A stretch of 64,000 nt of DNA from assembly GCA_937146725.1 (NCBI GenBank), contig CAKZRU010000111.1, positions 1 to 64,000 on the forward strand, in the 5' to 3' direction. The notes beneath the pieces are model-generated. The model saw only the letters and a list, made by a program, of their open reading frames with translations, did not search any database and was not told the DNA's origin. The translations under genes and the position numbers were made by a program. Shown piece by piece: positions 1-64,000 of this stretch (positions are counted from its first letter, which is position 1; each line of letters starts with the position of its first letter). The DNA comes from an uncultured Myxococcales bacterium (GTDB lineage Bacteria > Myxococcota_A > Bradymonadia > UBA7976 > VGTA01).

Positions 1-1
1 C

Positions 2-178
2 GCTGCCGACGAGGACGACGACGACGCGATGGAAGACCTGGTGGAGGACGAAGGCTACGAGATCCCAGTCGACAGCAACCCGACGGAGGCCGTCAACAAG
101 GTGGTGAGCGAGGTGAATGAAATTATCTAGGACGACTTCCTCGAGGAGGAGGAGATCGAAGACAACTACGACTACTGA
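2..178 (+). CDS. 3' end of a eukaryote-like gene, acidic C-terminus, one in-frame TAG
   Basis: Reading from base 2 gives a strongly acidic protein end (EDLVEDEGYEIPVD, later DDFLEEEEIEDNYDY) that stops at TGA 176-178. There is one in-frame TAG at 128-130, and the acidic character and codon style continue unchanged across it, so the TAG looks like a sense codon (probably Gln). Codons are GC-rich at third positions (gac, gag, ctc, ctg), unlike the A/T-ending codons of everything after ~960. The 5' part lies outside the window. I do not recognise the family; acidic tails of this kind are common in eukaryotic proteins. It belongs to the foreign 5' block, not to the bacterial chromosome. Confidence 0.45.
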
Positions 179-676
179 GAAAGTGAGTGAGGGAGCGGGG
201 TAAGTGAGGGCGGCTGGCCTCCAGGCTGGCCTCCCACCAGAGCAAGGGCGGCGCAGAAGGCAGGTAGGTGCTTGCGAGTGAGTGAGGTGTGTGTTTAGGG
301 CGAGCCCAGGGCGAGAAATGCAAAACATAAGAATGAATCAACTACTCTAATAAATCTTAACTAACACAGGACTCCCCTCCCCTCCCCGAGCTTTCCATCT
401 CTTTTTCTTTAATCATTAATTAATAAATAAACTTGGGCAGACTTTTTGAGTTGCGGCAGCCCGTAGAGCAGCTGCTATTCGCCAAGCAATCAGAACGCAG
501 GCATCAGTCCATCAGACTTCGTCCAAATCGATCAAAGCGAAAAATCAATCATCAGTCAACCAATCAGTCTGTAGGCTCTCGGTCTCAGCGGGATTTAGAC
601 CCTCTTGGGTTTTGAGCATTGCTCCCACGCTTGCGCCGAAGTGTTGTTACAAGTCTGTCCCCCCCCTCCCTGGCTG
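179..676. other. Non-coding stretch between two convergent eukaryote-like gene ends
   Basis: No convincing gene. It starts GC-rich with a short repeated ggcctcc element near 218-236, turns AT-rich around 330-430 (taatcattaattaataaataa-like), and includes pyrimidine runs (cccctcccctcccc near 373-388; a C run near 660-669). It lies downstream of both the acidic + strand gene and the - strand ORC2-like gene, so it would hold their 3' UTRs. Short open frames on both strands here have no recognisable content. Confidence 0.4.
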
Positions 677-930
677 TCACAACCTGCGGATGTTGTCCAC
701 GCTGGCGACGAGGCGGAACTTAGGCAGCTGGCACAGTTCGCCGAGCATCTCCTGCCACTGCTACGCCTTGAACATGCCCATGTCCATCGAGTGGATCACG
801 CACACCACGCTCGAGACCGTCGAGTCGTGCGTGTTGAGCCGCCGCTTGATGTACTCCACCATGTCCTGCAGATTGGTCCACTTGCGCGAACTCCCATCGC
901 TCTACCCGTTCGGCGGCTTGTTCAGCGGCT
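677..930 (-). CDS. ORC2-like fragment (origin recognition complex subunit 2), TAG read as Gln
   Basis: The minus strand reads KWTNLQDMVEYIKRRLN, then VVCVIHSMDMGMF, then WQEMLGELCQLPKFRLVASVDNIRRL and TGA at 677-679. From memory this parallels the AAA+-like part of ORC2, where animal proteins have LLIHNLDSQMLRG, then QIIGQLSSLHNIYLIASIDH. Two in-frame TAG codons (761-763 and 902-904) must be read through for the alignment to continue. ORC2 normally extends beyond this point with a winged helix, so the TGA may be inside an intron beginning GTTGTG just after the NIR codons, or the gene may be divergent. Upstream the frame runs into the bacterial junction. ORC2 is absent from bacteria, so this marks the block as eukaryotic. 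The start is artificial. Confidence 0.55.
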
Positions 931-945
931 TGTTCAGCGGCTTCT
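905..945. other. Chimeric junction between eukaryote-like and bacterial DNA
   Basis: On the minus strand the PNP frame reads through LTHEEVKEAAEQAAE in good agreement with the family C-terminus, then changes into sequence that makes no sense as PNP but does make sense in another frame as ORC2. The changeover falls in a short tandem repeat (gccgctgaacaa, two full copies and a degenerate third, on the minus strand), so the exact breakpoint is ambiguous. Base composition also changes here. Confidence 0.65.
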
Positions 946-1727
946 TTAACTTCTTCATGAGTTAAGGGTTGGTCTAAAATACCGGCCGCTTTATTTGTGA
1001 TTAAAGAAAGCCCTGTGACCGTAATTCCGCAATGATTGGCAGTAATAACCTCTGGTACAGTCGACATCCCAACGGCATCAGCCCCCAAACGGTGAAGCAT
1101 ACGGATTTCGGCAGGAGTTTCATACGATGGACCCAGCATGGCAGCATACACACCACGTCGTAGTTCTAGCCCCATAAAGTCAGCTTCTTCTTCCCATAGT
1201 TTCATTAATTTTTGGCTATAACCATAGGACATATCTGGAAAGCGTGGGCCAAATTGCTCAAGATTTGGGCCTCTTAAGGGATTATCGCCAAGCATATTGA
1301 TATGATCTTCAATAAGCATCACATCACCCACGTTAAATTCAGGATTAACACCACCCGCAGCATTGGTCACCAAAAGCGTATTAATACCCAAACCACGCAT
1401 CACATAGACCGGAAAGGCTAAGCGCGCCATTGGATAGCCCTCATAATAGTGGACCCGTCCTTTCATACAGACGCATTTTATCCCCTCCAAAGTGCCAAAG
1501 ACCATACTTCCTTCGTGACCAACGATAGTGCTCAAAGGAAAGTGGGGAATATCTTGGTATGGAATTGTGATGGCATCTTCAAAGTGATCTGCTAAAAACC
1601 CAAGGCCCGAACCTAAGATAAGACCTAGATCTGGCACCATATCAACTTTAGCTTTGATTGACTTAATCGCAGCATCGACTTGCTCCGCAAGTGAAGGCGA
1701 AGGTAAATGTGGGTTTAACATACTCAT
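915..1727 (-). CDS. punA: Purine nucleoside phosphorylase, C-terminus cut off at the junction
   Basis: Trimeric-type purine nucleoside phosphorylase, which cleaves (deoxy)inosine or (deoxy)guanosine with phosphate in purine salvage, in the cytoplasm. Visible motifs: LGLILGSGLGFLAD near the N-terminus, GRVHYYEGYPM, TNAAGGVN, the purine-site stretch MLGPSYETPAEIRML, and VGMSTVPEVITANHCG followed by the base-contacting TNKAAG. All expected active-site regions are present. The start is the ATG at 1727 behind a good AAGGAG ribosome site. The last authentic residues are about LTHEEVKEAAEQAAE; roughly 15-20 C-terminal residues are missing because the sequence switches to foreign DNA. The open frame continues to 720, but that extension is not PNP. 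A second, distant phosphorylase of the same superfamily lies at 36038. The end coordinate is approximate. Confidence 0.85.
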
Positions 1728-2096
1728 TTTGATCTCCTTATATTGGTAAGGACTATTCTGGATGACTAACTGTTGACATAATTTGCTTTACACAGCTTTT
1801 TCAACAATATCCTAAGCAGGATACTAGCAGGATATTCGCTGTATTTTGAGCATTTCAATTCAGTTTTTATTGATCTTCCAAGAACTCCTAAACACTTGAC
1901 TTTATTTCCCATTGGCCAAGCTTAACCATTCTTTATCACGCATATAAACTAGATACAGTATTCGGTGATAAGGTGCATTGATTTATGCTCAACCGATCAA
2001 TGGTAGACATAATTGAGTCTCCGATCAAGTATAAAGACTCCTAACACTTTAGAGAATCAGCCAATCCATTAGCCAAAGCATAGATTAAACTACTGC
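1728..2096. other. Intergenic region between PNP and fabI
   Basis: AT-rich. It should hold the PNP promoter; ttgaca occurs at 1773-1778 on the + strand but both neighbouring genes are on the minus strand, so it is probably irrelevant. No RNA gene, terminator hairpin or small ORF that I can support. Confidence 0.4.
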
Positions 2097-2867
2097 TTAA
2101 AAAGCTCTTACAGCATGCTGACCCGCATCAACATGAATGACTTCCCCATTAATTCCGCTACTCATCGAACTACATAAAAAGCAAACCACATTCGCTACTT
2201 CTTGATGTTCAATCCCTCGCCCTCGAGGATTAGAAGTCCCAACTTCCTTTAAATGCTGCTTAAACCCTGGAATAGCCGAGGCAGCCAAAGTTTTTAAAGG
2301 GCCTGCACTTACTACATTTGCTCTCATCCCCAACGAGCCCAATTCGGCTGCTAAATACCGCACCTCAGCTTCAAGAGCCGCTTTCACCGGTCCCATTAAG
2401 CCATAAGAAGGAATAGCGATCTCCGCACCCAAATAGCTGAGCGTAACAATTGATGCTTGCTCCGATAAAAGTTCACGACTTTCATTCACGATTGATAATA
2501 AGCTAAAGGCACTAATATCCATCGCTTGTAAGTAAGCTTCTCGGGAACAAGTACTAATCGGATTTTTTAAGGCCTGTATATCTGCAAAAGCGATACTATG
2601 AACAATAAAGTCAATACGCCCCCATCTCTGTTTTATCTTATGAATGAGGGCTTTAAGTTGATCAATTTGACTTATATCACATTGTTCAACCATACCTTGA
2701 GACTCATGTTGAAATAAGGCTTGCGCTTTTTTTTGAGCACGCTCATCAAGTACACTCAAGGCGAGTTCGGCACCAGCATTTAAAAGAGTTTGGGCCACAG
2801 ACCAAGCGATTGACCGATGATTAGCAACGCCAAAAACTAGACCAACTTTTCCTTTGAGATCGAGCAT
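2097..2867 (-). CDS. fabI: Enoyl-[acyl-carrier-protein] reductase (NADH), FabI
   Basis: Reduces trans-2-enoyl-ACP to acyl-ACP in the last step of each cycle of bacterial fatty acid elongation. The SDR-type Rossmann start reads LKGKVGLVFGVANHRSIAW, with the altered glycine pattern characteristic of FabI. The catalytic Tyr-x6-Lys appears as YGLMGPVKAALE, and the family signature GPLKTLAASAIPGF is intact. The end GEVIHVDAGQH is also typical. At 256 residues it is near the usual ~260. I chose the ATG at 2867 (MLDLKGK) because AGGAAG precedes it and homologues begin there; the open frame extends 21 residues further without family content. It stands alone, with no other fab genes nearby. Confidence 0.93.
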   Translation of the reverse strand: MLDLKGKVGLVFGVANHRSIAWSVAQTLLNAGAELALSVLDERAQKKAQALFQHESQGMVEQCDISQIDQLKALIHKIKQRWGRIDFIVHSIAFADIQALKNPISTCSREAYLQAMDISAFSLLSIVNESRELLSEQASIVTLSYLGAEIAIPSYGLMGPVKAALEAEVRYLAAELGSLGMRANVVSAGPLKTLAASAIPGFKQHLKEVGTSNPRGRGIEHQEVANVVCFLCSSMSSGINGEVIHVDAGQHAVRAF

Positions 2868-2952
2868 TTTAAAGATTCTTCCTACTTTGAACTCATCAAA
2901 GTTTACTATCATTAAAGAGGATAATCTCAAGATATATACTTAATCTTTTTGA

Positions 2953-3108
2953 TTAAGGCATGAGAAAATCATGTGTAGAGTCTTGTTGATCATCAACACA
3001 ATACACTATAAAACCCATTGGCATCAGCCCGACTTTAGTTTTGCTTTGAGCATAAACTAAAGATACTTCATAGGCTGATTCAGTAATCGTTTCTAAAGGC
3101 ATGAACAT
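2953..3108 (-). CDS. Possible small protein, ~51 residues, divergent from the GH5-like gene
   Basis: From the ATG at 3108 the minus strand encodes about 51 residues, including ESAYEVSLVYAQSKTKVG and MGFIVYCVDDQQDS. Codon use resembles the local genes. It overlaps nothing if started here, and its start lies 4 bp from the start of the divergent gene at 3112. No ribosome site is evident and no family is recognised. It could be chance. Confidence 0.25.
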   Translation of the reverse strand: MFMPLETITESAYEVSLVYAQSKTKVGLMPMGFIVYCVDDQQDSTHDFLMP

Positions 3109-3111
3109 AGG

Positions 3112-4737
3112 ATGGCTACAGTGTTTAACATTAAATCTCACTCTTACTTAGCTGATCACTTAAGATCATTGCCTAAAACAGTCCAAATCCTTTTGAACCT
3201 GAAGAATGCTTTTTTAGGTTTAGTTTTGGCCTCAAGTTTTAGTGCCTGTGATAATCCTTGTGCGCTTAACAGTCAATGTAGCTTAGACGAAAAATGTGTT
3301 GAGGGTAGCTGTCTTAAGTCATGTATGAGCTATTATCAGTGTGCTGATGGAGAGGCCTGTGTAAACGGTGCTTGTCGAATCCCTCCCCGAGGCTACTGCG
3401 AATCACAGCAACTAAGACGTAATGACCAAGGCACGAACTTAGCCTGTGAGCCACCTGACTTTGAACTCACAGATCAAGACCCAATGTCTGCAGATGCGGA
3501 CTTAGACGAAGGAACCATGGTGCTACCCAAGGATCAGGGGAGTGATGATCTTGGGACTGATGATATGGAAATGGCCGGAACCGAAATGAATGATATGGAA
3601 ATGGCCGGAACCGGTAGCGATGATATGGGCATGGCCGGTAGCGATGATATGGGCATGGCCGGTAGCGATGATATGGGTATAGCCGGTAGTGATGATATGG
3701 GTATGGCCGGCAGTGATGATATGGAGATGGCTGGAGAAGTTGCCTCTCCCGATATGGGACGGCCTATGTCATCTAGTCCGTGGTTATATACTTCAGGCCC
3801 CAACATTTACAAAACGGGTGCAATTCAATGGGTAGGTCGTGGGGTAAACTTACATGATACTCGTTCTTGTGATGCCTGTACTTGGATTCAACCTGATATC
3901 AATGAGGTCATTAGACGCATTGATGAAGTCGTTGATCTTTGGGGGGCAAACCTGATCCGTTTAAATCTAGAAAGCTATCCCATTGCCAGTGGGCGCATTC
4001 AACATCGTCCTCTCTTAGAAGATCGTGCATATTTAGCCGATATTGAGCGAATCGTACATCATATTGGTCAAAAACAAGGTACATATGTCATCTTAAACCT
4101 TTGGCGTGAACCGAGCTTAAGTGATGAAGGCTATCCTAGCACACAAACACATGAGCTACTCACGACCTTGGTGCAAAAGTTTTATGATGCACCACAGGTG
4201 ATCTTTTCTGTTTCTCCCGGTGTGCGTCAAAATGAAGATGGACAACAGGATATTGCCGCATGGGAAGCGATGAATAACGCTGTGCAAGCGATTCGTAACC
4301 AAGAACAGGTGCTCTCTGCTTATCGACACTTGATTGCGGTACCAGGACTCAGAAACCAAGGAAGCGATCTTAGTTATTATATCGAACATCCTATTACAGC
4401 TGGTGGTGGCAGTAATATCGTTTATGAAACTCAGATTTTTGAGGCTCAAGCTCAATTTGATCAACGCTTGGTCAGTCCAGCCCAAAGTTTACCGGTCATC
4501 ATTGGCGCCTTTGGTCCTAGTGAAGTAGCACCTCGCTTAATGACGCAGGCTGATGCCTTAGCCCTTGTGCAAGAGGCCGAACGACTCAATGTCTCATGGG
4601 CCGCATGGACCTTCCACATGCGTTGCCAATCATCTGAAATGTTGGTAGATCGTAGTAATAATGGGTGTGGGATTAATATGCCCTTACAACCCACTGAATG
4701 GGGCCTCGCCATTCAAGGGCAATTAGGTCTGCACTAG
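3112..4737 (+). CDS. Lipoprotein with a GH5-like (beta/alpha)8 domain lacking catalytic residues
   Basis: An N-terminal hydrophobic segment ends in SSFSAC, a plausible lipobox, so this is probably a lipoprotein. A Cys-rich segment (residues ~45-95, with C-x-C spacing like small disulfide knots) is followed by an acidic linker with tandem GSDDMGMA repeats (~145-210). The C-terminal half follows a GH5 glycosidase strand by strand: GVNLHD, NLIRLNLE, GTYVILNLWRE, VIFSVSPG, HLIAVPGL, NIVYETQIFE, PVIIGAFGPSE, SWAAWTFHM. However, where GH5 enzymes have the acid/base motif NEP there is SPG, and where they have the nucleophile in GEFG there is GAFG (residue ~465). The third-strand His is also replaced. 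I infer a surface carbohydrate-binding pseudoenzyme rather than a hydrolase. It sits 26 bp before cysM, with no functional link apparent. Confidence 0.75.
   Translation: MATVFNIKSHSYLADHLRSLPKTVQILLNLKNAFLGLVLASSFSACDNPCALNSQCSLDEKCVEGSCLKSCMSYYQCADGEACVNGACRIPPRGYCESQQLRRNDQGTNLACEPPDFELTDQDPMSADADLDEGTMVLPKDQGSDDLGTDDMEMAGTEMNDMEMAGTGSDDMGMAGSDDMGMAGSDDMGIAGSDDMGMAGSDDMEMAGEVASPDMGRPMSSSPWLYTSGPNIYKTGAIQWVGRGVNLHDTRSCDACTWIQPDINEVIRRIDEVVDLWGANLIRLNLESYPIASGRIQHRPLLEDRAYLADIERIVHHIGQKQGTYVILNLWREPSLSDEGYPSTQTHELLTTLVQKFYDAPQVIFSVSPGVRQNEDGQQDIAAWEAMNNAVQAIRNQEQVLSAYRHLIAVPGLRNQGSDLSYYIEHPITAGGGSNIVYETQIFEAQAQFDQRLVSPAQSLPVIIGAFGPSEVAPRLMTQADALALVQEAERLNVSWAAWTFHMRCQSSEMLVDRSNNGCGINMPLQPTEWGLAIQGQLGLH
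3613..3732 (+). repeat. Five tandem 24-bp units encoding GSDDMGMA
   Basis: Consecutive units start at 3613, 3637, 3661, 3685 and 3709 and encode G-S-D-D-M-(G/E)-(M/I)-A. The first two are nearly identical and the later ones carry silent or single changes. Degenerate precursors (NDMEMAGT) precede them. The unit is a multiple of three, so copy-number change would alter linker length without a frameshift. Confidence 0.9.
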
Positions 4738-4763
4738 TTTAAGTGAGTTATAGGAGATATGTA

Positions 4764-5663
4764 ATGAATGATCAGTACCCAGATTTAGGTCGTTTTCAAG
4801 GCCTTGTTGGTCAAACACCTTTAGCCCGTTTGCATACCCTCTGCTCTAGAACAGATATTGAGGTTTACGGTAAATTAGAAGGCACTAATCTAGGTGGTTC
4901 TGTCAAAGATCGAGCAGCTCTTTCCATGATTACTAGTGCTGAAGAATCGGGCCAGCTCGCTGGACGAACTCTAGTCGAAGCCACAAGTGGTAATACGGGG
5001 ATTGCACTCGCTATGATTGCCTCACTGAAAGGGCTTAAAATCAAATTGGTGATGCCAAATACAGCAACACCAGAGCGCGTGGCCACCATGAAAGCCTATG
5101 GTGCCGATGTAGAGCTGGTTGAGGGCGGAATGGAACGCGCAATAGATTTGGCCAAAAGTCTACATACGCAGGGCAGTCATTATATGTTGAATCAGTTTGG
5201 GAATCCTGCCAATCCTGCAATGCATTTTAAGACGACCGGCCCCGAAATCTATCAGGCGACCGAAGCTCGAGTAACTCATTTTGTGAGCGCGATGGGGACC
5301 ACCGGTACTATTATGGGCACCTCACGTTATCTAAAGTCTCAAAATCCAGCCATTCAAATTGTCGGAGTTCAACCATCTGGAGCGTCTAAAATACCGGGAA
5401 TTCGCCGGTGGCCTAAAGAATACTTACCTACAATTTTTGAGCCAGAGCGGGTGGATCAGATTTTAGATGTACAGGCTGAACAAGCACTTGAAACCGCTCG
5501 CCGACTCACCAGAGAAGAAGGTATTTTTTGTGGACCATCCTCAGGAGGTGCCTGTTGGGCTGCTCTACAAGTTGCTCAAACTGCCCCAAGTGGCAGTGTG
5601 ATCGTTTTTATCGTGTGTGATCGAGGTGATAAATATCTTTCGATGAAAGAGCTATTTAAGTAA
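4764..5663 (+). CDS. cysM: Cysteine synthase B (O-acetylserine sulfhydrylase), CysM type
   Basis: PLP-dependent enzyme making cysteine from O-acetylserine and sulfide or thiosulfate. The Schiff-base lysine is in GGSVKDRAAL (residue ~40), the phosphate/substrate loop is EATSGNTGIALAM, and GTTGTIMGTSRYL contacts the cofactor phosphate. The stretch SKIPGIRRWPKEYLP is the signature that separates CysM from CysK. The ATG at 4764 is chosen because AGGAG lies 8 bp upstream; an in-frame GTG at 4743 would add seven residues without a ribosome site. The length of 299 residues is normal. The gene follows the GH5-like lipoprotein closely and may be cotranscribed. Confidence 0.93.
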   Translation: MNDQYPDLGRFQGLVGQTPLARLHTLCSRTDIEVYGKLEGTNLGGSVKDRAALSMITSAEESGQLAGRTLVEATSGNTGIALAMIASLKGLKIKLVMPNTATPERVATMKAYGADVELVEGGMERAIDLAKSLHTQGSHYMLNQFGNPANPAMHFKTTGPEIYQATEARVTHFVSAMGTTGTIMGTSRYLKSQNPAIQIVGVQPSGASKIPGIRRWPKEYLPTIFEPERVDQILDVQAEQALETARRLTREEGIFCGPSSGGACWAALQVAQTAPSGSVIVFIVCDRGDKYLSMKELFK

Positions 5664-5705
5664 GGCTCACTTAAACGATTCGCTTTAAATTAAGCTTGAG
5701 TTTTA

Positions 5706-8045
5706 CTAGCCGGCATATCGAGCGCAGTGCTTAAGAATGCTTTGAGCTCGTTCCATATTGAAGTCACTTTTTTGCCAAACTAGAAGCTGTCCTTCAAGAG
5801 TAGTCAGCCACTGAACAAGCTTTTCCTCATCCTGTATCTTTGCTTTAAGCATACTAATATTCTTAAATAGACTTTGCTTATGCTCGGACTTTGATTGGAC
5901 TCCCAAATTCAAGAATGTATTCACTCTTTTTTTAGATCCTTGCTGTGCCAAATAAACAGCGTTTTCGGCTTGGGCACAAACCGAGATTAAAGCTAAACTG
6001 ACAGAAGACTTTTGTGCTTTAATCACTCGATCTAATACTCGTAAAGCGCCTATAGCAATCGCCTCATTACCTTTCAAAGCGTTGAGAACTGACCATAAAC
6101 GAAGAAGTCCATGAGAGGGGTAATCATCGCGAAAGCCCTCTAAAAGTTTTTGAAAGCGTTTCACAAAAAGCGTTGAGAGTTCATCAAAAAGCGAGTCAAG
6201 ATCAACCAAAGAAAAGCCGGATTGATAAGAAATTAAGATGAGTCTTAGCGTATGAAACATGGGAAATTGGATACTCTGATCAGAGTGCTGCCCAAGTTGC
6301 TCAATAAATAAGTGGTGTTGGCTCAAACTAAAGTCTTGGGTTTGTCCGCCAATCCCTAAAAAGAGTTTTTGCCATGCTGAGTCTAAATGACCTGCAATCG
6401 CCTCTAAATGAGCATACTGTTGCCATAAACGCATCTCATCTTCTTTGGTATCACTGAGAACTAAGGCTTGCTCAGCCAATTCTCGTCCGCGTTCAACCAA
6501 GTCATCAATCGTTTCATACTGAGACTGCTTTTCGAGACATAAGTATCTTTCTAGGGTAAGCGTTGTTCCTAAAGCGGCCATATGGTTTTTAATTTTTAAT
6601 TGATCTGCAAGTAATGACTGTCCTCTAAAAGCACCTAACAAAGATGAAAAGTCCTGATAAAAACCACAGACTTCTTCGGCATATTGTACAGCTTCACTAA
6701 ACAGTAAGCGATCAGCATAATAGACCGCAATATTGAGTTGGCTATGCATGATCGTAGGAATATCTTCCCAGCGATTATTAATTAGGGGTCTTAAATCGAT
6801 TAGGGCTTGTGCCCTTGTTTGAGCTAACTTTAAGTTTCCGGAATGATTTGCGTTGACCAAAGCTAAGTTCAGCACCCTATATTTAAACCAATTAAGGTCA
6901 CTATGTCCCCATCGCTGAGTTAGTTTAGTTTCCAATGGGCTTAAGACTTGCTCCAAAAGAGCTTTGATCATTAGTTCTGCCTCGGAGGCATCACGCTCAC
7001 GTTGAACCAAATCCTCAATCGCATCGATAAGAGCTTGTAAATCGCTGGCTAACTCCTCTGTATGCTCTTGAGCTAAATCCTCAATAAGTTCTTCCAAAAC
7101 TTCTGTTAAACGAGTTTTTGCCTGCGCATTGAGCTGATCACTATTTAAATGGCTAACCAGTACAAAAATCGCCTGACCTAATGCTCTATGATTGGCTAAT
7201 TCTTCCGCAAGATACTGAACTTTAAGCGGGTGTAATTCAAAATCATAAGGTTCAAGAGTATTTAATAGTTTTTGTCTAAGTTTAGGATAGTCTCGTAGGG
7301 CACGACCTCGCTTATAACTACAATTGCTGACCAAGTCACTTAACTGCAAGGCTGGATGAATCCGAGCGCTTTCTTCATTGACCTCTCCAAAGACTTGTGC
7401 AACTTCCTGTTCACTCATTCCCAAGCCATGACGTAGGTCGATTTGCAGCTCTCGAGTAATGGCCTCTTTGTATTCCAAAATAGGAATCATAATGGGTGTC
7501 CCCTGATGACGGAGCTCTTGAGTCACCTCATTGCGTGAAAAATAGTAATCCCGACCATGAATACGTTTACCCAGCAAGACTTGAGCATAGGTAAGATGGA
7601 TAAGAGGTTTTTCTTGAGGAACTTCCTCTCTCAACTTTTGATAGATACAGACAATCATTTCAGCGACCATACGGGTATAAGTTTGAATCACTTCTCCCTC
7701 ACCAATCCCTGAATTATTCACTAGTCGTACTAAGCGCCACCCCGAAATCTTACTTTGTTGGACCACCTTTTTAACTAAGTCAGCTCGTTCTTCATAAGAA
7801 ATATCAGTTGCATGTAGTTGTCCGCCCTTTGGAAAAAGAGCAAGTAATGCATTAGGTAAATCGGCACCTCTTTGTTTTTTTTCAAAGCTTCCGGGAATTA
7901 ATACTCCACAGATTTGGCTAGAGGGTTGCTCATGTTGATTTTTGCGCTCATTTTTCAGTGCTGTTTCACCAAACTGACCGCTCTCATCAATAAACAAAGT
8001 ATAATGACGTCGTATTTCTTTCAAGTCTTCCCCCCATGTAAACAC
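5706..8045 (-). CDS. DUF3800-domain protein with a long helical C-terminal region
   Basis: The N-terminal ~270 residues match DUF3800: YTLFIDESGQFGE near residue 15 (the conserved D-E pair), LHATDIS, and the closing IHPALQLSDLVSN (usual form lQlaDlia). The DUF3800 fold is considered RNase H-like, and many members sit near mobile or defence genes, though their role is unsettled. The remaining ~500 residues are Leu/Ala/Glu-rich helical sequence resembling degenerate TPR or HEAT repeats, much longer than in ordinary DUF3800 proteins (~250). The start is uncertain: the GTG at 8045 has no clear ribosome site, while a TTG some eight codons later follows a purine-rich GGGGGGAAG. It converges with cysM. 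No partner gene points to a specific function. Confidence 0.65.
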   Translation of the reverse strand: MFTWGEDLKEIRRHYTLFIDESGQFGETALKNERKNQHEQPSSQICGVLIPGSFEKKQRGADLPNALLALFPKGGQLHATDISYEERADLVKKVVQQSKISGWRLVRLVNNSGIGEGEVIQTYTRMVAEMIVCIYQKLREEVPQEKPLIHLTYAQVLLGKRIHGRDYYFSRNEVTQELRHQGTPIMIPILEYKEAITRELQIDLRHGLGMSEQEVAQVFGEVNEESARIHPALQLSDLVSNCSYKRGRALRDYPKLRQKLLNTLEPYDFELHPLKVQYLAEELANHRALGQAIFVLVSHLNSDQLNAQAKTRLTEVLEELIEDLAQEHTEELASDLQALIDAIEDLVQRERDASEAELMIKALLEQVLSPLETKLTQRWGHSDLNWFKYRVLNLALVNANHSGNLKLAQTRAQALIDLRPLINNRWEDIPTIMHSQLNIAVYYADRLLFSEAVQYAEEVCGFYQDFSSLLGAFRGQSLLADQLKIKNHMAALGTTLTLERYLCLEKQSQYETIDDLVERGRELAEQALVLSDTKEDEMRLWQQYAHLEAIAGHLDSAWQKLFLGIGGQTQDFSLSQHHLFIEQLGQHSDQSIQFPMFHTLRLILISYQSGFSLVDLDSLFDELSTLFVKRFQKLLEGFRDDYPSHGLLRLWSVLNALKGNEAIAIGALRVLDRVIKAQKSSVSLALISVCAQAENAVYLAQQGSKKRVNTFLNLGVQSKSEHKQSLFKNISMLKAKIQDEEKLVQWLTTLEGQLLVWQKSDFNMERAQSILKHCARYAG

Positions 8046-8061
8046 TTAAGCTTTGGTAAAG

Positions 8062-8086
8062 CACTTAACCGTATTTTTGTTAAGTG
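8062..8086. repeat. Perfect 8-bp inverted repeat between ykvA-like and DUF3800 genes
   Basis: CACTTAAC (8062-8069) and GTTAAGTG (8079-8086) flank a 9-base AT-rich loop. It lies 17 bp before the start of the DUF3800 gene. No T-run follows on the minus strand, so it is a weak terminator at best; an operator is possible. Confidence 0.4.
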
Positions 8087-8133
8087 ATGAAAGCTTAAAC
8101 GATTTACTTAAGACTTAAAAGCTTAGCTTAGGA

Positions 8134-8532
8134 TTAAAAACTGGGTGGACTCGCCTCAAAATCAGGAAACCACTCTTTGGTTTTTTGAGCAGCCTGTTCT
8201 AAGTGTACCGGTTTAACCGAAGCCCAAATCACTTTTAAAGCAGCAGTAATCGCAGCGATATCATCAGTAAAACCAACGATAGGTATCAAGTCTGGAATGA
8301 GGTCGATGGGGAAGATGAAGTATCCTAAAGCCCCCAAAATAATTCCTTTTTGGCTAGCCGGTGTTTCGTCATCAGCCAAAACATAGTAAAGGATCAGTGC
8401 ATAGTAAATGCCCTGTCCTCCTACTTTAGAAGCAAAGCTTTTAACCTTATCCCAAAAACTACTTTCAGAATAATGTTGACCATGCTCGCTTGTATCAGGA
8501 TTCTTAGGATCGTTTTCTAAGTTTTTAGACAT
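8134..8532 (-). CDS. YkvA-type DUF1232 membrane protein
   Basis: Small protein of 132 residues with the DUF1232 core: YYVLADDETPASQKGIILG, then ALGYFIFPIDLIPDLIPIVG, then FTDDIAAITAALKVI. The F-P-x-D-L-I-P-D motif defines the family, whose bacterial members are small membrane-associated proteins of unknown function. A polar N-terminal extension of ~30 residues precedes it. The ATG at 8532 (MSKNLEND) is preferred over an upstream ATG because GGAG lies just before it. It runs in the same direction as the DUF3800 gene, with an inverted repeat between them. Confidence 0.82.
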   Translation of the reverse strand: MSKNLENDPKNPDTSEHGQHYSESSFWDKVKSFASKVGGQGIYYALILYYVLADDETPASQKGIILGALGYFIFPIDLIPDLIPIVGFTDDIAAITAALKVIWASVKPVHLEQAAQKTKEWFPDFEASPPSF

Positions 8533-8590
8533 ATTTACTCCAACGATTATTATCACTACGATATTAATTTTATTAATAAATTAAACTCAA

Positions 8591-8596
8591 TATAAT
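8591..8596 (+). promoter_or_regulatory. Candidate -10 element for the amidotransferase gene
   Basis: A perfect TATAAT lies 18 bp before the start at 8615, in a very AT-rich stretch. No convincing -35 is visible, so this rests on one hexamer. Confidence 0.25.
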
Positions 8597-8614
8597 ATAT
8601 ACACAAGATTTACT

Positions 8615-9361
8615 ATGCCAAGTCACCACACAAAATATTTAATCATTATTGACCCATCTACTCGTCACCCTGAAATAGAAGTGTGTCAAAAGATCATCGA
8701 ATATTCTCAATTACCCGGTAAGTTATTTCGGCCAGCATTAAGCAAAGATTTAAGATTTGGTGCTTTGGGCATTGATGATCTCGAGCAAGTTATGATCAGC
8801 CAAGTGGCTGGTGTACTTATCCTAGGAGGAGGCGCTTCTCCAAATGATGATCTTGCTTGGCAAAAACGTCTTATGAGTTGGCTAGCTAAACCCAATGGAA
8901 TCTTACAACATTCTTGTCCTATTTTAGGGATTTGTTATGGCCATCAGCTTCTTGGGTATTTAGCCGGTGGTCAAGTCGCTATGCTGTGGGATGAATATTG
9001 TGAAAAAGGCATAAGAACTGTTTCATTTAAGCAAGCGGTATTGGGCCTTAAAGCACAAGTTGACTATGACTTTATTGTTTCTCATCGAGAAGGTCTAACT
9101 CGTCTACCTCAGGATTGGAGTTCCTTAACGAGTGAACCGATGATTTATACAGAGAAGCACCCACAGGGTATTCAAGCTTATGAAATCATTATGCATCATT
9201 CTAAACCATGGTGGGGAATCCAAGCACATATCGATGCCACCCCTGAGTTTTTAATCAATAACCAAATTAAGGCTACTTATCCCACACCATATGCGGGTGA
9301 AGTGATGATTCGCTTTTTTTTGGACTACTGCTATAAGGATATAAAACTCTCGGTGGATTAA
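8615..9361 (+). CDS. Class I glutamine amidotransferase-like protein
   Basis: Stand-alone class I (triad) amidotransferase domain, 248 residues. The nucleophile elbow is ILGICYGHQLLGYLAGG, with Cys ~110, preceded by the oxyanion strand GVLILGGGASPNDD. The usual second motif GVQFHPE is here WWGIQAHIDATPEF: the His is kept, but the residue two after it is Asp rather than Glu, with a Glu further on. Similar stand-alone proteins relate to the GMP synthase amidotransferase domain or to YfeJ-type proteins; the ammonia acceptor is unknown. No synthetase partner lies nearby. The ATG start is not strongly supported by a ribosome site. Confidence 0.75.
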   Translation: MPSHHTKYLIIIDPSTRHPEIEVCQKIIEYSQLPGKLFRPALSKDLRFGALGIDDLEQVMISQVAGVLILGGGASPNDDLAWQKRLMSWLAKPNGILQHSCPILGICYGHQLLGYLAGGQVAMLWDEYCEKGIRTVSFKQAVLGLKAQVDYDFIVSHREGLTRLPQDWSSLTSEPMIYTEKHPQGIQAYEIIMHHSKPWWGIQAHIDATPEFLINNQIKATYPTPYAGEVMIRFFLDYCYKDIKLSVD

Positions 9362-9400
9362 CGTTTGTTAAGATTGTATCGCTCGTCATAATCTTTTAGA

Positions 9401-10999
9401 GTGAGCAAGATTAAATCAGTGTTCAATGAGGCTAAGGGTAAATTCATGAGTGGGGCGCAATTAGATCGAGGCAATATTTATCAACTTTTAAAAAGACATC
9501 ATCGTCCTTTAAGTGCACGTCGACTCATGATTTTAGCGCAAGAAGAGTTTGGTTTTGATGGAAATTATGGCCAATTTCTGTCTACTTTGAAAGCGTGGGC
9601 TAAAGAGATACCCAATCAGACAGCAATCAAGGTACATGAATCGCCAAGTATGCTCCTGCATGATGAACTCATCGAAGTTCGCTCTGGTGTGTTTGCTTTA
9701 CATCCTAAGCAAGACCATTCAGAAAGTGTTCAACTGATCAAGAAAGTTCCTACTCAGCCTTTGGGTCATCAACAAAAAAGTCAACTTAAAGAACAATTTA
9801 AACTTTTAACCGCTCATGATGGTAAAAGCTCAAAAAAAGGAGAGCTTACTCAAGAGTCTCTGACTGAAGCCGATCGGATTTCCGGTTTTCTTTATCCATA
9901 TCCGGTGGCTCCGGTTTTAATCTCGGATATCATTAAGGCTGAAGAAGTCTTAGGTGAACGGTTTAACCAAGCTTTGTGGTTTCAGCTCCAAGATGAAAGT
10001 CAGAAGATTGCTCAAACTCTTTCTCTTAAGCTCAAGCTTCCGCCCGCTCAACCCTTTGTAAACGACAGCGTAGATGACAGCGCAGACGATAGCGCAGACG
10101 ATAGCGTTGATGATAGCGAATACGACAGCGCAGATGATAGCGTTGATGATAGCGAAGATGATAGCGCAGATGAAAGCGTTGATGATAGCGAAGATGAAAG
10201 CGTTGATGATAGCGCAGATGAAAGCGTTGATGACAGCGCAGATGAAAGCGTTGATGATAGCGTTGATGACCTAGATCGACAGATACAAAGTATTCTACAG
10301 CAATCGTCGACTTGGACTTTTCAGAGTCAACTTTTAGAGCAACTGAAACACCACAGTATATTTAATGATTTAAGCCAAACTCAAAGTCTACAACGCTTAA
10401 ATCAACATCTTAAAAGCAAAAATCATCAAGCGGAAGCTTTGGGTCAAAGGCCACCATACTTATTCTCCATAAATGCTGAGGTGATGTGTAGTGCTCAAGG
10501 ACAAACTAAAAAGCTTCTAGAGCTTGAAGCACAAATTAAGCAACAACAATCTGACTATCATCAAGAGTTACTCAATCATTTAGAGTTTAAATTACAAAAC
10601 ATGAGTCTTGAGTCCTTTGAGTCGCTGCTTATGGCTTATTTAGAACGTGATCAGTACTCGCAGTTAGAGGCCTTGAACCGTCGGAAAGATGGACGACTTG
10701 CGCTTTTGGCCCAACACATTCAAGATACAGCCTTAATCATTGCCCAACAGTCTAATAAACCTTTAAGCCAACAGCAGCTAGAACAGATTTCAAGAAGTCT
10801 TAAAAGTATGTATATTGATTCTTGCTTAGTGATTCATTTAGGTGGCTTTGAGCAACCTAAGTTAATTCCAAAGAACTTCACTTTGATTAATGCTCAGCAA
10901 TTCGCTGCATTACTTATTGAAAAAAACATTGGTGTGCGTACATATACACTCTCGAGAGCCTTTGTTGACCTCGCTTGGTTTGATGACCATAAAAACTAA
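9401..10999 (+). CDS. Unknown protein with two winged-helix-like segments around an Asp/Ser repeat
   Basis: 532 residues, starting at a GTG. The N-terminus (~15-110: NIYQLLKRHHRPLSARRLMI, ending SGVFALHP) has the length and end pattern of a HARE-type winged helix. After a linker comes a 68-residue repeat S-(V/A/E)-D-(D/E), residues ~223-290, extremely acidic. A second winged-helix-like stretch follows (WTFQSQLLEQLKHHSIF, then PPYLFSI), then a helical region and a C-terminal stretch ending in YTLSRAFVDLAWF. No signal peptide. I do not recognise the whole; a nucleic-acid-binding or chromatin-style role is a guess from the HTH-like ends and the acidic spacer. Confidence 0.6.
   Translation: MSKIKSVFNEAKGKFMSGAQLDRGNIYQLLKRHHRPLSARRLMILAQEEFGFDGNYGQFLSTLKAWAKEIPNQTAIKVHESPSMLLHDELIEVRSGVFALHPKQDHSESVQLIKKVPTQPLGHQQKSQLKEQFKLLTAHDGKSSKKGELTQESLTEADRISGFLYPYPVAPVLISDIIKAEEVLGERFNQALWFQLQDESQKIAQTLSLKLKLPPAQPFVNDSVDDSADDSADDSVDDSEYDSADDSVDDSEDDSADESVDDSEDESVDDSADESVDDSADESVDDSVDDLDRQIQSILQQSSTWTFQSQLLEQLKHHSIFNDLSQTQSLQRLNQHLKSKNHQAEALGQRPPYLFSINAEVMCSAQGQTKKLLELEAQIKQQQSDYHQELLNHLEFKLQNMSLESFESLLMAYLERDQYSQLEALNRRKDGRLALLAQHIQDTALIIAQQSNKPLSQQQLEQISRSLKSMYIDSCLVIHLGGFEQPKLIPKNFTLINAQQFAALLIEKNIGVRTYTLSRAFVDLAWFDDHKN
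10067..10270 (+). repeat. Seventeen tandem 12-bp units encoding S-x-D-D/E
   Basis: 204 bp of in-frame units, agc-(gtt/gca/gaa)-gat-(gat/gaa), with limited variation. Higher-order units of 24 bp (agcgttgatgatagcgcaga-like) recur toward the 3' end, suggesting recent expansion. Length change would stay in frame. Confidence 0.92.
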
Positions 11000-11083
11000 G
11001 TAACCTATATGTTGAAAAGCTTTTTGCTTAACTCATCATCATAATCTTTATATCATTCATACATTCCATATTAGGAGAGTACA

Positions 11084-13873
11084 ATGTGGAGAAAGCATCT
11101 AGCACTAGGCTTACTCACTGTAATTGTCGGTATTTGGTTTGCTTCGTGGCAAGGGTATACCCCACATCTTTCTCGACTTAAGACCTATCAAGATGGCAGT
11201 GATGGCAGTGATGGCAGTGGTACTGACTTTTATGAAATTGTGAAAGATAATCTGAGACAGCATCTCAACAATCATCACCATCTTATGGTCGCCAAAGGAA
11301 ATCTTAAATTAGCCGCTTTACCAAGCAAGTTATTTAGTGCTGGCGACCCCTATCTTGTTTTCTTTTCAGCCAAGCAAGAAGATCAAGTCAATCACGAAGA
11401 AGATCTTTATGTGATGCAGGTGCATTTAGGAAGCAATGCCTATCCAATCTCATTTAAACCACCTCGCAACCTTAGTGAGAATCCATTAAGTAAAGATCTG
11501 ATTTTTGATCTCAAAACAGTACAAGATGATCCAAAACGTAATGGAGTTCACATACTTTTCGGTCAAGTGCACAAGCAAATGGGCTGTCGAGCAGTGAATT
11601 ACTTGCATTGGAACTATGATGACGAAAACTCTAATGCAAACCAAGATGCAGGAACACAGCTTTTTTCAAGCTTAATTAATGAACACTTTTTTGATCGGTC
11701 AACAGCACCGGACTGGTTAAGTGTCCGCTTTAAATATCCATTAAAAGGCTGTCAGGCCCAATGGAACAACAAGCAATCTGCAAGCACTCAATCTTCTGAG
11801 TTTAGCCGAGGAGCAGATAAGTTTACGATTTATAGTGAGGCCAAAGAATTGGCGACAGTTGACACCATCTCAGAAACGATTAACCCAATTCTAAATAATA
11901 TTGAAATCGTTAAGCCGCCGCAGGATAAGACTCAAAGTTTTAGTGCTTTCCAAGAAGCTCTTAGAGCTTATGACCTCTTAAATATGGATGAAGACTTAAG
12001 TCTAAGTGGCCTAAAGGCAAAAATTGCAACCAAGTTTGAGCAAAATCTTTATGAGTTGCTCGTCAATGAAAGTGATCCTCGTCAGCATCAAGAAGTTGGT
12101 GAAGTGAGTTCAATTCTAGATGGTAGACGACCCAATTGGTATCCCCCCCGTATTGATGTGAAGTCAAGTTTTCCGGGCGAAGGAGAATGGAAGCCAATTA
12201 AACTACTCGAGGATGGTGACCCTCTTATCCTTAAAACCTATATTCGCCTTGATCCAGAACGGCCTTACCATAGTATTCATCTTTATGCGATGGATATGAG
12301 ACGCTTGGGTTTACGCTTTGTAGCCGGCGGAAACATGCTTGAAAAAAAGCAAGAAGGTGTAGGCACAGGACGCTTCAAACGTGAAGATCAAGGCTCTGCT
12401 CTGATTGCTTTTAATGGTGGTCCCAAAATTGATCACCGCAATTATGACGCAACCCAAGTCAATGATCAACATGGGCAGATTCAAGATCACCATATTTTAG
12501 TGCCAACCAGCGAAGGCCTACCAACCCTTGCGATTGATCAAAAAGGGCGCTTAGCCATGGGGCGATTAGATGTGGATGAGCTTCCTATGACTTGGTCCTC
12601 ATTTCGTCAGAGTTATGCGCCCTTGGTTGACTTAAGAATTCGTGATCGTAAGTTTGTACCTCCTCAAAGCCCTAAAGGACGACTAGATCACTTACATCTC
12701 ACCCGTTCTGCATTAGGGATCAACTCTCAGGGTACCGTGATTTATGCATGGTCAGAGGCAACAAATACCGAATTTTTAGCTCAAGCACTTCGACTTGTTG
12801 GGGTACGCTTTGCTATGAGCCTCAAGTCGGATGCTTCTCAAAGTGGCTTAGCGATCTATCCGGACTCACGTTTGGAAGGTAAGCAGGGTAAAGAAAAAGC
12901 AGCTCATTATAAAATGAAGCTAGATCCTCAACAATGGCGCACTGGAGCTCAAGAAGATTTCTTTTATTTAGTCTTAGCCCAAAGCCTACCTCATTCTTTT
13001 ACTCAACGACCCGCAAATTGGCATGAGGGTGAAGGTTTATGGAAAAAGGTTCAACACCAAGATGTTAATCCTTGGCTAGCCACTTCTTTTGTCAGTGCTG
13101 AGCATGTTGGCAGTGATGTAAAGCTTTTAATGATTGATGGAGAGCGTTTACAGCTTAACTTATCATTAGGTGGACATCGTTCTCAGCGTTATTTTAAAGA
13201 AGAAAGACCTTTGCCTGCTGAGCCTGTTGCTCGACTTCCTCTTGGTTTTACAAGTCAAAACTTGGGCTTAATTTCCATTAAACAAAAACTACAAGAACCG
13301 GTTTTGGGTAAGATGACCTGGGTTGTAGATGAGCAAGGTAAGTCTACAATTGGTCGTTGGGGACAAGATGAGTTACGCATTGACGGTGCATGGCAGGATC
13401 TGTTGCAAGGAGAAGCAATTATTGATCAGGGCAAGGCGCTTGCCGTAGAAGAGCAAAGAAGAATGCGACAAGCGCAAGCTGAAGCCAATCCTGATCAGCA
13501 AGAAAGCATGGCTGAAGCACATCAAAAAGGCTCTATAACTGCTCTTGGAATTACGGCTTCGGGTGATTTGGTATTTGCTCAGACTGCAGTAAAAGACCTA
13601 CTAGCACTTCAGAAAGCGATGCTTTTTGCTGGGGTACAAAAAGCCTTTAGACTCAACTATCAAGGTACTGCTGAAACCGGACAACACCAATTTTTTTACC
13701 GTCATTTAGGCCAAACGTTTTATAATTCTTACCCTGACTTAGCACTTAAACCAGCTAAGCTTCAAACAGATAAAAGCGCCTTAATTGGCATTGATGATGC
13801 ACTGATTATTACCCCAAAAGCCTCTCAGCCTCGAGCAAGATTTGTTGAAAGTTTTAAAGAGCTACAAGATTAA
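11084..13873 (+). CDS. Large exported protein with NAGPA/DUF2233-like segments
   Basis: 929 residues. One N-terminal hydrophobic segment (HLALGLLTVIVGIWFASW) acts as a signal or anchor, so the body is probably periplasmic. From ~380 the pattern resembles phosphodiester glycosidase (NAGPA/DUF2233) domains: IRLDPERPYHSIHLYAMDMR, then ALIAFNGGPK, then RSALGINSQGTVIYAW and EFLAQALRLVGVRFAMSL. The usual LDGGGS loop is replaced by SLKSDASQSG. Near the C-terminus the last part seems duplicated (ALGITASGDLVFAQ, LLALQKAMLFAGVQKAFRL). The first third matches nothing I know. Loss of the GGGS loop makes catalysis doubtful. AGGAGAG precedes the ATG. The neighbours give no pathway. Confidence 0.6.
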   Translation: MWRKHLALGLLTVIVGIWFASWQGYTPHLSRLKTYQDGSDGSDGSGTDFYEIVKDNLRQHLNNHHHLMVAKGNLKLAALPSKLFSAGDPYLVFFSAKQEDQVNHEEDLYVMQVHLGSNAYPISFKPPRNLSENPLSKDLIFDLKTVQDDPKRNGVHILFGQVHKQMGCRAVNYLHWNYDDENSNANQDAGTQLFSSLINEHFFDRSTAPDWLSVRFKYPLKGCQAQWNNKQSASTQSSEFSRGADKFTIYSEAKELATVDTISETINPILNNIEIVKPPQDKTQSFSAFQEALRAYDLLNMDEDLSLSGLKAKIATKFEQNLYELLVNESDPRQHQEVGEVSSILDGRRPNWYPPRIDVKSSFPGEGEWKPIKLLEDGDPLILKTYIRLDPERPYHSIHLYAMDMRRLGLRFVAGGNMLEKKQEGVGTGRFKREDQGSALIAFNGGPKIDHRNYDATQVNDQHGQIQDHHILVPTSEGLPTLAIDQKGRLAMGRLDVDELPMTWSSFRQSYAPLVDLRIRDRKFVPPQSPKGRLDHLHLTRSALGINSQGTVIYAWSEATNTEFLAQALRLVGVRFAMSLKSDASQSGLAIYPDSRLEGKQGKEKAAHYKMKLDPQQWRTGAQEDFFYLVLAQSLPHSFTQRPANWHEGEGLWKKVQHQDVNPWLATSFVSAEHVGSDVKLLMIDGERLQLNLSLGGHRSQRYFKEERPLPAEPVARLPLGFTSQNLGLISIKQKLQEPVLGKMTWVVDEQGKSTIGRWGQDELRIDGAWQDLLQGEAIIDQGKALAVEEQRRMRQAQAEANPDQQESMAEAHQKGSITALGITASGDLVFAQTAVKDLLALQKAMLFAGVQKAFRLNYQGTAETGQHQFFYRHLGQTFYNSYPDLALKPAKLQTDKSALIGIDDALIITPKASQPRARFVESFKELQD

Positions 13874-13991
13874 ACTCACTTAAACCTTATTTAAACCCTA
13901 TTTAAACCAGAGTAAGCGCATCCTTTCATCCAAAGTATCTATCTATAAAGTAAAGAGCGAGTAACAAAGCTCACTTATAATTGAGGTATTT

Positions 13992-14774
13992 ATGATGATA
14001 GTCAGTCCAAACGATTTAGGTTTTAACGAACCCATTCAAGGGATTATTTTGGGCGCGCATGGCGGTGTAGGAGAAGCATTAGCTCACCATATTTTGGCAC
14101 AAGCTAAACCTAATCGCTTAGTCCTAACTTATCGATCTCAAGCGATTGAGGCTTTTGTTGATCATCCATCGGTGCATCAGTATAAGCTTGATATTACTAA
14201 TGAAAGTGCTTGGCAAAGCTTTACTCAGGCCCTTGCTATAAACCAGCAAAAGTTTAATCTAGTTTTCAATGCAACCGGACTATTATCAAGAACGGGTAAT
14301 GCACAAAACTCAAAGGTTCAACCGGAGCGAGCTTTACGTGACTTAAGTTTTGAGCAAATGACTGAGGTTTTTGCCGTCAATACCTTTGGGCTTGGACTTG
14401 CCCTCAAATACTTATGCCCCTTGCTCAATCGTCGAGAACGATCGATCTTTGCAAGTTTGTCAGCAAAAGTCGGTAGTATTGCAGATAATCGAATTGGGGG
14501 CTGGTATAGTTATCGAGCATCCAAAGCGGCTCAAAATATGCTTCTCAAAACAGCTGCGATTGAACTTGCTCGAAGCCATAAGAACTGTATTTGTGTTGGC
14601 CTACATCCGGGTACTGTATATAGCGACTTATCAGCACCTTTTACAGCTCGAGTTAAACACACTATTTTTACATCCAATGAAAGTGCCCAACATCTCACCA
14701 AGGTCTTGCAAAAACTAAATTCTGAAGATAGTGGCCATTTATACTCATGGGATGGTAGCCAAATCCCATTTTAA
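13992..14774 (+). CDS. Short-chain dehydrogenase/reductase, C-factor (CsgA)-like
   Basis: 260-residue classical SDR. Nucleotide-binding GAHGGVGEAL near residue 20, then NATGLLSRTG in place of the usual NNAG, catalytic Ser in FASLSAKVGS and Tyr-x3-Lys in YSYRASKAAQNML. The stretch WYSYRASKAAQNMLLKTAAIEL and the following HPGTVYSDLSAPF are characteristic of the C-factor-like SDR subgroup. That group includes the Myxococcus CsgA signalling protein, but most members are simple cytoplasmic oxidoreductases and the substrate cannot be read from sequence. A GAGG lies before the start. It is followed by a convergent DUF2058-like gene. Confidence 0.85.
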   Translation: MMIVSPNDLGFNEPIQGIILGAHGGVGEALAHHILAQAKPNRLVLTYRSQAIEAFVDHPSVHQYKLDITNESAWQSFTQALAINQQKFNLVFNATGLLSRTGNAQNSKVQPERALRDLSFEQMTEVFAVNTFGLGLALKYLCPLLNRRERSIFASLSAKVGSIADNRIGGWYSYRASKAAQNMLLKTAAIELARSHKNCICVGLHPGTVYSDLSAPFTARVKHTIFTSNESAQHLTKVLQKLNSEDSGHLYSWDGSQIPF

Positions 14775-14820
14775 GACCAAGTTTTGATTTCCTAGTTTAA
14801 TCACCTAACTTGAGAAAATC

Positions 14821-15321
14821 TTAGCGCTTTGTACTTGGAATCCACTTTGGATCAAGGCTTCTCAGCTCTCTGAGTGCCTGTCTTGGAATACAGAGCAACC
14901 GGTCTTGAGCATCACTGGTCATCACTATTTGACCGCGACTGAGCGAGTCATAACTTTCCTGCTCTGTATCGATATAGTCAATAGTACCATCTCTCAGTTC
15001 AAAATAATAACGCTGAGTTCCATGAGTGGGCATCGGTAGTCGAACTCGCTTAAAAAGCCCTTTAATTTCTTCCGCACGCTCACTGTCGCTCAATTCGCTA
15101 CGAAAGGGTAAGGGCTCTTCTTTGGGTCGTCTTGCTCTTTGCGGACGGTTTCCTTGAGAACGTGATGATTTAGATGACTGATCAGTCGTACGCTTGCCTG
15201 TATGGCCTTTAGAACGAGAACTAGGAGCGCTTGTCCAAGAACGAGGTGCACTCGATTCATCTCCTTTTTCTTGATCATCAATCATTCCCAATTTAGCTAA
15301 CTGATCTTTTAACGAACTCAT
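14821..15321 (-). CDS. DUF2058 (YaiL)-like protein
   Basis: 166 residues. The N-terminus MSSLKDQLAKLGMIDDQEK matches the short DUF2058 opening helix, and the C-terminal part (RYYFELRDGTIDYIDTEQES, then RLLCIPRQALREL) fits the small beta domain of the family. Between them is a Ser/Arg/Lys-rich disordered region of ~50 residues. E. coli YaiL is described as nucleoprotein- or polynucleotide-associated, with function unsettled; the basic linker agrees with nucleic-acid contact. The match is to the ends only, so confidence is moderate. Confidence 0.6.
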   Translation of the reverse strand: MSSLKDQLAKLGMIDDQEKGDESSAPRSWTSAPSSRSKGHTGKRTTDQSSKSSRSQGNRPQRARRPKEEPLPFRSELSDSERAEEIKGLFKRVRLPMPTHGTQRYYFELRDGTIDYIDTEQESYDSLSRGQIVMTSDAQDRLLCIPRQALRELRSLDPKWIPSTKR

Positions 15322-15579
15322 AAATCTTCCTTTATTCTAACCTACAAAACTCAAACCGATTGCTGAACACACATTGCACTGAACATTGCACTGAACTCGA
15401 GGAAGCTATACGCCTGTACAAAGCTTGTCAAGTTCAAGCCAAGATTGTTGGCCTTAGCTTTATTTTTTATACTTTATGTCTATCTTCTATGTTTTTTTTT
15501 AAGCTTTTATGCTTTTTTCACTTTTATGCCTTTGAGTGATCAAGGCTTATTATCTAGGAAATAAATTAAGGATGTTCTA

Positions 15580-16497
15580 ATGATTATTGCACATATTAAG
15601 GCACTAAGACCTCATCAATGGGTGAAAAATGCTTTTGTGATTGCCCCTTTAATTTTTTCTGGGCGTATTCTTAGTGGTTCAGAGTCAGCTTTAGCCTCTA
15701 TTACTGCTTTTTTTGCCTTTAGCTTATGTGCCAGTGGTATCTATCTCATCAATGATACAGTTGACTATGAACGCGACCAAGCACACCCTAAAAAACGGCT
15801 CAGACCGATCGCAAGTGGTGCGGTTAAACGTAGTACAGCAATGATCATGTCTCTAGGCTCTCTCGCTATTGGTATTGGGACTGGGGCCCAATTAAATCAA
15901 GCGACTATGTTTACCTTAATTGCCTATGTCATGATGAATATCGCTTATTCTTTAGGACTTAAACATCTATTTTTAATTGATCTTTTCTTCATTGCCTTCG
16001 GCTTTTTACTAAGAGTTGCTGTGGGTGCCTTTGCCATTTCGGTTAGCCTTAGTCCATGGTTACTGCTATGTACGCTGTTTATTGCGCTCTTTTTGGGTCT
16101 GTGTAAACGCCGTCATGAGCGGGCATCTTTAGGCGAAGATGCTGCTAAACATAGAGCTTTGTTAGCAAGTTATTCTCTACCCTTCTTAGATCAACTGATT
16201 CTCATTACTGCATCAGCAACTCTGATGTGCTATGCCTTATACACGATCGATCCCTTTGTTTGTGCTAGACTCAATACAAATGGCTTATTACTGACTTTAC
16301 CCTTGGTTATTTTCGGTATCTTTAGATATTTGGGTCTGGTCTATCAACGTGGTGAAGGTGGATCACCCACCCAAGTTGTTCTCAAAGATCGTGGGATTCA
16401 AGTGGTGCTCGTGCTTTATTTACTTCTTTGTATCACTCTGATCCAACAGGGTGTACATCTTGACTTAATGCAAACCCAAAGTATGCAAATTAAGTAG
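15580..16497 (+). CDS. UbiA-family prenyltransferase, decaprenyl-phosphate phosphoribosyltransferase-like
   Basis: 305 residues with about eight or nine membrane helices. The opening IKALRPHQWVKNAFVIAPLIF and the first Asp-rich motif NDTVDYERDQAHPKKRLRPI are characteristic of the UbiA branch containing DPPR synthase (decaprenyl phosphate + PRPP to decaprenylphosphoryl-phosphoribose). The second motif around LCKRRHERASLGEDAAKHR also fits that branch. In mycobacteria the product feeds arabinan synthesis; in this organism the acceptor and sugar use are unknown, and no DprE1/DprE2 partner is present in the window. AAGGA precedes the ATG. It converges with the CASTOR/POLLUX-like gene with only 2 bp between stops. 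Confidence 0.8.
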   Translation: MIIAHIKALRPHQWVKNAFVIAPLIFSGRILSGSESALASITAFFAFSLCASGIYLINDTVDYERDQAHPKKRLRPIASGAVKRSTAMIMSLGSLAIGIGTGAQLNQATMFTLIAYVMMNIAYSLGLKHLFLIDLFFIAFGFLLRVAVGAFAISVSLSPWLLLCTLFIALFLGLCKRRHERASLGEDAAKHRALLASYSLPFLDQLILITASATLMCYALYTIDPFVCARLNTNGLLLTLPLVIFGIFRYLGLVYQRGEGGSPTQVVLKDRGIQVVLVLYLLLCITLIQQGVHLDLMQTQSMQIK

Positions 16498-16499
16498 CA

Positions 16500-18506
16500 T
16501 TAATCATTATCTAAGTTTTTACGGAGCAGAACTAACTCATCATCTTCGCTAAAGGGAAATGCTTTATCTTTTGGCGGATTCAAATACACACCTGAATAAG
16601 GTGCTTTTTGAATCTCATACATTGCTGACTTAAAGCCAATACAGACCTCTCCACGACATAAAGCGCTCATGTAAAGATCAATAAAGCAAAGAGAATGTTC
16701 GCCCAGCTTTACATAGTCAGTAATCGGACACAGAGTAATTTCATACGTACAGTCACCAAAGAGTAAGTTATATGTTTGAACCATATCTCCCTCTTCACTA
16801 AGCTGAGTAAAGAGCATGGTCGATGTTTTAGAGGTCAAAACAAAATCTACGGGATCACCCGTATTAGGATTTTGATTATCAATTAACTGCTCATTTTCCG
16901 GTCTAAACAATTGGGTTACAATACGTGTATTAATCTTGCGTCCAATTTGCTTATCACGCAAGCGTCGTAATAAGAGTACTAAGACAAGTGTATCAGCATC
17001 CATTTGTTCTTCGCTATCAATATGATCACCTCTTGATAACAAGATCACAGTATCAAACCTAAATGGGTCAATATACTCTAGTTCATCAAAGATAAATGGA
17101 TCGCGATGCTCATGAATGATTTTAAAACGGTCGGTACTTTCGATCTCGGAAATCACCTGCATAATCTCTTCAGAGCTTTCAGGCGTTACGATGGTGATCG
17201 TTGAGCCAAGAGGCAAGCGACGGCAACACTCCTTAATGATTGAAGGTGCTAAATAGTGCCAACCAATTAAAAGAACATCTTGGCTTGGAAAAACACGTGG
17301 ATGCTCTAAACTATAATATATGGTCGATTGATATAAGCTATTAGGCATATACTTTATGTATTGATCATCTCTAGCAATCAATAACACCTCATCACCCTCA
17401 TTAAAAATATAATCCACTGAAGGTAACATGGTGATTTGCTTATTAGGATGTTGCACCCCCACAGGAACACCGTCTTCAAAATGGCATACTAAGTCACCAA
17501 AACGGCTTCCCTCTGGCACCCCTTGATAAAAGTAAAACTCACTCATTTCAAATGAGAATAGCTCATTATAAACTCTTTCGATCCCCGGAAAAATTGCACT
17601 TTGTACCAAGATTGATGCGATTAACTCATAACTATCATAGGTAATAATCATCTCATCTAATGAGCTGATCATTTCTCTGATTTTTTGATCAAAGATCTCG
17701 GCGACAATAGGATAACGTGACTCCGGCTTTTGAGTTTTATAAAGCGCTTTGACGGTTTGAATGACTCGTACATCTGATGCATCACGCTCACTTACACTCG
17801 CAGTATGACTGCAGCGTGCCAAAATAATGGCCGATTTAGCTTCAACCGCATTAATACGATATAAACTATTCAGTCGACTAGGCTCACCAGAAGCGAGATT
17901 GACCCGTACTCTAGAATAACGATCTATTTCAGCCGATAGTTGTTGATCCATATAGTTTTTTTCCAAATCAAACATAATCACAACCGGATGCTTTTGCTTA
18001 GTATGATTGGAATAATTAAGCTCTTTGATGAGCCGTGGGATTCGGTTATCAAAACCTAAAATCAAGGTGTGATTGACTTCAATGACCGGACCTAAACCAC
18101 TACGAAACAAGTTAATCGTTTCTTGAGTTTTAGCACTTGCATAAGCGATTAAAAGTGAATAAAAACCGAAACCTACAAAGGTTGTGATAACCGATAAGAT
18201 AAGCAATGGCCAGGGAGGAGCATGCAATACTCCCAGTCGAGCAGGTGTCAGCATTTCTAAAAAGACATGCCATTGAAGTGATTCATTTTGTAAGCTTAAA
18301 GACCAAGACTCTTGATAAAAAAGATAATGGAGGGCCAACAATAAGGCATAAGCCACAAGGAAGATCAGCAGTAGGTTTAAAAAAATAAATGAACTGCGCC
18401 GAGTAATAAAACGCTCATAGTAAAATTGGAGCTTATCAGACCGGCTAAACTCTTTTAATTTAGGGTCTTCCTTAAATTCTTCTAGAGTGTGCTGACCATC
18501 ATCCAT
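16500..18506 (-). CDS. CASTOR/POLLUX-like ion channel protein with RCK-type NAD-binding domains
   Basis: 668 residues. A cytoplasmic N-terminus is followed by a membrane helix (FIFLNLLLIFLVAYALLLAL), a pore-like region and a second helix (LLILSVITTFVGFGFYSLLI). The linker FRSGLGPVIEVNHTLILGF is the hallmark entry into the first Rossmann/RCK domain of this family. A second Rossmann-like module starts at QDVLLIGWHYLAPSIIKE, ~400. Plant CASTOR/POLLUX are nuclear-envelope cation channels; bacterial homologues are poorly characterised, and the ion is not evident here because no TVGYG-like filter is visible. The single ATG start has AGGA 13 bp upstream. It lies just past the end of the gsp operon and is possibly independent. 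Confidence 0.75.
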   Translation of the reverse strand: MDDGQHTLEEFKEDPKLKEFSRSDKLQFYYERFITRRSSFIFLNLLLIFLVAYALLLALHYLFYQESWSLSLQNESLQWHVFLEMLTPARLGVLHAPPWPLLILSVITTFVGFGFYSLLIAYASAKTQETINLFRSGLGPVIEVNHTLILGFDNRIPRLIKELNYSNHTKQKHPVVIMFDLEKNYMDQQLSAEIDRYSRVRVNLASGEPSRLNSLYRINAVEAKSAIILARCSHTASVSERDASDVRVIQTVKALYKTQKPESRYPIVAEIFDQKIREMISSLDEMIITYDSYELIASILVQSAIFPGIERVYNELFSFEMSEFYFYQGVPEGSRFGDLVCHFEDGVPVGVQHPNKQITMLPSVDYIFNEGDEVLLIARDDQYIKYMPNSLYQSTIYYSLEHPRVFPSQDVLLIGWHYLAPSIIKECCRRLPLGSTITIVTPESSEEIMQVISEIESTDRFKIIHEHRDPFIFDELEYIDPFRFDTVILLSRGDHIDSEEQMDADTLVLVLLLRRLRDKQIGRKINTRIVTQLFRPENEQLIDNQNPNTGDPVDFVLTSKTSTMLFTQLSEEGDMVQTYNLLFGDCTYEITLCPITDYVKLGEHSLCFIDLYMSALCRGEVCIGFKSAMYEIQKAPYSGVYLNPPKDKAFPFSEDDELVLLRKNLDND

Positions 18507-18574
18507 TAGATCTAGTCATCCTCATCTTTGCTTGTCAATATTCAGGCATCTATCTAAATCATCAGATGACTGAT

Positions 18575-20107
18575 CTATTCGTTATCTAACTCTCCATCGA
18601 CCGTAGCTTCTGAATCTGAATCTGCTTCTGTTTCTTCCCCTTCTTCACCTGCCGCGCCTTCTTCCGATTCATTGCTAGCTGCTTCAGAATCAATTTCCTC
18701 ACCCGCCTCTAAGTCGTTTAGTTCAGATTCGCTGTCTTGCACTAGATCTTGGGTTTCTTCCAAAGCTGATCCCGGATTAGACCTAAAGCCTTTATTCGCT
18801 TTAAAGCCCACATTTTTCTTCACTTGAGTGCCTTTTCTTACTCGGTTGCGTCGGCCAGCTTTAATTCGATCACGACGAGATTTATTTTTTAAGCGATTTT
18901 TTTGGCGAGCTTTTTTGGCAGGCCGATTACGACGACGTTTAGTGGGTCGCTTAGCTTGTTTGTTATTTCGTGCATTACGATTTAAGCTACGTCCTTCCTT
19001 GCTGTATGGACTATTTTTAGCTGCACTTGCCCTAGGTTTTTTAACTCGCCCTTTAAGTAAAATTCCTACATCATAGCCACCATCTCCTCGTCGGGTAAAG
19101 TAGCGTCTTTGTAGGGTAGCAATCGTTTTCACATCAGGATTTTTACGAATAAACTCTGCTGATAAATCCATAGAAATATGAAGATTTAAAACAGTTCTAG
19201 CCCAAGCCCCAAAAAGCTTCAAATGGCCTGTAAACTCTCCCTTTATGTCTTCACTTTGTGATTTAAACTCCACAAGATCTAGTTGCCCTCGATCTAATTT
19301 CAGCTGTGCACTTAGATCTCCTAAGTTGACAGCCGGTAATTCTAGGGCACTTACGGTGGTCGCCTCTGTCTGAAGACCCGTTCCCTCAAGTTTAAGTGAT
19401 GCACTGCTTTTTTTGATTTGTAGCCGCCCAAGCTTACCAATCACAATATGCCCTTCACCTTGACTGGTTAGCTTGCCTTTTAGGGGCATAGGTAAGGAGG
19501 ATTGCAAAAAGTCATTTTCCCCAAGGTCAATCTCATTCAACTTATATGAGAAAGCAAGATCTTGTGCTCTTTTACTTGCACCTAAGCCATCCCATTGAGT
19601 GCCTACACTAAACGATAAGTATTGAGGCTCCTCCTGATTAGAGTCATCATCCGCTACACCACAGGCAAACAGCTTGCTTTGGCCACTCAACTCGATGTGC
19701 CCACCCAAAACAATACTCAGTACATTACCTAATCCCAAATCGATTTGGCTACTTTGCAAACATAGTTTGGGCGCTGGCGCCGGCGCTTTCATTGGCTCTG
19801 GTTCAGCCTGCCCTGCTTCTTTAGCTGCACGACGAGCTTTGAGATAAGCTCTAAACTTATCCCATTCAAGTTCTTGTTCAGGACTTAAAGGTAAAGTGAG
19901 TTCAACACTTGCCAATGATAGCCCCAGAACACCTTGTAATTCTAAGTTCTGGATCTCACACTTAGCACCAGTTTTTAAGCTTAGAAATTTCTCAATCGTC
20001 GGCTTTAGCTCATTTAAATCTATCGTCAGACGTAAAGCAACTAAGGTAAAAACGACAAATGAAATGAAATATAAAATTGCTTTGGAGGCCTTAAGAAGAA
20101 GGTTCAT
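18575..20107 (-). CDS. gspN: Type II secretion protein N with a long charged C-terminal tail
   Basis: Last gene of the gsp operon; its start overlaps the gspM stop by 4 bp, implying coupled translation. One N-terminal membrane helix (ILYFISFVVFTLVALRL) is followed by an AsmA-like periplasmic beta region of ~330 residues, as in GspN proteins, which accompany the inner-membrane platform. The gene is about twice the usual length. Residues ~340-430 form an extremely Lys/Arg-rich stretch (for example KRPTKRRRNRPAKKARQK) and the last ~70 are Glu/Asp/Ser-rich. The polarity change suggests an intrinsically disordered tail. Its role is unknown; interaction with peptidoglycan, polysaccharide or another protein is conceivable. 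Confidence 0.78.
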   Translation of the reverse strand: MNLLLKASKAILYFISFVVFTLVALRLTIDLNELKPTIEKFLSLKTGAKCEIQNLELQGVLGLSLASVELTLPLSPEQELEWDKFRAYLKARRAAKEAGQAEPEPMKAPAPAPKLCLQSSQIDLGLGNVLSIVLGGHIELSGQSKLFACGVADDDSNQEEPQYLSFSVGTQWDGLGASKRAQDLAFSYKLNEIDLGENDFLQSSLPMPLKGKLTSQGEGHIVIGKLGRLQIKKSSASLKLEGTGLQTEATTVSALELPAVNLGDLSAQLKLDRGQLDLVEFKSQSEDIKGEFTGHLKLFGAWARTVLNLHISMDLSAEFIRKNPDVKTIATLQRRYFTRRGDGGYDVGILLKGRVKKPRASAAKNSPYSKEGRSLNRNARNNKQAKRPTKRRRNRPAKKARQKNRLKNKSRRDRIKAGRRNRVRKGTQVKKNVGFKANKGFRSNPGSALEETQDLVQDSESELNDLEAGEEIDSEAASNESEEGAAGEEGEETEADSDSEATVDGELDNE

Positions 20108-20697
20108 TTGTCTGCCTCCAATTTGTAAGTGGTGACCGCAAGCTTAATAAAGCGTAATTCTTGTCGGTCTTGAGCTGAGGTTCTCATATCAATAGATGTA
20201 ACGCGTACTGGTGAAGACTCTTTTTCGAGTTTTTCTAAAAATCTAGAGAGTTGAGCAAGGTTTGCCGATCTAATGGTCACTTCTTGGGTATAGGCAACAA
20301 CAACTTCAGCTTTTTTTGCTTTACTGCTTAAGTCATCATCTAAAACTCGACGTTTTTCTTTGAAATCATCGATGGTAATCCCTTCGCTTTGGGCATGACG
20401 TTCCATCACTTTACCTAAGTCGATTGAGTTTTGCTTCAGTAGTTTTTGATAGGCCTCACCCTTAGCTCGCAAGATCCGAAATTGCTCTTCACCCGCTTTG
20501 ATTTCAGCAATCCCCTCACGCAAAAACTCTACCCGAGATAATTGTGCTTCTTTAGAAGCTGCTAATTGGTCAAAAATAAAAAAGGTCGCCACTCCTACAA
20601 AAATAAGAACGAAGGCCAAAAGATAGAGCCTCTCACGAGCAGAGAGCTTGCTATACACACCGTCTACAAATTGTGATGTTAATGATGGATTAGACAT
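20104..20697 (-). CDS. gspM: Type II secretion inner-membrane protein GspM
   Basis: 197 residues: a short cytoplasmic N-terminus, one helix (LYLLAFVLIFVGVATFFIF, ~25-45), a coiled coil (KEAQLSRVEFLREGIAEIK), and a periplasmic ferredoxin-like domain, the GspM/PilO plan. GspM pairs with GspL in the inner-membrane platform. It lies 20 bp after gspL and overlaps gspN by 4 bp. Position and topology support the assignment more than sequence identity, which is low in this family. Confidence 0.82.
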   Translation of the reverse strand: MSNPSLTSQFVDGVYSKLSARERLYLLAFVLIFVGVATFFIFDQLAASKEAQLSRVEFLREGIAEIKAGEEQFRILRAKGEAYQKLLKQNSIDLGKVMERHAQSEGITIDDFKEKRRVLDDDLSSKAKKAEVVVAYTQEVTIRSANLAQLSRFLEKLEKESSPVRVTSIDMRTSAQDRQELRFIKLAVTTYKLEADK

Positions 20698-20717
20698 AAA
20701 CTTAGCTTCTCACCTTT

Positions 20718-22316
20718 TTATTTACACTTGGATGATGCAGTGACTCTAAAGACAGTTCGCTCATCAACCGACTTACTGACCTTGTCTTTTTTGACTCGCT
20801 CTGAAAAACAAGAAGTCTTTTCAACCGCTTCAATCACAGCGCTCACTTCACCTACTGTTGTGGTTTTTCCTCGGAGTTCAAGTGAACCACGACCATTATC
20901 TTTCAGCGCAATCGTCAAACGATCAAGCTCAACTGAAACATCCTTACTAATGAAGCGTGAAAGCTCACCAAGGGTGTCAAAAGCTGATATGTCGGGCACC
21001 AGTACCTTTTGCTCTTTGGCTGAGTTCACTTTGAACTTAATCGTATCAAGCTCAAGACCTTCTTTACCTAAAAGAGATACCCCCAGCTGCTCAACTTCAC
21101 TTTCCAACAAGGTGATTTCATCGATCGCTGTCATCTGCTCATAGTATAGGCGAGTTCCCTGTAAAGCGATGATACAGAATAAAGCAATACTTACTGCTAC
21201 AGATAAGCTTCGCAAGATGCCAGCATCTCGCGCATAAGTATATTCATCTTTACGGAAGTTTATACTTTTTGTGTATAACCTTTGGGCTAAGCCGTCGGCC
21301 ATGACATAGGCTAAGTAATCTTGTGAACCATCACGACCTGTACTCAAATTCGTTGATATTTCAGCAGGATAATCTAAACGCTGAACAGGCATATTTAATG
21401 ATTGCTCAAGATAGGTTTCAATCCCATTCAACTTAGATGACCCTCCGGTTAAGTAAACCTTCTCAATGGGCGTTTCTTGAGTCATCTCAGCAAAGGCTAA
21501 AGAACGAATCAACTCGGCCTTTAATGGAAGCAATGCTTCTTCAATTGCCTCATTAATTCTTTCAGCAAGCTGTTTTTGATTACCATCTTCCATTAAAGCT
21601 AAGGTATCTTTTGCAAGCCATTTGGCTTCACTGAGCTTACCGACTTCCGCCATTTCATCATCTACTTTGAACACTTCAGCGAGTTTTTTGGTAATCTGCA
21701 GTCCACCAACATCACAACGTTGCAAATATTTAACCGAACCGCCTAAATAAAAGGTCCACTCCGCTCCACTTGCGCCGATGTCGAGTATGACCTGATGGGC
21801 TAAGTCATTATATTGGGACTTGGGTACAATCGCTTCGGTATATAAACCACCTAAAGTCAATACCTTGGGATCTATTTGAGCCGCAAAGCACTGACCCATA
21901 AATTGCTCAAATTCTTCGCGTACAGCATAAGCGATCAATAACTCTAATTCGTCATCATCGGTCCCAATAATTTGGTAATCATAGAAGATTTCATCAATTT
22001 CAAAGGGAAGTAAGTCTTCTAATTCTCCCGGTAAAATCTCATCGACGAGCTTCATTTGAGCGATTGGTAAGCGGTGAATCAACACAGAAGTGAGTTGACG
22101 AGGCAAAGCCAAGGCATAAGACTCGTGAGTCAATTGTTTGGCTTCTAGTAATTCGTACGCTGTTCTTAACTGTGCTTCTGTCTGACTCTCTCCATCAATT
22201 GGCAGTATTTCCCGATAAAAAGCACCCGTAAATTCACGGCTACTAAAGCCTACATCCATGAGCCAAGCACGTACTTCTCTTTGGCCTAAATCGAGGCCAA
22301 TGATCTTGGTTGCCAT
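20718..22316 (-). CDS. gspL: Type II secretion protein GspL with PilM-like actin fold
   Basis: 532 residues. The cytoplasmic actin-like domain starts MATKIIGLDLGQREVRAW (phosphate-1-type loop) and contains VILDIGASGAEWTFY and VYLTGGSSKLNGIETYL, as in PilM/GspL. A single membrane helix follows at ~375-395 (SVAVSIALFCIIALQG), then a periplasmic ferredoxin-like domain. GspL bridges the GspE ATPase to the platform. It sits 4 bp from the gspK stop. The PilM-like character of the first domain is well kept, whereas many GspL proteins are more degenerate. Confidence 0.87.
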   Translation of the reverse strand: MATKIIGLDLGQREVRAWLMDVGFSSREFTGAFYREILPIDGESQTEAQLRTAYELLEAKQLTHESYALALPRQLTSVLIHRLPIAQMKLVDEILPGELEDLLPFEIDEIFYDYQIIGTDDDELELLIAYAVREEFEQFMGQCFAAQIDPKVLTLGGLYTEAIVPKSQYNDLAHQVILDIGASGAEWTFYLGGSVKYLQRCDVGGLQITKKLAEVFKVDDEMAEVGKLSEAKWLAKDTLALMEDGNQKQLAERINEAIEEALLPLKAELIRSLAFAEMTQETPIEKVYLTGGSSKLNGIETYLEQSLNMPVQRLDYPAEISTNLSTGRDGSQDYLAYVMADGLAQRLYTKSINFRKDEYTYARDAGILRSLSVAVSIALFCIIALQGTRLYYEQMTAIDEITLLESEVEQLGVSLLGKEGLELDTIKFKVNSAKEQKVLVPDISAFDTLGELSRFISKDVSVELDRLTIALKDNGRGSLELRGKTTTVGEVSAVIEAVEKTSCFSERVKKDKVSKSVDERTVFRVTASSKCK

Positions 22317-22319
22317 GCC

Positions 22320-23813
22320 TTATTCCTCTCTGTAATAGAGTGTACGAACAACTGTGCCATCCTGCTTTAGAACGGCGGTAATTTTACGAGTCATTTCTCC
22401 GAGTTTACCATTTACTGTCAACCGGAAAAGCTGATCTTTAGTCCCCAGGCTTTGTTGCATTTGCTGCCATTGCACATCATTTTGAATGAACTGATATTGT
22501 AAGTCAGTCATTTGATAACGGGTCATTAAAATCATGAGGGGATCAATCATCTGCCCCATCCCAGAGGACATAATCATCTTCATGGGGTCTTGAGCAATGG
22601 AGGTAAAGGCTTGGGGCGTTCTAAAAAGTTGCCCCAAAAAATTACCATTCATCATCTTATTGAACTGAAGAACAGTACGCGCATCAACGATCATTCTTGC
22701 ATAACGCATAAACAGGTCACGCCCCATGTCTGCATTTTGGGATTCCTCACCACAAGCATATGACTCTGTGATCTGAAAACGTTGGGTATGAGCTTGCATG
22801 AGGGCTGCTAAAACCTCAGCTGAAGCGGTATTCATATTGATTTTATCGCTGGCATGCACACTCACTCTATCCTTTAAGAAAAAATACAGTTCATCGCTAA
22901 TGCCTTTAACTAAGCGAAGTTCTTCCACACTATCAAACATACTGTCCTTGCTTCGATAGCGCTCGTTACCATCACGATAATATGAGTCTTCGCCTTCTCC
23001 GGCCCCCTCTTGAATCATCCAAGTATAAGGATCAATGCTGACTCGGTTATCATCCGGATCGACCCAATCAATCAAATTACCAATGACATCAGCTCTTGTG
23101 TACCGTTGACCATCCGGCTGTTCGGTTTCAAAAACATGGGCAATAGAAGGATCACAAAACAATGACCTTAGTTTACGCACAGTGGCCACCCGTTGCGGGC
23201 AATTTAAGGGATTATAGCTAGGAGCTGCTTGACGAGTTTGTCGTGCTTGTACCTGTTTTTGCTGTTCTTCAATCAGAGCTAGATTAGGAGGAGGACAGGC
23301 TAAGCCAACCAGGCCAATGTAGGAAGCTTCTGGCTTGATTTCAACCTCATCAACCTCGCCTTGATGAAGCTTTAGACCATCTATTCCCTCTAAGGGCACC
23401 GACAGGCCACCCACAGGCAAATCTAGATTACCGCGGATAAAGATTCCAAGCATCATGTTACACAGCTTTTCTAAGTCCATCATGGACTGAGCTGCCCCCA
23501 TCATGCCCCATGCTTTACGGTCAAGACAGGCTCTGGTCATGTCCAAAGCGGTATCGGCCAGAATATTGGCTCTGACTTCATCTCGGATATAAGTGCCCTC
23601 ATTAAGATGCAAGGTAGATTGGCGAGAAAAATCAACCACAACTAATGATAAAACTGTAACCGCCGTTAGTGCGATCAGTAAGGCGATTCCACTTTCACCT
23701 TCGGCTCGATGATGTCGATGCTTAATGTGCGCTTTAACGTTAGACTCTTGTCTTTTTTGTATCTTTTGCTTTGCTTGAGCTTCTGATCGCTTTGTTTTTG
23801 ATTTAATCCACAT
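22320..23813 (-). CDS. gspK: Minor pseudopilin GspK
   Basis: 497 residues. A long basic N-terminal leader precedes the pseudopilin segment ESGIALLIALTAVTVLSLVVV; Glu at the normal +5 position is replaced, as is typical for GspK, the pilus-tip pseudopilin. The large inserted domain carries WVDPDDNRVS (the Asp-rich calcium or metal loop) and helix-hairpin-helix-like NMNTASAEVLAAL, both GspK hallmarks. The start is the ATG at 23813, 4 bp after the gspJ stop with AGAGG overlapping the gspJ end; the longer open frame from 23882 lies inside gspJ. GspI-J-K form the tip complex. Confidence 0.9.
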   Translation of the reverse strand: MWIKSKTKRSEAQAKQKIQKRQESNVKAHIKHRHHRAEGESGIALLIALTAVTVLSLVVVDFSRQSTLHLNEGTYIRDEVRANILADTALDMTRACLDRKAWGMMGAAQSMMDLEKLCNMMLGIFIRGNLDLPVGGLSVPLEGIDGLKLHQGEVDEVEIKPEASYIGLVGLACPPPNLALIEEQQKQVQARQTRQAAPSYNPLNCPQRVATVRKLRSLFCDPSIAHVFETEQPDGQRYTRADVIGNLIDWVDPDDNRVSIDPYTWMIQEGAGEGEDSYYRDGNERYRSKDSMFDSVEELRLVKGISDELYFFLKDRVSVHASDKINMNTASAEVLAALMQAHTQRFQITESYACGEESQNADMGRDLFMRYARMIVDARTVLQFNKMMNGNFLGQLFRTPQAFTSIAQDPMKMIMSSGMGQMIDPLMILMTRYQMTDLQYQFIQNDVQWQQMQQSLGTKDQLFRLTVNGKLGEMTRKITAVLKQDGTVVRTLYYREE

Positions 23814-23817
23814 GGGC

Positions 23818-24558
23818 TTACCTCTTATACTCAACGATACTTTGCACCGGACGTCTGATCTTGGGTGCGGCCTGTCCAACAAAACGAATGCTCAAATTAC
23901 CTTCAACCCGTTCAAGTTCTAAAGTAATCCTTACTCGGGCTGGCAAAAGTTGATTGTCATCACTATCCCAACTACGTTGCCAAGCATCATCCCCAATTTC
24001 TTTGGCATCATCCCAATATTCAAGCTTAAAGCTTTTAACTCCATCGACAACCGGCCAAGTACTTCCACCTCGATCTGGACGATCATCAACTCTACGACTT
24101 TCACGACGAAACAGAGTATAACCGCGATAGGGTGTTTTATAGGAAGGACGCTTTAAAAAGTAGGCAACTTCCGCTTGGTCTGACTCACGTCCCTCAGCTC
24201 TTAATCTGACATGAGCTGTATTCGCAAAATAGATTTCGTCTTCTTCTCCCAAAAAGCGAGTCAACATGGCCGGCCCTTCTTCTTGAACTTCTTCCGGAGG
24301 CTGAGCTTTAAGAAAGGCCATGCGGATTTCACGAGTAATGCGGCGCATCACCTGCCGACCTTCATGATAACGCTCACTAAGTACCGTCATGTTATCTTTG
24401 ACTCTAAAGCTACGAGACATGGTCACAAAAAGTGATACAGAAACCACCGATAAAAGGCCAACTGCCAAAATGACTTCGAGCAGGGTAAAACCCGCTTGGG
24501 TCTTTCTCGTTTTATCTTTTATTGTCCAAGATTGATTCTGATTAGGTTTGGAGCTCAT
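23818..24558 (-). CDS. gspJ: Minor pseudopilin GspJ
   Basis: 246 residues. The prepilin cleavage motif is AG^FTLLEVILAVGLLSVVS with Glu+5 present, and the hydrophobic helix is followed by a beta-rich domain ending in VGQAAPKIRRPVQSI. Start and stop overlap or abut neighbours: a 4-bp overlap with gspI and a 4-bp gap to gspK. It acts in the pseudopilus tip complex with GspI and GspK. Confidence 0.88.
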   Translation of the reverse strand: MSSKPNQNQSWTIKDKTRKTQAGFTLLEVILAVGLLSVVSVSLFVTMSRSFRVKDNMTVLSERYHEGRQVMRRITREIRMAFLKAQPPEEVQEEGPAMLTRFLGEEDEIYFANTAHVRLRAEGRESDQAEVAYFLKRPSYKTPYRGYTLFRRESRRVDDRPDRGGSTWPVVDGVKSFKLEYWDDAKEIGDDAWQRSWDSDDNQLLPARVRITLELERVEGNLSIRFVGQAAPKIRRPVQSIVEYKR

Positions 24559-25328
24559 TTATTCAATGCCTCCATACCTTGGTTGATCATTTGATCTTCC
24601 ATTTGGTTTTTATTCTCATTGGCCAAGCTATCTTCAGGAGGTGGTTCACCACCACTAGAATCTGAGCCAAGTGAGGTCACAAAGCGTTCGATCAGTACCT
24701 TGCGCGTTTGCGTTTGATCACGCCATGAGACTTCGATGCGTACCTTACGAATTTTGTCTTCTAGATTTTGTAAAAATAATGGGATCACCTGTCCAGCCGC
24801 TTGTAATTGTTGCTGTGCGCGAGCCATGCCATTTGCCATAGCTTCTTGATCCATCCCGGCGCCTGCCCCCAAACCTCCTAAAGCACCTAAACCACCACCT
24901 TCACCCGCACCAGCAAGCATGGCTGATAAGCGTTCGGTTAATTGGTTAGCTGCCCCTTCTTGAAGCTCTAGCTTAAAGGCACACACCTTCCAGCGATATT
25001 CTTGGACCCCACGTCCACGAAAACCTTCGCTTTTAAAATCTCCATCTTCGCAGTTATCATAGATATCTACGCTATCGTTTAAGATTTTATGCTTCACATC
25101 AAGAAGCTTACCCTCAAGTAAAAAGATCGCCTGACTCACTCGATTACTATAATCGATCGATTGAATAATGACGCCTTGATGGCCAAACAAAGCCACCAAA
25201 GAAAAAGACAGGATCGCCATGGCGATTAGGATTTCCAAAAGGCTGAAACCTCGCTCTGCTTGACTTGCTAACGCATGAGACTTCGCAGAATTGACCAATT
25301 TTTTCAGTGTTTGACGAGCTCTGATCAT
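24555..25328 (-). CDS. gspI: Minor pseudopilin GspI with Gly-rich insertion
   Basis: 257 residues, roughly twice the usual ~125. Prepilin motif RG^FSLLEILIAMAILSFSLVALFG. The usual small domain appears in two parts (RVSQAIFLLEGKLLDVKH and IRKVRIEVSWRDQTQTRKV) separated by an insertion rich in Gly and Ala (GAGEGGGLGALGGLGAGAG), and the protein ends in an acidic Asn/Gln-rich tail. Overlaps of 4 bp with gspH and gspJ show tight coupling. GspI nucleates the tip complex; the insertion is unusual. Confidence 0.85.
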   Translation of the reverse strand: MIRARQTLKKLVNSAKSHALASQAERGFSLLEILIAMAILSFSLVALFGHQGVIIQSIDYSNRVSQAIFLLEGKLLDVKHKILNDSVDIYDNCEDGDFKSEGFRGRGVQEYRWKVCAFKLELQEGAANQLTERLSAMLAGAGEGGGLGALGGLGAGAGMDQEAMANGMARAQQQLQAAGQVIPLFLQNLEDKIRKVRIEVSWRDQTQTRKVLIERFVTSLGSDSSGGEPPPEDSLANENKNQMEDQMINQGMEALNK

Positions 25329-26047
25329 CGACCTTCCTCCTCAAACTTTTCGGGTTCACCAAAGTAGCGATCGGGATCGACTACGCCGACTTCACGCTTC
25401 ACTTTACCAGTCAATGGTGAAAGGATTAAGGTATAAGCACCACCATCATCAATGCTTTCCCCTTGTCCAATAACAACCATGGCCGGTTCGGCAAAGCCAT
25501 TAGGGAAAAAGTGTATATATGCCTTGCCAGTTGTAAAAACCTCATCTTGATTGGCAGTAAACACACTTCTCAGATTTAGGCCTTTATCAAGCTTAATTTC
25601 CGCAACTACAGCATCTTTGGCATACCGAGGTCGCTCTTTAATGGGACGACCTTCTTCTTTTGCTTCTTCGATGGCCTCTTTTTCTTCTTCGGTCAAGGCA
25701 TTTGGGTCGACATTTTCTTCTCGTTTTTTACTCGCCAAAAAGATTGGCTTGTCAGATGACTCAACCCAATATCGATTTCCCTCCAAATCCAAAACCATTC
25801 TGACAAAGCGTCCATGACTGACTGCATAGCCAAAGCTATGACGCAAGGCGGCAGCAAGCTTATTAGTTGCCACTCGAATCTTGGTATTTGAAATCTGCGA
25901 GAAAGTTGAAACCGCAATACCGGTTAAACCACCCACAATCGCAATCACCAATAAAAGCTCTAACAAGGTAAAGCCCATAGATTTCGCTCGCCTCGGCAGC
26001 GATACGCAAGTCCAGCGCGAGACACTGTGAGTAGATGAGTGAGTCAT
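25325..26047 (-). CDS. gspH: Minor pseudopilin GspH
   Basis: 240 residues from the ATG at 26047, which has AAAGG upstream; the open frame begins nine codons earlier without support. Prepilin motif MG^FTLLELLLVIAIVGGLTGI, then a beta-rich domain with an inserted charged stretch (ALTEEEKEAIEEAKEEG). GspH links the tip complex to the GspG shaft. It lies between gspG (65 bp gap) and gspI (4-bp overlap). Confidence 0.86.
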   Translation of the reverse strand: MTHSSTHSVSRWTCVSLPRRAKSMGFTLLELLLVIAIVGGLTGIAVSTFSQISNTKIRVATNKLAAALRHSFGYAVSHGRFVRMVLDLEGNRYWVESSDKPIFLASKKREENVDPNALTEEEKEAIEEAKEEGRPIKERPRYAKDAVVAEIKLDKGLNLRSVFTANQDEVFTTGKAYIHFFPNGFAEPAMVVIGQGESIDDGGAYTLILSPLTGKVKREVGVVDPDRYFGEPEKFEEEGR

Positions 26048-26112
26048 GGTTACAACTAACCTTTGAAAGAACAAAGAAGAAATTTGGCGGTAAGACTTAA
26101 ATTCGCCTTAGC

Positions 26113-26550
26113 TTATTTTTTGTGACCTTGAGGATAAACATCATCCTTGGTTCCCTTTGAACCATCAGGGCCCGTTGAGAAGATCACAAAAGGCTTATCA
26201 CCTGAAGAACGCTTATAAATCAGCTCATTATTCCAAGAGTCCTTGGGCATGCTCTTTACATATGGGCGAAAACCACCAGGAGGATTGATCAGATCTTTGA
26301 GGCTGTCTGGATACTCAGAAACTTGGGTGTAGTACATTTGTACCGCTTGCTCAACCGAAGCGATCTTAGTTTGAGTCGTGCCAATCTTAGCATTGTCAAA
26401 GGTACCCATAAGGTTGGTGACCACCACTGTTGCCAAAAGACCTAGAATGGCCACAACGATCATGATCTCTAAAAGAGTCATACCTTTTTGGCCATCACGA
26501 AGGGCTTGTTTTTGAGCAAGAAGACGTTGATGTGTACGAGAATGTGACAT
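26113..26550 (-). CDS. gspG: Major pseudopilin GspG
   Basis: 145 residues, the normal size. Prepilin motif KG^MTLLEIMIVVAILGLLATVV; conserved YPDSLKDLINPP, then PKDSWNN, and the C-terminal calcium-site segment GPDGSKGTKDDV, all diagnostic of GspG. It forms the pseudopilus that pushes substrates through GspD. AGGAG precedes the ATG. The prepilin peptidase (GspO/PilD) needed for processing is not in the window. Confidence 0.94.
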   Translation of the reverse strand: MSHSRTHQRLLAQKQALRDGQKGMTLLEIMIVVAILGLLATVVVTNLMGTFDNAKIGTTQTKIASVEQAVQMYYTQVSEYPDSLKDLINPPGGFRPYVKSMPKDSWNNELIYKRSSGDKPFVIFSTGPDGSKGTKDDVYPQGHKK

Positions 26551-26584
26551 TTGAAGTACTCCTACGTAATTTAAAAGTTATAGA

Positions 26585-27811
26585 TTATTGAATGAACTCA
26601 TTCATTTGAAGAATTGGCATTAAAACAGCAAAAACCACCACAGCGATGGTGCCACCCATAAAAACAATCATAAGTGGCTCTAAAAGAGTGGTGAGACGAG
26701 AGACTTTGTTTTCCACTTGGCTCTCATAGGTTTCGGCGACAACTCCAAGCATTTCCTCTAGAGCTCCTGAGCGCTCACCAACCGAAATCATATGAATCAA
26801 CATATTGGGAAAACGTCCACTTTCTCTAAGTGGCGTTGCCAAAGCATGACCTTCTTTGACCGCAACTCGAGCCTTTTCTACCGCCTCAAGTAAGATCTGA
26901 TTCTCAAGAACATTTTTGGTAATCTCTAATGCGGTAAGCAAAGGGACTCCAGAAGTTAAAAGAGTCGCTAAAGTCTTGGTAAAACGAGATAAGTCGACCA
27001 ATAAAAAGAGCTCGCCAAAAATAGGAAACTTAAGCTTTAAATTATCCCATTTTCGCCGTCCATGCTCTTTTTTGATGTAACGCTTAAAAAGTTGAAGTGA
27101 GAGAATTCCACCTACAATAAAAAGCAGTAGGTAATCTTGTAACAGATGACTGATCATAATGATCAAACGCGTAACGAATGGAAGAGTTTGCCCACTATCA
27201 GCAAAAATTTGGGTAATCTGTGGAATCACAAACACAAATAAACCGACTAAAATAAGTGCACCGACACTGATCATGATGACCGGATACATCATAGCGCTGA
27301 CAATGTTTTGGCGAAGCTTAACCGAGGCCTCTGAAAACTCTGCTAAGCGGACTAAGATAGCGTCTAGGGTACCGGAAGCCTCGCCGGAACGAACCATACT
27401 AGAATACAAGGGTCCAAAAACATCTCGATATTGGTCAAGTGAATGAGCAAAACTTACCCCCTCGTTTACGTCGGAACGTACCTTTACCAAAATCTTTTTA
27501 AGCTTAGGTTTATCAACCTGCTCAGTACATGCCGCAAGAGCGTCTGCTAAGGGAATACGCGCCTTTACAAGCGTTGCTAATTGTCTTGTAAATAAGGAAA
27601 TATCTTGGGGCGTAATCTTCTCAAACATGGCGTTAAAGTCGATTTCAGCACTTAAAATACTTTGTCCTGCTTTACGACCAGCCCCGATTTGCGTGACATA
27701 AATCCCACGCTGCTTTAAAAGCTGACGCAGCATTTTAGGGCTGTCAGCTTCCATGGTGCCTTTTACTTTTTTTCCACGTTTATCAACGCCAGCATAGTCA
27801 TAATTGGGCAT
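26585..27811 (-). CDS. gspF: Type II secretion inner-membrane platform protein GspF
   Basis: 408 residues with the duplicated GspF domain: LFTRQLATLVKARIPLADAL in the first copy and FTKTLATLLTSGVPLLTALE in the second, and three membrane helices (for example IMISVGALILVGLFVFVIP and IVFMGGTIAVVVFAVLMPI). It begins PNYDYAGVDKRGKKVKGTM, the normal GspF opening. It contacts GspE and GspL. It lies between gspE and gspG. A paralogue, PilC, is at 46567. Confidence 0.94.
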   Translation of the reverse strand: MPNYDYAGVDKRGKKVKGTMEADSPKMLRQLLKQRGIYVTQIGAGRKAGQSILSAEIDFNAMFEKITPQDISLFTRQLATLVKARIPLADALAACTEQVDKPKLKKILVKVRSDVNEGVSFAHSLDQYRDVFGPLYSSMVRSGEASGTLDAILVRLAEFSEASVKLRQNIVSAMMYPVIMISVGALILVGLFVFVIPQITQIFADSGQTLPFVTRLIIMISHLLQDYLLLFIVGGILSLQLFKRYIKKEHGRRKWDNLKLKFPIFGELFLLVDLSRFTKTLATLLTSGVPLLTALEITKNVLENQILLEAVEKARVAVKEGHALATPLRESGRFPNMLIHMISVGERSGALEEMLGVVAETYESQVENKVSRLTTLLEPLMIVFMGGTIAVVVFAVLMPILQMNEFIQ

Positions 27812-27832
27812 AACTTACTCCTTTTCCCACAC

Positions 27833-29731
27833 TCAGTCGAAGGAAAGTAAATCGTCTTGGGTAACGCGTAAAACTTCAGCGATACTTGTTTCACCACTAA
27901 AGACCTTACTTGTTCCGTCGTCACGTAAAGTCAACATGCCCTTGGTGATCGCGCGCTTCTTAATGGTATTACTATCCACATTCGCCATAACCAGTGCACG
28001 AATCTCATCATCAACGACCAACAACTCATAAATACCGGTTCGTCCACGATAGCCATCACCATGGCAATCTTGGCAACCACGTCCCTTATAAACCACTCCG
28101 GACGATTCTTGTAAAAAGCGCTCACGGGTGTAGCCCAATTGGCTCAGCTCAATATCGGTAGGTACCACCGGCTCTTTACATGAGGAACATAAGGTACGGA
28201 CTAAGCGTTGAGCCATCATGCCGATCACCGAAGATGAAATTAGGAAAGGCTCCACGCCCATATCAACCAAACGGGTAACCGCACCGGCCGAGTCATTGGT
28301 GTGAAGGGTACTAAATACCAAGTGACCTGTTAACGAGGCTTGAATCGCAATTTCAGCGGTTTCTCGGTCACGAATCTCACCAATCATCACCACATCAGGG
28401 TCCTGACGAAGGATCGAACGCAAACCGGCCGCAAAGGTTAAGCCAACCTTACTATTCACCTGTGTTTGACTAATTCCGCCGATTTGGTATTCCACCGGAT
28501 CTTCTACGGTGATGATATTACGCGTTGGACTATTAATCTTTGCAAGACTTGCATAAAGAGAGGTTGTTTTACCAGATCCAGTTGGTCCGGTGACCAAGAT
28601 GATACCGTATGAGCGAGTAATTAACTCATTGATATTAGTGAGTACTTGATTGCCCATACCAATATCACTTAGATCTCGTAAAACAGAAGTCTTGTCGAGA
28701 ATACGCATAACCAAGCGCTCACCATGTGCGGTCGGTAAGGTTGATAAGCGAATATCGATTTCTTTACCGGCCACTTTAAGCTTGATACGTCCATCCTGTG
28801 GAATACGTTTTTCAGCAATATCCAAGCCCGCCATGACCTTAATACGAGAAGCTACCGGTGCATGAAAACGCTTAGGAGGAGGTGTAGAAAAAGCATCTTT
28901 AAGTATACCATCTACACGAAAGCGAATAGAGATTTCCCGTTCAAAGGGCTCGATGTGAATATCTGATGCTCGGTCTTTAATCGCATCCGAAAGAATCGCA
29001 TTTACCAAGCGAATAATTGGCGCTTCATCATCTGTATCGATAATGTCGATATCGATATCATTAAGGCCGGCATCAACATCCACCACCTGCTCTGCATCGA
29101 TTTCATCAATAACCTGTGAAGCAGCTGCTCGGCGGTCAAATATCTTATTAATCGCATCAATTAGGGGTTGCTCTGGGATCAAAACCGGTTCAATGGGTTC
29201 AGAAAACAGACGATAAAAAGCGCTTAAAGCATTTTGCGTTAAGGGATCAGCAATGCCCACTAATAAGCGCCCATCCTCTTGCCATAAAGGAAGAATCTTA
29301 TGTTCTTTGGCATACACGACTCGTAAAGATTGCGAGTAATCTAGATTTACGCGATCTAGATCAATCTCTGCTAAAAAGCGAAGCCCAATCACCTTGGCTG
29401 CCGCCTCAAGCCACTCAAGTTCACTCACTTCCCTCGTTTTTAAGATCACTTCTTTGGGCGACACAAAGCTTGGGGCTTCCGGAACCTCATCCAAAGAAGG
29501 CTCATTGAGCTCACTGATATCTGTGACATCACTCAAGTCTGCTAGGTCATCTAGTGCAATCATATCTAAGCTGTCATCGAGCTCATCAATGCTATTCAAG
29601 GCGTGCTTAGGAACAATGTTAAGTGAGTTTCCAAACAGTACTGATTGGTCAGGACAAGCTTTTTGAAACAAGTCATCCGAAATCTGTCCTTGCTTGTGAA
29701 GCTGTTGAGCAACTTGACGTTCAAATCTCAT
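27833..29731 (-). CDS. gspE: Type II secretion ATPase GspE
   Basis: 632 residues. An extended N-terminal domain contains an acidic stretch (IDELDDSLDMIALDDLADLS). The ATPase core carries Walker A GPTGSGKTTSLYA, the Asp box ITVEDPVEYQ, Walker B DPDVVMIGEIRD, and the His box TGHLVFSTLHTND. A C-terminal zinc module has CSSC and CQDC pairs, as in classic GspE. It powers pseudopilus assembly through GspL and GspF. Between gspD and gspF in the standard order. The acidic insert in the N-terminal domain is longer than usual. Confidence 0.94.
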   Translation of the reverse strand: MRFERQVAQQLHKQGQISDDLFQKACPDQSVLFGNSLNIVPKHALNSIDELDDSLDMIALDDLADLSDVTDISELNEPSLDEVPEAPSFVSPKEVILKTREVSELEWLEAAAKVIGLRFLAEIDLDRVNLDYSQSLRVVYAKEHKILPLWQEDGRLLVGIADPLTQNALSAFYRLFSEPIEPVLIPEQPLIDAINKIFDRRAAASQVIDEIDAEQVVDVDAGLNDIDIDIIDTDDEAPIIRLVNAILSDAIKDRASDIHIEPFEREISIRFRVDGILKDAFSTPPPKRFHAPVASRIKVMAGLDIAEKRIPQDGRIKLKVAGKEIDIRLSTLPTAHGERLVMRILDKTSVLRDLSDIGMGNQVLTNINELITRSYGIILVTGPTGSGKTTSLYASLAKINSPTRNIITVEDPVEYQIGGISQTQVNSKVGLTFAAGLRSILRQDPDVVMIGEIRDRETAEIAIQASLTGHLVFSTLHTNDSAGAVTRLVDMGVEPFLISSSVIGMMAQRLVRTLCSSCKEPVVPTDIELSQLGYTRERFLQESSGVVYKGRGCQDCHGDGYRGRTGIYELLVVDDEIRALVMANVDSNTIKKRAITKGMLTLRDDGTSKVFSGETSIAEVLRVTQDDLLSFD

Positions 29732-29797
29732 AAGGTTTTTCTCACTCTATCTCGACTGATGGGTACTAGAACTCATTGAGTCATACTTTTACAAAGA

Positions 29798-32734
29798 TTA
29801 CTCTTCAGCAAAAGGATCACTGAGGTCACTCTCTTTTGGCTGTGCATTAGCTGCGGCCTTAGTATCCGCTGGCTTAGAAACTTCAACCTTGATGGCTGGC
29901 TTTTCTTCCTTCGCCTCTGCTTGAGTAGCCGTAGTCATCACCTTTGTACCTTTGTTAAGCTGATCTTTGGATACGAGAGGGTTGAGTGAAGGCACTTCCA
30001 CTCCATCAAGTTCTTGAGGTAAAGGTGGGCGTTCTTCTTGCTTTTTAAGTTGCTCTAGAAGCTCGGTCTCTTTTTCGGCGGCCTTAAGCGATTGGTTAAT
30101 CGCCTCTAAAAGACCATGTTTTTTACCAAAATCTAAACCAAGTTTAAGCTCACTGCCTTCTTGTTGGAAACGAGCAACAAACTCTCGATGTTCTTCAAGC
30201 TTGCGTTGGAAGATTGCTCTAAAGTCATCTGGCCCTTCAATCACATGCGGTGTAAGTAACAGAAGAAGATTTCTGCGTTCACGATCTCGTTTGGTTGTTC
30301 TAAAGAAATAACCAATTACCGGAATCTCACCCAACCATGGAATAGCACTTACGTTATTGATTTGTCGGGTTTTTTGGAGTCCACCAACCACAACTGTATT
30401 TTGGTCTTGAACCACAACTGTACTCTTAATGCTACGCTTAGAAGTTGTTGGTCCAACTTGGGGATCAATACTTTCGATTTCTTCGATCACTTGATCGATT
30501 TCAAGGGTCACAAAGTTTGCAGCATTAATGCGAGGGGTAATCTTTAAGGTTAAAGCCACATCTTGTCGTTGCACATTTACAGTTGGGAAGAAACCACCCA
30601 AGCCACCCATGGCTCCACCTAGACGTCCACCAGCGCCTCCTAAACCACCCAAACCACCAAGGCCACCCATACCGCCAGCAATACCGGCAATAAATGGTAC
30701 ATTCGAACCTACAACAATCTCGGCTTCTTCATTATCTGTGGTCAAGATATGTGGTGTTGACATAATGTTTACGTCGTCGCTTTTGGAAAGCGCCTGCATA
30801 ATCGCTCCAAAAGAGGGCAAATCTAAACCGGCAATTTCAACACCACTTGCGGGTCCTTGAGTCGCAACAGCAAGACCGGTTAAAGTCGCAGCACTACTTA
30901 GGTCAAAAGATTTGGTTGAACCGGGTTGATTACTAAATACTAAAGGTACAGTTTCACCAGCCACAGTGCCTTCACTCGCACCATGTAAAGAAATACCAAA
31001 GTCACGCTGATTACGAATAGACACTTCCATTACCACTGCTTCAATGAATACTTGGCGACGAGGCTTATCAAGAATATCAATCACCTTTTTAAGGGCCAAG
31101 TAATCCTTAAAGCTTGCTGTAATCACCAAAGCATTAGTGTCCTCATCTGCAGTTACAGATACCTCACCCTCAAAGAGAGCGGCTGAGTTGGCTCCGGCAG
31201 AAGCGCCTCCTTTACTGCTGCGCTTAGCTTGCGGTTTTCTACGTGTTGTACCACTATTTCCACCTCTGCTTCGCTGTTCTTGACTTAAGCTACTTAAAAC
31301 ATTGGACAAGTCAGCTGCTTTAGCGTGATTTAGCTGATGAATATGAACCTGTCCATCACCTTCAACCGGAATATCGAGTTTAGCAATCAAAGATTTAACC
31401 CGTGCATAACTTCGAGCATTAGCCTTGATTAAAAGGCGATTGGTACGCTCATCTGCAATAACCTTACTGACGCGAGCATCAAGTTCCGAGTCGCCCACGC
31501 TGCTGCTTTCAGCGCTGGAAGATCTTTTCGCATTTTTAATGCGCTTACGATTTCGATTATTGGTCTTTCGATTACGATTAGTATTGGGGCGAGGACGGTT
31601 ATTCTTTTCTTCGCTGACCTCAAAAACCTCTTGAATCTTTTGAGCAATATCAGTCGCTTCTGCATGTAGGATTTGATAAGTCCAAAGCTGTTCTTCACCG
31701 CCTGGCACATCCAAATCTTTGATCAGAGCAAGTAACTTACGAAGGTTACTTGCTAACTCAGTGATAATCATTGAGTTGTTGGGTTGGTAAATGATTATTT
31801 GAGCATTATTACTTGCCAGTTTAGTAATGATTTCATTCACTTCTTGTGCATCAACATGCTTAAGTTGCACAATTTGAGTCACCATTCGATCTTCGCGAGG
31901 GGGCGTGCTTTCACTGTCTTGGAAGGGGTCAGAGGAACGGGCAAAGTCCTTGATTTCAATAATTCTCCAAAACTTCCCTTGGCGAGAAATCGTCAGTCCG
32001 TTGGCCTCTAAGGCGGTTAGAAAGGCTCGATATGCCTCATCTGCACTAACCTTTACGGGTGAATAAATAGTAATTTTTTTACCCTTCAAAGGCTTTGATA
32101 AAATGATGTTTCTCATCTTGATACAGGCGATGAGCTTAACCACAGCTTCTAATTCTTCATCAACAATATCTAGGTGAAAACGAGCATTCTTTTTGGGCTT
32201 CACATATCCACATTTTTTAATGAAGTCTTCGCTCAAGTTATCTTCTGGCGCCTTACCGCTTTCAGAAATCACTTGGCTTTTATCTCCGCTTGACTTAGGT
32301 GCAGCTAAAGCTCTGTCATCTTTGGCGGGCTTAGGTTGATTGACTTTAGAATTTCGCTGACTACGTGCTTTTTGAGCCTGTTTTTGTCGTTTTTGCTTTT
32401 TTTCTCGCTCAGCTTGCTTACGCTCTTGAATCTTACGAAGCGCTTCTGAACGACGCTGAGCTTGATCCCGTTGACTAACGACCTGCTTTACCTTAGGACT
32501 AATCTTGGGCATAACTCTTGGCGCAATGGGAATCGGTGGTAAAACCTTATTTTGTGCCCAAGCCTCTTGTTGACTAAACGACCCAAGGATTAAGGAAAGT
32601 AAACTAAGATTCAGCAGAGTCAAAATCAAGTAATGCTTTGTCTTAGACTGCTTTGGGGCCAAAACAGATAAATGCTTATTCTTTGGCTGAAGAAGACTTG
32701 GTATGGACTCTATTGATCGATGCAAGTTTAACAT
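29798..32734 (-). CDS. gspD: Type II secretion outer-membrane secretin GspD
   Basis: 978 residues, longer than the usual ~650-750. After a signal-like helix (LILTLLNLSLLSLILGSF) comes a ~120-residue Lys/Gln/Arg-rich region, then N0 (LDIVDEELEAVVKLIACI), N1-N3 repeats (VQLKHVDAQEVNEIITKLA; IHQLNHAKAADLSNVLSSL) separated by basic low-complexity linkers, and the secretin core (RRQVFIEAVVMEVSI; TPHILTTDNEEAEIVVGSNVPF; VVVGGLQKTRQINNVSAIPW). A Gly-rich loop (GMGGLGGLGGLGGAGG) sits in the gate region. The C-terminus is charged and extended. It is the outer-membrane channel for folded substrates. The start could be one of several ATGs. Confidence 0.93.
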   Translation of the reverse strand: MLNLHRSIESIPSLLQPKNKHLSVLAPKQSKTKHYLILTLLNLSLLSLILGSFSQQEAWAQNKVLPPIPIAPRVMPKISPKVKQVVSQRDQAQRRSEALRKIQERKQAEREKKQKRQKQAQKARSQRNSKVNQPKPAKDDRALAAPKSSGDKSQVISESGKAPEDNLSEDFIKKCGYVKPKKNARFHLDIVDEELEAVVKLIACIKMRNIILSKPLKGKKITIYSPVKVSADEAYRAFLTALEANGLTISRQGKFWRIIEIKDFARSSDPFQDSESTPPREDRMVTQIVQLKHVDAQEVNEIITKLASNNAQIIIYQPNNSMIITELASNLRKLLALIKDLDVPGGEEQLWTYQILHAEATDIAQKIQEVFEVSEEKNNRPRPNTNRNRKTNNRNRKRIKNAKRSSSAESSSVGDSELDARVSKVIADERTNRLLIKANARSYARVKSLIAKLDIPVEGDGQVHIHQLNHAKAADLSNVLSSLSQEQRSRGGNSGTTRRKPQAKRSSKGGASAGANSAALFEGEVSVTADEDTNALVITASFKDYLALKKVIDILDKPRRQVFIEAVVMEVSIRNQRDFGISLHGASEGTVAGETVPLVFSNQPGSTKSFDLSSAATLTGLAVATQGPASGVEIAGLDLPSFGAIMQALSKSDDVNIMSTPHILTTDNEEAEIVVGSNVPFIAGIAGGMGGLGGLGGLGGAGGRLGGAMGGLGGFFPTVNVQRQDVALTLKITPRINAANFVTLEIDQVIEEIESIDPQVGPTTSKRSIKSTVVVQDQNTVVVGGLQKTRQINNVSAIPWLGEIPVIGYFFRTTKRDRERRNLLLLLTPHVIEGPDDFRAIFQRKLEEHREFVARFQQEGSELKLGLDFGKKHGLLEAINQSLKAAEKETELLEQLKKQEERPPLPQELDGVEVPSLNPLVSKDQLNKGTKVMTTATQAEAKEEKPAIKVEVSKPADTKAAANAQPKESDLSDPFAEE

Positions 32735-32800
32735 ATATTTTTCTCGATTAAGTCGTGCAGTTGAATGCTGAGATCAGTGAAGCTAAAAGTTTATGTCAGA

Positions 32801-33757
32801 TTATTTAATGTTGTACTCAAAGGAACTCATCTTACCTCGACGTTCTAGGTCAAGATTAAGATTATCGCTACTCTTGAGCTTTTCAAAAAGTCCAAGAGCT
32901 TTGTTAATAGAGGTTAATTCCTCACCACCCACCGATTTGAGTACATCTCCGGATTTCAACCCAAGATGTCGGAAGATAGAGTTTGAACGAATCCCAACCA
33001 CTTTAAATCCGGCTGGCTTGCCTCGCTTATAATGAGGAATTACCCTTGCTTGTCGAACTAAGTTATCAAGGTCATTAAGTTGCTCATCAAGCATGGCTCG
33101 ATCAACCTCAAAGCGTCCTGGTGACACTTCTTTAATTCCATCTTTAAACTTATTTCCCTTAGACTTGTTTCTTTTACGCTTTTTAGGAGGCGTATAACGC
33201 TTGGGTTTACCTGCATTCTTTTTGCCTAAGTTTAGACATTCAAACTGTCCTTGATTGGCAAGAACAACTCGCTGTCCATTACCTGACCATTGAATCGCTA
33301 CGATTTCTTGGTCTTCAATGGTATCAGTAATCCGAAAGATTCGATCACTTCCATCAACATTGATCATTGCATATGAGGCCGAAGGAGGCTCTGCTACCAT
33401 GGTCACTTGCAAGGTGACTTTAAGCTTACTTTCTTCGCAATCTTCATAGGGCTGTGGCAACTGGCCAATAGGCTTTTTATCTTCCTCTTGCTCCGCTTTG
33501 CTTTTCTCTTCTTCGGGGCTGGGCGGATTTGCATTAAATAAGTTTCGTTGATCGATTTCATTGGCCCAACGAGTTCGACTTGTCTGGCTTAACTTAGACC
33601 GTTTTATTGCTTTTCTAGGAAGCTTTGTATTTTTGACCAATGCCTCTTGGGCACCTTGTAGGACAAAATGTCCAACAAGTTGACTGGCAGAGTGAGCAAC
33701 AATCGCGATGAGGCCTAGGTGTAACACCCAGAGATACCTCTTAAGATATGCTTCCAT
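32801..33757 (-). CDS. gspC: Type II secretion protein GspC with C-terminal PDZ domain
   Basis: 318 residues, first gene of the operon. One membrane helix near the N-terminus (YLWVLHLGLIAIVAHSASQL), the HR domain (residues ~100-180, KLKVTLQVTMVAEPPSASYAMI), a basic linker, and a PDZ-like end (GFKVVGIRSNSIFRHLGLKSG, DVLKSVGGEEL). GspC couples the platform to GspD and helps select substrates. The ATG at 33757 is chosen because GGGAG lies 10 bp upstream; the longer open frame lacks support. A sigma-54 promoter match lies ~135 bp upstream. Confidence 0.9.
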   Translation of the reverse strand: MEAYLKRYLWVLHLGLIAIVAHSASQLVGHFVLQGAQEALVKNTKLPRKAIKRSKLSQTSRTRWANEIDQRNLFNANPPSPEEEKSKAEQEEDKKPIGQLPQPYEDCEESKLKVTLQVTMVAEPPSASYAMINVDGSDRIFRITDTIEDQEIVAIQWSGNGQRVVLANQGQFECLNLGKKNAGKPKRYTPPKKRKRNKSKGNKFKDGIKEVSPGRFEVDRAMLDEQLNDLDNLVRQARVIPHYKRGKPAGFKVVGIRSNSIFRHLGLKSGDVLKSVGGEELTSINKALGLFEKLKSSDNLNLDLERRGKMSSFEYNIK

Positions 33758-33892
33758 GTCATCAACTCCCGAGAACAAGTAATAAGGAATAAGAAACAAA
33801 AGGAGAGTCTATATACAGCGAACTCAGCCTAAGATCAAAAGATCTATACAATTAATACCGAAAAAACTAGTGATATTAATCTTGTACAAATA

Positions 33893-33908
33893 AGCATGAA
33901 GTATGCCA
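33893..33908 (-). promoter_or_regulatory. Candidate sigma-54 promoter of the gsp operon
   Basis: On the minus strand TGGCATACTTCATGCT has the required GG and GC dinucleotides exactly ten bases apart and keeps TGGCA and TGC of the consensus TGGCACG-N4-TTGCW. Transcription would start near 33882, about 125 bases before the gspC ATG. Confidence 0.55.
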
Positions 33909-34023
33909 ACTTCACACATCCAGACCTTTTAGACTTAATCATACAACAATAGTCAAATTAAATTGATCACTTACCAATCCTAACTTTGTTGAACAAAGTA
34001 AACACTCCTTCTTTTTATTGAGT

Positions 34024-34061
34024 GACAAATTGTCATTTAGTCGCTTTTGTGACAAATTGTC
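34024..34061. promoter_or_regulatory. Two palindromic activator sites upstream of gspC
   Basis: GACAAATTGTC occurs twice, 34024-34034 and 34051-34061, each a GACA-N3-TGTC palindrome, with centres 27 bp apart. Their centres lie 122 and 149 bp upstream of the -24 GG, the usual place for enhancer sites of NtrC-type activators. The neighbouring activator gene is the natural candidate binder. Confidence 0.55.
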
Positions 34062-34090
34062 TTTTATGAGTGAGTATGCCCACATAATTG

Positions 34091-34154
34091 TGCATCAGAT
34101 CAAGTGTGCATCAGATCAAGTGTGCATCAGATCAAGTGTGAATCAGATAGAGTA
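34091..34154. repeat. Four tandem 16-bp repeats
   Basis: TGCATCAGATCAAGTG is repeated exactly at 34091, 34107 and 34123, with a degenerate fourth copy at 34139-34154. It lies just past the end of the activator gene and upstream of the palindromes. The 16-bp period is not a whole number of helical turns. It may be a protein-binding array or simple slippage product. Confidence 0.9.
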
Positions 34155-34184
34155 AAACTTAGTCCTTAACGATCTCAATCATCC

Positions 34185-35588
34185 TCAATCTTCTTCAAAA
34201 GTAGCAAGTTTCCTGTAAATCGTTCGGGTTGCAATCCCTAGAAGCTGTGCTGTTTGACGTTTATCACCATTGGTAAATGCAAGCGTTTTCATAATTAACT
34301 TTCGCTCGACTTCTTGCAGAGGAGTGCCCAATGGAACGGCAAAAAGGGCCGGATCGAAACTCTTCCCTCCCTTTTTAAAATCGCTAGACTCTAAGTTCGC
34401 TAAACCTTTGTAGATTTCACTAGGTAAGTCACTCGGCTGAATACTTGTTTCCTGACCAAGCACAATTGCTCGCTCAATCGTATTTTCGAGCTCTCTCACA
34501 TTTCCAGGCCATTGATATTCTTTTAAAAGTGTCATTGCCGCCGGACTAATACTCTTGAGCTCTTTTTGATGTCGCTGACTGAATTTTTTTAGAAAATGCT
34601 CACAGAGCAAAGGAACATCATCATATCTCTCTCTAAGAGGTGGTAGGGTTAAAGCAATCACCTTAAGCCGATAATAAAGATCTTCACGAAAGTCATTTTC
34701 TTTAACCGCATCAGCTAAGTCGATATTTGTGGCCGCAATGACTCGGCAGTCGGATCTGAGGGTCTTGTTCCCACCTACTGTTTCATATTCTCCACTCTGT
34801 AAAACACGTAAAAGTTTGACTTGCAAATGTAAGGGCATTTCACCGATTTCATCCAAAAATAAAGTACCGCCATGGGCGCGGCTAAAGCGCCCTTCTCTTT
34901 GACTATGAGCTCCGGTAAATGCACCTTTTTCAACCCCAAAAAGCTCTGCTTCGATGATCCCCTCAGGTAAGGCACCACAGTTAACTGCAATAAAGGGCCC
35001 TTGAGCTCGCGAAGAACGCTCATGAATCATTTTGGCAAACACTTCTTTTCCGGTTCCGCTTTCACCCTGTAATAAAATCGTCGCTTGTGATGGAGCCGCT
35101 TGCAACGCGAGTTCAAGAACCTTTCTAAAAGTAGGTGCATGGCCCACAACGCCCATTTGTAGACTCGCTGCTGTTCTCGCCTGAGCAAGAGCCTGCTTGA
35201 GCTCTTGGTTTTCTTGAATTAAGCTGACTCGTTCAAGAGCTCTTTGAATCACTCGCTCAATTTCGGCTCGGCGAAAAGGCTTTGTAATAAAATCATAAGC
35301 CCCACGACGCATTGCCTCAACGGCTCGTTCAATGGTTCCATAGGCGGTCATGATCACAATCTCGGCCTGTGTTTGGAGTTCTTTAAGCTCAACAAGCAAA
35401 TCCAATCCGTCAATATCAGGAAGCATCAAATCGCTTAGGATAATGGTAAAGTTTTTATTTTTACACAGCTCAAGTGCTTCTTGGCCTCTTGGTATGCCGG
35501 TGACATCCAAGTTCATCTTTGTAAAAATCTTAACTAAACTCGCAAGATGTGAGGTATCGTCATCAATAATTAGTAAGCTTGGTGACAT
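34185..35588 (-). CDS. NtrC-family response regulator, sigma-54 activator (PilR-like candidate)
   Basis: 467 residues in three domains. Receiver: LLIIDDDTSH acidic pocket, phospho-acceptor Asp in LSDLMLPDIDG, Thr in VIMTAYG, Lys in ITKPF. AAA+ domain: Walker A GESGTGKEVFAKMIH, the sigma-54-contacting GAFTGA in GVEKGAFTGAHSQ, Walker B GGTLFLDEIGEMPLH, and arginine-finger region NVRELENTIERA. Fis-type helix-turn-helix at the end: DKRQTAQLLGIATRTIYRKL. All elements of an active enhancer-binding protein are intact. No kinase is adjacent; the only kinase in the window is PilS at 44749, whose operon lacks PilR. The gene precedes gspC in the same direction, with palindromes and a sigma-54 promoter between. 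The ATG at 35588 is chosen, with GGAG about 12 bases upstream. Confidence 0.92.
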   Translation of the reverse strand: MSPSLLIIDDDTSHLASLVKIFTKMNLDVTGIPRGQEALELCKNKNFTIILSDLMLPDIDGLDLLVELKELQTQAEIVIMTAYGTIERAVEAMRRGAYDFITKPFRRAEIERVIQRALERVSLIQENQELKQALAQARTAASLQMGVVGHAPTFRKVLELALQAAPSQATILLQGESGTGKEVFAKMIHERSSRAQGPFIAVNCGALPEGIIEAELFGVEKGAFTGAHSQREGRFSRAHGGTLFLDEIGEMPLHLQVKLLRVLQSGEYETVGGNKTLRSDCRVIAATNIDLADAVKENDFREDLYYRLKVIALTLPPLRERYDDVPLLCEHFLKKFSQRHQKELKSISPAAMTLLKEYQWPGNVRELENTIERAIVLGQETSIQPSDLPSEIYKGLANLESSDFKKGGKSFDPALFAVPLGTPLQEVERKLIMKTLAFTNGDKRQTAQLLGIATRTIYRKLATFEED

Positions 35589-35701
35589 AAAATACAAAGT
35601 CTCCGATTTCTTAGGGGTTCATCTTGCATTTAAACACTTTTTAAGTTAAAAGCATTTCTCTAAATAAGTATTAATAAGTTATTTGCACTAGGAGTTACGA
35701 C

Positions 35702-35938
35702 ATGAAAGCGGATAAGCAACCGAACTACAACCCCGTTATTTTTGTTGATGGCGAGCACGAAATTATCACTCGTTCAGTACTTACCTCAAAGGAAACTCGT
35801 GACATTGATGGTGTCACTCACTACGTGATTCCTGTTGAAATCTCAAGCTACACTCACCCTTTCTTCTCAGGTAAGACTCGTCTTCTTGATACCGAAGGTC
35901 GCGTCGAGAAGTTCAACAAGCGTTATAACCTCGGCTAA
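35702..35938 (+). CDS. rpmE2: 50S ribosomal protein L31 type B
   Basis: 78 residues, the normal size for type B L31. It contains [18 protein letters not shown] and the signature [20 protein letters not shown]. It lacks the CxxC zinc motif of type A L31, so it is the zinc-independent form. In several bacteria that form replaces the zinc form under zinc limitation through Zur; I do not see a convincing Zur box here. AGGAG precedes the ATG. It stands alone. Confidence 0.95.
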
Positions 35939-36037
35939 GCTACATAACGATCAATCTTGGCATAAATCTCTGATCATATGAACTAAGGGTCATGCTCCAA
36001 AAGCTATATCCTTATCATCTCATAATTACGTAAAGCG

Positions 36038-36979
36038 ATGTCATATATGCCAAAGGGACATTCTGTACCCTCAATTGCAGTGATCTTAGGGAGTGCCTTT
36101 AGTAAAAAGGAGCCCAAAGATCTTGTGCTAGACCCAAGGCGTTTCACTACTCCTTGGGGCGAAGTCATTCTGCACAGGGTCAAGAACTCTTCAAATCCTC
36201 ATCCTGCTTATGTCATTTTTAGGCATGGTCTACCCCATCAAACCTTGCCTCACTTAGTGAATTATAAAGGATATGCGGCGGCCTTAAAGGAAGTGAACTG
36301 CTCAGCCTTACTGGTCACTAGCTCTGTGGGTGTGCTTGATGAATACATCCCTTTAAATCAAGCGATGATTGTATCGGACTTACTTATGCCGGACAATCGT
36401 CTGCCCAGTGGTGAACTGTGTACGATTTTTGATCGCATGGAGCACAAGACAGCCTTATCAACAAGCCTAAAAGATGCTTTGCAACCCGGTCACTTAGTTT
36501 TAAAGTCTGGCTTATTCTCCAAGCAACTAAATCAGCAGTTGTCACGATTACTGAAGCAACGAAAAATAAAAACTTTACCCGAACTCATCTTTGCATATGC
36601 GCCAGGCCCACGTACCAAAAGTAAAGCAGAAAACCATTATTGGCGAATGCTAGGTGCACAGGTAAACTCAATGAGTTTAGGCCCAGAAATTATTTTGGCT
36701 AATGAACTAGAGATTCCCTGTGCTGGGCTTGTTGTGGGACATAAACATTCTTCTGCAACAAAGAATTCTTCATTAATTGAGACTAAAGCTAATGATCAAT
36801 CATCCCATTCCATGAACTCAGAACAATCGCTTGTTCAAAAAGAAATCAAAGAAATGGGTGCAAGTTTAGAGCGCTCACACCTTGAGTTTGAGTCTTTGAT
36901 TTTAGAGTTTTTACAATATGCCTCTCCGGTCGCATTTGAAAACTACATCTACAGATTTCCTTCTAAATCATTGACCTAA
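36038..36979 (+). CDS. MTAP/PNP-family nucleoside phosphorylase, divergent
   Basis: 313 residues. It starts with IAVILGSAFS; the MTAP-like core YVIFRHGLPHQTLPHLVNYK matches the R-H-G/H/N-Y pattern of methylthioadenosine or purine phosphorylases, then LLVTSSVGVLDEYIPL and MSLGPEIILANELEIPCAGLVVGH near the substrate site. The usual N or D after the VGH-like strand is replaced (GHKHSSATK), and a polar insertion follows, so specificity cannot be predicted. It lies 118 bp before a nucleotide-carrier-like transporter in the same direction, consistent with a nucleoside or nucleotide salvage pair. A conventional PNP is at the left end of the window. Confidence 0.72.
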   Translation: MSYMPKGHSVPSIAVILGSAFSKKEPKDLVLDPRRFTTPWGEVILHRVKNSSNPHPAYVIFRHGLPHQTLPHLVNYKGYAAALKEVNCSALLVTSSVGVLDEYIPLNQAMIVSDLLMPDNRLPSGELCTIFDRMEHKTALSTSLKDALQPGHLVLKSGLFSKQLNQQLSRLLKQRKIKTLPELIFAYAPGPRTKSKAENHYWRMLGAQVNSMSLGPEIILANELEIPCAGLVVGHKHSSATKNSSLIETKANDQSSHSMNSEQSLVQKEIKEMGASLERSHLEFESLILEFLQYASPVAFENYIYRFPSKSLT

Positions 36980-37097
36980 ACTCCCCTTGTTGTTGAGACT
37001 AGATCTGACTTGGGTCAAAGTATTGAATATGTTGTGCAGAAAGAAATCTTTCTCCAACATTGATCGAGTGATTCACCTTCCCAATCAAGAGTAGCCA

Positions 37098-38444
37098 ATG
37101 AGCAATATTCCTTCTTCCGACTCTAGATCTCACTCTTTTTTTAGCTTTCTTAAGGACTTAAAAGAGGTTTTTTCCGAACACCGTCGTGAAATGACTTGCT
37201 TAAGTCTAATTGCAGCTTTAATCCTTTTCAGCTATTCAGTGGCTAGAGGTCCCTCTGAATCACTTTTTTTAAAGTATCATGATCGCAGTTTACTGCCGGG
37301 TCTTTGGATTGAGATGGGTGTCGCGGCAATGGGGTTGGTCGCGATATATAATCGAAGTTTAAATTTCTTTTCGCTATATCAAGTGTTTCATTTTTCATTT
37401 TTTCTCACCGCTGGTCTATTTGCGGCTTTACTTAATGATCACTTATACGTTGCCGAAACGACCTTTAATTTTTTGGGTCAAACATTTCCCATGGGTTCAG
37501 CGACTTTGCTAAGAATCTGGTGTGATCTTTATATTGTTTTGTTGGTTGAAACCTTTTGGAGCATATCCAACCTACATTTCAATTTAAAGTCTGCCACCTT
37601 GATTTATGGTTTTTTAGGTATGGCCGGTTCATTAGGAAGTATGGCAGGTAATTTCTTGACTGCTCTTTATGCAAAAGAACTGGGCACAGAAAGCTTAATC
37701 CTTCTAGCCATTCCTAGTGCCCTGCTCATGTCCTTATGTCTTTGGCCTCTCCGAGATTCATTTGGTCAGGTTGAAAAAAAACATCAGCAAGATCAAAAAA
37801 GTTCTAGTTTTATTGAGGGCTTAAAAGTAATCACCAATTCTCGTTATCTACCCTTAATTTTGCTTTTGGTACTCAGTTCTCAGATTTCGGTCACTTTAAT
37901 CGACTATCAATATAAAGGTCTACTACAAGACTTATTTACCGATATGAATGACCGCTCTGCTATCCAAGGGTGGGTATACTTGTCAATTGATGTTGGCTCT
38001 ATTCTGATGCAGGCGCTCACCGGTTTAACGATTACCTTGTTGGGGGTAGGAGCGACTTTAAACTTAATTCCGCTTCTCTTACTTGTCTTCTGTGCAATTC
38101 CACTTTTCACACCCTTGTTTATGATGATTGCCTTGGGTAAATCAGCAAGTAAGTTTTTAACATATTCAATTTTTAAAAGCGCTAAAGAGCTTATTTATCT
38201 GCCTTTGAGTTATGCTGAGCAAACTCAAGGGAAGGCACTGATTGATATTATGGTCTATCGTCAAGCTAAATTGGTCGCCTCACTCATTCTAATCTCCTTA
38301 TCTGCCCAACAAGTCAGCACACAGACATCTGGGCTTTATACAGTCATTTCAATCTCGATTTGGTTAATAATTTCAGTACTCTTATGGTTTCGTATAAAAC
38401 GGGACCAAGTCAAGATGGCGTCTGTTGCTCATAAAGATCACTAG
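37098..38444 (+). CDS. ADP/ATP translocase (NTT)-like membrane carrier
   Basis: 448 residues with about eleven or twelve membrane helices. The opening CLSLIAALILFSYSVARGPSE with SLFLKYHD and the following LLPGLWIEMGVAAMG follow the pattern of the NTT/AAA-family ADP/ATP carriers and their free-living MFS-like relatives; IYGFLGMAGSLGSMAGNF and DIMVYRQAKLVASLIL are further parallels. Classic NTTs of intracellular bacteria import host ATP, but the substrate of free-living relatives is unknown. It may work with the preceding phosphorylase. No strong ribosome site is visible. Confidence 0.65.
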   Translation: MSNIPSSDSRSHSFFSFLKDLKEVFSEHRREMTCLSLIAALILFSYSVARGPSESLFLKYHDRSLLPGLWIEMGVAAMGLVAIYNRSLNFFSLYQVFHFSFFLTAGLFAALLNDHLYVAETTFNFLGQTFPMGSATLLRIWCDLYIVLLVETFWSISNLHFNLKSATLIYGFLGMAGSLGSMAGNFLTALYAKELGTESLILLAIPSALLMSLCLWPLRDSFGQVEKKHQQDQKSSSFIEGLKVITNSRYLPLILLLVLSSQISVTLIDYQYKGLLQDLFTDMNDRSAIQGWVYLSIDVGSILMQALTGLTITLLGVGATLNLIPLLLLVFCAIPLFTPLFMMIALGKSASKFLTYSIFKSAKELIYLPLSYAEQTQGKALIDIMVYRQAKLVASLILISLSAQQVSTQTSGLYTVISISIWLIISVLLWFRIKRDQVKMASVAHKDH

Positions 38445-38656
38445 GAATCTCTTATCTACTTGCAAGTAGAACGTGCATATTGCAGCGAGAATCTTTAACA
38501 TACAAAGCATGAGTCTTTAGACTTTAAGATTTATGATTTAGATTATTTTTACTCAATGCTTTATTTTCTGTCTCATGTTGACCTTAGTCAGCTAGCCCTT
38601 TAGTTTATAGACAGAGTGATCAAGCGGATAAAAAACAAACAATAGGATTTTTAGTA

Positions 38657-40027
38657 ATGAATAGACCAAGAGAAGACTTAGATGAGCAAGAAGATAGCGC
38701 AAGTTTAAATCTAGATTATAGTCAAGGCCATGAACAAACAGACGACATCCGTCTTAAGCATGAACTGCAAAAGTGCGAAGAATTATCGCTTTGTATTCAA
38801 CAGATTCAAGCAGAGATCAGTGACTTAAGAGCACAGTTAAGCCAGCGTTATTGGCCAGAACTAGAGGCTCGGATTCAGCGTTTAGCGATTGAAAGAGATG
38901 AAACCCTAATCTCTTGGGGGCAGTCGATCTTGGCCTTGTGCGCTCAAAATGGTCATTTAGAAGTACATGACCAAAAAGGAAAGCGTCTCAGCCTGTTCAA
39001 GTCTAACTCATTACATTCTTCGACCATTCATATAAACAGTCCTGCTTCAAATCGAATTGCTAATAGTCAAGATGAGAGGGTACTTGGAGAACCTAGTTTT
39101 AGCCCTTATGCTGAGACTAATGACTACTCAGATAAAGCACTAGAGACCGATGGCTCTTTCATTACATCAAATGAACTTCCTAGTACAGCTCAAGATTTCT
39201 TGAATCAAGCTGAAAAAAGCAAAGATTTTGACATTAAAGAAGCTCCTAATTCTGAAGAATCAGAAGCATCTGACCCTGGTATTCACGATGCCCCAAGTCT
39301 CTCTTTGACTCAATTTTCTTTGAATGAACTCAGAGAGCAGATGCTTCAACCAAAATGGACCGCGAGTCAGCCTGAAGATACCGAAGTCACTGATGGAAAT
39401 AGTGTTGAAACAGTTCTGAACTTGATGAAGCGTCTAGGACGTCCTAAAGACTTATCTCAACCATTGATGAAAGAGCATCTTTTAGAACTTGAGTCAGAAG
39501 TGGATTGTTGCCAATCATGGAGTAGCTTTGAACAAGATGTTCAACATGCAGTGGTCACCTTGATTACCTCTCGTTTACGCTTTATCCAAGACTTCATTGG
39601 AGATAGCCCCTTTGATCAAGATCGAATCGCTAAAATGTTTCGGCGCCTTACCCGCTTTAGCTCAGACTTTAGACCCGGCTTTATTCACGGACTATCCCGA
39701 GAAAAAGTACCGGAGTTTGACTCATGGAAAAATGATGAGCTTCAAGCTTGGAAACGTTTAGAGGACATTCTTGATATCGAGCCGATTTTACCTAAGCTAA
39801 GTCCTGAACATTCTGAAAAGTTAGAGCATCTAAAAGATCTGCTTAGCAAAGAAGAAGAAATCCCAGATTTCTCAAACGTACTCAGATCTGCTGTAACTGA
39901 CTGTTTAAACTCAGGTTTTTCTCAAGAAAACCCTCATTTAATTATGACCCTTGAGTCTCACCTGTCTTATCTTTCGGGCAAACGTTTCAAAAAGCTTAGG
40001 CTAGCAGCGAGTTCTACTCGTTTTTAG
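38657..40027 (+). CDS. Unknown protein, coiled-coil N-terminus and acidic linker
   Basis: 456 residues, no signal peptide or membrane helix. Residues ~30-80 form a probable coiled coil (KHELQKCEELSLCIQQIQAE). A ~150-residue polar, acidic, probably disordered linker follows. The C-terminal ~200 residues are helical, with LMKRLGRPKDLSQPLMKEHL and WSSFEQDVQHAVVTLITSRL. I do not recognise a family. AGGA precedes the ATG. It converges with lon. Confidence 0.6.
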   Translation: MNRPREDLDEQEDSASLNLDYSQGHEQTDDIRLKHELQKCEELSLCIQQIQAEISDLRAQLSQRYWPELEARIQRLAIERDETLISWGQSILALCAQNGHLEVHDQKGKRLSLFKSNSLHSSTIHINSPASNRIANSQDERVLGEPSFSPYAETNDYSDKALETDGSFITSNELPSTAQDFLNQAEKSKDFDIKEAPNSEESEASDPGIHDAPSLSLTQFSLNELREQMLQPKWTASQPEDTEVTDGNSVETVLNLMKRLGRPKDLSQPLMKEHLLELESEVDCCQSWSSFEQDVQHAVVTLITSRLRFIQDFIGDSPFDQDRIAKMFRRLTRFSSDFRPGFIHGLSREKVPEFDSWKNDELQAWKRLEDILDIEPILPKLSPEHSEKLEHLKDLLSKEEEIPDFSNVLRSAVTDCLNSGFSQENPHLIMTLESHLSYLSGKRFKKLRLAASSTRF

Positions 40028-40045
40028 TGGGATGCCTTGCTTGAC

Positions 40046-42415
40046 TCAGCATACAGGGTTCACATTTAAGGCTAAGCTTAAAACTTCATCAATCGTTTCA
40101 ACCAAGTGAAACTCGATTTGCTCTTTGAGATCACTAGGAATCTCTTCTAAATCACCTTCGTTTCGCTTGGGTAGGATCACGGTTTTCATACCGGCTCTAG
40201 CTGCCGCAATCACCTTTTCTTTGATCCCACCGACCGGTAATACTCGACCTCTAAGAGTAATTTCTCCGGTCATAGCAATGCCATCATTCATCGCCTGTCC
40301 TAAAAATAAAGAACAAAGAGCAATTGTAAGTGCTATTCCTGCGCTAGGCCCATCTTTAGGAATCGCACCACTGGGTAAATGTAAGTGAATATTCCGCTCA
40401 GCAAATAAGGCTTCATCTATTGCAAGAGCTTCGGCTCTTGAATGAATTAAGGACATAGCGGTATGAGCACTCTCCTTCATCACCTCTCCAAGTTGACCGG
40501 TTAAAGTCAATTTACCATTGCCCTTCATTAAGGTGGCCTCAATAAATAAGATCTCGCCACCGACCGGCGTCCAAGCAAGTCCGATTGACACTCCTGGAGT
40601 TTGAATGGACTCCGCCGCTTCAGGAAAAACTTTTTGCGGGCCCAAAGCCGATCTAATCCGAGTTTGGTCAACCACAATGGGTAGCTCGGCTTGCTCAAGC
40701 GCTAAATCATGAGCAACCGAGCGTAAAACACCTGCCAACTGACGTTTAAGCGTACGTACCCCGGCTTCTCGAGTATATTGCTCAATCATCATGTTTAAAG
40801 CTTCGTCATCTATACTTACATCATCCCCTTTTAAACCATGCTCTTCCAAAGCAACCGGTAGTAAATGCTCTTTAGCGATCGCAAGTTTTTCTTCTTGAAT
40901 ATATCCGGGTAACTCGATGATTTCTAGGCGATCTCTTAAAGCGGGTGGAATGGTATCAAGGCGGTTTGCTGTAGTAAAAAATAGTACTTGTGAAAGATCT
41001 AAAGGGACTTCTAAATAATGATCGCTAAACTGTGAGTTCTGCTCTGGGTCTAAAACTTCGAGTAAAGCTGAGCCAGGATCTCCTCTAAAATCTTGGCCAA
41101 GTTTATCAATCTCATCCAAACAGATGACAGGATTCATGCTTTTCACTTTTTTTAAAGCTTTAACAAAGCGTCCGGGCAAAGAACCAATATAAGTGCGTCT
41201 ATGCCCTCTAATTTCGGCTTCATCTCTCACCCCGCCTAAGCTAATTTGCGTAAACTCTCTTCCAATCGCTTCAGCAACCGACTTGCCTAATGAGGTCTTT
41301 CCTACGCCCGGTGGGCCCACCAAGCACAAGATTGGGCCCTTAACGATTCCCTTAAGTTTGCATACGGCTAAAAACTCTATAATCCGTTTTTTAACCTTTT
41401 CAAGACCATGATGATGCGCTTCTAAAACAGCACTTGCTTGCTTAAGATCAATACGATCTTCTGTGGTGTGTGACCAAGGAATATCAAGTAACCAGTCAAT
41501 GTAGTTTCGAGTCACGGTAAACTCTGAGCTTTGAGGGTTCATGCGACCTAAACGCTTTAATTCTTTTAAAGCCGTTTCCTGCACGACCTCTGGCATTTGG
41601 GCTGCTTCAATCTTATCTTTAAGTTCATCGGCTTCTTCTTCATCATCACCAAGTTGTTTCTGAATGGCCTTCATCTGCTCACGTAAAAAGACCTCTTTTT
41701 GATGTTGGTCAAGACTGTCTTTTACTTCGACGCGAATATCACGAGCAATTTCCAAAAGTGAGCGTTCATAATTTAAGAGTTTGATGGCGGCTCGGGCTCT
41801 TTGTACCACAGAACGTAATTCTAGTAGTTCTTGCTTTTGTTCAACTGTTGCACTGGTATGGGTAGAAACGAGGTCAATAAACTGTGCTGGATCTTTAATT
41901 TGATCAAAAACCTCAATGACTTCATCTGGTAAACGGGGAGTGAGTTTCACAACTTGGATGGCTAATTCTTTTAAGTTTTGGATTAATGCTGACAGTTCAA
42001 CGCCCGAAGTCTCGATATCCTTTATTGCTTCAACCTCGACCAATAAAAGTGATGAATCATCGATGGCGCGAGTCACATGAGCTCTTGTCTCTCCCTCGAT
42101 GATGACAACATCTGCATCATCTTCTCGGCGGATATCAACCACTCGAGCAATAATTCCGGTTTGATATAGATCAGCTACGCCCGGTAAATCATCTTCAGAA
42201 TCAAGTTGGGCGGTAATAAAAACCAAGCCATCCTTTGCTTTGGCATGGGCAACAATTTCCAGAGTACGTGCTTGAGTGATGGTTAAAGGAATCGGAATAT
42301 TAGCGATCGGAAAAATAACCGTTCGTCTCAATGAAACCGTTGGTATAATGAAACGATTGGTCTTTTCTTTTTCTTGGGTTTCGCTATTAATCGGGTGATC
42401 ATCGGAATGAGTCAT
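40046..42415 (-). CDS. lon: ATP-dependent protease Lon
   Basis: 789 residues, normal length. LAN domain (IPTVSLRRTVIFPIANIPI), helical middle, AAA+ module with Walker A GPPGVGKTSLGKSVA, Walker B NPVICLDEIDKLG, and a C-terminal protease domain with catalytic Ser in PKDGPSAGIAL and Lys in GGIKEKVIAAARAG. It degrades misfolded and regulatory proteins in the cytoplasm. A -10 element (TATAAT) lies ~75 bp upstream. No clpX or hup neighbours. Ribosome site weak. Confidence 0.97.
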   Translation of the reverse strand: MTHSDDHPINSETQEKEKTNRFIIPTVSLRRTVIFPIANIPIPLTITQARTLEIVAHAKAKDGLVFITAQLDSEDDLPGVADLYQTGIIARVVDIRREDDADVVIIEGETRAHVTRAIDDSSLLLVEVEAIKDIETSGVELSALIQNLKELAIQVVKLTPRLPDEVIEVFDQIKDPAQFIDLVSTHTSATVEQKQELLELRSVVQRARAAIKLLNYERSLLEIARDIRVEVKDSLDQHQKEVFLREQMKAIQKQLGDDEEEADELKDKIEAAQMPEVVQETALKELKRLGRMNPQSSEFTVTRNYIDWLLDIPWSHTTEDRIDLKQASAVLEAHHHGLEKVKKRIIEFLAVCKLKGIVKGPILCLVGPPGVGKTSLGKSVAEAIGREFTQISLGGVRDEAEIRGHRRTYIGSLPGRFVKALKKVKSMNPVICLDEIDKLGQDFRGDPGSALLEVLDPEQNSQFSDHYLEVPLDLSQVLFFTTANRLDTIPPALRDRLEIIELPGYIQEEKLAIAKEHLLPVALEEHGLKGDDVSIDDEALNMMIEQYTREAGVRTLKRQLAGVLRSVAHDLALEQAELPIVVDQTRIRSALGPQKVFPEAAESIQTPGVSIGLAWTPVGGEILFIEATLMKGNGKLTLTGQLGEVMKESAHTAMSLIHSRAEALAIDEALFAERNIHLHLPSGAIPKDGPSAGIALTIALCSLFLGQAMNDGIAMTGEITLRGRVLPVGGIKEKVIAAARAGMKTVILPKRNEGDLEEIPSDLKEQIEFHLVETIDEVLSLALNVNPVC

Positions 42416-42491
42416 GGATAGGGTCCAATCTATGTAGACTATGTAGAGCTGCGATCTATTTTTGATCTAGAATTCAGTTGAACTGTCTTGC

Positions 42492-42497
42492 ATTATA
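42492..42497 (-). promoter_or_regulatory. Candidate -10 element for lon
   Basis: TATAAT on the minus strand in the run tactatatataatg, 77 bases before the lon ATG. No clear -35 at 16-18 bp. No heat-shock sigma-32 consensus seen. Confidence 0.3.
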
Positions 42498-42531
42498 TAT
42501 AGTACATAAGCACCGATTGTTGAAAGCCAAG

Positions 42532-43533
42532 TTAATTGGGCTCAATATCAATAAAATCTACATTTTTAACTTTTTGGCGGATCTCTTTCTCAAGCTCATC
42601 AATCGTTTCACGAACTAAGCGCATTGATTCTGCGCCATAGTGATGACAGAAATCGACAAACTCTTCTTCGCTCTTTAGTTTTTGATAGGCCTCGCTCAGA
42701 TCGATATCAACTTGCTTAACCAAAGTATCTTCGTCAAAGTCTAAATCAAGTTGGATCTCATATTTACCAGGGCCTATTGATTCACTGTTAATATGACTTA
42801 TTCCTTCGATATAGCCTTGTTGGCGAATCATTTGATTTACTTCTTCTAAGACTTCAGGGTTTAGACCTTTTCCGACTAAAAATTGGGAGTTTAGCTTAAC
42901 GAGCCAACTTGCAATTACACCTAGTAATAAACCAATAAACAAGGTCCCAATGGCATCCCAAATCATCGAGCCCGTCAAATAGCTCAGTGCCATCCCTAAA
43001 AAAGCAATGATGATGCCTAGGCAAGCTGCACTATCTTCCAATAAAACAGCAACTAGGGCAGGATCGGGGTCATCTTTAAGATAAGTAATGAGCGAGCCAT
43101 TCGCTTGCTTTTTTGCTTCTTTTAAAGCGACTAACAGAACATACCCTTCTACAATGAGCGAAAAACAGAGCACACTCATCGCTATCCAAAAATGACCCTC
43201 AGAGCCATGATCTTCATGTCCTGCCCACAGCATATGAACACCGTGATAGAGAGTCACCCCACAGCCTAAAAAGAAGATTCCAACAGCTGAAATCAAGGAC
43301 CATACATATTGTTCCCTGCCATATCCACGACTTTGTAAAGCATCGGGGGCTTTTTCTGCTCTCGAAATGCCTAGATACAACAAAGACTGATTTAACACAT
43401 CAGCCAAGCTATGAATTCCTTCAGCAAGCATGGAACCTGAACCTGTTAAGATAAAGGCAAAGAACTTGGAAAACATAACGAGTACATTACCACTGATTGC
43501 CCATTTAATCGATGATTTAGAACCGGCTGCCAC
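42532..43533 (-). CDS. Cation diffusion facilitator (CDF) exporter
   Basis: 333 residues, six membrane helices. Metal-site helix 2 reads SMLAEGIHSLADVLNQSLL (the H-x3-D pair), and helix 5 has LLEDSAACLGIIIAFLGM. A cytoplasmic dimerisation domain follows (YEIQLDLDFDEDTLV). The length and the helix 2 form resemble the ZNT9/SLC30A9-like branch of CDF. Substrate is probably zinc or another divalent ion, in exchange for protons. It starts at a GTG with a strong AAGGAGG five bases before it. Confidence 0.9.
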   Translation of the reverse strand: MAAGSKSSIKWAISGNVLVMFSKFFAFILTGSGSMLAEGIHSLADVLNQSLLYLGISRAEKAPDALQSRGYGREQYVWSLISAVGIFFLGCGVTLYHGVHMLWAGHEDHGSEGHFWIAMSVLCFSLIVEGYVLLVALKEAKKQANGSLITYLKDDPDPALVAVLLEDSAACLGIIIAFLGMALSYLTGSMIWDAIGTLFIGLLLGVIASWLVKLNSQFLVGKGLNPEVLEEVNQMIRQQGYIEGISHINSESIGPGKYEIQLDLDFDEDTLVKQVDIDLSEAYQKLKSEEEFVDFCHHYGAESMRLVRETIDELEKEIRQKVKNVDFIDIEPN

Positions 43534-43754
43534 AGAAGCCTCCTTATGCCTTACTCTATGAAATAATAATGAGATTTTAGTACTAACTTAAATATTTTCA
43601 AAAAAAAAGCTTGGTTCTGCTGCTTTCCTTAGATGCAACTTTAATAAAAAGGCCTTCACCTTCTCAATAAGTACCTTAACTAGCTGTTGCGCTTAGCAAG
43701 CTTAATCGGTATCGCTTATAACATACATCATACACTATTTTTAAAGAGGGATTT

Positions 43755-44732
43755 ATGAGCGAGATCATCAATGACCAAGGTCTTCCCTTACTGCCTGCTC
43801 ATCCGGCAGGTGACCGCTTTGGACGCGACCGAGAAGCACTACGCTTACCCAGTTTTCTTAAGCGTCAAGTAGGCAAAGGTCAACAAGTACGTGCAGTACG
43901 TCAACTCATGCGACAAGGCGACTTGCATACCGTATGTGAAGAAGCGCGTTGTCCTAATCTTTCTGAATGCTTCTCGCAAAAAACCGCCACCTTTATGATT
44001 ATGGGTAAAGATTGTACAAGAGCTTGTAGCTTTTGTGCGGTAGGAACAGCCCGTCCCGGCCCCTTAGATCCACTTGAGCCCGAAAATGTAGCTTTAGCTG
44101 CCCAAAAATTAGGTCTTAAACATGTGGTCATCACCAGTGTAAATCGTGATGACTTACCCGATGGTGGTGCTCTCCACATGAAAAAGACGGTGGAAGCAGT
44201 GCATAAGGCTCTCCCCGAAGCTGATATCGAAGTCTTAACACCTGACTTTTTAGGCGATATGGATGCTGTAGATTTGGTTGCAAATGCACAAGGTTTAAGC
44301 GTTTTTAATCACAATATCGAAACGGTTTCTCGACTCTATCCTCAAGTGCGTCATAAGGCCCGTTATGAAAGATCTTTGGCCGTTTTAAAGCGAGTCGCCG
44401 AGCACTTTCCTCATCTGACAGTGAAAAGCGGCTTGATGGTGGGTTTAGGTGAAAAAAAGGAAGAAGTTTTTAGCCTTTTTGAAGACTTACGACAACATGG
44501 GGTTAATATTGTAACACTTGGCCAATATCTACGCCCTAGTCGTAAACATGCCCCAGTCGTTGCCTACTTAACCGAAGAAGCCTATGAAATTTATAGAGCC
44601 CGTGCTTATTTAGTTGGCTTTGAGCACGTATTTGCCGGCCCTCTTGTTCGCTCCTCTTATCATGCAGCCGAAGCTCTTAGCTCTGCTCAGCAGCATGGTT
44701 CATCAGATCAGTCCTCACCTTTTAAGCTTTAA
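43755..44732 (+). CDS. lipA: Lipoyl synthase LipA
   Basis: Radical SAM enzyme that inserts two sulfurs into octanoyl groups on lipoyl domains. The auxiliary cluster cysteines are in CEEARCPNLSEC and the radical-SAM cluster in CTRACSFCAVGTARPGP. The C-terminal RSSYHAAE contains the conserved Arg-Ser-Ser ligand region. 325 residues, normal. AGAGGG precedes the ATG. No lipB in the window. It converges with pilS. Confidence 0.97.
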   Translation: MSEIINDQGLPLLPAHPAGDRFGRDREALRLPSFLKRQVGKGQQVRAVRQLMRQGDLHTVCEEARCPNLSECFSQKTATFMIMGKDCTRACSFCAVGTARPGPLDPLEPENVALAAQKLGLKHVVITSVNRDDLPDGGALHMKKTVEAVHKALPEADIEVLTPDFLGDMDAVDLVANAQGLSVFNHNIETVSRLYPQVRHKARYERSLAVLKRVAEHFPHLTVKSGLMVGLGEKKEEVFSLFEDLRQHGVNIVTLGQYLRPSRKHAPVVAYLTEEAYEIYRARAYLVGFEHVFAGPLVRSSYHAAEALSSAQQHGSSDQSSPFKL

Positions 44733-44748
44733 GATCTTTAAATCAGGC

Positions 44749-46548
44749 TTATGAATAATCAGCTCTTGGTAAGACAAGCATAAAAATAGCTCCACCACCG
44801 AGTCGACGTGAAACATCCAGCGAGCCACCTTGTTGCTCGGCCAAGGCTCTACACAATGGTAATCCCAACCCAGTTCCCTGCTCTTTATTGGAGTAAAAAG
44901 GCTGAAAGATAAGCTCTAGGTCATCAAAGGTATCAGGAAAGCCATGACCATGGTCAGCAATGTGGATTTGCCAACAATGAGCATGATTATGTTCTAGTGG
45001 ATATGCACTGATTTCCACCTGTTCACTGCCGGCTTCCCAAGCATTATTAAACAAGTTCCATAAAATCTGTCGAACTTGATCAGAATCCGCATATACAAAT
45101 ACATCATCCGGTAGTTGATGAACCACTTTATCTGCTTGAATCAAAGCAATATCATTCACTAAGGAATGAAATGAGAATTCGGATAGATTTGGTTTTGGCG
45201 GACGAGAAAATCGTAAAAAAGATTCAGTAAGTTGGTTAATCCTTTGCGCTTCTCGACTAATAATTGTGAGCAAGCGATCTTCAAGTTGGTCAGATTGGAT
45301 TGCTGCGGTAGCTCGGCGTTGATTTAAAAGCTCAATACTTGACACCATACCCGCTAGTGGATTTCTGACCTCATGCGCAATTTGAGCCGCCATTTCTCCT
45401 AAAGAAGCTAAACGTTCTCGATTGGCCATCTTGAGCTCTAAACGTCGCTTAACACTGACATCTTGTAAGATAATCAGCCATCCTCGATGACTTGGTTCAT
45501 AAGAAGGGCTTACTTCTGATAAACTACAGTCGAGTAAGGTACGGTCAAAGGCTCCACTTGGAGCTAGAGGAGAAGATAGAGTTTGAGAAAACTCACTTCT
45601 TTCATCAACTTCTTGATGTTCCTTGGGCTCCTCATGGTTCTTTAAGAAAGAATATTCCCATGTGTACACCCCGGTATCAGTCAAGATAAACTGTTCATCA
45701 ACCATCGACTTTAAGTTCACATGGTTCAAGTCATGGGGTAAATGAGGAAAAAGGACCTGAATAGATTCCCTAATCAAGTTTTGACTGGTTGTTCCTAAAA
45801 AGTCTTCTGCGGCTTGATTAATCATTAAGATTTTACCAGTGGCATTCAGATAGATAATACCATTATGTACACTTAACAGTAAGTGCTCATTAAGCAGTCT
45901 TAAGGTTTTCATATCTGCATTGGCAAAACTTAATCTAAGCTGAGCGACTCGGGTTTGCTCGCTTAAATATGCAGTCAATACAGCAATAAAGCTCAACAGA
46001 CCTAATTGGTATAAACCATTGGTCAATATGTATCTTACTGACCGTAAAGAGGTGCCTCGTTGAAAGTCAATATTGGAAATCTCATGAGAGCAAAGCAGTG
46101 CAAAAGTACCCATTGCTAAGATCACTACAAACCAAGCCCCTTGTCGATACAAGGACACTGCACCCATCAATACATGAATCGCAAATAAAAAGATCAGAGG
46201 ACTTTCCATACCTCCGGTTAAAAACATTAAGGTTCCACTACCCACACAATCCGTAAACAACTGAAAATAGGAAAAAAGATCGTAGTGCTTCTTGATACGA
46301 CCCAAGGTAAAGATAAAGATCAGATTAAAAATATAGATCCCTACAAAAACCGAAATGATCGTGGGTAAACTTTCTTCCGGATATAAGGGATGTAGGCGGG
46401 TTGCTTGTAAAAAAACAAAAACTAAACCAATACCCACACTTAAAATAACTCTGACCAACAGTAGCCAAGTTAGTCTTTGCCTAGTCAATGAAGAGTGGTT
46501 GGCTGAATGTATACCTTGAGCTTGTTGTGGCAGAGGAGTTTCAGCCAT
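44749..46548 (-). CDS. pilS: PilS-type sensor histidine kinase
   Basis: 599 residues. About six N-terminal membrane helices (first LTWLLLVRVILSVGIGLVFVF), a PAS domain (~210-350, NGIIYLNATGKILMINQAA), the phospho-acceptor in AAQIAHEVRNPLAGM (His ~392), and ATPase boxes NLFNNAWEAG, DHGHGFP and GTGLGLPLCRAL. The six-helix PAS-HisKA plan and its place after pilC match PilS, which controls pilA through PilR and sigma-54. PilR is absent next to it: the gene is followed by the convergent lipA. The NtrC-type regulator at 34185 is the best candidate partner in the window. The PAS contains a polar insertion of ~50 residues. Confidence 0.87.
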   Translation of the reverse strand: MAETPLPQQAQGIHSANHSSLTRQRLTWLLLVRVILSVGIGLVFVFLQATRLHPLYPEESLPTIISVFVGIYIFNLIFIFTLGRIKKHYDLFSYFQLFTDCVGSGTLMFLTGGMESPLIFLFAIHVLMGAVSLYRQGAWFVVILAMGTFALLCSHEISNIDFQRGTSLRSVRYILTNGLYQLGLLSFIAVLTAYLSEQTRVAQLRLSFANADMKTLRLLNEHLLLSVHNGIIYLNATGKILMINQAAEDFLGTTSQNLIRESIQVLFPHLPHDLNHVNLKSMVDEQFILTDTGVYTWEYSFLKNHEEPKEHQEVDERSEFSQTLSSPLAPSGAFDRTLLDCSLSEVSPSYEPSHRGWLIILQDVSVKRRLELKMANRERLASLGEMAAQIAHEVRNPLAGMVSSIELLNQRRATAAIQSDQLEDRLLTIISREAQRINQLTESFLRFSRPPKPNLSEFSFHSLVNDIALIQADKVVHQLPDDVFVYADSDQVRQILWNLFNNAWEAGSEQVEISAYPLEHNHAHCWQIHIADHGHGFPDTFDDLELIFQPFYSNKEQGTGLGLPLCRALAEQQGGSLDVSRRLGGGAIFMLVLPRADYS

Positions 46549-46566
46549 TATGTACTCGATACTTGC

Positions 46567-47769
46567 TTAACCAACCGCACCAGCGATGGTAAAGATGGGT
46601 AGATACATCGCAACCAAGATCGTGCCTACAATCCCTCCTAAGATGACCATCATCATCGGTTCCATTAAGCTGGTTAAACCATCGACTGATGCCTCTACCT
46701 CATCATCATAAAAGTCGGCAATTTTGCCTAACATCACGTCCATGGCACCCGTTTGCTCACCCACTGCAATCATTTGAACAACCATATTTGGAAAGATTTC
46801 AGCCTTGATCAAAGGATCAGCCATTCGACTTCCTTGTGAAACCTTTTCTCGTACGTCTAGCAAGGCAAGCTCAATTACCTTATTGCCCGAGGCCTTTGAA
46901 ACAATATTTAGGGCTTCCACAATGGGTACACCAGAAGCAAGCATTGTGCCCATTGTTCTAGTAAAGCGAGCCACTGCTACTTTTTTAAGTAGGGCACCAA
47001 ACAGGGGAAGCTTCAATAAAAAACCATCAAAGATTAATCGCCCCTTCTCTGTATTAATTACTTTCTTAAATGCAAAGAAGAATAAAGCAAGGCCAATCAG
47101 AACTGGTGCTGTATTTGTGGCAAGCCAATGTGACATACCAATGACGACTTTAGTCAAACCAGGTAAATCTCCACCCATGTTGGTAAACATTTTTTCAAAG
47201 CTCGGAATGACAAAGCGCAAAAGAACAAAAATAACGATGCCCGCAACCGCACTGATGCCAATCGGATAGGCCATGGCACTTTTCACTTGGCGAGCTAACT
47301 TAGCATTATTTTCAATGTAAGCCGCCAAACGATTTAAAATGGTATCAAGAATACCACCCACCTCACCGGCGGCCACAAGATTAACAAAAAGGGTATCAAA
47401 AACTTTGGGATGGCGCTCTAATGCTTGGGCAAAGGTTGCCCCACCGGCGACATGATCTTTGATGTCATTTAAGATCGCTTGAAATCTTTTATTTTCTTGC
47501 TGAGACGCAATAAGTTCAAGACATTGTACAAGAGGCAAGCCAGCATCAATCATGGTTGCAAACTGTCTGACAAAAACGACAAGTTCTTGTCGTGAAACCC
47601 CTGAACCAAACTCAAGCTTCAACTTAGGTTTAAGCTGCTTGCGAACCTTTTCAGGATTGATTTGACGCTGTTTAAGCTTTAGGTGAACTTCACGCTCATT
47701 TTCGGCTTCAATGACCCCCGTTTTTAGTTCTCCGCTTGGAGTACGGCCTTCCCATTGCCAAGTCGCCAT
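46567..47769 (-). CDS. pilC: Type IV pilus platform protein PilC
   Basis: 400 residues, GspF family: two domain copies (FVRQFATMIDAGLPLVQCLE and FTRTMGTMLASGVPIVEALN) and three membrane helices. It opens MATWQWEGRTPSGELKTG, close to myxobacterial and Geobacter PilC. It transmits ATPase motion to pilin assembly. Between pilT and pilS, the standard order. Paralogous to GspF. Confidence 0.93.
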   Translation of the reverse strand: MATWQWEGRTPSGELKTGVIEAENEREVHLKLKQRQINPEKVRKQLKPKLKLEFGSGVSRQELVVFVRQFATMIDAGLPLVQCLELIASQQENKRFQAILNDIKDHVAGGATFAQALERHPKVFDTLFVNLVAAGEVGGILDTILNRLAAYIENNAKLARQVKSAMAYPIGISAVAGIVIFVLLRFVIPSFEKMFTNMGGDLPGLTKVVIGMSHWLATNTAPVLIGLALFFFAFKKVINTEKGRLIFDGFLLKLPLFGALLKKVAVARFTRTMGTMLASGVPIVEALNIVSKASGNKVIELALLDVREKVSQGSRMADPLIKAEIFPNMVVQMIAVGEQTGAMDVMLGKIADFYDDEVEASVDGLTSLMEPMMMVILGGIVGTILVAMYLPIFTIAGAVG

Positions 47770-47814
47770 ATCTATTTCCTCTCTAAGCCTTTATCCTCAA
47801 AAATACTTTACTGA

Positions 47815-48909
47815 CTAACGTTTTCGAGCGCTTGCCGCTGGCGTTTGATGAGCAACTAACATCGAAGTAAACTCATCAACGTCTGGAGAATTAGAACGCG
47901 CTTCATCCAAAGAAATCTGACGAGTTTTATAGAGCTTAAGTAGGCTTTGATTCATCGTCACCATGCCCGAACGCCCCTGTCCAATTTGAGCTTGCCCATA
48001 AATCTGGTGAAGCTTGTCATCTCGAATCATATGCCTAATCGCTTGATTCATAATCAAGATTTCAGCGGCTAAGGCTCGCCCTTTCATCCCCAATTTTGGG
48101 ATCAAACGTTGGCTTAAAACGCCTTGTAAGCTAAAGCTGAGCTGTACCCGAATTTGATTACGCTGATGAGTTGGAAACATATCAATGATACGAGTGATCG
48201 ATTGAATCGCTGACTGCGTATGTAAGGTTGCCAAGCACAGGTGGCCGGTTTCACTAATTCTTAAAGCAGCCTCGATGGTTTCTAAATCACGCATCTCTCC
48301 AATCAAAACCACGTCTGGATCTTGTCTTAAAACAGCCCTAAGTGCATCTTTAAAATTATAAGTATCAGAACCCACCTCACGCTGATTCACCAAAGCCTTT
48401 TTATGCTTATGCAAATACTCGATTGGATCTTCTAAAGTAACAATATGACAAGCTCTCTCTCGGTTAATCTGATCCACAATAGCAGCCAAAGTAGTCGACT
48501 TTCCAGAGCCGGTAGGTCCGGTCACCAAAACTAATCCTGATGAACGTCGAGACACATCGCTAATGCTTAAAGGAAGTCCTAGTTCTTCCAAAGGTCGAAC
48601 TTGCGTAGGAATGACTCTAAATACACCCGCGATTGCGTCTTTTTGCACAAAAAGATTGACTCTAAAGCGACAAAGCCCCTTGACGCCTATGCTTAAATCT
48701 AGTTCTCTAGTTCTTTCAAATTGGGCGCGTTGCTCATCATTTAAAATCGACAAGCAAAGTAAAGCACTCTCTTTGGGCGTTAAACGACTAAGGCCCATGA
48801 TCGGCTTCATTTGACCATCAATTCTTAGAACTGGCGCCGAGTCCACTGTAATATGAAGGTCAGAAGCACCTTCATCTACAACCATTTGCAAGAGCTTGCG
48901 TAATTCCAT
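47815..48909 (-). CDS. pilT: Pilus retraction ATPase PilT
   Basis: 364 residues. MVDEGASDLHITVDSAPVLRIDGQMKP at the start is the PilT PAS-like opening; Walker A GPTGSGKSTTLAAI, Asp box VTLEDPIEYLH, Walker B DPDVVLIGEMRD, His box TGHLCLATLHTQSA, and the retraction motif AALRISETGHL region are intact. The C-terminal AIRHMIRDDKLHQIYGQAQ is typical. Starts 2 bp after pilB stops. Drives twitching and DNA-uptake retraction. Confidence 0.96.
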   Translation of the reverse strand: MELRKLLQMVVDEGASDLHITVDSAPVLRIDGQMKPIMGLSRLTPKESALLCLSILNDEQRAQFERTRELDLSIGVKGLCRFRVNLFVQKDAIAGVFRVIPTQVRPLEELGLPLSISDVSRRSSGLVLVTGPTGSGKSTTLAAIVDQINRERACHIVTLEDPIEYLHKHKKALVNQREVGSDTYNFKDALRAVLRQDPDVVLIGEMRDLETIEAALRISETGHLCLATLHTQSAIQSITRIIDMFPTHQRNQIRVQLSFSLQGVLSQRLIPKLGMKGRALAAEILIMNQAIRHMIRDDKLHQIYGQAQIGQGRSGMVTMNQSLLKLYKTRQISLDEARSNSPDVDEFTSMLVAHQTPAASARKR

Positions 48910-48910
48910 A

Positions 48911-50605
48911 TCAATCAGCCGCTGAGCAACGAATCACCTCGCTGATGGTGGTCGTACCCTCTAAAAGCTTGCTTAGCGCAGATTGACGAAGCGTTTTCAT
49001 ACCTAAAGCGATGGCGGCTCGTTTAAGCTCTACACTAGACGCACCTTGCAAAACAAGATCCTTAAGTTCATCGGTCATTGGCATGATTTCATATAAAGCG
49101 ATACGCCCCTTGAAACCAGTCTCATTACATTCTCTACAACCTGCTCCATGATAGACTTTTGCAGTTTGCGCAACAGCGAGATCAACGCCTAAGTCAACTA
49201 AAGCCTGTGGCTCTGTGGCGACCTCTGTCTTACATTCTTTACAAATCTTTCGAGCAAGACGTTGGGCAAGAATCGCATTTACAGAAGCGGTTACTAAGAA
49301 GGGCTCAAGACCCATATTCAGCATACGGCTGACTGTTGAAGGTGCGTCATTGGTGTGTAGAGTTGATAGTACTAAGTGGCCTGTAAGCGCTGCTTTTACA
49401 GCAATTTCCGCTGTTTCAAAGTCACGAATCTCACCCACCATGATAATATCCGGGTCTTGGCGTAAGAAAGACCTAAGTGCAGCTGCAAAGTTTAAACCAA
49501 TCGCATCTGCCATTTGGCACTGATTAATACCCGTAAGATTAAACTCTACCGGATCTTCTGCTGTAGAGATATTTTCAGAGGTTTTATTGAGGTCAGATAG
49601 TGCCGAATAAAGGGTTGTAGTCTTTCCGGAACCAGTAGGTCCGGTCACTAACACCATACCATATGGTGTATGAATTGCCTTTTTAAAGATATCAAGTTGT
49701 GCCTGCTCAAAGCCTAACTTGGTCATGTCGAGCTGAAGATTGCTTTGGTCCAAAAGACGCATAACCACTTTTTCACCAAAAAGAGTAGGTAATACGCTGA
49801 CACGAAAGTCCATCTCTCGGCCTTCACCAAGCTTAATCTTAATACGACCGTCTTGAGGTAGACGGCGCTCGGCGATATTTAGGGAAGCCATAATCTTGAT
49901 ACGACTAATAATGGCGCTTTTTAGTGATAAAGGTGGCTCCATGATTTTGTAGAGAACGCCATCAATACGGTAGCGTACACGGAACTCTTTTTCATAGGGC
50001 TCAATATGGATATCTGAACAGTTTCGGCGAATCGCATCAATCAGAATGGTATTCACTAAGCGAACAACCGGTGCATCCTCTGAAGAACGCTCAAGCGAAA
50101 TAATATCTTCTTCTACTTCAGGTTCAGCGACTTCAACATCGTCTTGATTAAATTCTTCAACGATCTTTTTGTAGTCAATATCCTTTTTGTAATAGCGATC
50201 TAAGGCATCACGAATCGCAAGTTCGGAAGCAATAACCACCTCAACCTGCAAGCCACTATGAAACTTTACATCATCAATCGCGTTCAGATCCGAAGGATTG
50301 CTCATAGCAACAATCAAAGATGAACCTGCTCGGTCAATGGGTACAATGGTATGCTGTCTCGCCAAATGCTCTGGAATCAGCTCTAAAATATCTTCGCCAA
50401 TTTCAAAGTCATCAAGATCAACGGGAGGAATCCCATAATGGCGACTTAAAAATTCGGTTAAGTCACCCTCACCCACTAAGCCTAGTTTAGCAAGAGTATA
50501 AGTGAGGCTCTCACGAGTCTGACGCTGGGATGCCTGCGCTTGTTGAAGTTGTGAGAGTGAGATCATATTCTCGCGTACGAGAAGCTCGCCAATCCGATCG
50601 TTCAT
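48911..50605 (-). CDS. pilB: Pilus extension ATPase PilB
   Basis: 564 residues. MshEN-type N-terminal domain (PVDLDDFEIGEDILELIPE), Walker A GPTGSGKTTTLYSAL, Asp box STAEDPVEFN, Walker B DPDIIMVGEIRD, His box TGHLVLSTLHTND, and zinc module CKEC with CREC. First gene of the pilB-pilT-pilC-pilS unit. AGAGG lies before the ATG and a -35-like TTGACA lies ~100 bp upstream. Paralogous to GspE at 27833 but lacks its acidic N-terminal insert. Confidence 0.94.
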   Translation of the reverse strand: MNDRIGELLVRENMISLSQLQQAQASQRQTRESLTYTLAKLGLVGEGDLTEFLSRHYGIPPVDLDDFEIGEDILELIPEHLARQHTIVPIDRAGSSLIVAMSNPSDLNAIDDVKFHSGLQVEVVIASELAIRDALDRYYKKDIDYKKIVEEFNQDDVEVAEPEVEEDIISLERSSEDAPVVRLVNTILIDAIRRNCSDIHIEPYEKEFRVRYRIDGVLYKIMEPPLSLKSAIISRIKIMASLNIAERRLPQDGRIKIKLGEGREMDFRVSVLPTLFGEKVVMRLLDQSNLQLDMTKLGFEQAQLDIFKKAIHTPYGMVLVTGPTGSGKTTTLYSALSDLNKTSENISTAEDPVEFNLTGINQCQMADAIGLNFAAALRSFLRQDPDIIMVGEIRDFETAEIAVKAALTGHLVLSTLHTNDAPSTVSRMLNMGLEPFLVTASVNAILAQRLARKICKECKTEVATEPQALVDLGVDLAVAQTAKVYHGAGCRECNETGFKGRIALYEIMPMTDELKDLVLQGASSVELKRAAIALGMKTLRQSALSKLLEGTTTISEVIRCSAAD

Positions 50606-50675
50606 GAGACCTCTTTCATCTAAAGGATAAATCGCTCTTGAGTATTTTTAACTCAAATAAATAATACGTATACTG

Positions 50676-50706
50676 TATCTAAAAGGAGAATGAGCCATAC
50701 TGTCAA
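50676..50706 (-). promoter_or_regulatory. Candidate sigma-70 promoter of the pilBTCS operon
   Basis: A perfect TTGACA on the minus strand at 50706-50701 is followed by TTTAGA after 17 bases or TAGATA after 19. It is the best -35 in the pilB upstream region, in contrast to the sigma-54 matches found at the gsp, RadC-like and cytochrome genes. Confidence 0.4.
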
Positions 50707-50801
50707 GCGCTGTGTATGAGTCAGGCTCATCTGAGAGGCTGATTTTTACAGATAAAAAAGAAAAGCGTAAAGAAGAGAACAGCTTAAAAATGAACTTTTA
50801 C

Positions 50802-51680
50802 TTAAGGTGTCGAGTTCTTATCCTGTAATTGTTCATAAATCTCCAAGGTCGGAGCTCTAAAGCCTGTCCACCACTGAAAAGAGCTTATTCCTTGTCCTAC
50901 AAGCATGGCTAACCCATCTAAATAAGATAGGTTTATGTGCTGACTGTACGCTCGACTCCCCTGTGTACGCGATCTAGAATAATTTAAGTCGATGAATGTA
51001 GCAGTTTGATTTAAGCCAAAGTTTGGTCCGAGTTGATTTTGATGATTAAGAGCCAGATTGAGCCAAGTTTCTTTACTTAAAGGAGGTGTACCAGAAATTA
51101 ACAATTGGTTCGTTGGTAATGAAAGTTTAGCTCCAATCAGCTCGCCATTTGGACCGAGCCAAGTCGCTTGCAAATCGGGAAAGTGATACCGGCACCATTC
51201 TAAGCAATCTAAAGCTCTTTGCCGATCTCGACTTATCCAAACGATTTTTTTTATTCCTAAAGTATACAAGGCATAAGCACTGGCTCGACTTGCGCCTCCA
51301 ATCCCCAAGATGACGACCTGTGTGTTTTGAGTATTAATCTTCGGAACAAACTGTTCCAATAAAAAGCGAACTCCATCAACATCGGTATTGTGGCCATGTA
51401 AGTCCCCCGCTTCTTCTTTTAAAGTATTAACCGCACCTAAGCATTGAGCAACTCGACTAAGGTGATCACAAGCCTGATAGGCTATTTCTTTGTAAGGCGT
51501 CGTTACATTAAGGCCTTGATAAGAACACCATTCTTTTTTTTGGAAAAACTGTGTCCATTCACTTTTGTTGAAATCGAGTAGGTCAAAGCAAAGGTCTGTT
51601 CCATAAGAACGGGCATTTAAAGCTTGTAATTGAGGAGAAAGGCTGTGCGTTATATGTTGGCCAAGTAAAGCAAGTTTCAT
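50802..51680 (-). CDS. aroE: Shikimate dehydrogenase AroE
   Basis: Reduces 3-dehydroshikimate to shikimate with NADPH in aromatic amino acid synthesis. LLGQHITHSLSPQLQ carries the shikimate-binding S-x-S pair; NVTTPYKEIAY contains the catalytic Lys; HNTDVDGVRFLL has the Asp; VVILGIGGASRASAYAL is the cofactor loop. 292 residues. The ATG at 51680 is the likely start; a GTG directly before it is in frame. It lies 12 bp after ribF, so they are probably cotranscribed. Confidence 0.93.
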   Translation of the reverse strand: MKLALLGQHITHSLSPQLQALNARSYGTDLCFDLLDFNKSEWTQFFQKKEWCSYQGLNVTTPYKEIAYQACDHLSRVAQCLGAVNTLKEEAGDLHGHNTDVDGVRFLLEQFVPKINTQNTQVVILGIGGASRASAYALYTLGIKKIVWISRDRQRALDCLEWCRYHFPDLQATWLGPNGELIGAKLSLPTNQLLISGTPPLSKETWLNLALNHQNQLGPNFGLNQTATFIDLNYSRSRTQGSRAYSQHINLSYLDGLAMLVGQGISSFQWWTGFRAPTLEIYEQLQDKNSTP

Positions 51681-51692
51681 CACAGAGCCAAA

Positions 51693-52775
51693 TTAAACGG
51701 GATTAATGTGAGCCATAATCGGACTCGTTACATTAGGATCAGTCATTTTGGGCCAAATAGGCTTTTTTTGTGTTTCTAAAAGATCTTTAGTTGCTTTGCA
51801 GTCAGCTGTAATCTGCTGAACCAAAGCTTGCGAATCCGCAAAGCGTTGTTGGGCTCTTAATAAGCTTACAAACCACAAACATACTTCCCGATCATAAAGA
51901 TTTAGATCGAGTTCGGGCTGGGTGACAGGATTTGTTTGGTCTTCATCCTGATCTTGAAGCACATGAACTTCTACAGACCACTGTTGATGAGTTTTAGGAA
52001 GATGCGCCTTTTTAAAAGTTGGATTTGAGCCAACGCTCACCACACTTGCTTGTGGCCCTTGGCCCCAATCCAACCAAGCGGTATATACCCCTGCTTGTGG
52101 ACATAACTCAGAATGAAGCTCTAAGTTTGCCGTTGGAAAGCCAAGCTTCCGCCCTCTTTTCAATCCTTGTACGACTCGTGCCCGAATATGGTAAGGGCGC
52201 CCAAGTGCCAATTCTGCTTTTGAGACTTCGCCTGCAGTAATTAACTCTCTAATCCAAGTGCTTGAATATGCTCTATTTTGACTGTGGTTTGGTGATTCTT
52301 GTGCTTCAATAATATGTACTTGAGCACCATATTCTTGCGCAAACTCGATTAAATCAGCATGTGTTCCACTGCGTCTAGCACCAAAGGCAAAATCATAGCC
52401 TACAATGATATGTGCTGATTTGAGCGCATCGATCAGAACATCTTTCACAAAAGCACTTGGCGAAAGACTAGCAAAACTTAGATCAAAGTCCTGCGCTAAA
52501 ATTAACTTGATGCCAAGGTGGCTTAATAGATCGATTCGATCTTGCAATGAGTAGACTTGGCGTGGTCCTTGGTCTCCCTTAAAAAAACGTAAGGGATGTG
52601 GAGAAAAAGTGAGTATACTTGCTTGTAAACTTTCTTGTTCTGCCAGTTTAAGCACCTTGTTAATCAAAGCTTGATGTCCGTAATGTACACCATCAAAGTT
52701 CCCGATACCGACAACTGTAGATTTTTCTTGTTTGATATGCTTTTTAAGGTCTTGATAGCTTTGAAAGAACTGCAT
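51693..52775 (-). CDS. ribF: Bifunctional riboflavin kinase / FAD synthetase RibF
   Basis: Converts riboflavin to FMN and FMN to FAD. N-terminal nucleotidyltransferase: GIGNFDGVHYGHQALI and ILTFSPHPLRF, then YSSTWIRELITAGEV. C-terminal kinase: RARVVQGLKRGRKLGFPTANL, with the PTAN motif, and VVSVGSNPTF. 360 residues, with a short C-terminal extension past the kinase domain. Followed closely by aroE. Confidence 0.95.
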   Translation of the reverse strand: MQFFQSYQDLKKHIKQEKSTVVGIGNFDGVHYGHQALINKVLKLAEQESLQASILTFSPHPLRFFKGDQGPRQVYSLQDRIDLLSHLGIKLILAQDFDLSFASLSPSAFVKDVLIDALKSAHIIVGYDFAFGARRSGTHADLIEFAQEYGAQVHIIEAQESPNHSQNRAYSSTWIRELITAGEVSKAELALGRPYHIRARVVQGLKRGRKLGFPTANLELHSELCPQAGVYTAWLDWGQGPQASVVSVGSNPTFKKAHLPKTHQQWSVEVHVLQDQDEDQTNPVTQPELDLNLYDREVCLWFVSLLRAQQRFADSQALVQQITADCKATKDLLETQKKPIWPKMTDPNVTSPIMAHINPV

Positions 52776-53009
52776 TGATTTTAGCTTGACTCCGGAACAG
52801 CAAGTGACTTGTTGATATGCTTAAATCTTGATTCATATGTCAAGAACTCTCGTCCTTGCTTGAGAATAACTTAAAATAGCTTTCGAAAAGTTTAGTCAAT
52901 AAATGATACACAAACTGCAATTTGCTTGTGCAAACAAAAAAGTAAAAACATGACAAAAGCTTTTAAGCAAACAAACACGAAACCTAGTCATAGGAAAGAG
53001 AATTAAGCT

Positions 53010-53675
53010 TTGACTCCCTACGAAGATTTCCTGAAGTTCCTTAAACCGTTCAAGCTAACTTTTAGCTTTTTGCTCATTGCTGTGTTGAGTGTGACTTATC
53101 TTCCTTTAGGTCTTGCTCAAGAACCGGACATTGCTCCACCGACTAAAAAGAAGCCACAGCGCAGTCTTGATTTGAATAAGAAGTTTGCGATTGGCATGCT
53201 AAATCTTCCGAATGAACGTTCGGCCTTAGCCTTTAATCTTGGCCTAAGTTCCAATAGCTTTTTAGAGCTTGCCTTAGCCGGAGATTGGAGACAGCCCACA
53301 TCAAGAGCCTCCGAAATACAATTCGATGTAGCCTTAGGTGCCCATTTGCAACTGATCCAAGCAGGAGATGTGGCCGGTTTAACAATCGGTAGCCGTATCC
53401 ACCTCAGTTATAATGAGCTCTGTACTGCCGATGTAAACCTGTGTGCCGAACGTTCAGTTGTCTCAAATCCAACGCCACAATATCGCTTGGCCATTCCATT
53501 ACGTATTTACTATTTTCCGGTTTCTTATTTGTCATTTCATAGCGAAATAGGAGTAGAAGCAACTTGGGGTGACACCGGAGCTTCTGAATCTGGTGTGTAT
53601 TTATCAGGTCAATCGATCAGAGTTTTTAGTCAATCAAGTGCATATAGTCGCTTAGGTTTAAGTCTTTGGTTCTAA
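53010..53675 (+). CDS. Small outer-membrane beta-barrel-like protein of unknown function
   Basis: 221 residues from a TTG start (AGGAAAGAG lies ~13 bases before; no ATG available). Signal peptide FSFLLIAVLSVTYLPLGLAQ, cleavage after LAQ, a Pro/Lys spacer, then alternating hydrophobic strands (ALAFNLGLSSNSFLELALAG, AIPLRIYYFPVSYLSFHS) and a terminal SLWF with the C-terminal Phe preferred by BamA. No family recognised. It precedes pilA by 207 bp. Confidence 0.6.
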   Translation: MTPYEDFLKFLKPFKLTFSFLLIAVLSVTYLPLGLAQEPDIAPPTKKKPQRSLDLNKKFAIGMLNLPNERSALAFNLGLSSNSFLELALAGDWRQPTSRASEIQFDVALGAHLQLIQAGDVAGLTIGSRIHLSYNELCTADVNLCAERSVVSNPTPQYRLAIPLRIYYFPVSYLSFHSEIGVEATWGDTGASESGVYLSGQSIRVFSQSSAYSRLGLSLWF

Positions 53676-53692
53676 GCCATTAATTTATAACT

Positions 53693-53708
53693 TGGCGATT
53701 TTTACGCT
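53693..53708 (+). promoter_or_regulatory. Weak sigma-54 promoter match upstream of pilA
   Basis: TGGCGATTTTTACGCT has GG and GC ten bases apart and TGGC at -24, but the -12 part (ACGC) is poor. Start would be near 53719, 164 bases before pilA. In relatives pilA is a sigma-54/PilR target, which is the main reason to list it. A TTGACA at ~53788 offers a sigma-70 alternative. Confidence 0.3.
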
Positions 53709-53882
53709 CTAGCATGGCTTTCTGAAATAAAATAGATTCATTCTGATCAAGACTCACTGAGTTTTTCCGTGATTTGCTAGACTGATGTTGACATTTTCAA
53801 TTTGCTTCTCAATGATATGAACTATATTGATAAAACACGTCCACTGTATCTTGGCAACGCTGTAAACGATTAGGTAGTAATT

Positions 53883-54482
53883 ATGGTAAAGAAAGCAATG
53901 ACCAAACAAGTTAGCCAAACCCAAAAAGGCTTCACTCTTATCGAGCTGATGATTACTATTGGTATTTTAGGGATTTTAGCAGCTGTGGCCGGGCCTAATC
54001 TTACCAAGTATACTCGCCGAGCAAAAACCTCAGAGGCCATTATTAACTTAAAGCGTCTCTTTGATGGCAGTAATAGCTATTTTATCCGTTCTCAAGATAT
54101 GACCGGTCGAGATGGTAGTATTATTCAGCCTCAATTTCCGGGTGTAGGTATCGCGTTTGGTCCCGCTCCAGGACGTAATGCTTGCTGTGGTCAACCGGCA
54201 GATAAATGTGTTCCTGCCGACTCTCCCGGCTCACCTTATCCGGGTGCATGGAATAATTCACCTTGGCAAGACTTAGGCTTTGCGATCAATCGTGCCCACT
54301 ACTATTGGTATGAGTATGATACACAGGGAATCGGAAGTAATGCCGCCTTTACGGCAAGAGCTATGGGTGACTTAAACTGTAACTTAGCCTTTTCCCTTTT
54401 TGAACGAGTGGGTGGTATCAGACCAGGCACCATGGAAGTTCTTGGCGGTGGTGGTGTATTCTCTAGTAACCCATTAGAGTAA
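53883..54482 (+). CDS. pilA: Type IV pilin PilA
   Basis: 199 residues. Short basic leader, prepilin peptidase site KG^[20 protein letters not shown] with Glu+5, and the usual AxxEAxxNL-type helix continuation ([18 protein letters not shown]). The globular domain contains [13 protein letters not shown] and DLNCNL, so up to four Cys that could form disulfides, and a Gly/Pro-rich C-terminus. Size is as in myxobacterial-type long pilins. Separated from pilBTCS by aroE, ribF and an outer-membrane protein. The minor pilins and pilMNOPQ are outside the window. Confidence 0.92.
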
Positions 54483-54489
54483 GCCAATC

Positions 54490-54531
54490 AGAGCGCATAA
54501 TATAGAGCGCATAATGTAGAACGCATAATAG
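54490..54531. repeat. Three tandem 14-bp repeats after pilA
   Basis: Units agagcgcataatat, agagcgcataatgt and agaacgcataatag at 54490, 54504 and 54518. They start 8 bp after the pilA stop. Confidence 0.85.
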
Positions 54532-54583
54532 TGAGCAAACAGCTCAAAGTGCACAATTTAAATAATCACAACAAATGAGTTGA

Positions 54584-54621
54584 TGTAGACCTACTTATCT
54601 TTTGTAGACCTACTTATCTTT
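54584..54621. repeat. Two exact tandem 19-bp repeats
   Basis: tgtagacctacttatcttt at 54584-54602 and again at 54603-54621, followed by a truncated third start (tgta). Located 34 bp before the palindrome at 54655. Confidence 0.9.
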
Positions 54622-54654
54622 TGTAAAACTACAACGAGTGAATGTAGTTTGGCA

Positions 54655-54665
54655 GACACACTGTC
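54655..54665. promoter_or_regulatory. Candidate activator site, GACA-N3-TGTC
   Basis: GACACACTGTC has the same arms and 3-bp spacer as the two sites before gspC. Its centre lies 150 bp upstream of the -24 GG of the promoter at 54809, matching the 149 bp at gspC. Confidence 0.45.
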
Positions 54666-54808
54666 CGAAATCGCTACAATCTCCTTTGGTTACTGTGTTT
54701 ATTAATCAGACAGTCAATAAACTTCTCTGAATAAACCGACAATCGGAAAACCACATAAGCTCTTAATAAAAAAGAAGAAAGTTTATTTAATTTCATACTA
54801 GATCAAAT

Positions 54809-54824
54809 TGGCAACATCCTTGCA
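54809..54824 (+). promoter_or_regulatory. Strong sigma-54 promoter match before the RadC-like gene
   Basis: TGGCAACATCCTTGCA matches the consensus at TGGCA and TTGC-A with GG and GC exactly ten bases apart, the best match in the window. Transcription would begin near 54836, 55 bases before the ATG at 54891. Confidence 0.65.
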
Positions 54825-54890
54825 GAGAGAAATATAGATCTTCTCCTAAGCATTCAACATGCTAAAATTTATTACTGCAAAGGATCATGA

Positions 54891-55748
54891 ATGAGTTCCA
54901 AGCAACTTATATTACAGAATGAGAATCACCCCACCGGGAACAGTACAGCTTTAAAACGAAAAACGAGTGTAAAAAAGACTGGTACAAAAAAAACAGATGC
55001 TTTTGCCGATCGACCACGAGAGCGCTTACTGAAATATGGGGCAAAGCAACTCGATAATGCATCTTTGATCTCAATTTTACTTGGAACAGGGTATGATGCA
55101 GATCAAGATGTTTTAGCCTTAAGTCATCGTTTGCTGAAATATCTTGGGAATCTTAGTCAACTGAACACGAAAAAACTTGAAGATCTTTTGACGATTAAAG
55201 GGATTGGTCCGGCAAAAGCATCTCGTTTATTAGCAATCGCTGAACTTGCCATACGAATAACAGGTAAGAATGAAAACAACCCGAACGAAACAAGCAATGC
55301 CTTAGACGGTACACTTTCTAGCTTAAGTTATTTACAACTTTTTGGTCATTATGTACGGACTACAAACCAATATACTCTTCCTTTGATTATTGCTTGTCAA
55401 ATCGATCATAGCTTCATCTCCCAGTCCTTGCTACCCATTGAGCAAACTCAGCGAGAAGCACAGATACAGAAGGCCTTAGACTTATCTGTCACCTTATCAC
55501 TTTCTGCTTTGGTGACTGATCACTCTCAGCATAGTCGATGGCTTGCTAGATTGCTCATGCAAGAAAGCGATACACAGAACTCGTGGATATTAATCTCCTA
55601 TCGAGAACAAGAGAGTTTAAGTGCCGATGAGATAGATAGAATTCATAGTTTGCTAGATCTGGCGAAGATCATGTCAGTTCATCTGCATGAAGTGATCATC
55701 GTTTCTCCTAATAATCAATGGTCAATCACTCACAATTACAAAGGATAA
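54891..55748 (+). CDS. RadC-like protein with degenerate JAMM domain
   Basis: 285 residues. After a basic N-terminus comes the RadC helix-hairpin-helix half: RPRERLLKYGAKQLDNASLI, ISILLGTGYDADQDVLAL, LTIKGIGPAKASRLLAIAEL. The C-terminal half follows the JAB/MPN fold in order, but where RadC has H-N-H-P-S-G-(x)-P-S-x2-D it reads ILISYREQESLSADEIDRI: both metal His are gone, the trailing S-x2-D-like part remains, and the end HEVIIVSPNNQWS aligns with the usual DHiIvG. I infer loss of metal binding. RadC genes are induced with competence in some bacteria although no repair role is established. A strong sigma-54 promoter precedes it, and the DUF3006-like gene starts 6 bp after it. Confidence 0.75.
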   Translation: MSSKQLILQNENHPTGNSTALKRKTSVKKTGTKKTDAFADRPRERLLKYGAKQLDNASLISILLGTGYDADQDVLALSHRLLKYLGNLSQLNTKKLEDLLTIKGIGPAKASRLLAIAELAIRITGKNENNPNETSNALDGTLSSLSYLQLFGHYVRTTNQYTLPLIIACQIDHSFISQSLLPIEQTQREAQIQKALDLSVTLSLSALVTDHSQHSRWLARLLMQESDTQNSWILISYREQESLSADEIDRIHSLLDLAKIMSVHLHEVIIVSPNNQWSITHNYKG

Positions 55749-55754
55749 GTCCTA

Positions 55755-56075
55755 ATGAAATACATAAAAATGATCATGATTAAACTTCATTATAGCCAAG
55801 TTCTTGGGCTCACCTTATTGCTAAGTCTCTCCACTCCCTTTCCTGCGCGTTGCTGGCTAGGGGTCATCGACCAAATCAATCCGCCTTGGGTAACGATTAC
55901 CAAGGAAACAGGTGGACTCGTTGAACTTCCTTTAGAAGAACTTGATCACTATGCCAAAGAAGGAGATTGGGTCATTTATTGGTCTAATCAAAAACGGCTT
56001 GAATTACTCAATAGTAAAGGAAGTCGGATGGAAAATAAGCGTCACCAAGATTTGCTAAACGCCCTGCTTCAATAG
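55755..56075 (+). CDS. Exported DUF3006-like small protein
   Basis: 106 residues. A signal or anchor segment (VLGLTLLLSLSTPFPARC) is followed by WLGVIDQINPPWVTITKE, VELPLEELDHYAKEGDWVI, which matches the DUF3006 pattern (G-V-I-D-x-I ... ELPLE-L ... K-E-G-D). DUF3006 proteins are small OB-like domains, sometimes found beside competence-type metallo-beta-lactamase proteins; function unknown. Six bases after the RadC-like stop, so in the same operon. The family call rests on a short pattern. Confidence 0.55.
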   Translation: MKYIKMIMIKLHYSQVLGLTLLLSLSTPFPARCWLGVIDQINPPWVTITKETGGLVELPLEELDHYAKEGDWVIYWSNQKRLELLNSKGSRMENKRHQDLLNALLQ

Positions 56076-56140
56076 ATTTAGATTCTGCCAATAGATTTGA
56101 AGTTTGAAGCTCTTAAAGCATTCTCTTCAGAGTTAGGTGC

Positions 56141-57055
56141 CTACTCGGTCACAGCTTGACTTGACTCATCGGTTGGTGTCGGTTCTCCCTTGATAATCGC
56201 TGAAGCCACCATACTTAGACCGATCAGAATGAAAGGGATCGATAAATATTGCCCCATAGTAAATGCAGATTGATCGGCGGTTAAAGCTTGATATTCCTTG
56301 AAATACTCCACAATAAAACGACCGGTAAAGTACATGGTTAAAAAGAGGCCACCTAACAAGCCAAGCGGACGCTTTTCTTGTCCCATAACTCGATCGACAA
56401 TAATCAGAGTCACAAAAATGATCATGCCCATGATAAACTCATAGACTTGGCTTGGATGACGAAATGGCACTTGAGTAAGATCGACACAGCCTCTAGCTGT
56501 TTCGACACAAGTTTCAACCACACCACTGGCGCAATCTCGGCAACTGCCCCATAGTGAACGCTCATACAGAGGAAACTTAGTGCCAAACATTGATTCGGTT
56601 TTTCGGCCAACAATTTCCGAGTTCATCAGGTTGCCCAAGCGAATGATACTGGCAGCCCAAGAGACACCAATCGCAAAGCGGTCAAAGGTTTCCCTAATGG
56701 TCATGTTTTCGGTACGGGCATAATAAACAAGAGTTAAGATTAAGGTGATTGTTGCGCCATGACTCGCTAGCCCTCCTTCCCAAAACTTAATAATTTCAAA
56801 GGGGTGAGCCAAAAAGTAACTCGGATTATAAAAAAGACAGTGTCCGACTCGTGCACCGACCAACACTGCGGCAACTGCAATGGTCAAAAAACGCTCCGCT
56901 TGTTCTTGAGTTCGTCCTTTGCGCATAATCTGCCATTGCCACAACAAATATGCTCCCATTAAAGCAACCGCATATAGCACACCATAATATCTAATTTGAC
57001 GACCACCGATAAAATCAGGCAAAGAGAAAAAAACCGGATCAATATTCCAAATCAT
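56141..57055 (-). CDS. lgt: Prolipoprotein diacylglyceryl transferase Lgt
   Basis: Transfers diacylglyceryl from phosphatidylglycerol to the lipobox Cys of prolipoproteins in the inner membrane. About seven membrane helices. RYYGVLYAVALMGAY, GLASHGATITLIL (with the essential His), RLGNLMNSEIVG (catalytic Arg/Asn region) and FRHPSQVYEF are all family signatures. An inserted Cys-containing periplasmic stretch (CRDCASGVVETC) sits between the last two motifs. The ATG at 57055 has GGTGG upstream; an in-frame ATG nine codons earlier has none. Divergent from the multiheme lipoprotein, its likely substrate among others. Confidence 0.93.
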   Translation of the reverse strand: MIWNIDPVFFSLPDFIGGRQIRYYGVLYAVALMGAYLLWQWQIMRKGRTQEQAERFLTIAVAAVLVGARVGHCLFYNPSYFLAHPFEIIKFWEGGLASHGATITLILTLVYYARTENMTIRETFDRFAIGVSWAASIIRLGNLMNSEIVGRKTESMFGTKFPLYERSLWGSCRDCASGVVETCVETARGCVDLTQVPFRHPSQVYEFIMGMIIFVTLIIVDRVMGQEKRPLGLLGGLFLTMYFTGRFIVEYFKEYQALTADQSAFTMGQYLSIPFILIGLSMVASAIIKGEPTPTDESSQAVTE

Positions 57056-57211
57056 ATTTACCACCAAAAAAGTTCTAATCATTTAAACAAAGTCATACTT
57101 ATGGCAGATACCCTTAAATGAATCCGCAACAGGGTTCAATAAACTTTCTTGTAAAGAGAACAAGCTTAAGCTCAATGAAAGGTCGCCATAAACAATAAAT
57201 CCTTACATGGT

Positions 57212-57222
57212 GACAACTGACC
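57212..57222. promoter_or_regulatory. Degenerate activator site before the cytochrome gene
   Basis: GACAACTGACC keeps the GACA arm and two of four bases of the second arm of the GACA-N3-TGTC palindrome. Its centre is 147 bp upstream of the -24 GG at 57364, close to the spacing at gspC and the RadC-like gene. Alone it would not be notable. Confidence 0.25.
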
Positions 57223-57320
57223 ACAAAATCAATCATTGAGTCTTTAGAGTGGGGTATTCAGTCATCAATATGAATGCTTCAGCACTCCAAAACTCAGTAT
57301 CTCTGATTAAAGTATTTACC

Positions 57321-57354
57321 TACATATCAAGCTTTAGAGCTTTTTTTATGTAGA
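57321..57354. repeat. Imperfect inverted repeat just upstream of the sigma-54 promoter
   Basis: CTACATA (57321-57327) and TATGTAG (57348-57354) enclose an inner stem AAGCT-TTAG-AGCTT followed by a T run. It ends 9 bp before the -24 element. It could be a terminator for read-through or a protein site between enhancer and promoter. Confidence 0.5.
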
Positions 57355-57362
57355 ACAGTTTT

Positions 57363-57378
57363 TGGCATGACTTATGCT
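57363..57378 (+). promoter_or_regulatory. Sigma-54 promoter match before the multiheme cytochrome
   Basis: TGGCATGACTTATGCT keeps TGGCA, G at position 7 and TGC-T, with GG and GC exactly ten bases apart; it is close to the gspC element (TGGCATACTTCATGCT). Start near 57390, about 96 bases before the ATG. Confidence 0.6.
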
Positions 57379-57485
57379 TTTAATCAGTGAGTATTAAGTT
57401 TTCTCTTGATTACTGAGTCATTATTTATTCTTATTAAATGTGATATTTAGTTTAAGCATATCGTCACTTGCGAAAGGAGTCTTAG

Positions 57486-60400
57486 ATGTCACGTTCGCAT
57501 CTTTGGTTATCAATGGCATTTATATTCTCCCTTACAGGCTGCCCCGAGGATGAACCGATTCAGCCACCTGTTAACTATATGCCACCTAATACTGGTGGTG
57601 AAGTAGAAGGTGGTGAAATTCCTGCCGGTGAAACTCCCGCTGGAGAGACTCCTGCCGGAGAGACTCCTGCCGGTGAAGTGCCTGCCGGTGGACCAGTAGA
57701 CCCTTGTACAGAATATGAAACTCAATTTGGACAAGTCGTAGACTGTAGTGTTCTAACTGATGAAGTGCGTTGCGCCGGAGGAGAAGATATAGAGAATTAT
57801 ACCTTCCTCATGTCAGTATGTTCAGAATGTTATGCCGCAAACGGTAATCCCGGCTTTGCGAACTTAATTTGTGCAGAAGTATGTGATGACGAGCTAGATA
57901 ACGATCTTGATGGTAGAGTAGACTGTCAAGATGATGACTGCTCAAATTATCCAGATTGCAATCCGGACGAAATCATTGAACAAGAGCCCGTCGAAAGCTG
58001 TATGCAGTGTCACAATGGTTCAGCGACCGGTGTCAATGATTACAGTGGTCCTGGTATCACTAATCCACACCCATTTGGACGTGCAGCAGCGATCAAATGT
58101 ACCACCTGTCACGGTGGTAATGGTCAGGCTCTAGGCAAGGCCGAAAGCCATGTTACGCCACACCCACAAGTGGGAGATCGTCAGTATCAAGCTAATAACC
58201 CACAAGCGGCCAATCACAGAATTACTCTTGCCGGCATCGACAAACTTGAACCCGCACAATACCCAGGTTCAGGCTGTGATGGGGGAATGTGTACTAATTT
58301 AGATTACCTGCAGTTTATTAATCCCGGTGACTTGCGAGTTGTTGCTGAGGGCCGTGGTTGTGGCGCTGGAGGCTGTCACGCTGGTGAGCATGCCGAATGG
58401 GTTCCTCGATCTAATATTGCAACAACCAATGGTTTCTTCTCTGGTACGCGTTTCATGATTGGTGCAGAAAATCGTATTCCTGAGTATCGCGCTACCAATA
58501 ATCGAGACTTTGAAGCAGAAGGAGATTCACTCTCCGGTTCTTCACCTCGTGCAGTCACAAATCCTGCTTATAACCAAAATAATCGTGAAGTCGGTGAAGT
58601 TGGACAACTCGTTGAACAACCGGTCGTTGCTCAGTTTAATGGCCCAATGTTTAATAATGCTAACTATGATGCTAATGCTTTACCAAACGATATTGATAAT
58701 ACTGATCTTCAGCGTCCTAATCGTGTACGCACTGGCTCAAACTTAGAAAAACTGATCGATACACAGGTTAATATTACTTGTGGTAACTGTCACTTATACA
58801 GCGCCGGTGCAAACAACCGCTATGCAGATTTCCGCTCATCGGGTTGTACCTCTTGCCATATGCAATACAGCATGGATGGACGCAGTCGCTCAACAGATCC
58901 CAATGTTAACAAGCTAGAGCCGGCTGATCCTGATCAAATCAATGATGGTGAGCGTGCGCACATTTCAGACCATATTATTCGTAATGTCAGCAAGGTCAGT
59001 AATGGCGTAATCGTTCGTGGTATTACTGACAATGCTTGTGTTGGCTGTCACCAAGGTTCAAACCGTACAGTTTTACAATATTGGGGTATCCGCTTAGATC
59101 AAAATGCTGATCTCACCAATAATACCCAATATCCAGAAAATCCGGTAAACTTCACCAATACTGCTAATGACCGTCGCTTATTTGACCCAGCGGTTAATAA
59201 CAATACCTTTAACGGTCGTAATGCAGATCAATATATCCTTACCGAAGACTATGATGGTGACGGACTTGATGATACACCACCCGATGTACACTATGAATCA
59301 GGTATGGGCTGTATTGATTGCCACGGAAGTCGTGACTTACATGGTGGTACCAAGGGTGATGTCACCAGTGGTAAGATTATGAGTCGCCAAGACCAATCTA
59401 CCGCCATCGCTTGTGAAAGCTGTCACGGTGACATTGAAGGCTACGCCACCACCGCCCCATGTGAAGACTACCAAGGCCAACAGCAGACTTGTGCGGTAGA
59501 CCGCTTTGGTAATGTTCTTCGCCATGTGGTTAAAGACCCACAAGATAACTTCTGGTTGACCTCAAGAGTTTATGGAACACTCCACTATGTACCTCAAACA
59601 AGAGACTTGGTTTATAACAATAACAAGACCAACCCTCGTACCGGAAACTTGTTGTATAGTCCAAAGGCTGCTTATGCGATGGGTCGTATTAATGGCACAC
59701 CAGGTAGTGGTCCGGTTCAGACAAATCCTGCACTTTATAGTCAGGGCTTTAGCCACACTGATGATATGGATTGTTCGTCTTGCCACGCTTCATGGACTAA
59801 TAACTGTATTGGTTGTCACCTCAAGGGACAATATAATGCCAATCCTGCAGATTATTTCTTTAGCACGATTACAGGTGAGCGTATCTTAATTGAAGAAGCA
59901 AACGCTGACTTTGTGTATCAAAACCCAATCCCAACTTATTTGGGTATCAATAGCCGTGGTTACATTACTCAAATCTCACCTGCTGAGAAGATGTTCTATC
60001 GTTACCAAGATCTAAATAATCAAGAATCTAATGTTTTTGCCTTCTCTGATCGCTTGGGTGAGGGTAATAATCCTAATTTACAAGGCCGTAATGCTTTCCC
60101 TGCATTAGCCATGAATCAAATGGCACCTCACTCAATTCGTGGTCGAGTTGATCCAACCAGCAACAGTGAAGGCCTACGTTACTGTGTTACTTGTCACTTA
60201 ACTCAAAATGCGATCGATAACTTTGGCGATGAATATGCTGAATTCCGTGAGCTGTACTATGACAATGATTTTGAAGCCTTAGTAGACAATGGTTATTTTG
60301 ATCTTTTGCGCACTCACATCGGTCTAAATACAGGTAATTATCTTGATTCTCCATTCTTTGTCCACATGGTTGCAGGTTTAGGTACTAGCTTATTCCTGTT

Positions 60401-60734
60401 TGATGCCAATGGCTGTCCTGTGAATCCATTTGATAATAATGACAATCGCCAAAACTGTAATAATGAAGCGCCTGCGGATATCTTTGATGTGAATAATGTT
60501 GCTTATGACCTTGATCGTATTGTGGAATTTGATGGTCAAACCAACAGTACAAGTATTCACCCAAGACTAGATAACCGTGGGCCACGTCGTGATGGCAATA
60601 ACTATATGATGGCTGGACCACTTAATCGTGGTTTACTTGAGCGCTTAACTGACCCTGATTTAGGCTTAGTCCTAGATTCATGGTTAGACGCCGATGGTAA
60701 TGCCCAAGGTGATGCCGCTAACTACCTTCAGTAA
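57486..60734 (+). CDS. Multiheme c-type cytochrome lipoprotein
   Basis: 1082 residues. Lipobox signal LSMAFIFSLTGC, then a tandem GETPA linker, a small Cys-rich and Asp-rich motif (CDDELDNDLDGRVDC, resembling myxobacterial calcium-type repeats), then ten CXXCH heme sites: CMQCH ~172, CTTCH ~205, CGNCH ~432, CTSCH ~454, CVGCH ~518, CIDCH ~609, CESCH ~643, CSSCH ~763, CIGCH ~774 and CVTCH ~900, plus one CX4CH (CGAGGCH ~292). Expected to be a lipid-anchored electron-transfer protein of the outer envelope. Not an OmcA/MtrC or c554 orthologue that I can recognise. AAAGGAG precedes the ATG; a sigma-54 promoter match lies upstream. Followed by another heme-motif lipoprotein. Confidence 0.85.
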   Translation: MSRSHLWLSMAFIFSLTGCPEDEPIQPPVNYMPPNTGGEVEGGEIPAGETPAGETPAGETPAGEVPAGGPVDPCTEYETQFGQVVDCSVLTDEVRCAGGEDIENYTFLMSVCSECYAANGNPGFANLICAEVCDDELDNDLDGRVDCQDDDCSNYPDCNPDEIIEQEPVESCMQCHNGSATGVNDYSGPGITNPHPFGRAAAIKCTTCHGGNGQALGKAESHVTPHPQVGDRQYQANNPQAANHRITLAGIDKLEPAQYPGSGCDGGMCTNLDYLQFINPGDLRVVAEGRGCGAGGCHAGEHAEWVPRSNIATTNGFFSGTRFMIGAENRIPEYRATNNRDFEAEGDSLSGSSPRAVTNPAYNQNNREVGEVGQLVEQPVVAQFNGPMFNNANYDANALPNDIDNTDLQRPNRVRTGSNLEKLIDTQVNITCGNCHLYSAGANNRYADFRSSGCTSCHMQYSMDGRSRSTDPNVNKLEPADPDQINDGERAHISDHIIRNVSKVSNGVIVRGITDNACVGCHQGSNRTVLQYWGIRLDQNADLTNNTQYPENPVNFTNTANDRRLFDPAVNNNTFNGRNADQYILTEDYDGDGLDDTPPDVHYESGMGCIDCHGSRDLHGGTKGDVTSGKIMSRQDQSTAIACESCHGDIEGYATTAPCEDYQGQQQTCAVDRFGNVLRHVVKDPQDNFWLTSRVYGTLHYVPQTRDLVYNNNKTNPRTGNLLYSPKAAYAMGRINGTPGSGPVQTNPALYSQGFSHTDDMDCSSCHASWTNNCIGCHLKGQYNANPADYFFSTITGERILIEEANADFVYQNPIPTYLGINSRGYITQISPAEKMFYRYQDLNNQESNVFAFSDRLGEGNNPNLQGRNAFPALAMNQMAPHSIRGRVDPTSNSEGLRYCVTCHLTQNAIDNFGDEYAEFRELYYDNDFEALVDNGYFDLLRTHIGLNTGNYLDSPFFVHMVAGLGTSLFLFDANGCPVNPFDNNDNRQNCNNEAPADIFDVNNVAYDLDRIVEFDGQTNSTSIHPRLDNRGPRRDGNNYMMAGPLNRGLLERLTDPDLGLVLDSWLDADGNAQGDAANYLQ
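57612..57686 (+). repeat. Five tandem 15-bp units encoding G-E-x-P-A
   Basis: Units start at 57612, 57627, 57642, 57657 and 57672; the third and fourth are identical. It forms the spacer between the lipidated Cys and the cytochrome body. The same pentapeptide style (GEIMA) occurs in the next gene. Confidence 0.9.
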
Positions 60735-60829
60735 GCATAATAGGCTAACAGGGATCGCTATGAACGCTGATCCTATACTATACTGTCGTCCATGCATTGC
60801 TGATGATGTACAAACCATTAAGGTGAACA

Positions 60830-61975
60830 ATGATGATACGACACGATAATAAGCAAACATTGATTGATCTTCCAGTTTCAGCCTGTGCTTCTTTAGGGCG
60901 TTCTTTAGCTTATTTCTTGCTGACTAGTCTTTGGCTTTCGTTCTCTTTTCTTGCCTGTGAAGGTGGAGATGAACCACTGATTTTAGGCCCACAGGTGCCC
61001 GAAACCGGAGGAAGAAATGAGGGTGGTGAAGCTATCGCCGGTGAGATCATGGGTGGCGAACTTATGGCTGGCGAGATCATGGCCGGTGAGATCATGGCCG
61101 GTGAGATCATGGCCGGAGAAATAGTCGCCGGGAATAGCAATGGCGGTACCGAAATAGAAGTTGTCTGTGAAACAGTTGTTGATGAACAGCGCTTTGCCAA
61201 CGAAATCGGTCCGGAAATGATTCGTTCTTGTGCAAGCTTTGGATGTCATCCTCCGGCAGGTCCCACTCCTTTTGATTTACCGGTTGATAATACAAGTGTG
61301 ATGAGTCCCTTAGAAGGACAGCTTTTGAGCGATTCTTTAACGGCTGTTATGAGCGACCCACGCTATATTGTTGCAGGAGAACCACAGCAAAGCTTGATGC
61401 TCTCTAAAGCGTCAAATGGGCATGGCGGTCCGATTGGAACATATACTATTGGGGAAAGTAAATATGAGGACTTGGCCTCTTGGATTGAATCTATGCGCCA
61501 ATGTACTGAGGTAGAAGTACCAAGAGGAGGCCAAGAAGTGGCTGGCGACATGGCTGGACAGGAAGTAGCCGGCGATATGGCGGGAGAAGTCGCTGGACAG
61601 GGTATGCCTGAAGAAGGCAGTGAAATCCTGTGTAACCTCTTGCCCAATGGAGACCCACAGCAACGTGCAAACGGTGAGTATTACACTGTATTTGAAGAAC
61701 AGGTAAATGGCATTTTAACCACAAGTTGTGGTGGAAGTGGTTGCCATGCGAGTCCTGACAATGGCTTTTGGCTACAAGCAGAATCAGAGCCTTGCTCTGT
61801 TCCAGGAAACTTTTTAATGACTCAGGCTTACATTGATTTTAGCAATCCAAATACCTCACCCATTTTAGAAGCTCCTTATGATCCGGCTCACTCGGGTTAT
61901 ACCATCTTTACCGGACGCACAGATCCTCGCTTTATTACCATCCAATCTTGGATTTTACTCGCCTTTGAGGAATAG
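60830..61975 (+). CDS. Lipoprotein with two CX4CH heme-type motifs
   Basis: 381 residues. A long N-terminus leads to a lipobox (LSFSFLAC, ~45), then a GEIMA repeat linker. Two similar domains follow, each with CX4CH: SCASFGCHPP (~130) and SCGGSGCHAS (~303), separated by a second repeat (GQEVAGDMA twice). The domain pattern, short helix, CX4CH, long loop, then SLMLSKASNGHGG, resembles cytochrome-like lipoproteins common in Myxococcota. CX4CH is used for heme attachment in some cytochromes c3, so covalent heme is possible but not certain. AAGGTG precedes the ATG. 95 bp after the multiheme gene, likely the same unit or regulon. Confidence 0.7.
   Translation: MMIRHDNKQTLIDLPVSACASLGRSLAYFLLTSLWLSFSFLACEGGDEPLILGPQVPETGGRNEGGEAIAGEIMGGELMAGEIMAGEIMAGEIMAGEIVAGNSNGGTEIEVVCETVVDEQRFANEIGPEMIRSCASFGCHPPAGPTPFDLPVDNTSVMSPLEGQLLSDSLTAVMSDPRYIVAGEPQQSLMLSKASNGHGGPIGTYTIGESKYEDLASWIESMRQCTEVEVPRGGQEVAGDMAGQEVAGDMAGEVAGQGMPEEGSEILCNLLPNGDPQQRANGEYYTVFEEQVNGILTTSCGGSGCHASPDNGFWLQAESEPCSVPGNFLMTQAYIDFSNPNTSPILEAPYDPAHSGYTIFTGRTDPRFITIQSWILLAFEE
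61025..61129 (+). repeat. Seven tandem 15-bp units encoding G-E-x-x-A/G
   Basis: Units from 61025 at 15-bp steps; those at 61085 and 61100 are identical (ggtgagatcatggcc). A separate 27-bp repeat encoding GQEVAGDMA lies at 61529-61582 in the same gene. Confidence 0.9.
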
Positions 61976-62000
61976 TTGAACTTGAGGCTAGATTGATCGC

Positions 62001-63746
62001 TTAAGATGGAGCCCGCCACAATAAGTTTTTAACTCCCAAAACTTCATCGCTTGGAAAGTCTAAGCCGGGTGCGCAGACCCTTTCAAGGGAATACCCTTCT
62101 TGCTTTGGCAAAGCCTGCCCTAAAAGCTTAACAAACTTATGAGGTGTGAGCTTACGATGATTGGTGCAAGTCAATAGATAACCACCGGGTGCTAATAAGG
62201 GTAAGGCAAGCTGAACGAGTTCTGGATAATCCTTAGCCGCTGACCAACGTTTTTTCTTTTTGCCCACACTGGTGCTTGGCGGATCTAAAATGATGAGATC
62301 AAACTTTTCTCCACGCTTATTTAAGCGTCTGAGCCAATCAAAAACATCACCAACTAAGCAACGATGTCCCTTAGGGTTAATCCCATTTAACTCTAGCTGT
62401 TTGGGCACTCGATCTAACCATTTAGCCGATAAGTCCACACTAACAGTTTCTGCGCCTGCTAATGCTGCTGCAATGGAAAAGCCACCGGCGTGAGCGAAGG
62501 TATTAAGCACTCTACCCCAAGGCTTTTGAGAGCGAGCTAGCCAAGCTCTTTGTGGTCTTTGGTCAAGAAATAGTCCAGTTGATAATTGATCACCTAACTC
62601 AACAGCATATTGTACACCTGCTTCATACACTAAAAGAGGGTTAGGCGCCTCACTGCCTTGCCAAAGTTGAGGCACTTGCTGTTGGCCACTTGATCTATCT
62701 ATTAAAGCTTCTAGACGATATATTCCTTGACTCTGTAACTGTGGGATATGGCCTTGAGGTGAGAATTGATCATGTATAATCCATTGCCAATCACCATAAC
62801 GATCTACTCGCCATCCTTTGAATCCTTCGGCATCTCCATTGAATAAGCGATAGCAGGTTGTTTCTTCCGGCTTAAATAAGGCTTCTCGAGATGTTAACAC
62901 CGCTTGAACATAGTCCTCTTGTGAATCATAGGGTAGATAGCGAGCAAAGTCTGCTGGTGCTTCAGCCCTAAATACCTCATCTCCAATCGTTAAGCTTTGA
63001 GCATGCAGTAAGGCTCTTGGGGCTCTCAAATCAAAAGGGCTTCCATAGCGTCCATCCCCTCTGATAGGTGTGCCCATACTTGCACAATGCGCCCTGATCT
63101 GGTGAGTCCGTCCGGTGAGTGGAACGAGTTCAAGTAGCGACCAGTTTTTTCCCCGATGCTGGCATTGGTAAAGCGTGTGTGCCTCACGATGAGGCGCTTC
63201 AGGAACCGGCTCTTTAATTTCACCTTTTGCTTGAGTGGGAAAGCCCTCAACAACGGCTAAATAATGTTTAGCTTTACTTTGCTTGATTGAACGTTCAATC
63301 AGCTTTGCTCCATTAGAGTCAGAGCTGACTGCGATCAACCCCGACGTACTCACATCTAAGCGCTGGTGCACACCAAGTTTAACTTGTAAAAGTTTTTGAG
63401 CCCAATCAATTAGGTTGGGCCTCACATCACCGGTGTTTCTTCCATCGCTATGAGTGAGCCATCCCGCCGGTTTATATAGAATAAACCAACCCGATCGGCG
63501 AGCCAAAACTTTGGGCTCATCATAATCCAAAGTGGTATATGGTGGATCAAACCTTTGAGGGCGAAAGAGTGGTAAGGAATGGACTTTGTTTAAGGGGTGT
63601 TTTGGTCGATGAGTCGCTTTATGGGCTTGTTGTACACCATGACTCTGCTTTACATCTTGCTTAGAGGCCCGTTTGTTTTTCGGGTGAGAGCCTACACGCT
63701 TATGATTGGATTTAGCTGGTTTCTCTTGAGAGCGACGTGATTTCAT
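62001..63746 (-). CDS. Fused RluA-type pseudouridine synthase and RlmI-like methyltransferase
   Basis: 581 residues. A basic Lys/Arg/His-rich N-terminus (~50), then the RluA domain: WFILYKPAGWLTH, the active Asp in VHQRLDVSTSGLIAV, and LVPLTGRTHQIRAHCASMG. From ~330 a PUA-like or RlmI-type linker region (LLVYEAGVQYAVELGDQLST, GLFLDQRPQRAWL) leads to a class I SAM methyltransferase: VLNTFAHAGGFSIAAALAGA, SVDLSAKWLDRVPKQLELNG, FDLIILDPPS, LTCTNHRKL, as in RlmI/RlmK 23S rRNA methyltransferases. One chain could thus modify rRNA twice. The usual HRLD is QRLD. TGAGG precedes the ATG. Convergent with the CX4CH lipoprotein. Confidence 0.88.
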   Translation of the reverse strand: MKSRRSQEKPAKSNHKRVGSHPKNKRASKQDVKQSHGVQQAHKATHRPKHPLNKVHSLPLFRPQRFDPPYTTLDYDEPKVLARRSGWFILYKPAGWLTHSDGRNTGDVRPNLIDWAQKLLQVKLGVHQRLDVSTSGLIAVSSDSNGAKLIERSIKQSKAKHYLAVVEGFPTQAKGEIKEPVPEAPHREAHTLYQCQHRGKNWSLLELVPLTGRTHQIRAHCASMGTPIRGDGRYGSPFDLRAPRALLHAQSLTIGDEVFRAEAPADFARYLPYDSQEDYVQAVLTSREALFKPEETTCYRLFNGDAEGFKGWRVDRYGDWQWIIHDQFSPQGHIPQLQSQGIYRLEALIDRSSGQQQVPQLWQGSEAPNPLLVYEAGVQYAVELGDQLSTGLFLDQRPQRAWLARSQKPWGRVLNTFAHAGGFSIAAALAGAETVSVDLSAKWLDRVPKQLELNGINPKGHRCLVGDVFDWLRRLNKRGEKFDLIILDPPSTSVGKKKKRWSAAKDYPELVQLALPLLAPGGYLLTCTNHRKLTPHKFVKLLGQALPKQEGYSLERVCAPGLDFPSDEVLGVKNLLWRAPS

Positions 63747-63902
63747 TGCTAAGGCCTCATAGAATTGATTTTACTAAAGTTTTTGGATTTAAAGACGTTT
63801 ATGCTATGTGTTAATGGTGACTATTAAAGTCAACATTTACAAAGATCCTATTTATTTTGAGACCGGTAATTGAATACCCAACCATAAGAATGGAGGTGAG
63901 TC

Positions 63903-64000
63903 ATGGATTCGACTCAGCGTATCTCAGAACGAGGCAGGCCTGTCTACCTCACATCAAAACAGCCAAAAGTCAACCAAACCACAGAAGCGATTGTTAGCGT
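63903..64000 (+). CDS. 5' end of an unidentified gene, runs off the window
   Basis: ATG at 63903 with a strong GGAGG 8 bases upstream opens an uninterrupted frame (MDSTQRISERGRPVYL, then TSKQPKVNQTTEAI) to the window end. Too short to identify. Divergent from the fused synthase-methyltransferase gene. Confidence 0.6.
   Translation, partial: MDSTQRISERGRPVYLTSKQPKVNQTTEAIVS

Follow-up and report, generated by a model that had tools for sequence, protein, structure and literature searches.

A predicted sigma-54-dependent promoter module of the type II secretion operon, conserved with its NtrC-type activator in the Myxococcota

The window analysed here (the whole stretch of 64,000 nucleotides) holds on its minus strand a type II secretion gene set running from gspC to gspN, in order and with short gaps, from 33757 down to 18575, and, upstream of gspC, the gene of an NtrC-type activator. 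Read 5' to 3' on that strand, the succession is: activator, 16-bp tandem repeat, two GACAAATTGTC palindromes, TGGCATACTTCATGC, leader, gspC. The features are:

34185..35597, minus strand: NtrC-type activator (receiver, sigma-54 AAA+ domain with GAFTGA, Fis-type HTH DKRQTAQLLGIATRTIYRKL), probable Nla4 orthologue
34050..34062, unstranded: distal predicted enhancer palindrome TGACAAATTGTCT, centre 149 bp upstream of -24
34023..34035, unstranded: proximal predicted enhancer palindrome TGACAAATTGTCA, centre 122 bp upstream of -24
33894..33908, minus strand: putative -24/-12 element TGGCATACTTCATGC (GG-N10-GC), predicted +1 near 33882; position conserved in relatives
33758..33882, minus strand: predicted 5' leader, ~125 nt, placed from the position of the -12, with Shine-Dalgarno-like GGGAG at 33770-33766
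32801..33757, minus strand: gspC (NF041515 GspC_delta), corrected start ATG 33757
29798..32734, minus strand: gspD, secretin
27833..29731, minus strand: gspE, ATPase
26585..27811, minus strand: gspF
26113..26550, minus strand: gspG, major pseudopilin
25325..26074, minus strand: gspH-like, below curated cut-off
24555..25328, minus strand: gspI-like, below curated cut-off
23818..24558, minus strand: gspJ
22320..23882, minus strand: gspK-like, below curated cut-off
20718..22316, minus strand: PilM-like protein in the gspL position
20104..20697, minus strand: gspM
18575..20107, minus strand: gspN

The preliminary description of this DNA took the upstream gene to be an intact NtrC-type activator, and its domains confirm this: a receiver (9-117), a sigma-54 AAA+ domain (151-316) with GAFTGA, and HTH_8 (427-465), that is, the AAA+/GAFTGA module, C-terminal Fis HTH and receiver with phospho-acceptor Asp by which NtrC-type enhancer-binding proteins are recognized. 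The same description took a lack of rpoN to count against its sigma-54 reading; the gene is detected in the window's own genome (1e-64), and that objection therefore drops out. No kinase gene adjoins the activator in the window. Autoregulation in the window was considered and rejected: the DNA upstream of the activator has neither a UAS nor a good -24/-12 element. Divergent from the activator, here and in the sister genome, lies the gene of a phosphorylase-superfamily protein (36038-36979; MTAP/PNP-like, below curated cut-offs).

Where does gspC begin? Most likely at ATG 33757, rather than at the TTG 33799 chosen by the ORF finder, which is improbable because the orthologues align from Met 33757, with GGGAG upstream; this choice of start leaves the predicted leader at its ~125 nt. 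We infer that all 12 gsp genes are carried on a single transcript. gspN is followed on its strand by the gene of a CASTOR/POLLUX-type ion-channel protein (16500-18506).

The palindromes and the GG-N10-GC match are present between gspC and the activator as first described, the exact GACAAATTGTC 11-mers occupying 34024-34034 and 34051-34061; the distances of 122 and 149 bp to -24 and the predicted +1 follow from these coordinates. The paired palindrome occurs once in the 5.7 Mb of the window's own genome (backwards control: 0), and the perfect form of the 13-mer TGACAWWWTGTCA has a single place there, the proximal site. (Other features of the intergenic region: a 16-bp unit, TGTGCATCAGATCAAG, is repeated 3.8 times at 34089-34148, past the end of the activator gene and before the palindromes, a tandem repeat that the intergenic region of the sister genome does not show; a further perfect palindrome of non-TGNCA type, ACTTTGTT-C-AACAAAGT, lies at 33983-33999, 38 bp downstream of the proximal site; and Rfam gives no match in 32000-36500.)

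Taken alone, the window's -24/-12 match is no better than chance: at three or fewer mismatches, 109 matches are observed in the window against 125 expected, which is why the promoter motif was not accepted as an argument on its own. The window's element is a weak match, while those of its relatives are strong. It also sits within an inverted repeat, GTGTGAAGT...ACTTCATGC (33894-33917, minus strand), followed by T-rich sequence, and the hairpin at 33917-33894 (about -10 kcal/mol, z -1.9) scores as terminator-like. Does the TGGC...TGC match then simply belong to a weak intrinsic terminator behind the activator gene, with the nearby repeats unrelated to it? We give this explanation next to no credence: the sister genome retains GG-N10-GC at the same place (TGGAATAATATTTGCT), and the arrangement recurs across the phylum with 0 counterparts on the reverse strand. 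Since the match by itself is not significant, it is conservation in relatives that decides the question.

Such conservation of both elements, suggested as a check at the outset, was scored in the 600 bp before gspC, in 37 regions with an adjacent activator and 36 others, with activators that are unlinked or have no demonstrated adjacency. A good -24/-12 element (score of at least 11, with weights that approximate the published consensus) stands on the forward strand in 33 of the 37 adjacent regions, versus 3 on the reverse, and in 29 of the 36 others, versus 1; TGNCA-N3-TGNCA is present in 30/37 and 32/36, respectively. The joint module, defined as TGNCA-N3-TGNCA placed 50-200 bp upstream of a forward -24/-12 element, is found in 28/37 and 32/36 regions, never on the reverse strand in either set (0 and 0), and in 0 and 0.1% of dinucleotide shuffles of the two region sets. 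The palindrome nearest to -24 lies 57-182 bp upstream of it, and 19 of 21 intervals between neighbouring sites measure 40-42 bp, approximately four helical turns; against this usual spacing the 27 bp of the window's pair is an outlier, and the pair of the sister genome (G001) is spaced at 32 bp. Exceptions exist: G002 has one palindrome and lacks a good -24/-12 element, and the joint module was not found in G014 and family f5.

The activator is conserved along with the module. Its orthologues occur through the window's class, Bradymonadia, and its phylum. An orthologue with 45-72% identity is the gene immediately before gspC in the sister genome and in almost every genome of the neighbouring family f2; the class adds families f3 and f6, and the phylum families f14, f18, f30, f32, f34, f37, f38, f41, f42, f43, f46, f53 and f54. 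In a tree with 15 other regulators, the 83 orthologues group as a single clade (SH-aLRT 99), and the recognition helix LGIATRTIYRKL and the phospho-acceptor Asp are conserved among them. GspC itself is present in 74/74 genomes searched, a sample picked mostly for activators that do not adjoin gspC. Directly upstream of one unlinked orthologue (L115; G077, f19) is a histidine kinase gene (HAMP, PAS, HisKA, HATPase), possibly that of the cognate kinase.

These facts bear on the identity of the protein that would bind the palindromes. The promoter might be sigma-54-dependent and yet answer to another NtrC-type regulator, leaving the adjoining activator a bystander. The window's own genome offers no shortage of candidates, with 32 matches (~30 proteins) to the activator's family, many of them other NtrC-type regulators; related regulators of another phylum have similar sites before other operons; and Nla28 of M. 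xanthus has been reported at a type II secretion operon (PMC9765219). We nevertheless regard this as improbable: the adjacency of exactly this orthologue group and gspC recurs in distant families, the orthologues are a single clade with a conserved recognition helix, the module usually lies upstream of the activator gene where the two genes are almost fused, and the Nla28 half-sites, CT[C/G]CG[C/G]AG, are a different motif.

The near-fusions deserve a closer look. In the 600 bp upstream of 84 activators the joint module appears 7 times, and 4 of these are in f32/f34 genomes. In three (L111, L114 and L128) the gap between activator and gspC is 3-23 nt and the module is upstream of the activator; L118 of f34 also has it there. 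With the two genes nearly touching and the module before the first of them, it would seem that the module kept its place at the operon's front. (The remaining occurrences, in L085, L087 and L090, may be due to chance or autoregulation.) Those f3 genomes in which the gap is 32 nt have no module on either side of the activator, so read-through from the activator gene is possible there.

That last case, and the fact that perfect palindromes are common operators, can be turned into a different proposal: the palindromes are operators of an unrelated repressor, and gspC owes its transcription to a sigma-70 promoter or to polymerase reading on from the activator gene. We judge this very improbable, since a strand-specific -24/-12 element lies downstream of palindromes in 60/73 regions, and the palindromes, 57-182 bp upstream of -24, are not over the promoter. 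In the window itself, sigma-70 elements, whose presence at another start site had been named beforehand as a point against a sigma-54 promoter, were looked for in 33700-34250, and none matched.

What the comparison establishes is a set of parts, their spacing, and the fact that activator and cis-module are both kept across the phylum, including genomes in which they are unlinked. These parts are best read as standard enhancer-dependent activation, and the sigma-54 interpretation offered at the outset is supported to this extent: the arrangement of predicted promoter, paired sites and activator is conserved in the phylum well beyond chance, also where the activator gene is unlinked. We consider it highly likely that the region holds a promoter of the gsp operon which depends on sigma-54 (RpoN) and is activated by the NtrC-type response regulator whose gene adjoins it. 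The mechanism would run as follows: 1) the activator's Fis-type HTH, as dimers, would bind the two TGNCA-N3-TGNCA palindromes ~120-150 bp upstream of the -24/-12 element; 2) a signal, presumably phosphorylation of the receiver, would cause the activator to oligomerize; 3) the oligomer would meet sigma-54 polymerase through DNA looping, by way of its GAFTGA loop; 4) ATP hydrolysis by the activator would open the sigma-54 closed complex at the gspC promoter. Activator binding, transcription by sigma-54 polymerase, the start site and the phosphorylation signal are all predicted from the DNA. The conserved arrangement is nevertheless very probably a real, dedicated on-switch of the secretion operon because it recurs nearly phylum-wide, even where the activator gene has moved elsewhere.

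How dedicated is it? The target scans used strict patterns, which would miss degenerate sites. With this limit, TGACAWWWTGTCA was found at 10 places in six genomes (G000, G001 and four of f6), all 10 of them gspC promoters, and TGMCAWWWTGKCA at eight places in eight other genomes of the phylum, 4 of them at gspC. The regulator thus looks almost single-purpose: it appears to have essentially one target promoter. One of the TGMCAWWWTGKCA places away from gspC (L197; G063:C17:6920-7010) has a perfect TGGCACGGGAGTTGCT 70 bp away, and there a strong UAS and -24/-12 element precede the gene of a secreted CFI-box-CTERM protein that weakly matches an M. xanthus family of anchored proteins; this protein is a candidate for a co-regulated substrate of type II secretion. 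Marginal second targets in G177 and G201 were rejected, their -24/-12 elements being weak or absent. Outside the phylum, related regulators (47-48%) with similar palindromes and -24/-12 elements are found in the phylum of G330. There, TGNCA-N3-TGNCA-like sites precede an operon of a receiver protein and an acetyl-CoA-synthetase-like gene (L208, L209, L210), and in G330 itself (L204, C41) two TGNCA-N3-TGNCA sites and TGGCACAAAAATAGCA stand before a small membrane-like ORF, beside a related regulator. Similar sites at an operon other than that of type II secretion suggest a recognition code that is older or wider than its use in secretion.

Does the activator have a counterpart that is already known? 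The nla4 gene of M. xanthus is MXAN_2516 (PMC2875238), and GspD is MXAN2514 (PMC3222651). By numbering, Nla4 is one gene away from gspD and would thus stand where the activator stands; it is NtrC-like, and the numbering fits the activator-gspC-gspD order of other families. On the basis of these published locus tags, the activator's M. xanthus counterpart is probably Nla4, a likeness drawn from locus numbers. Used as a query against genome contigs, the activator returned distant homologues only; no Myxococcaceae genome was recognized in the collections used, and TIGR02268, taken as a Myxococcus marker, has one weak match and 0 over cut-off among 106 near-complete genomes of the window's phylum. 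Nla4 differs from the activator seen here in being known from its ties to (p)ppGpp, growth and development (PMC4048283, PMC7910581), and the open-licence literature searched contained no link between Nla4 and secretion.

A wider proposition can be built on this, and we think its chances evenly balanced: that an ancestral, dedicated sigma-54 regulator of type II secretion is spread across the Myxococcota, with gsp as essentially its sole direct target, occasional secreted substrates aside, and that Nla4 is this regulator. If it is, the growth, (p)ppGpp and developmental defects would arise at least partly from reduced type II secretion. The window's phylum consists mostly of predatory or social bacteria; the type II system delivers surface proteins and probably predation enzymes, and its control in myxobacteria and bradymonabacteria is poorly described. 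A phylum-conserved promoter module tied to one regulator is a specific, testable handle on that control, and it offers a direct target for Nla4, so far studied through broad phenotypes.

The enhancer-dependent mechanism is of a known kind; what is new is that, across the phylum, it is dedicated to type II secretion, and that the activator probably corresponds to Nla4. The preliminary description knew of no such control as an established one for a gsp operon, which is right only in part. Two precedents qualify that remark (PMC9765219, PMC9743648), and both are partial. In the first, Nla28 is reported to act on MXAN2511, a 10-gene type II secretion operon with a putative sigma-54 promoter, with binding demonstrated by gel shift (PMC9765219). 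The resemblance is plain: an NtrC-type protein at a sigma-54 promoter of a secretion operon. But Nla28, studied in development, reads a tandem motif, while the window's sites are TGACAAATTGTC palindromes in which tandem CT[C/G]CG[C/G]AG half-sites of its type were not found; its regulon is put at well over 100 genes, MXAN2511 being one target; and MXAN2511 numbers downstream of gspD, while the module here is at gspC. In the second, RpoN raises expression of T2SS-2 in Plesiomonas shigelloides, which its authors call a first report (PMC9743648). RpoN and a type II secretion cluster are again brought together, but in a gammaproteobacterium and as an effect on expression, direct or indirect, for which that study names no activator, enhancer or promoter. 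In architecture the closest likeness is to promoters of the NtrC/LuxO class, with their paired palindromes ~60-180 bp upstream, -24/-12 element and receiver-AAA+-Fis activator; LuxO sites even have the 5-3-5 layout seen here. The module described here departs from that class in its target operon, in its half-site, TGNCA, and in what appears to be a single target promoter.
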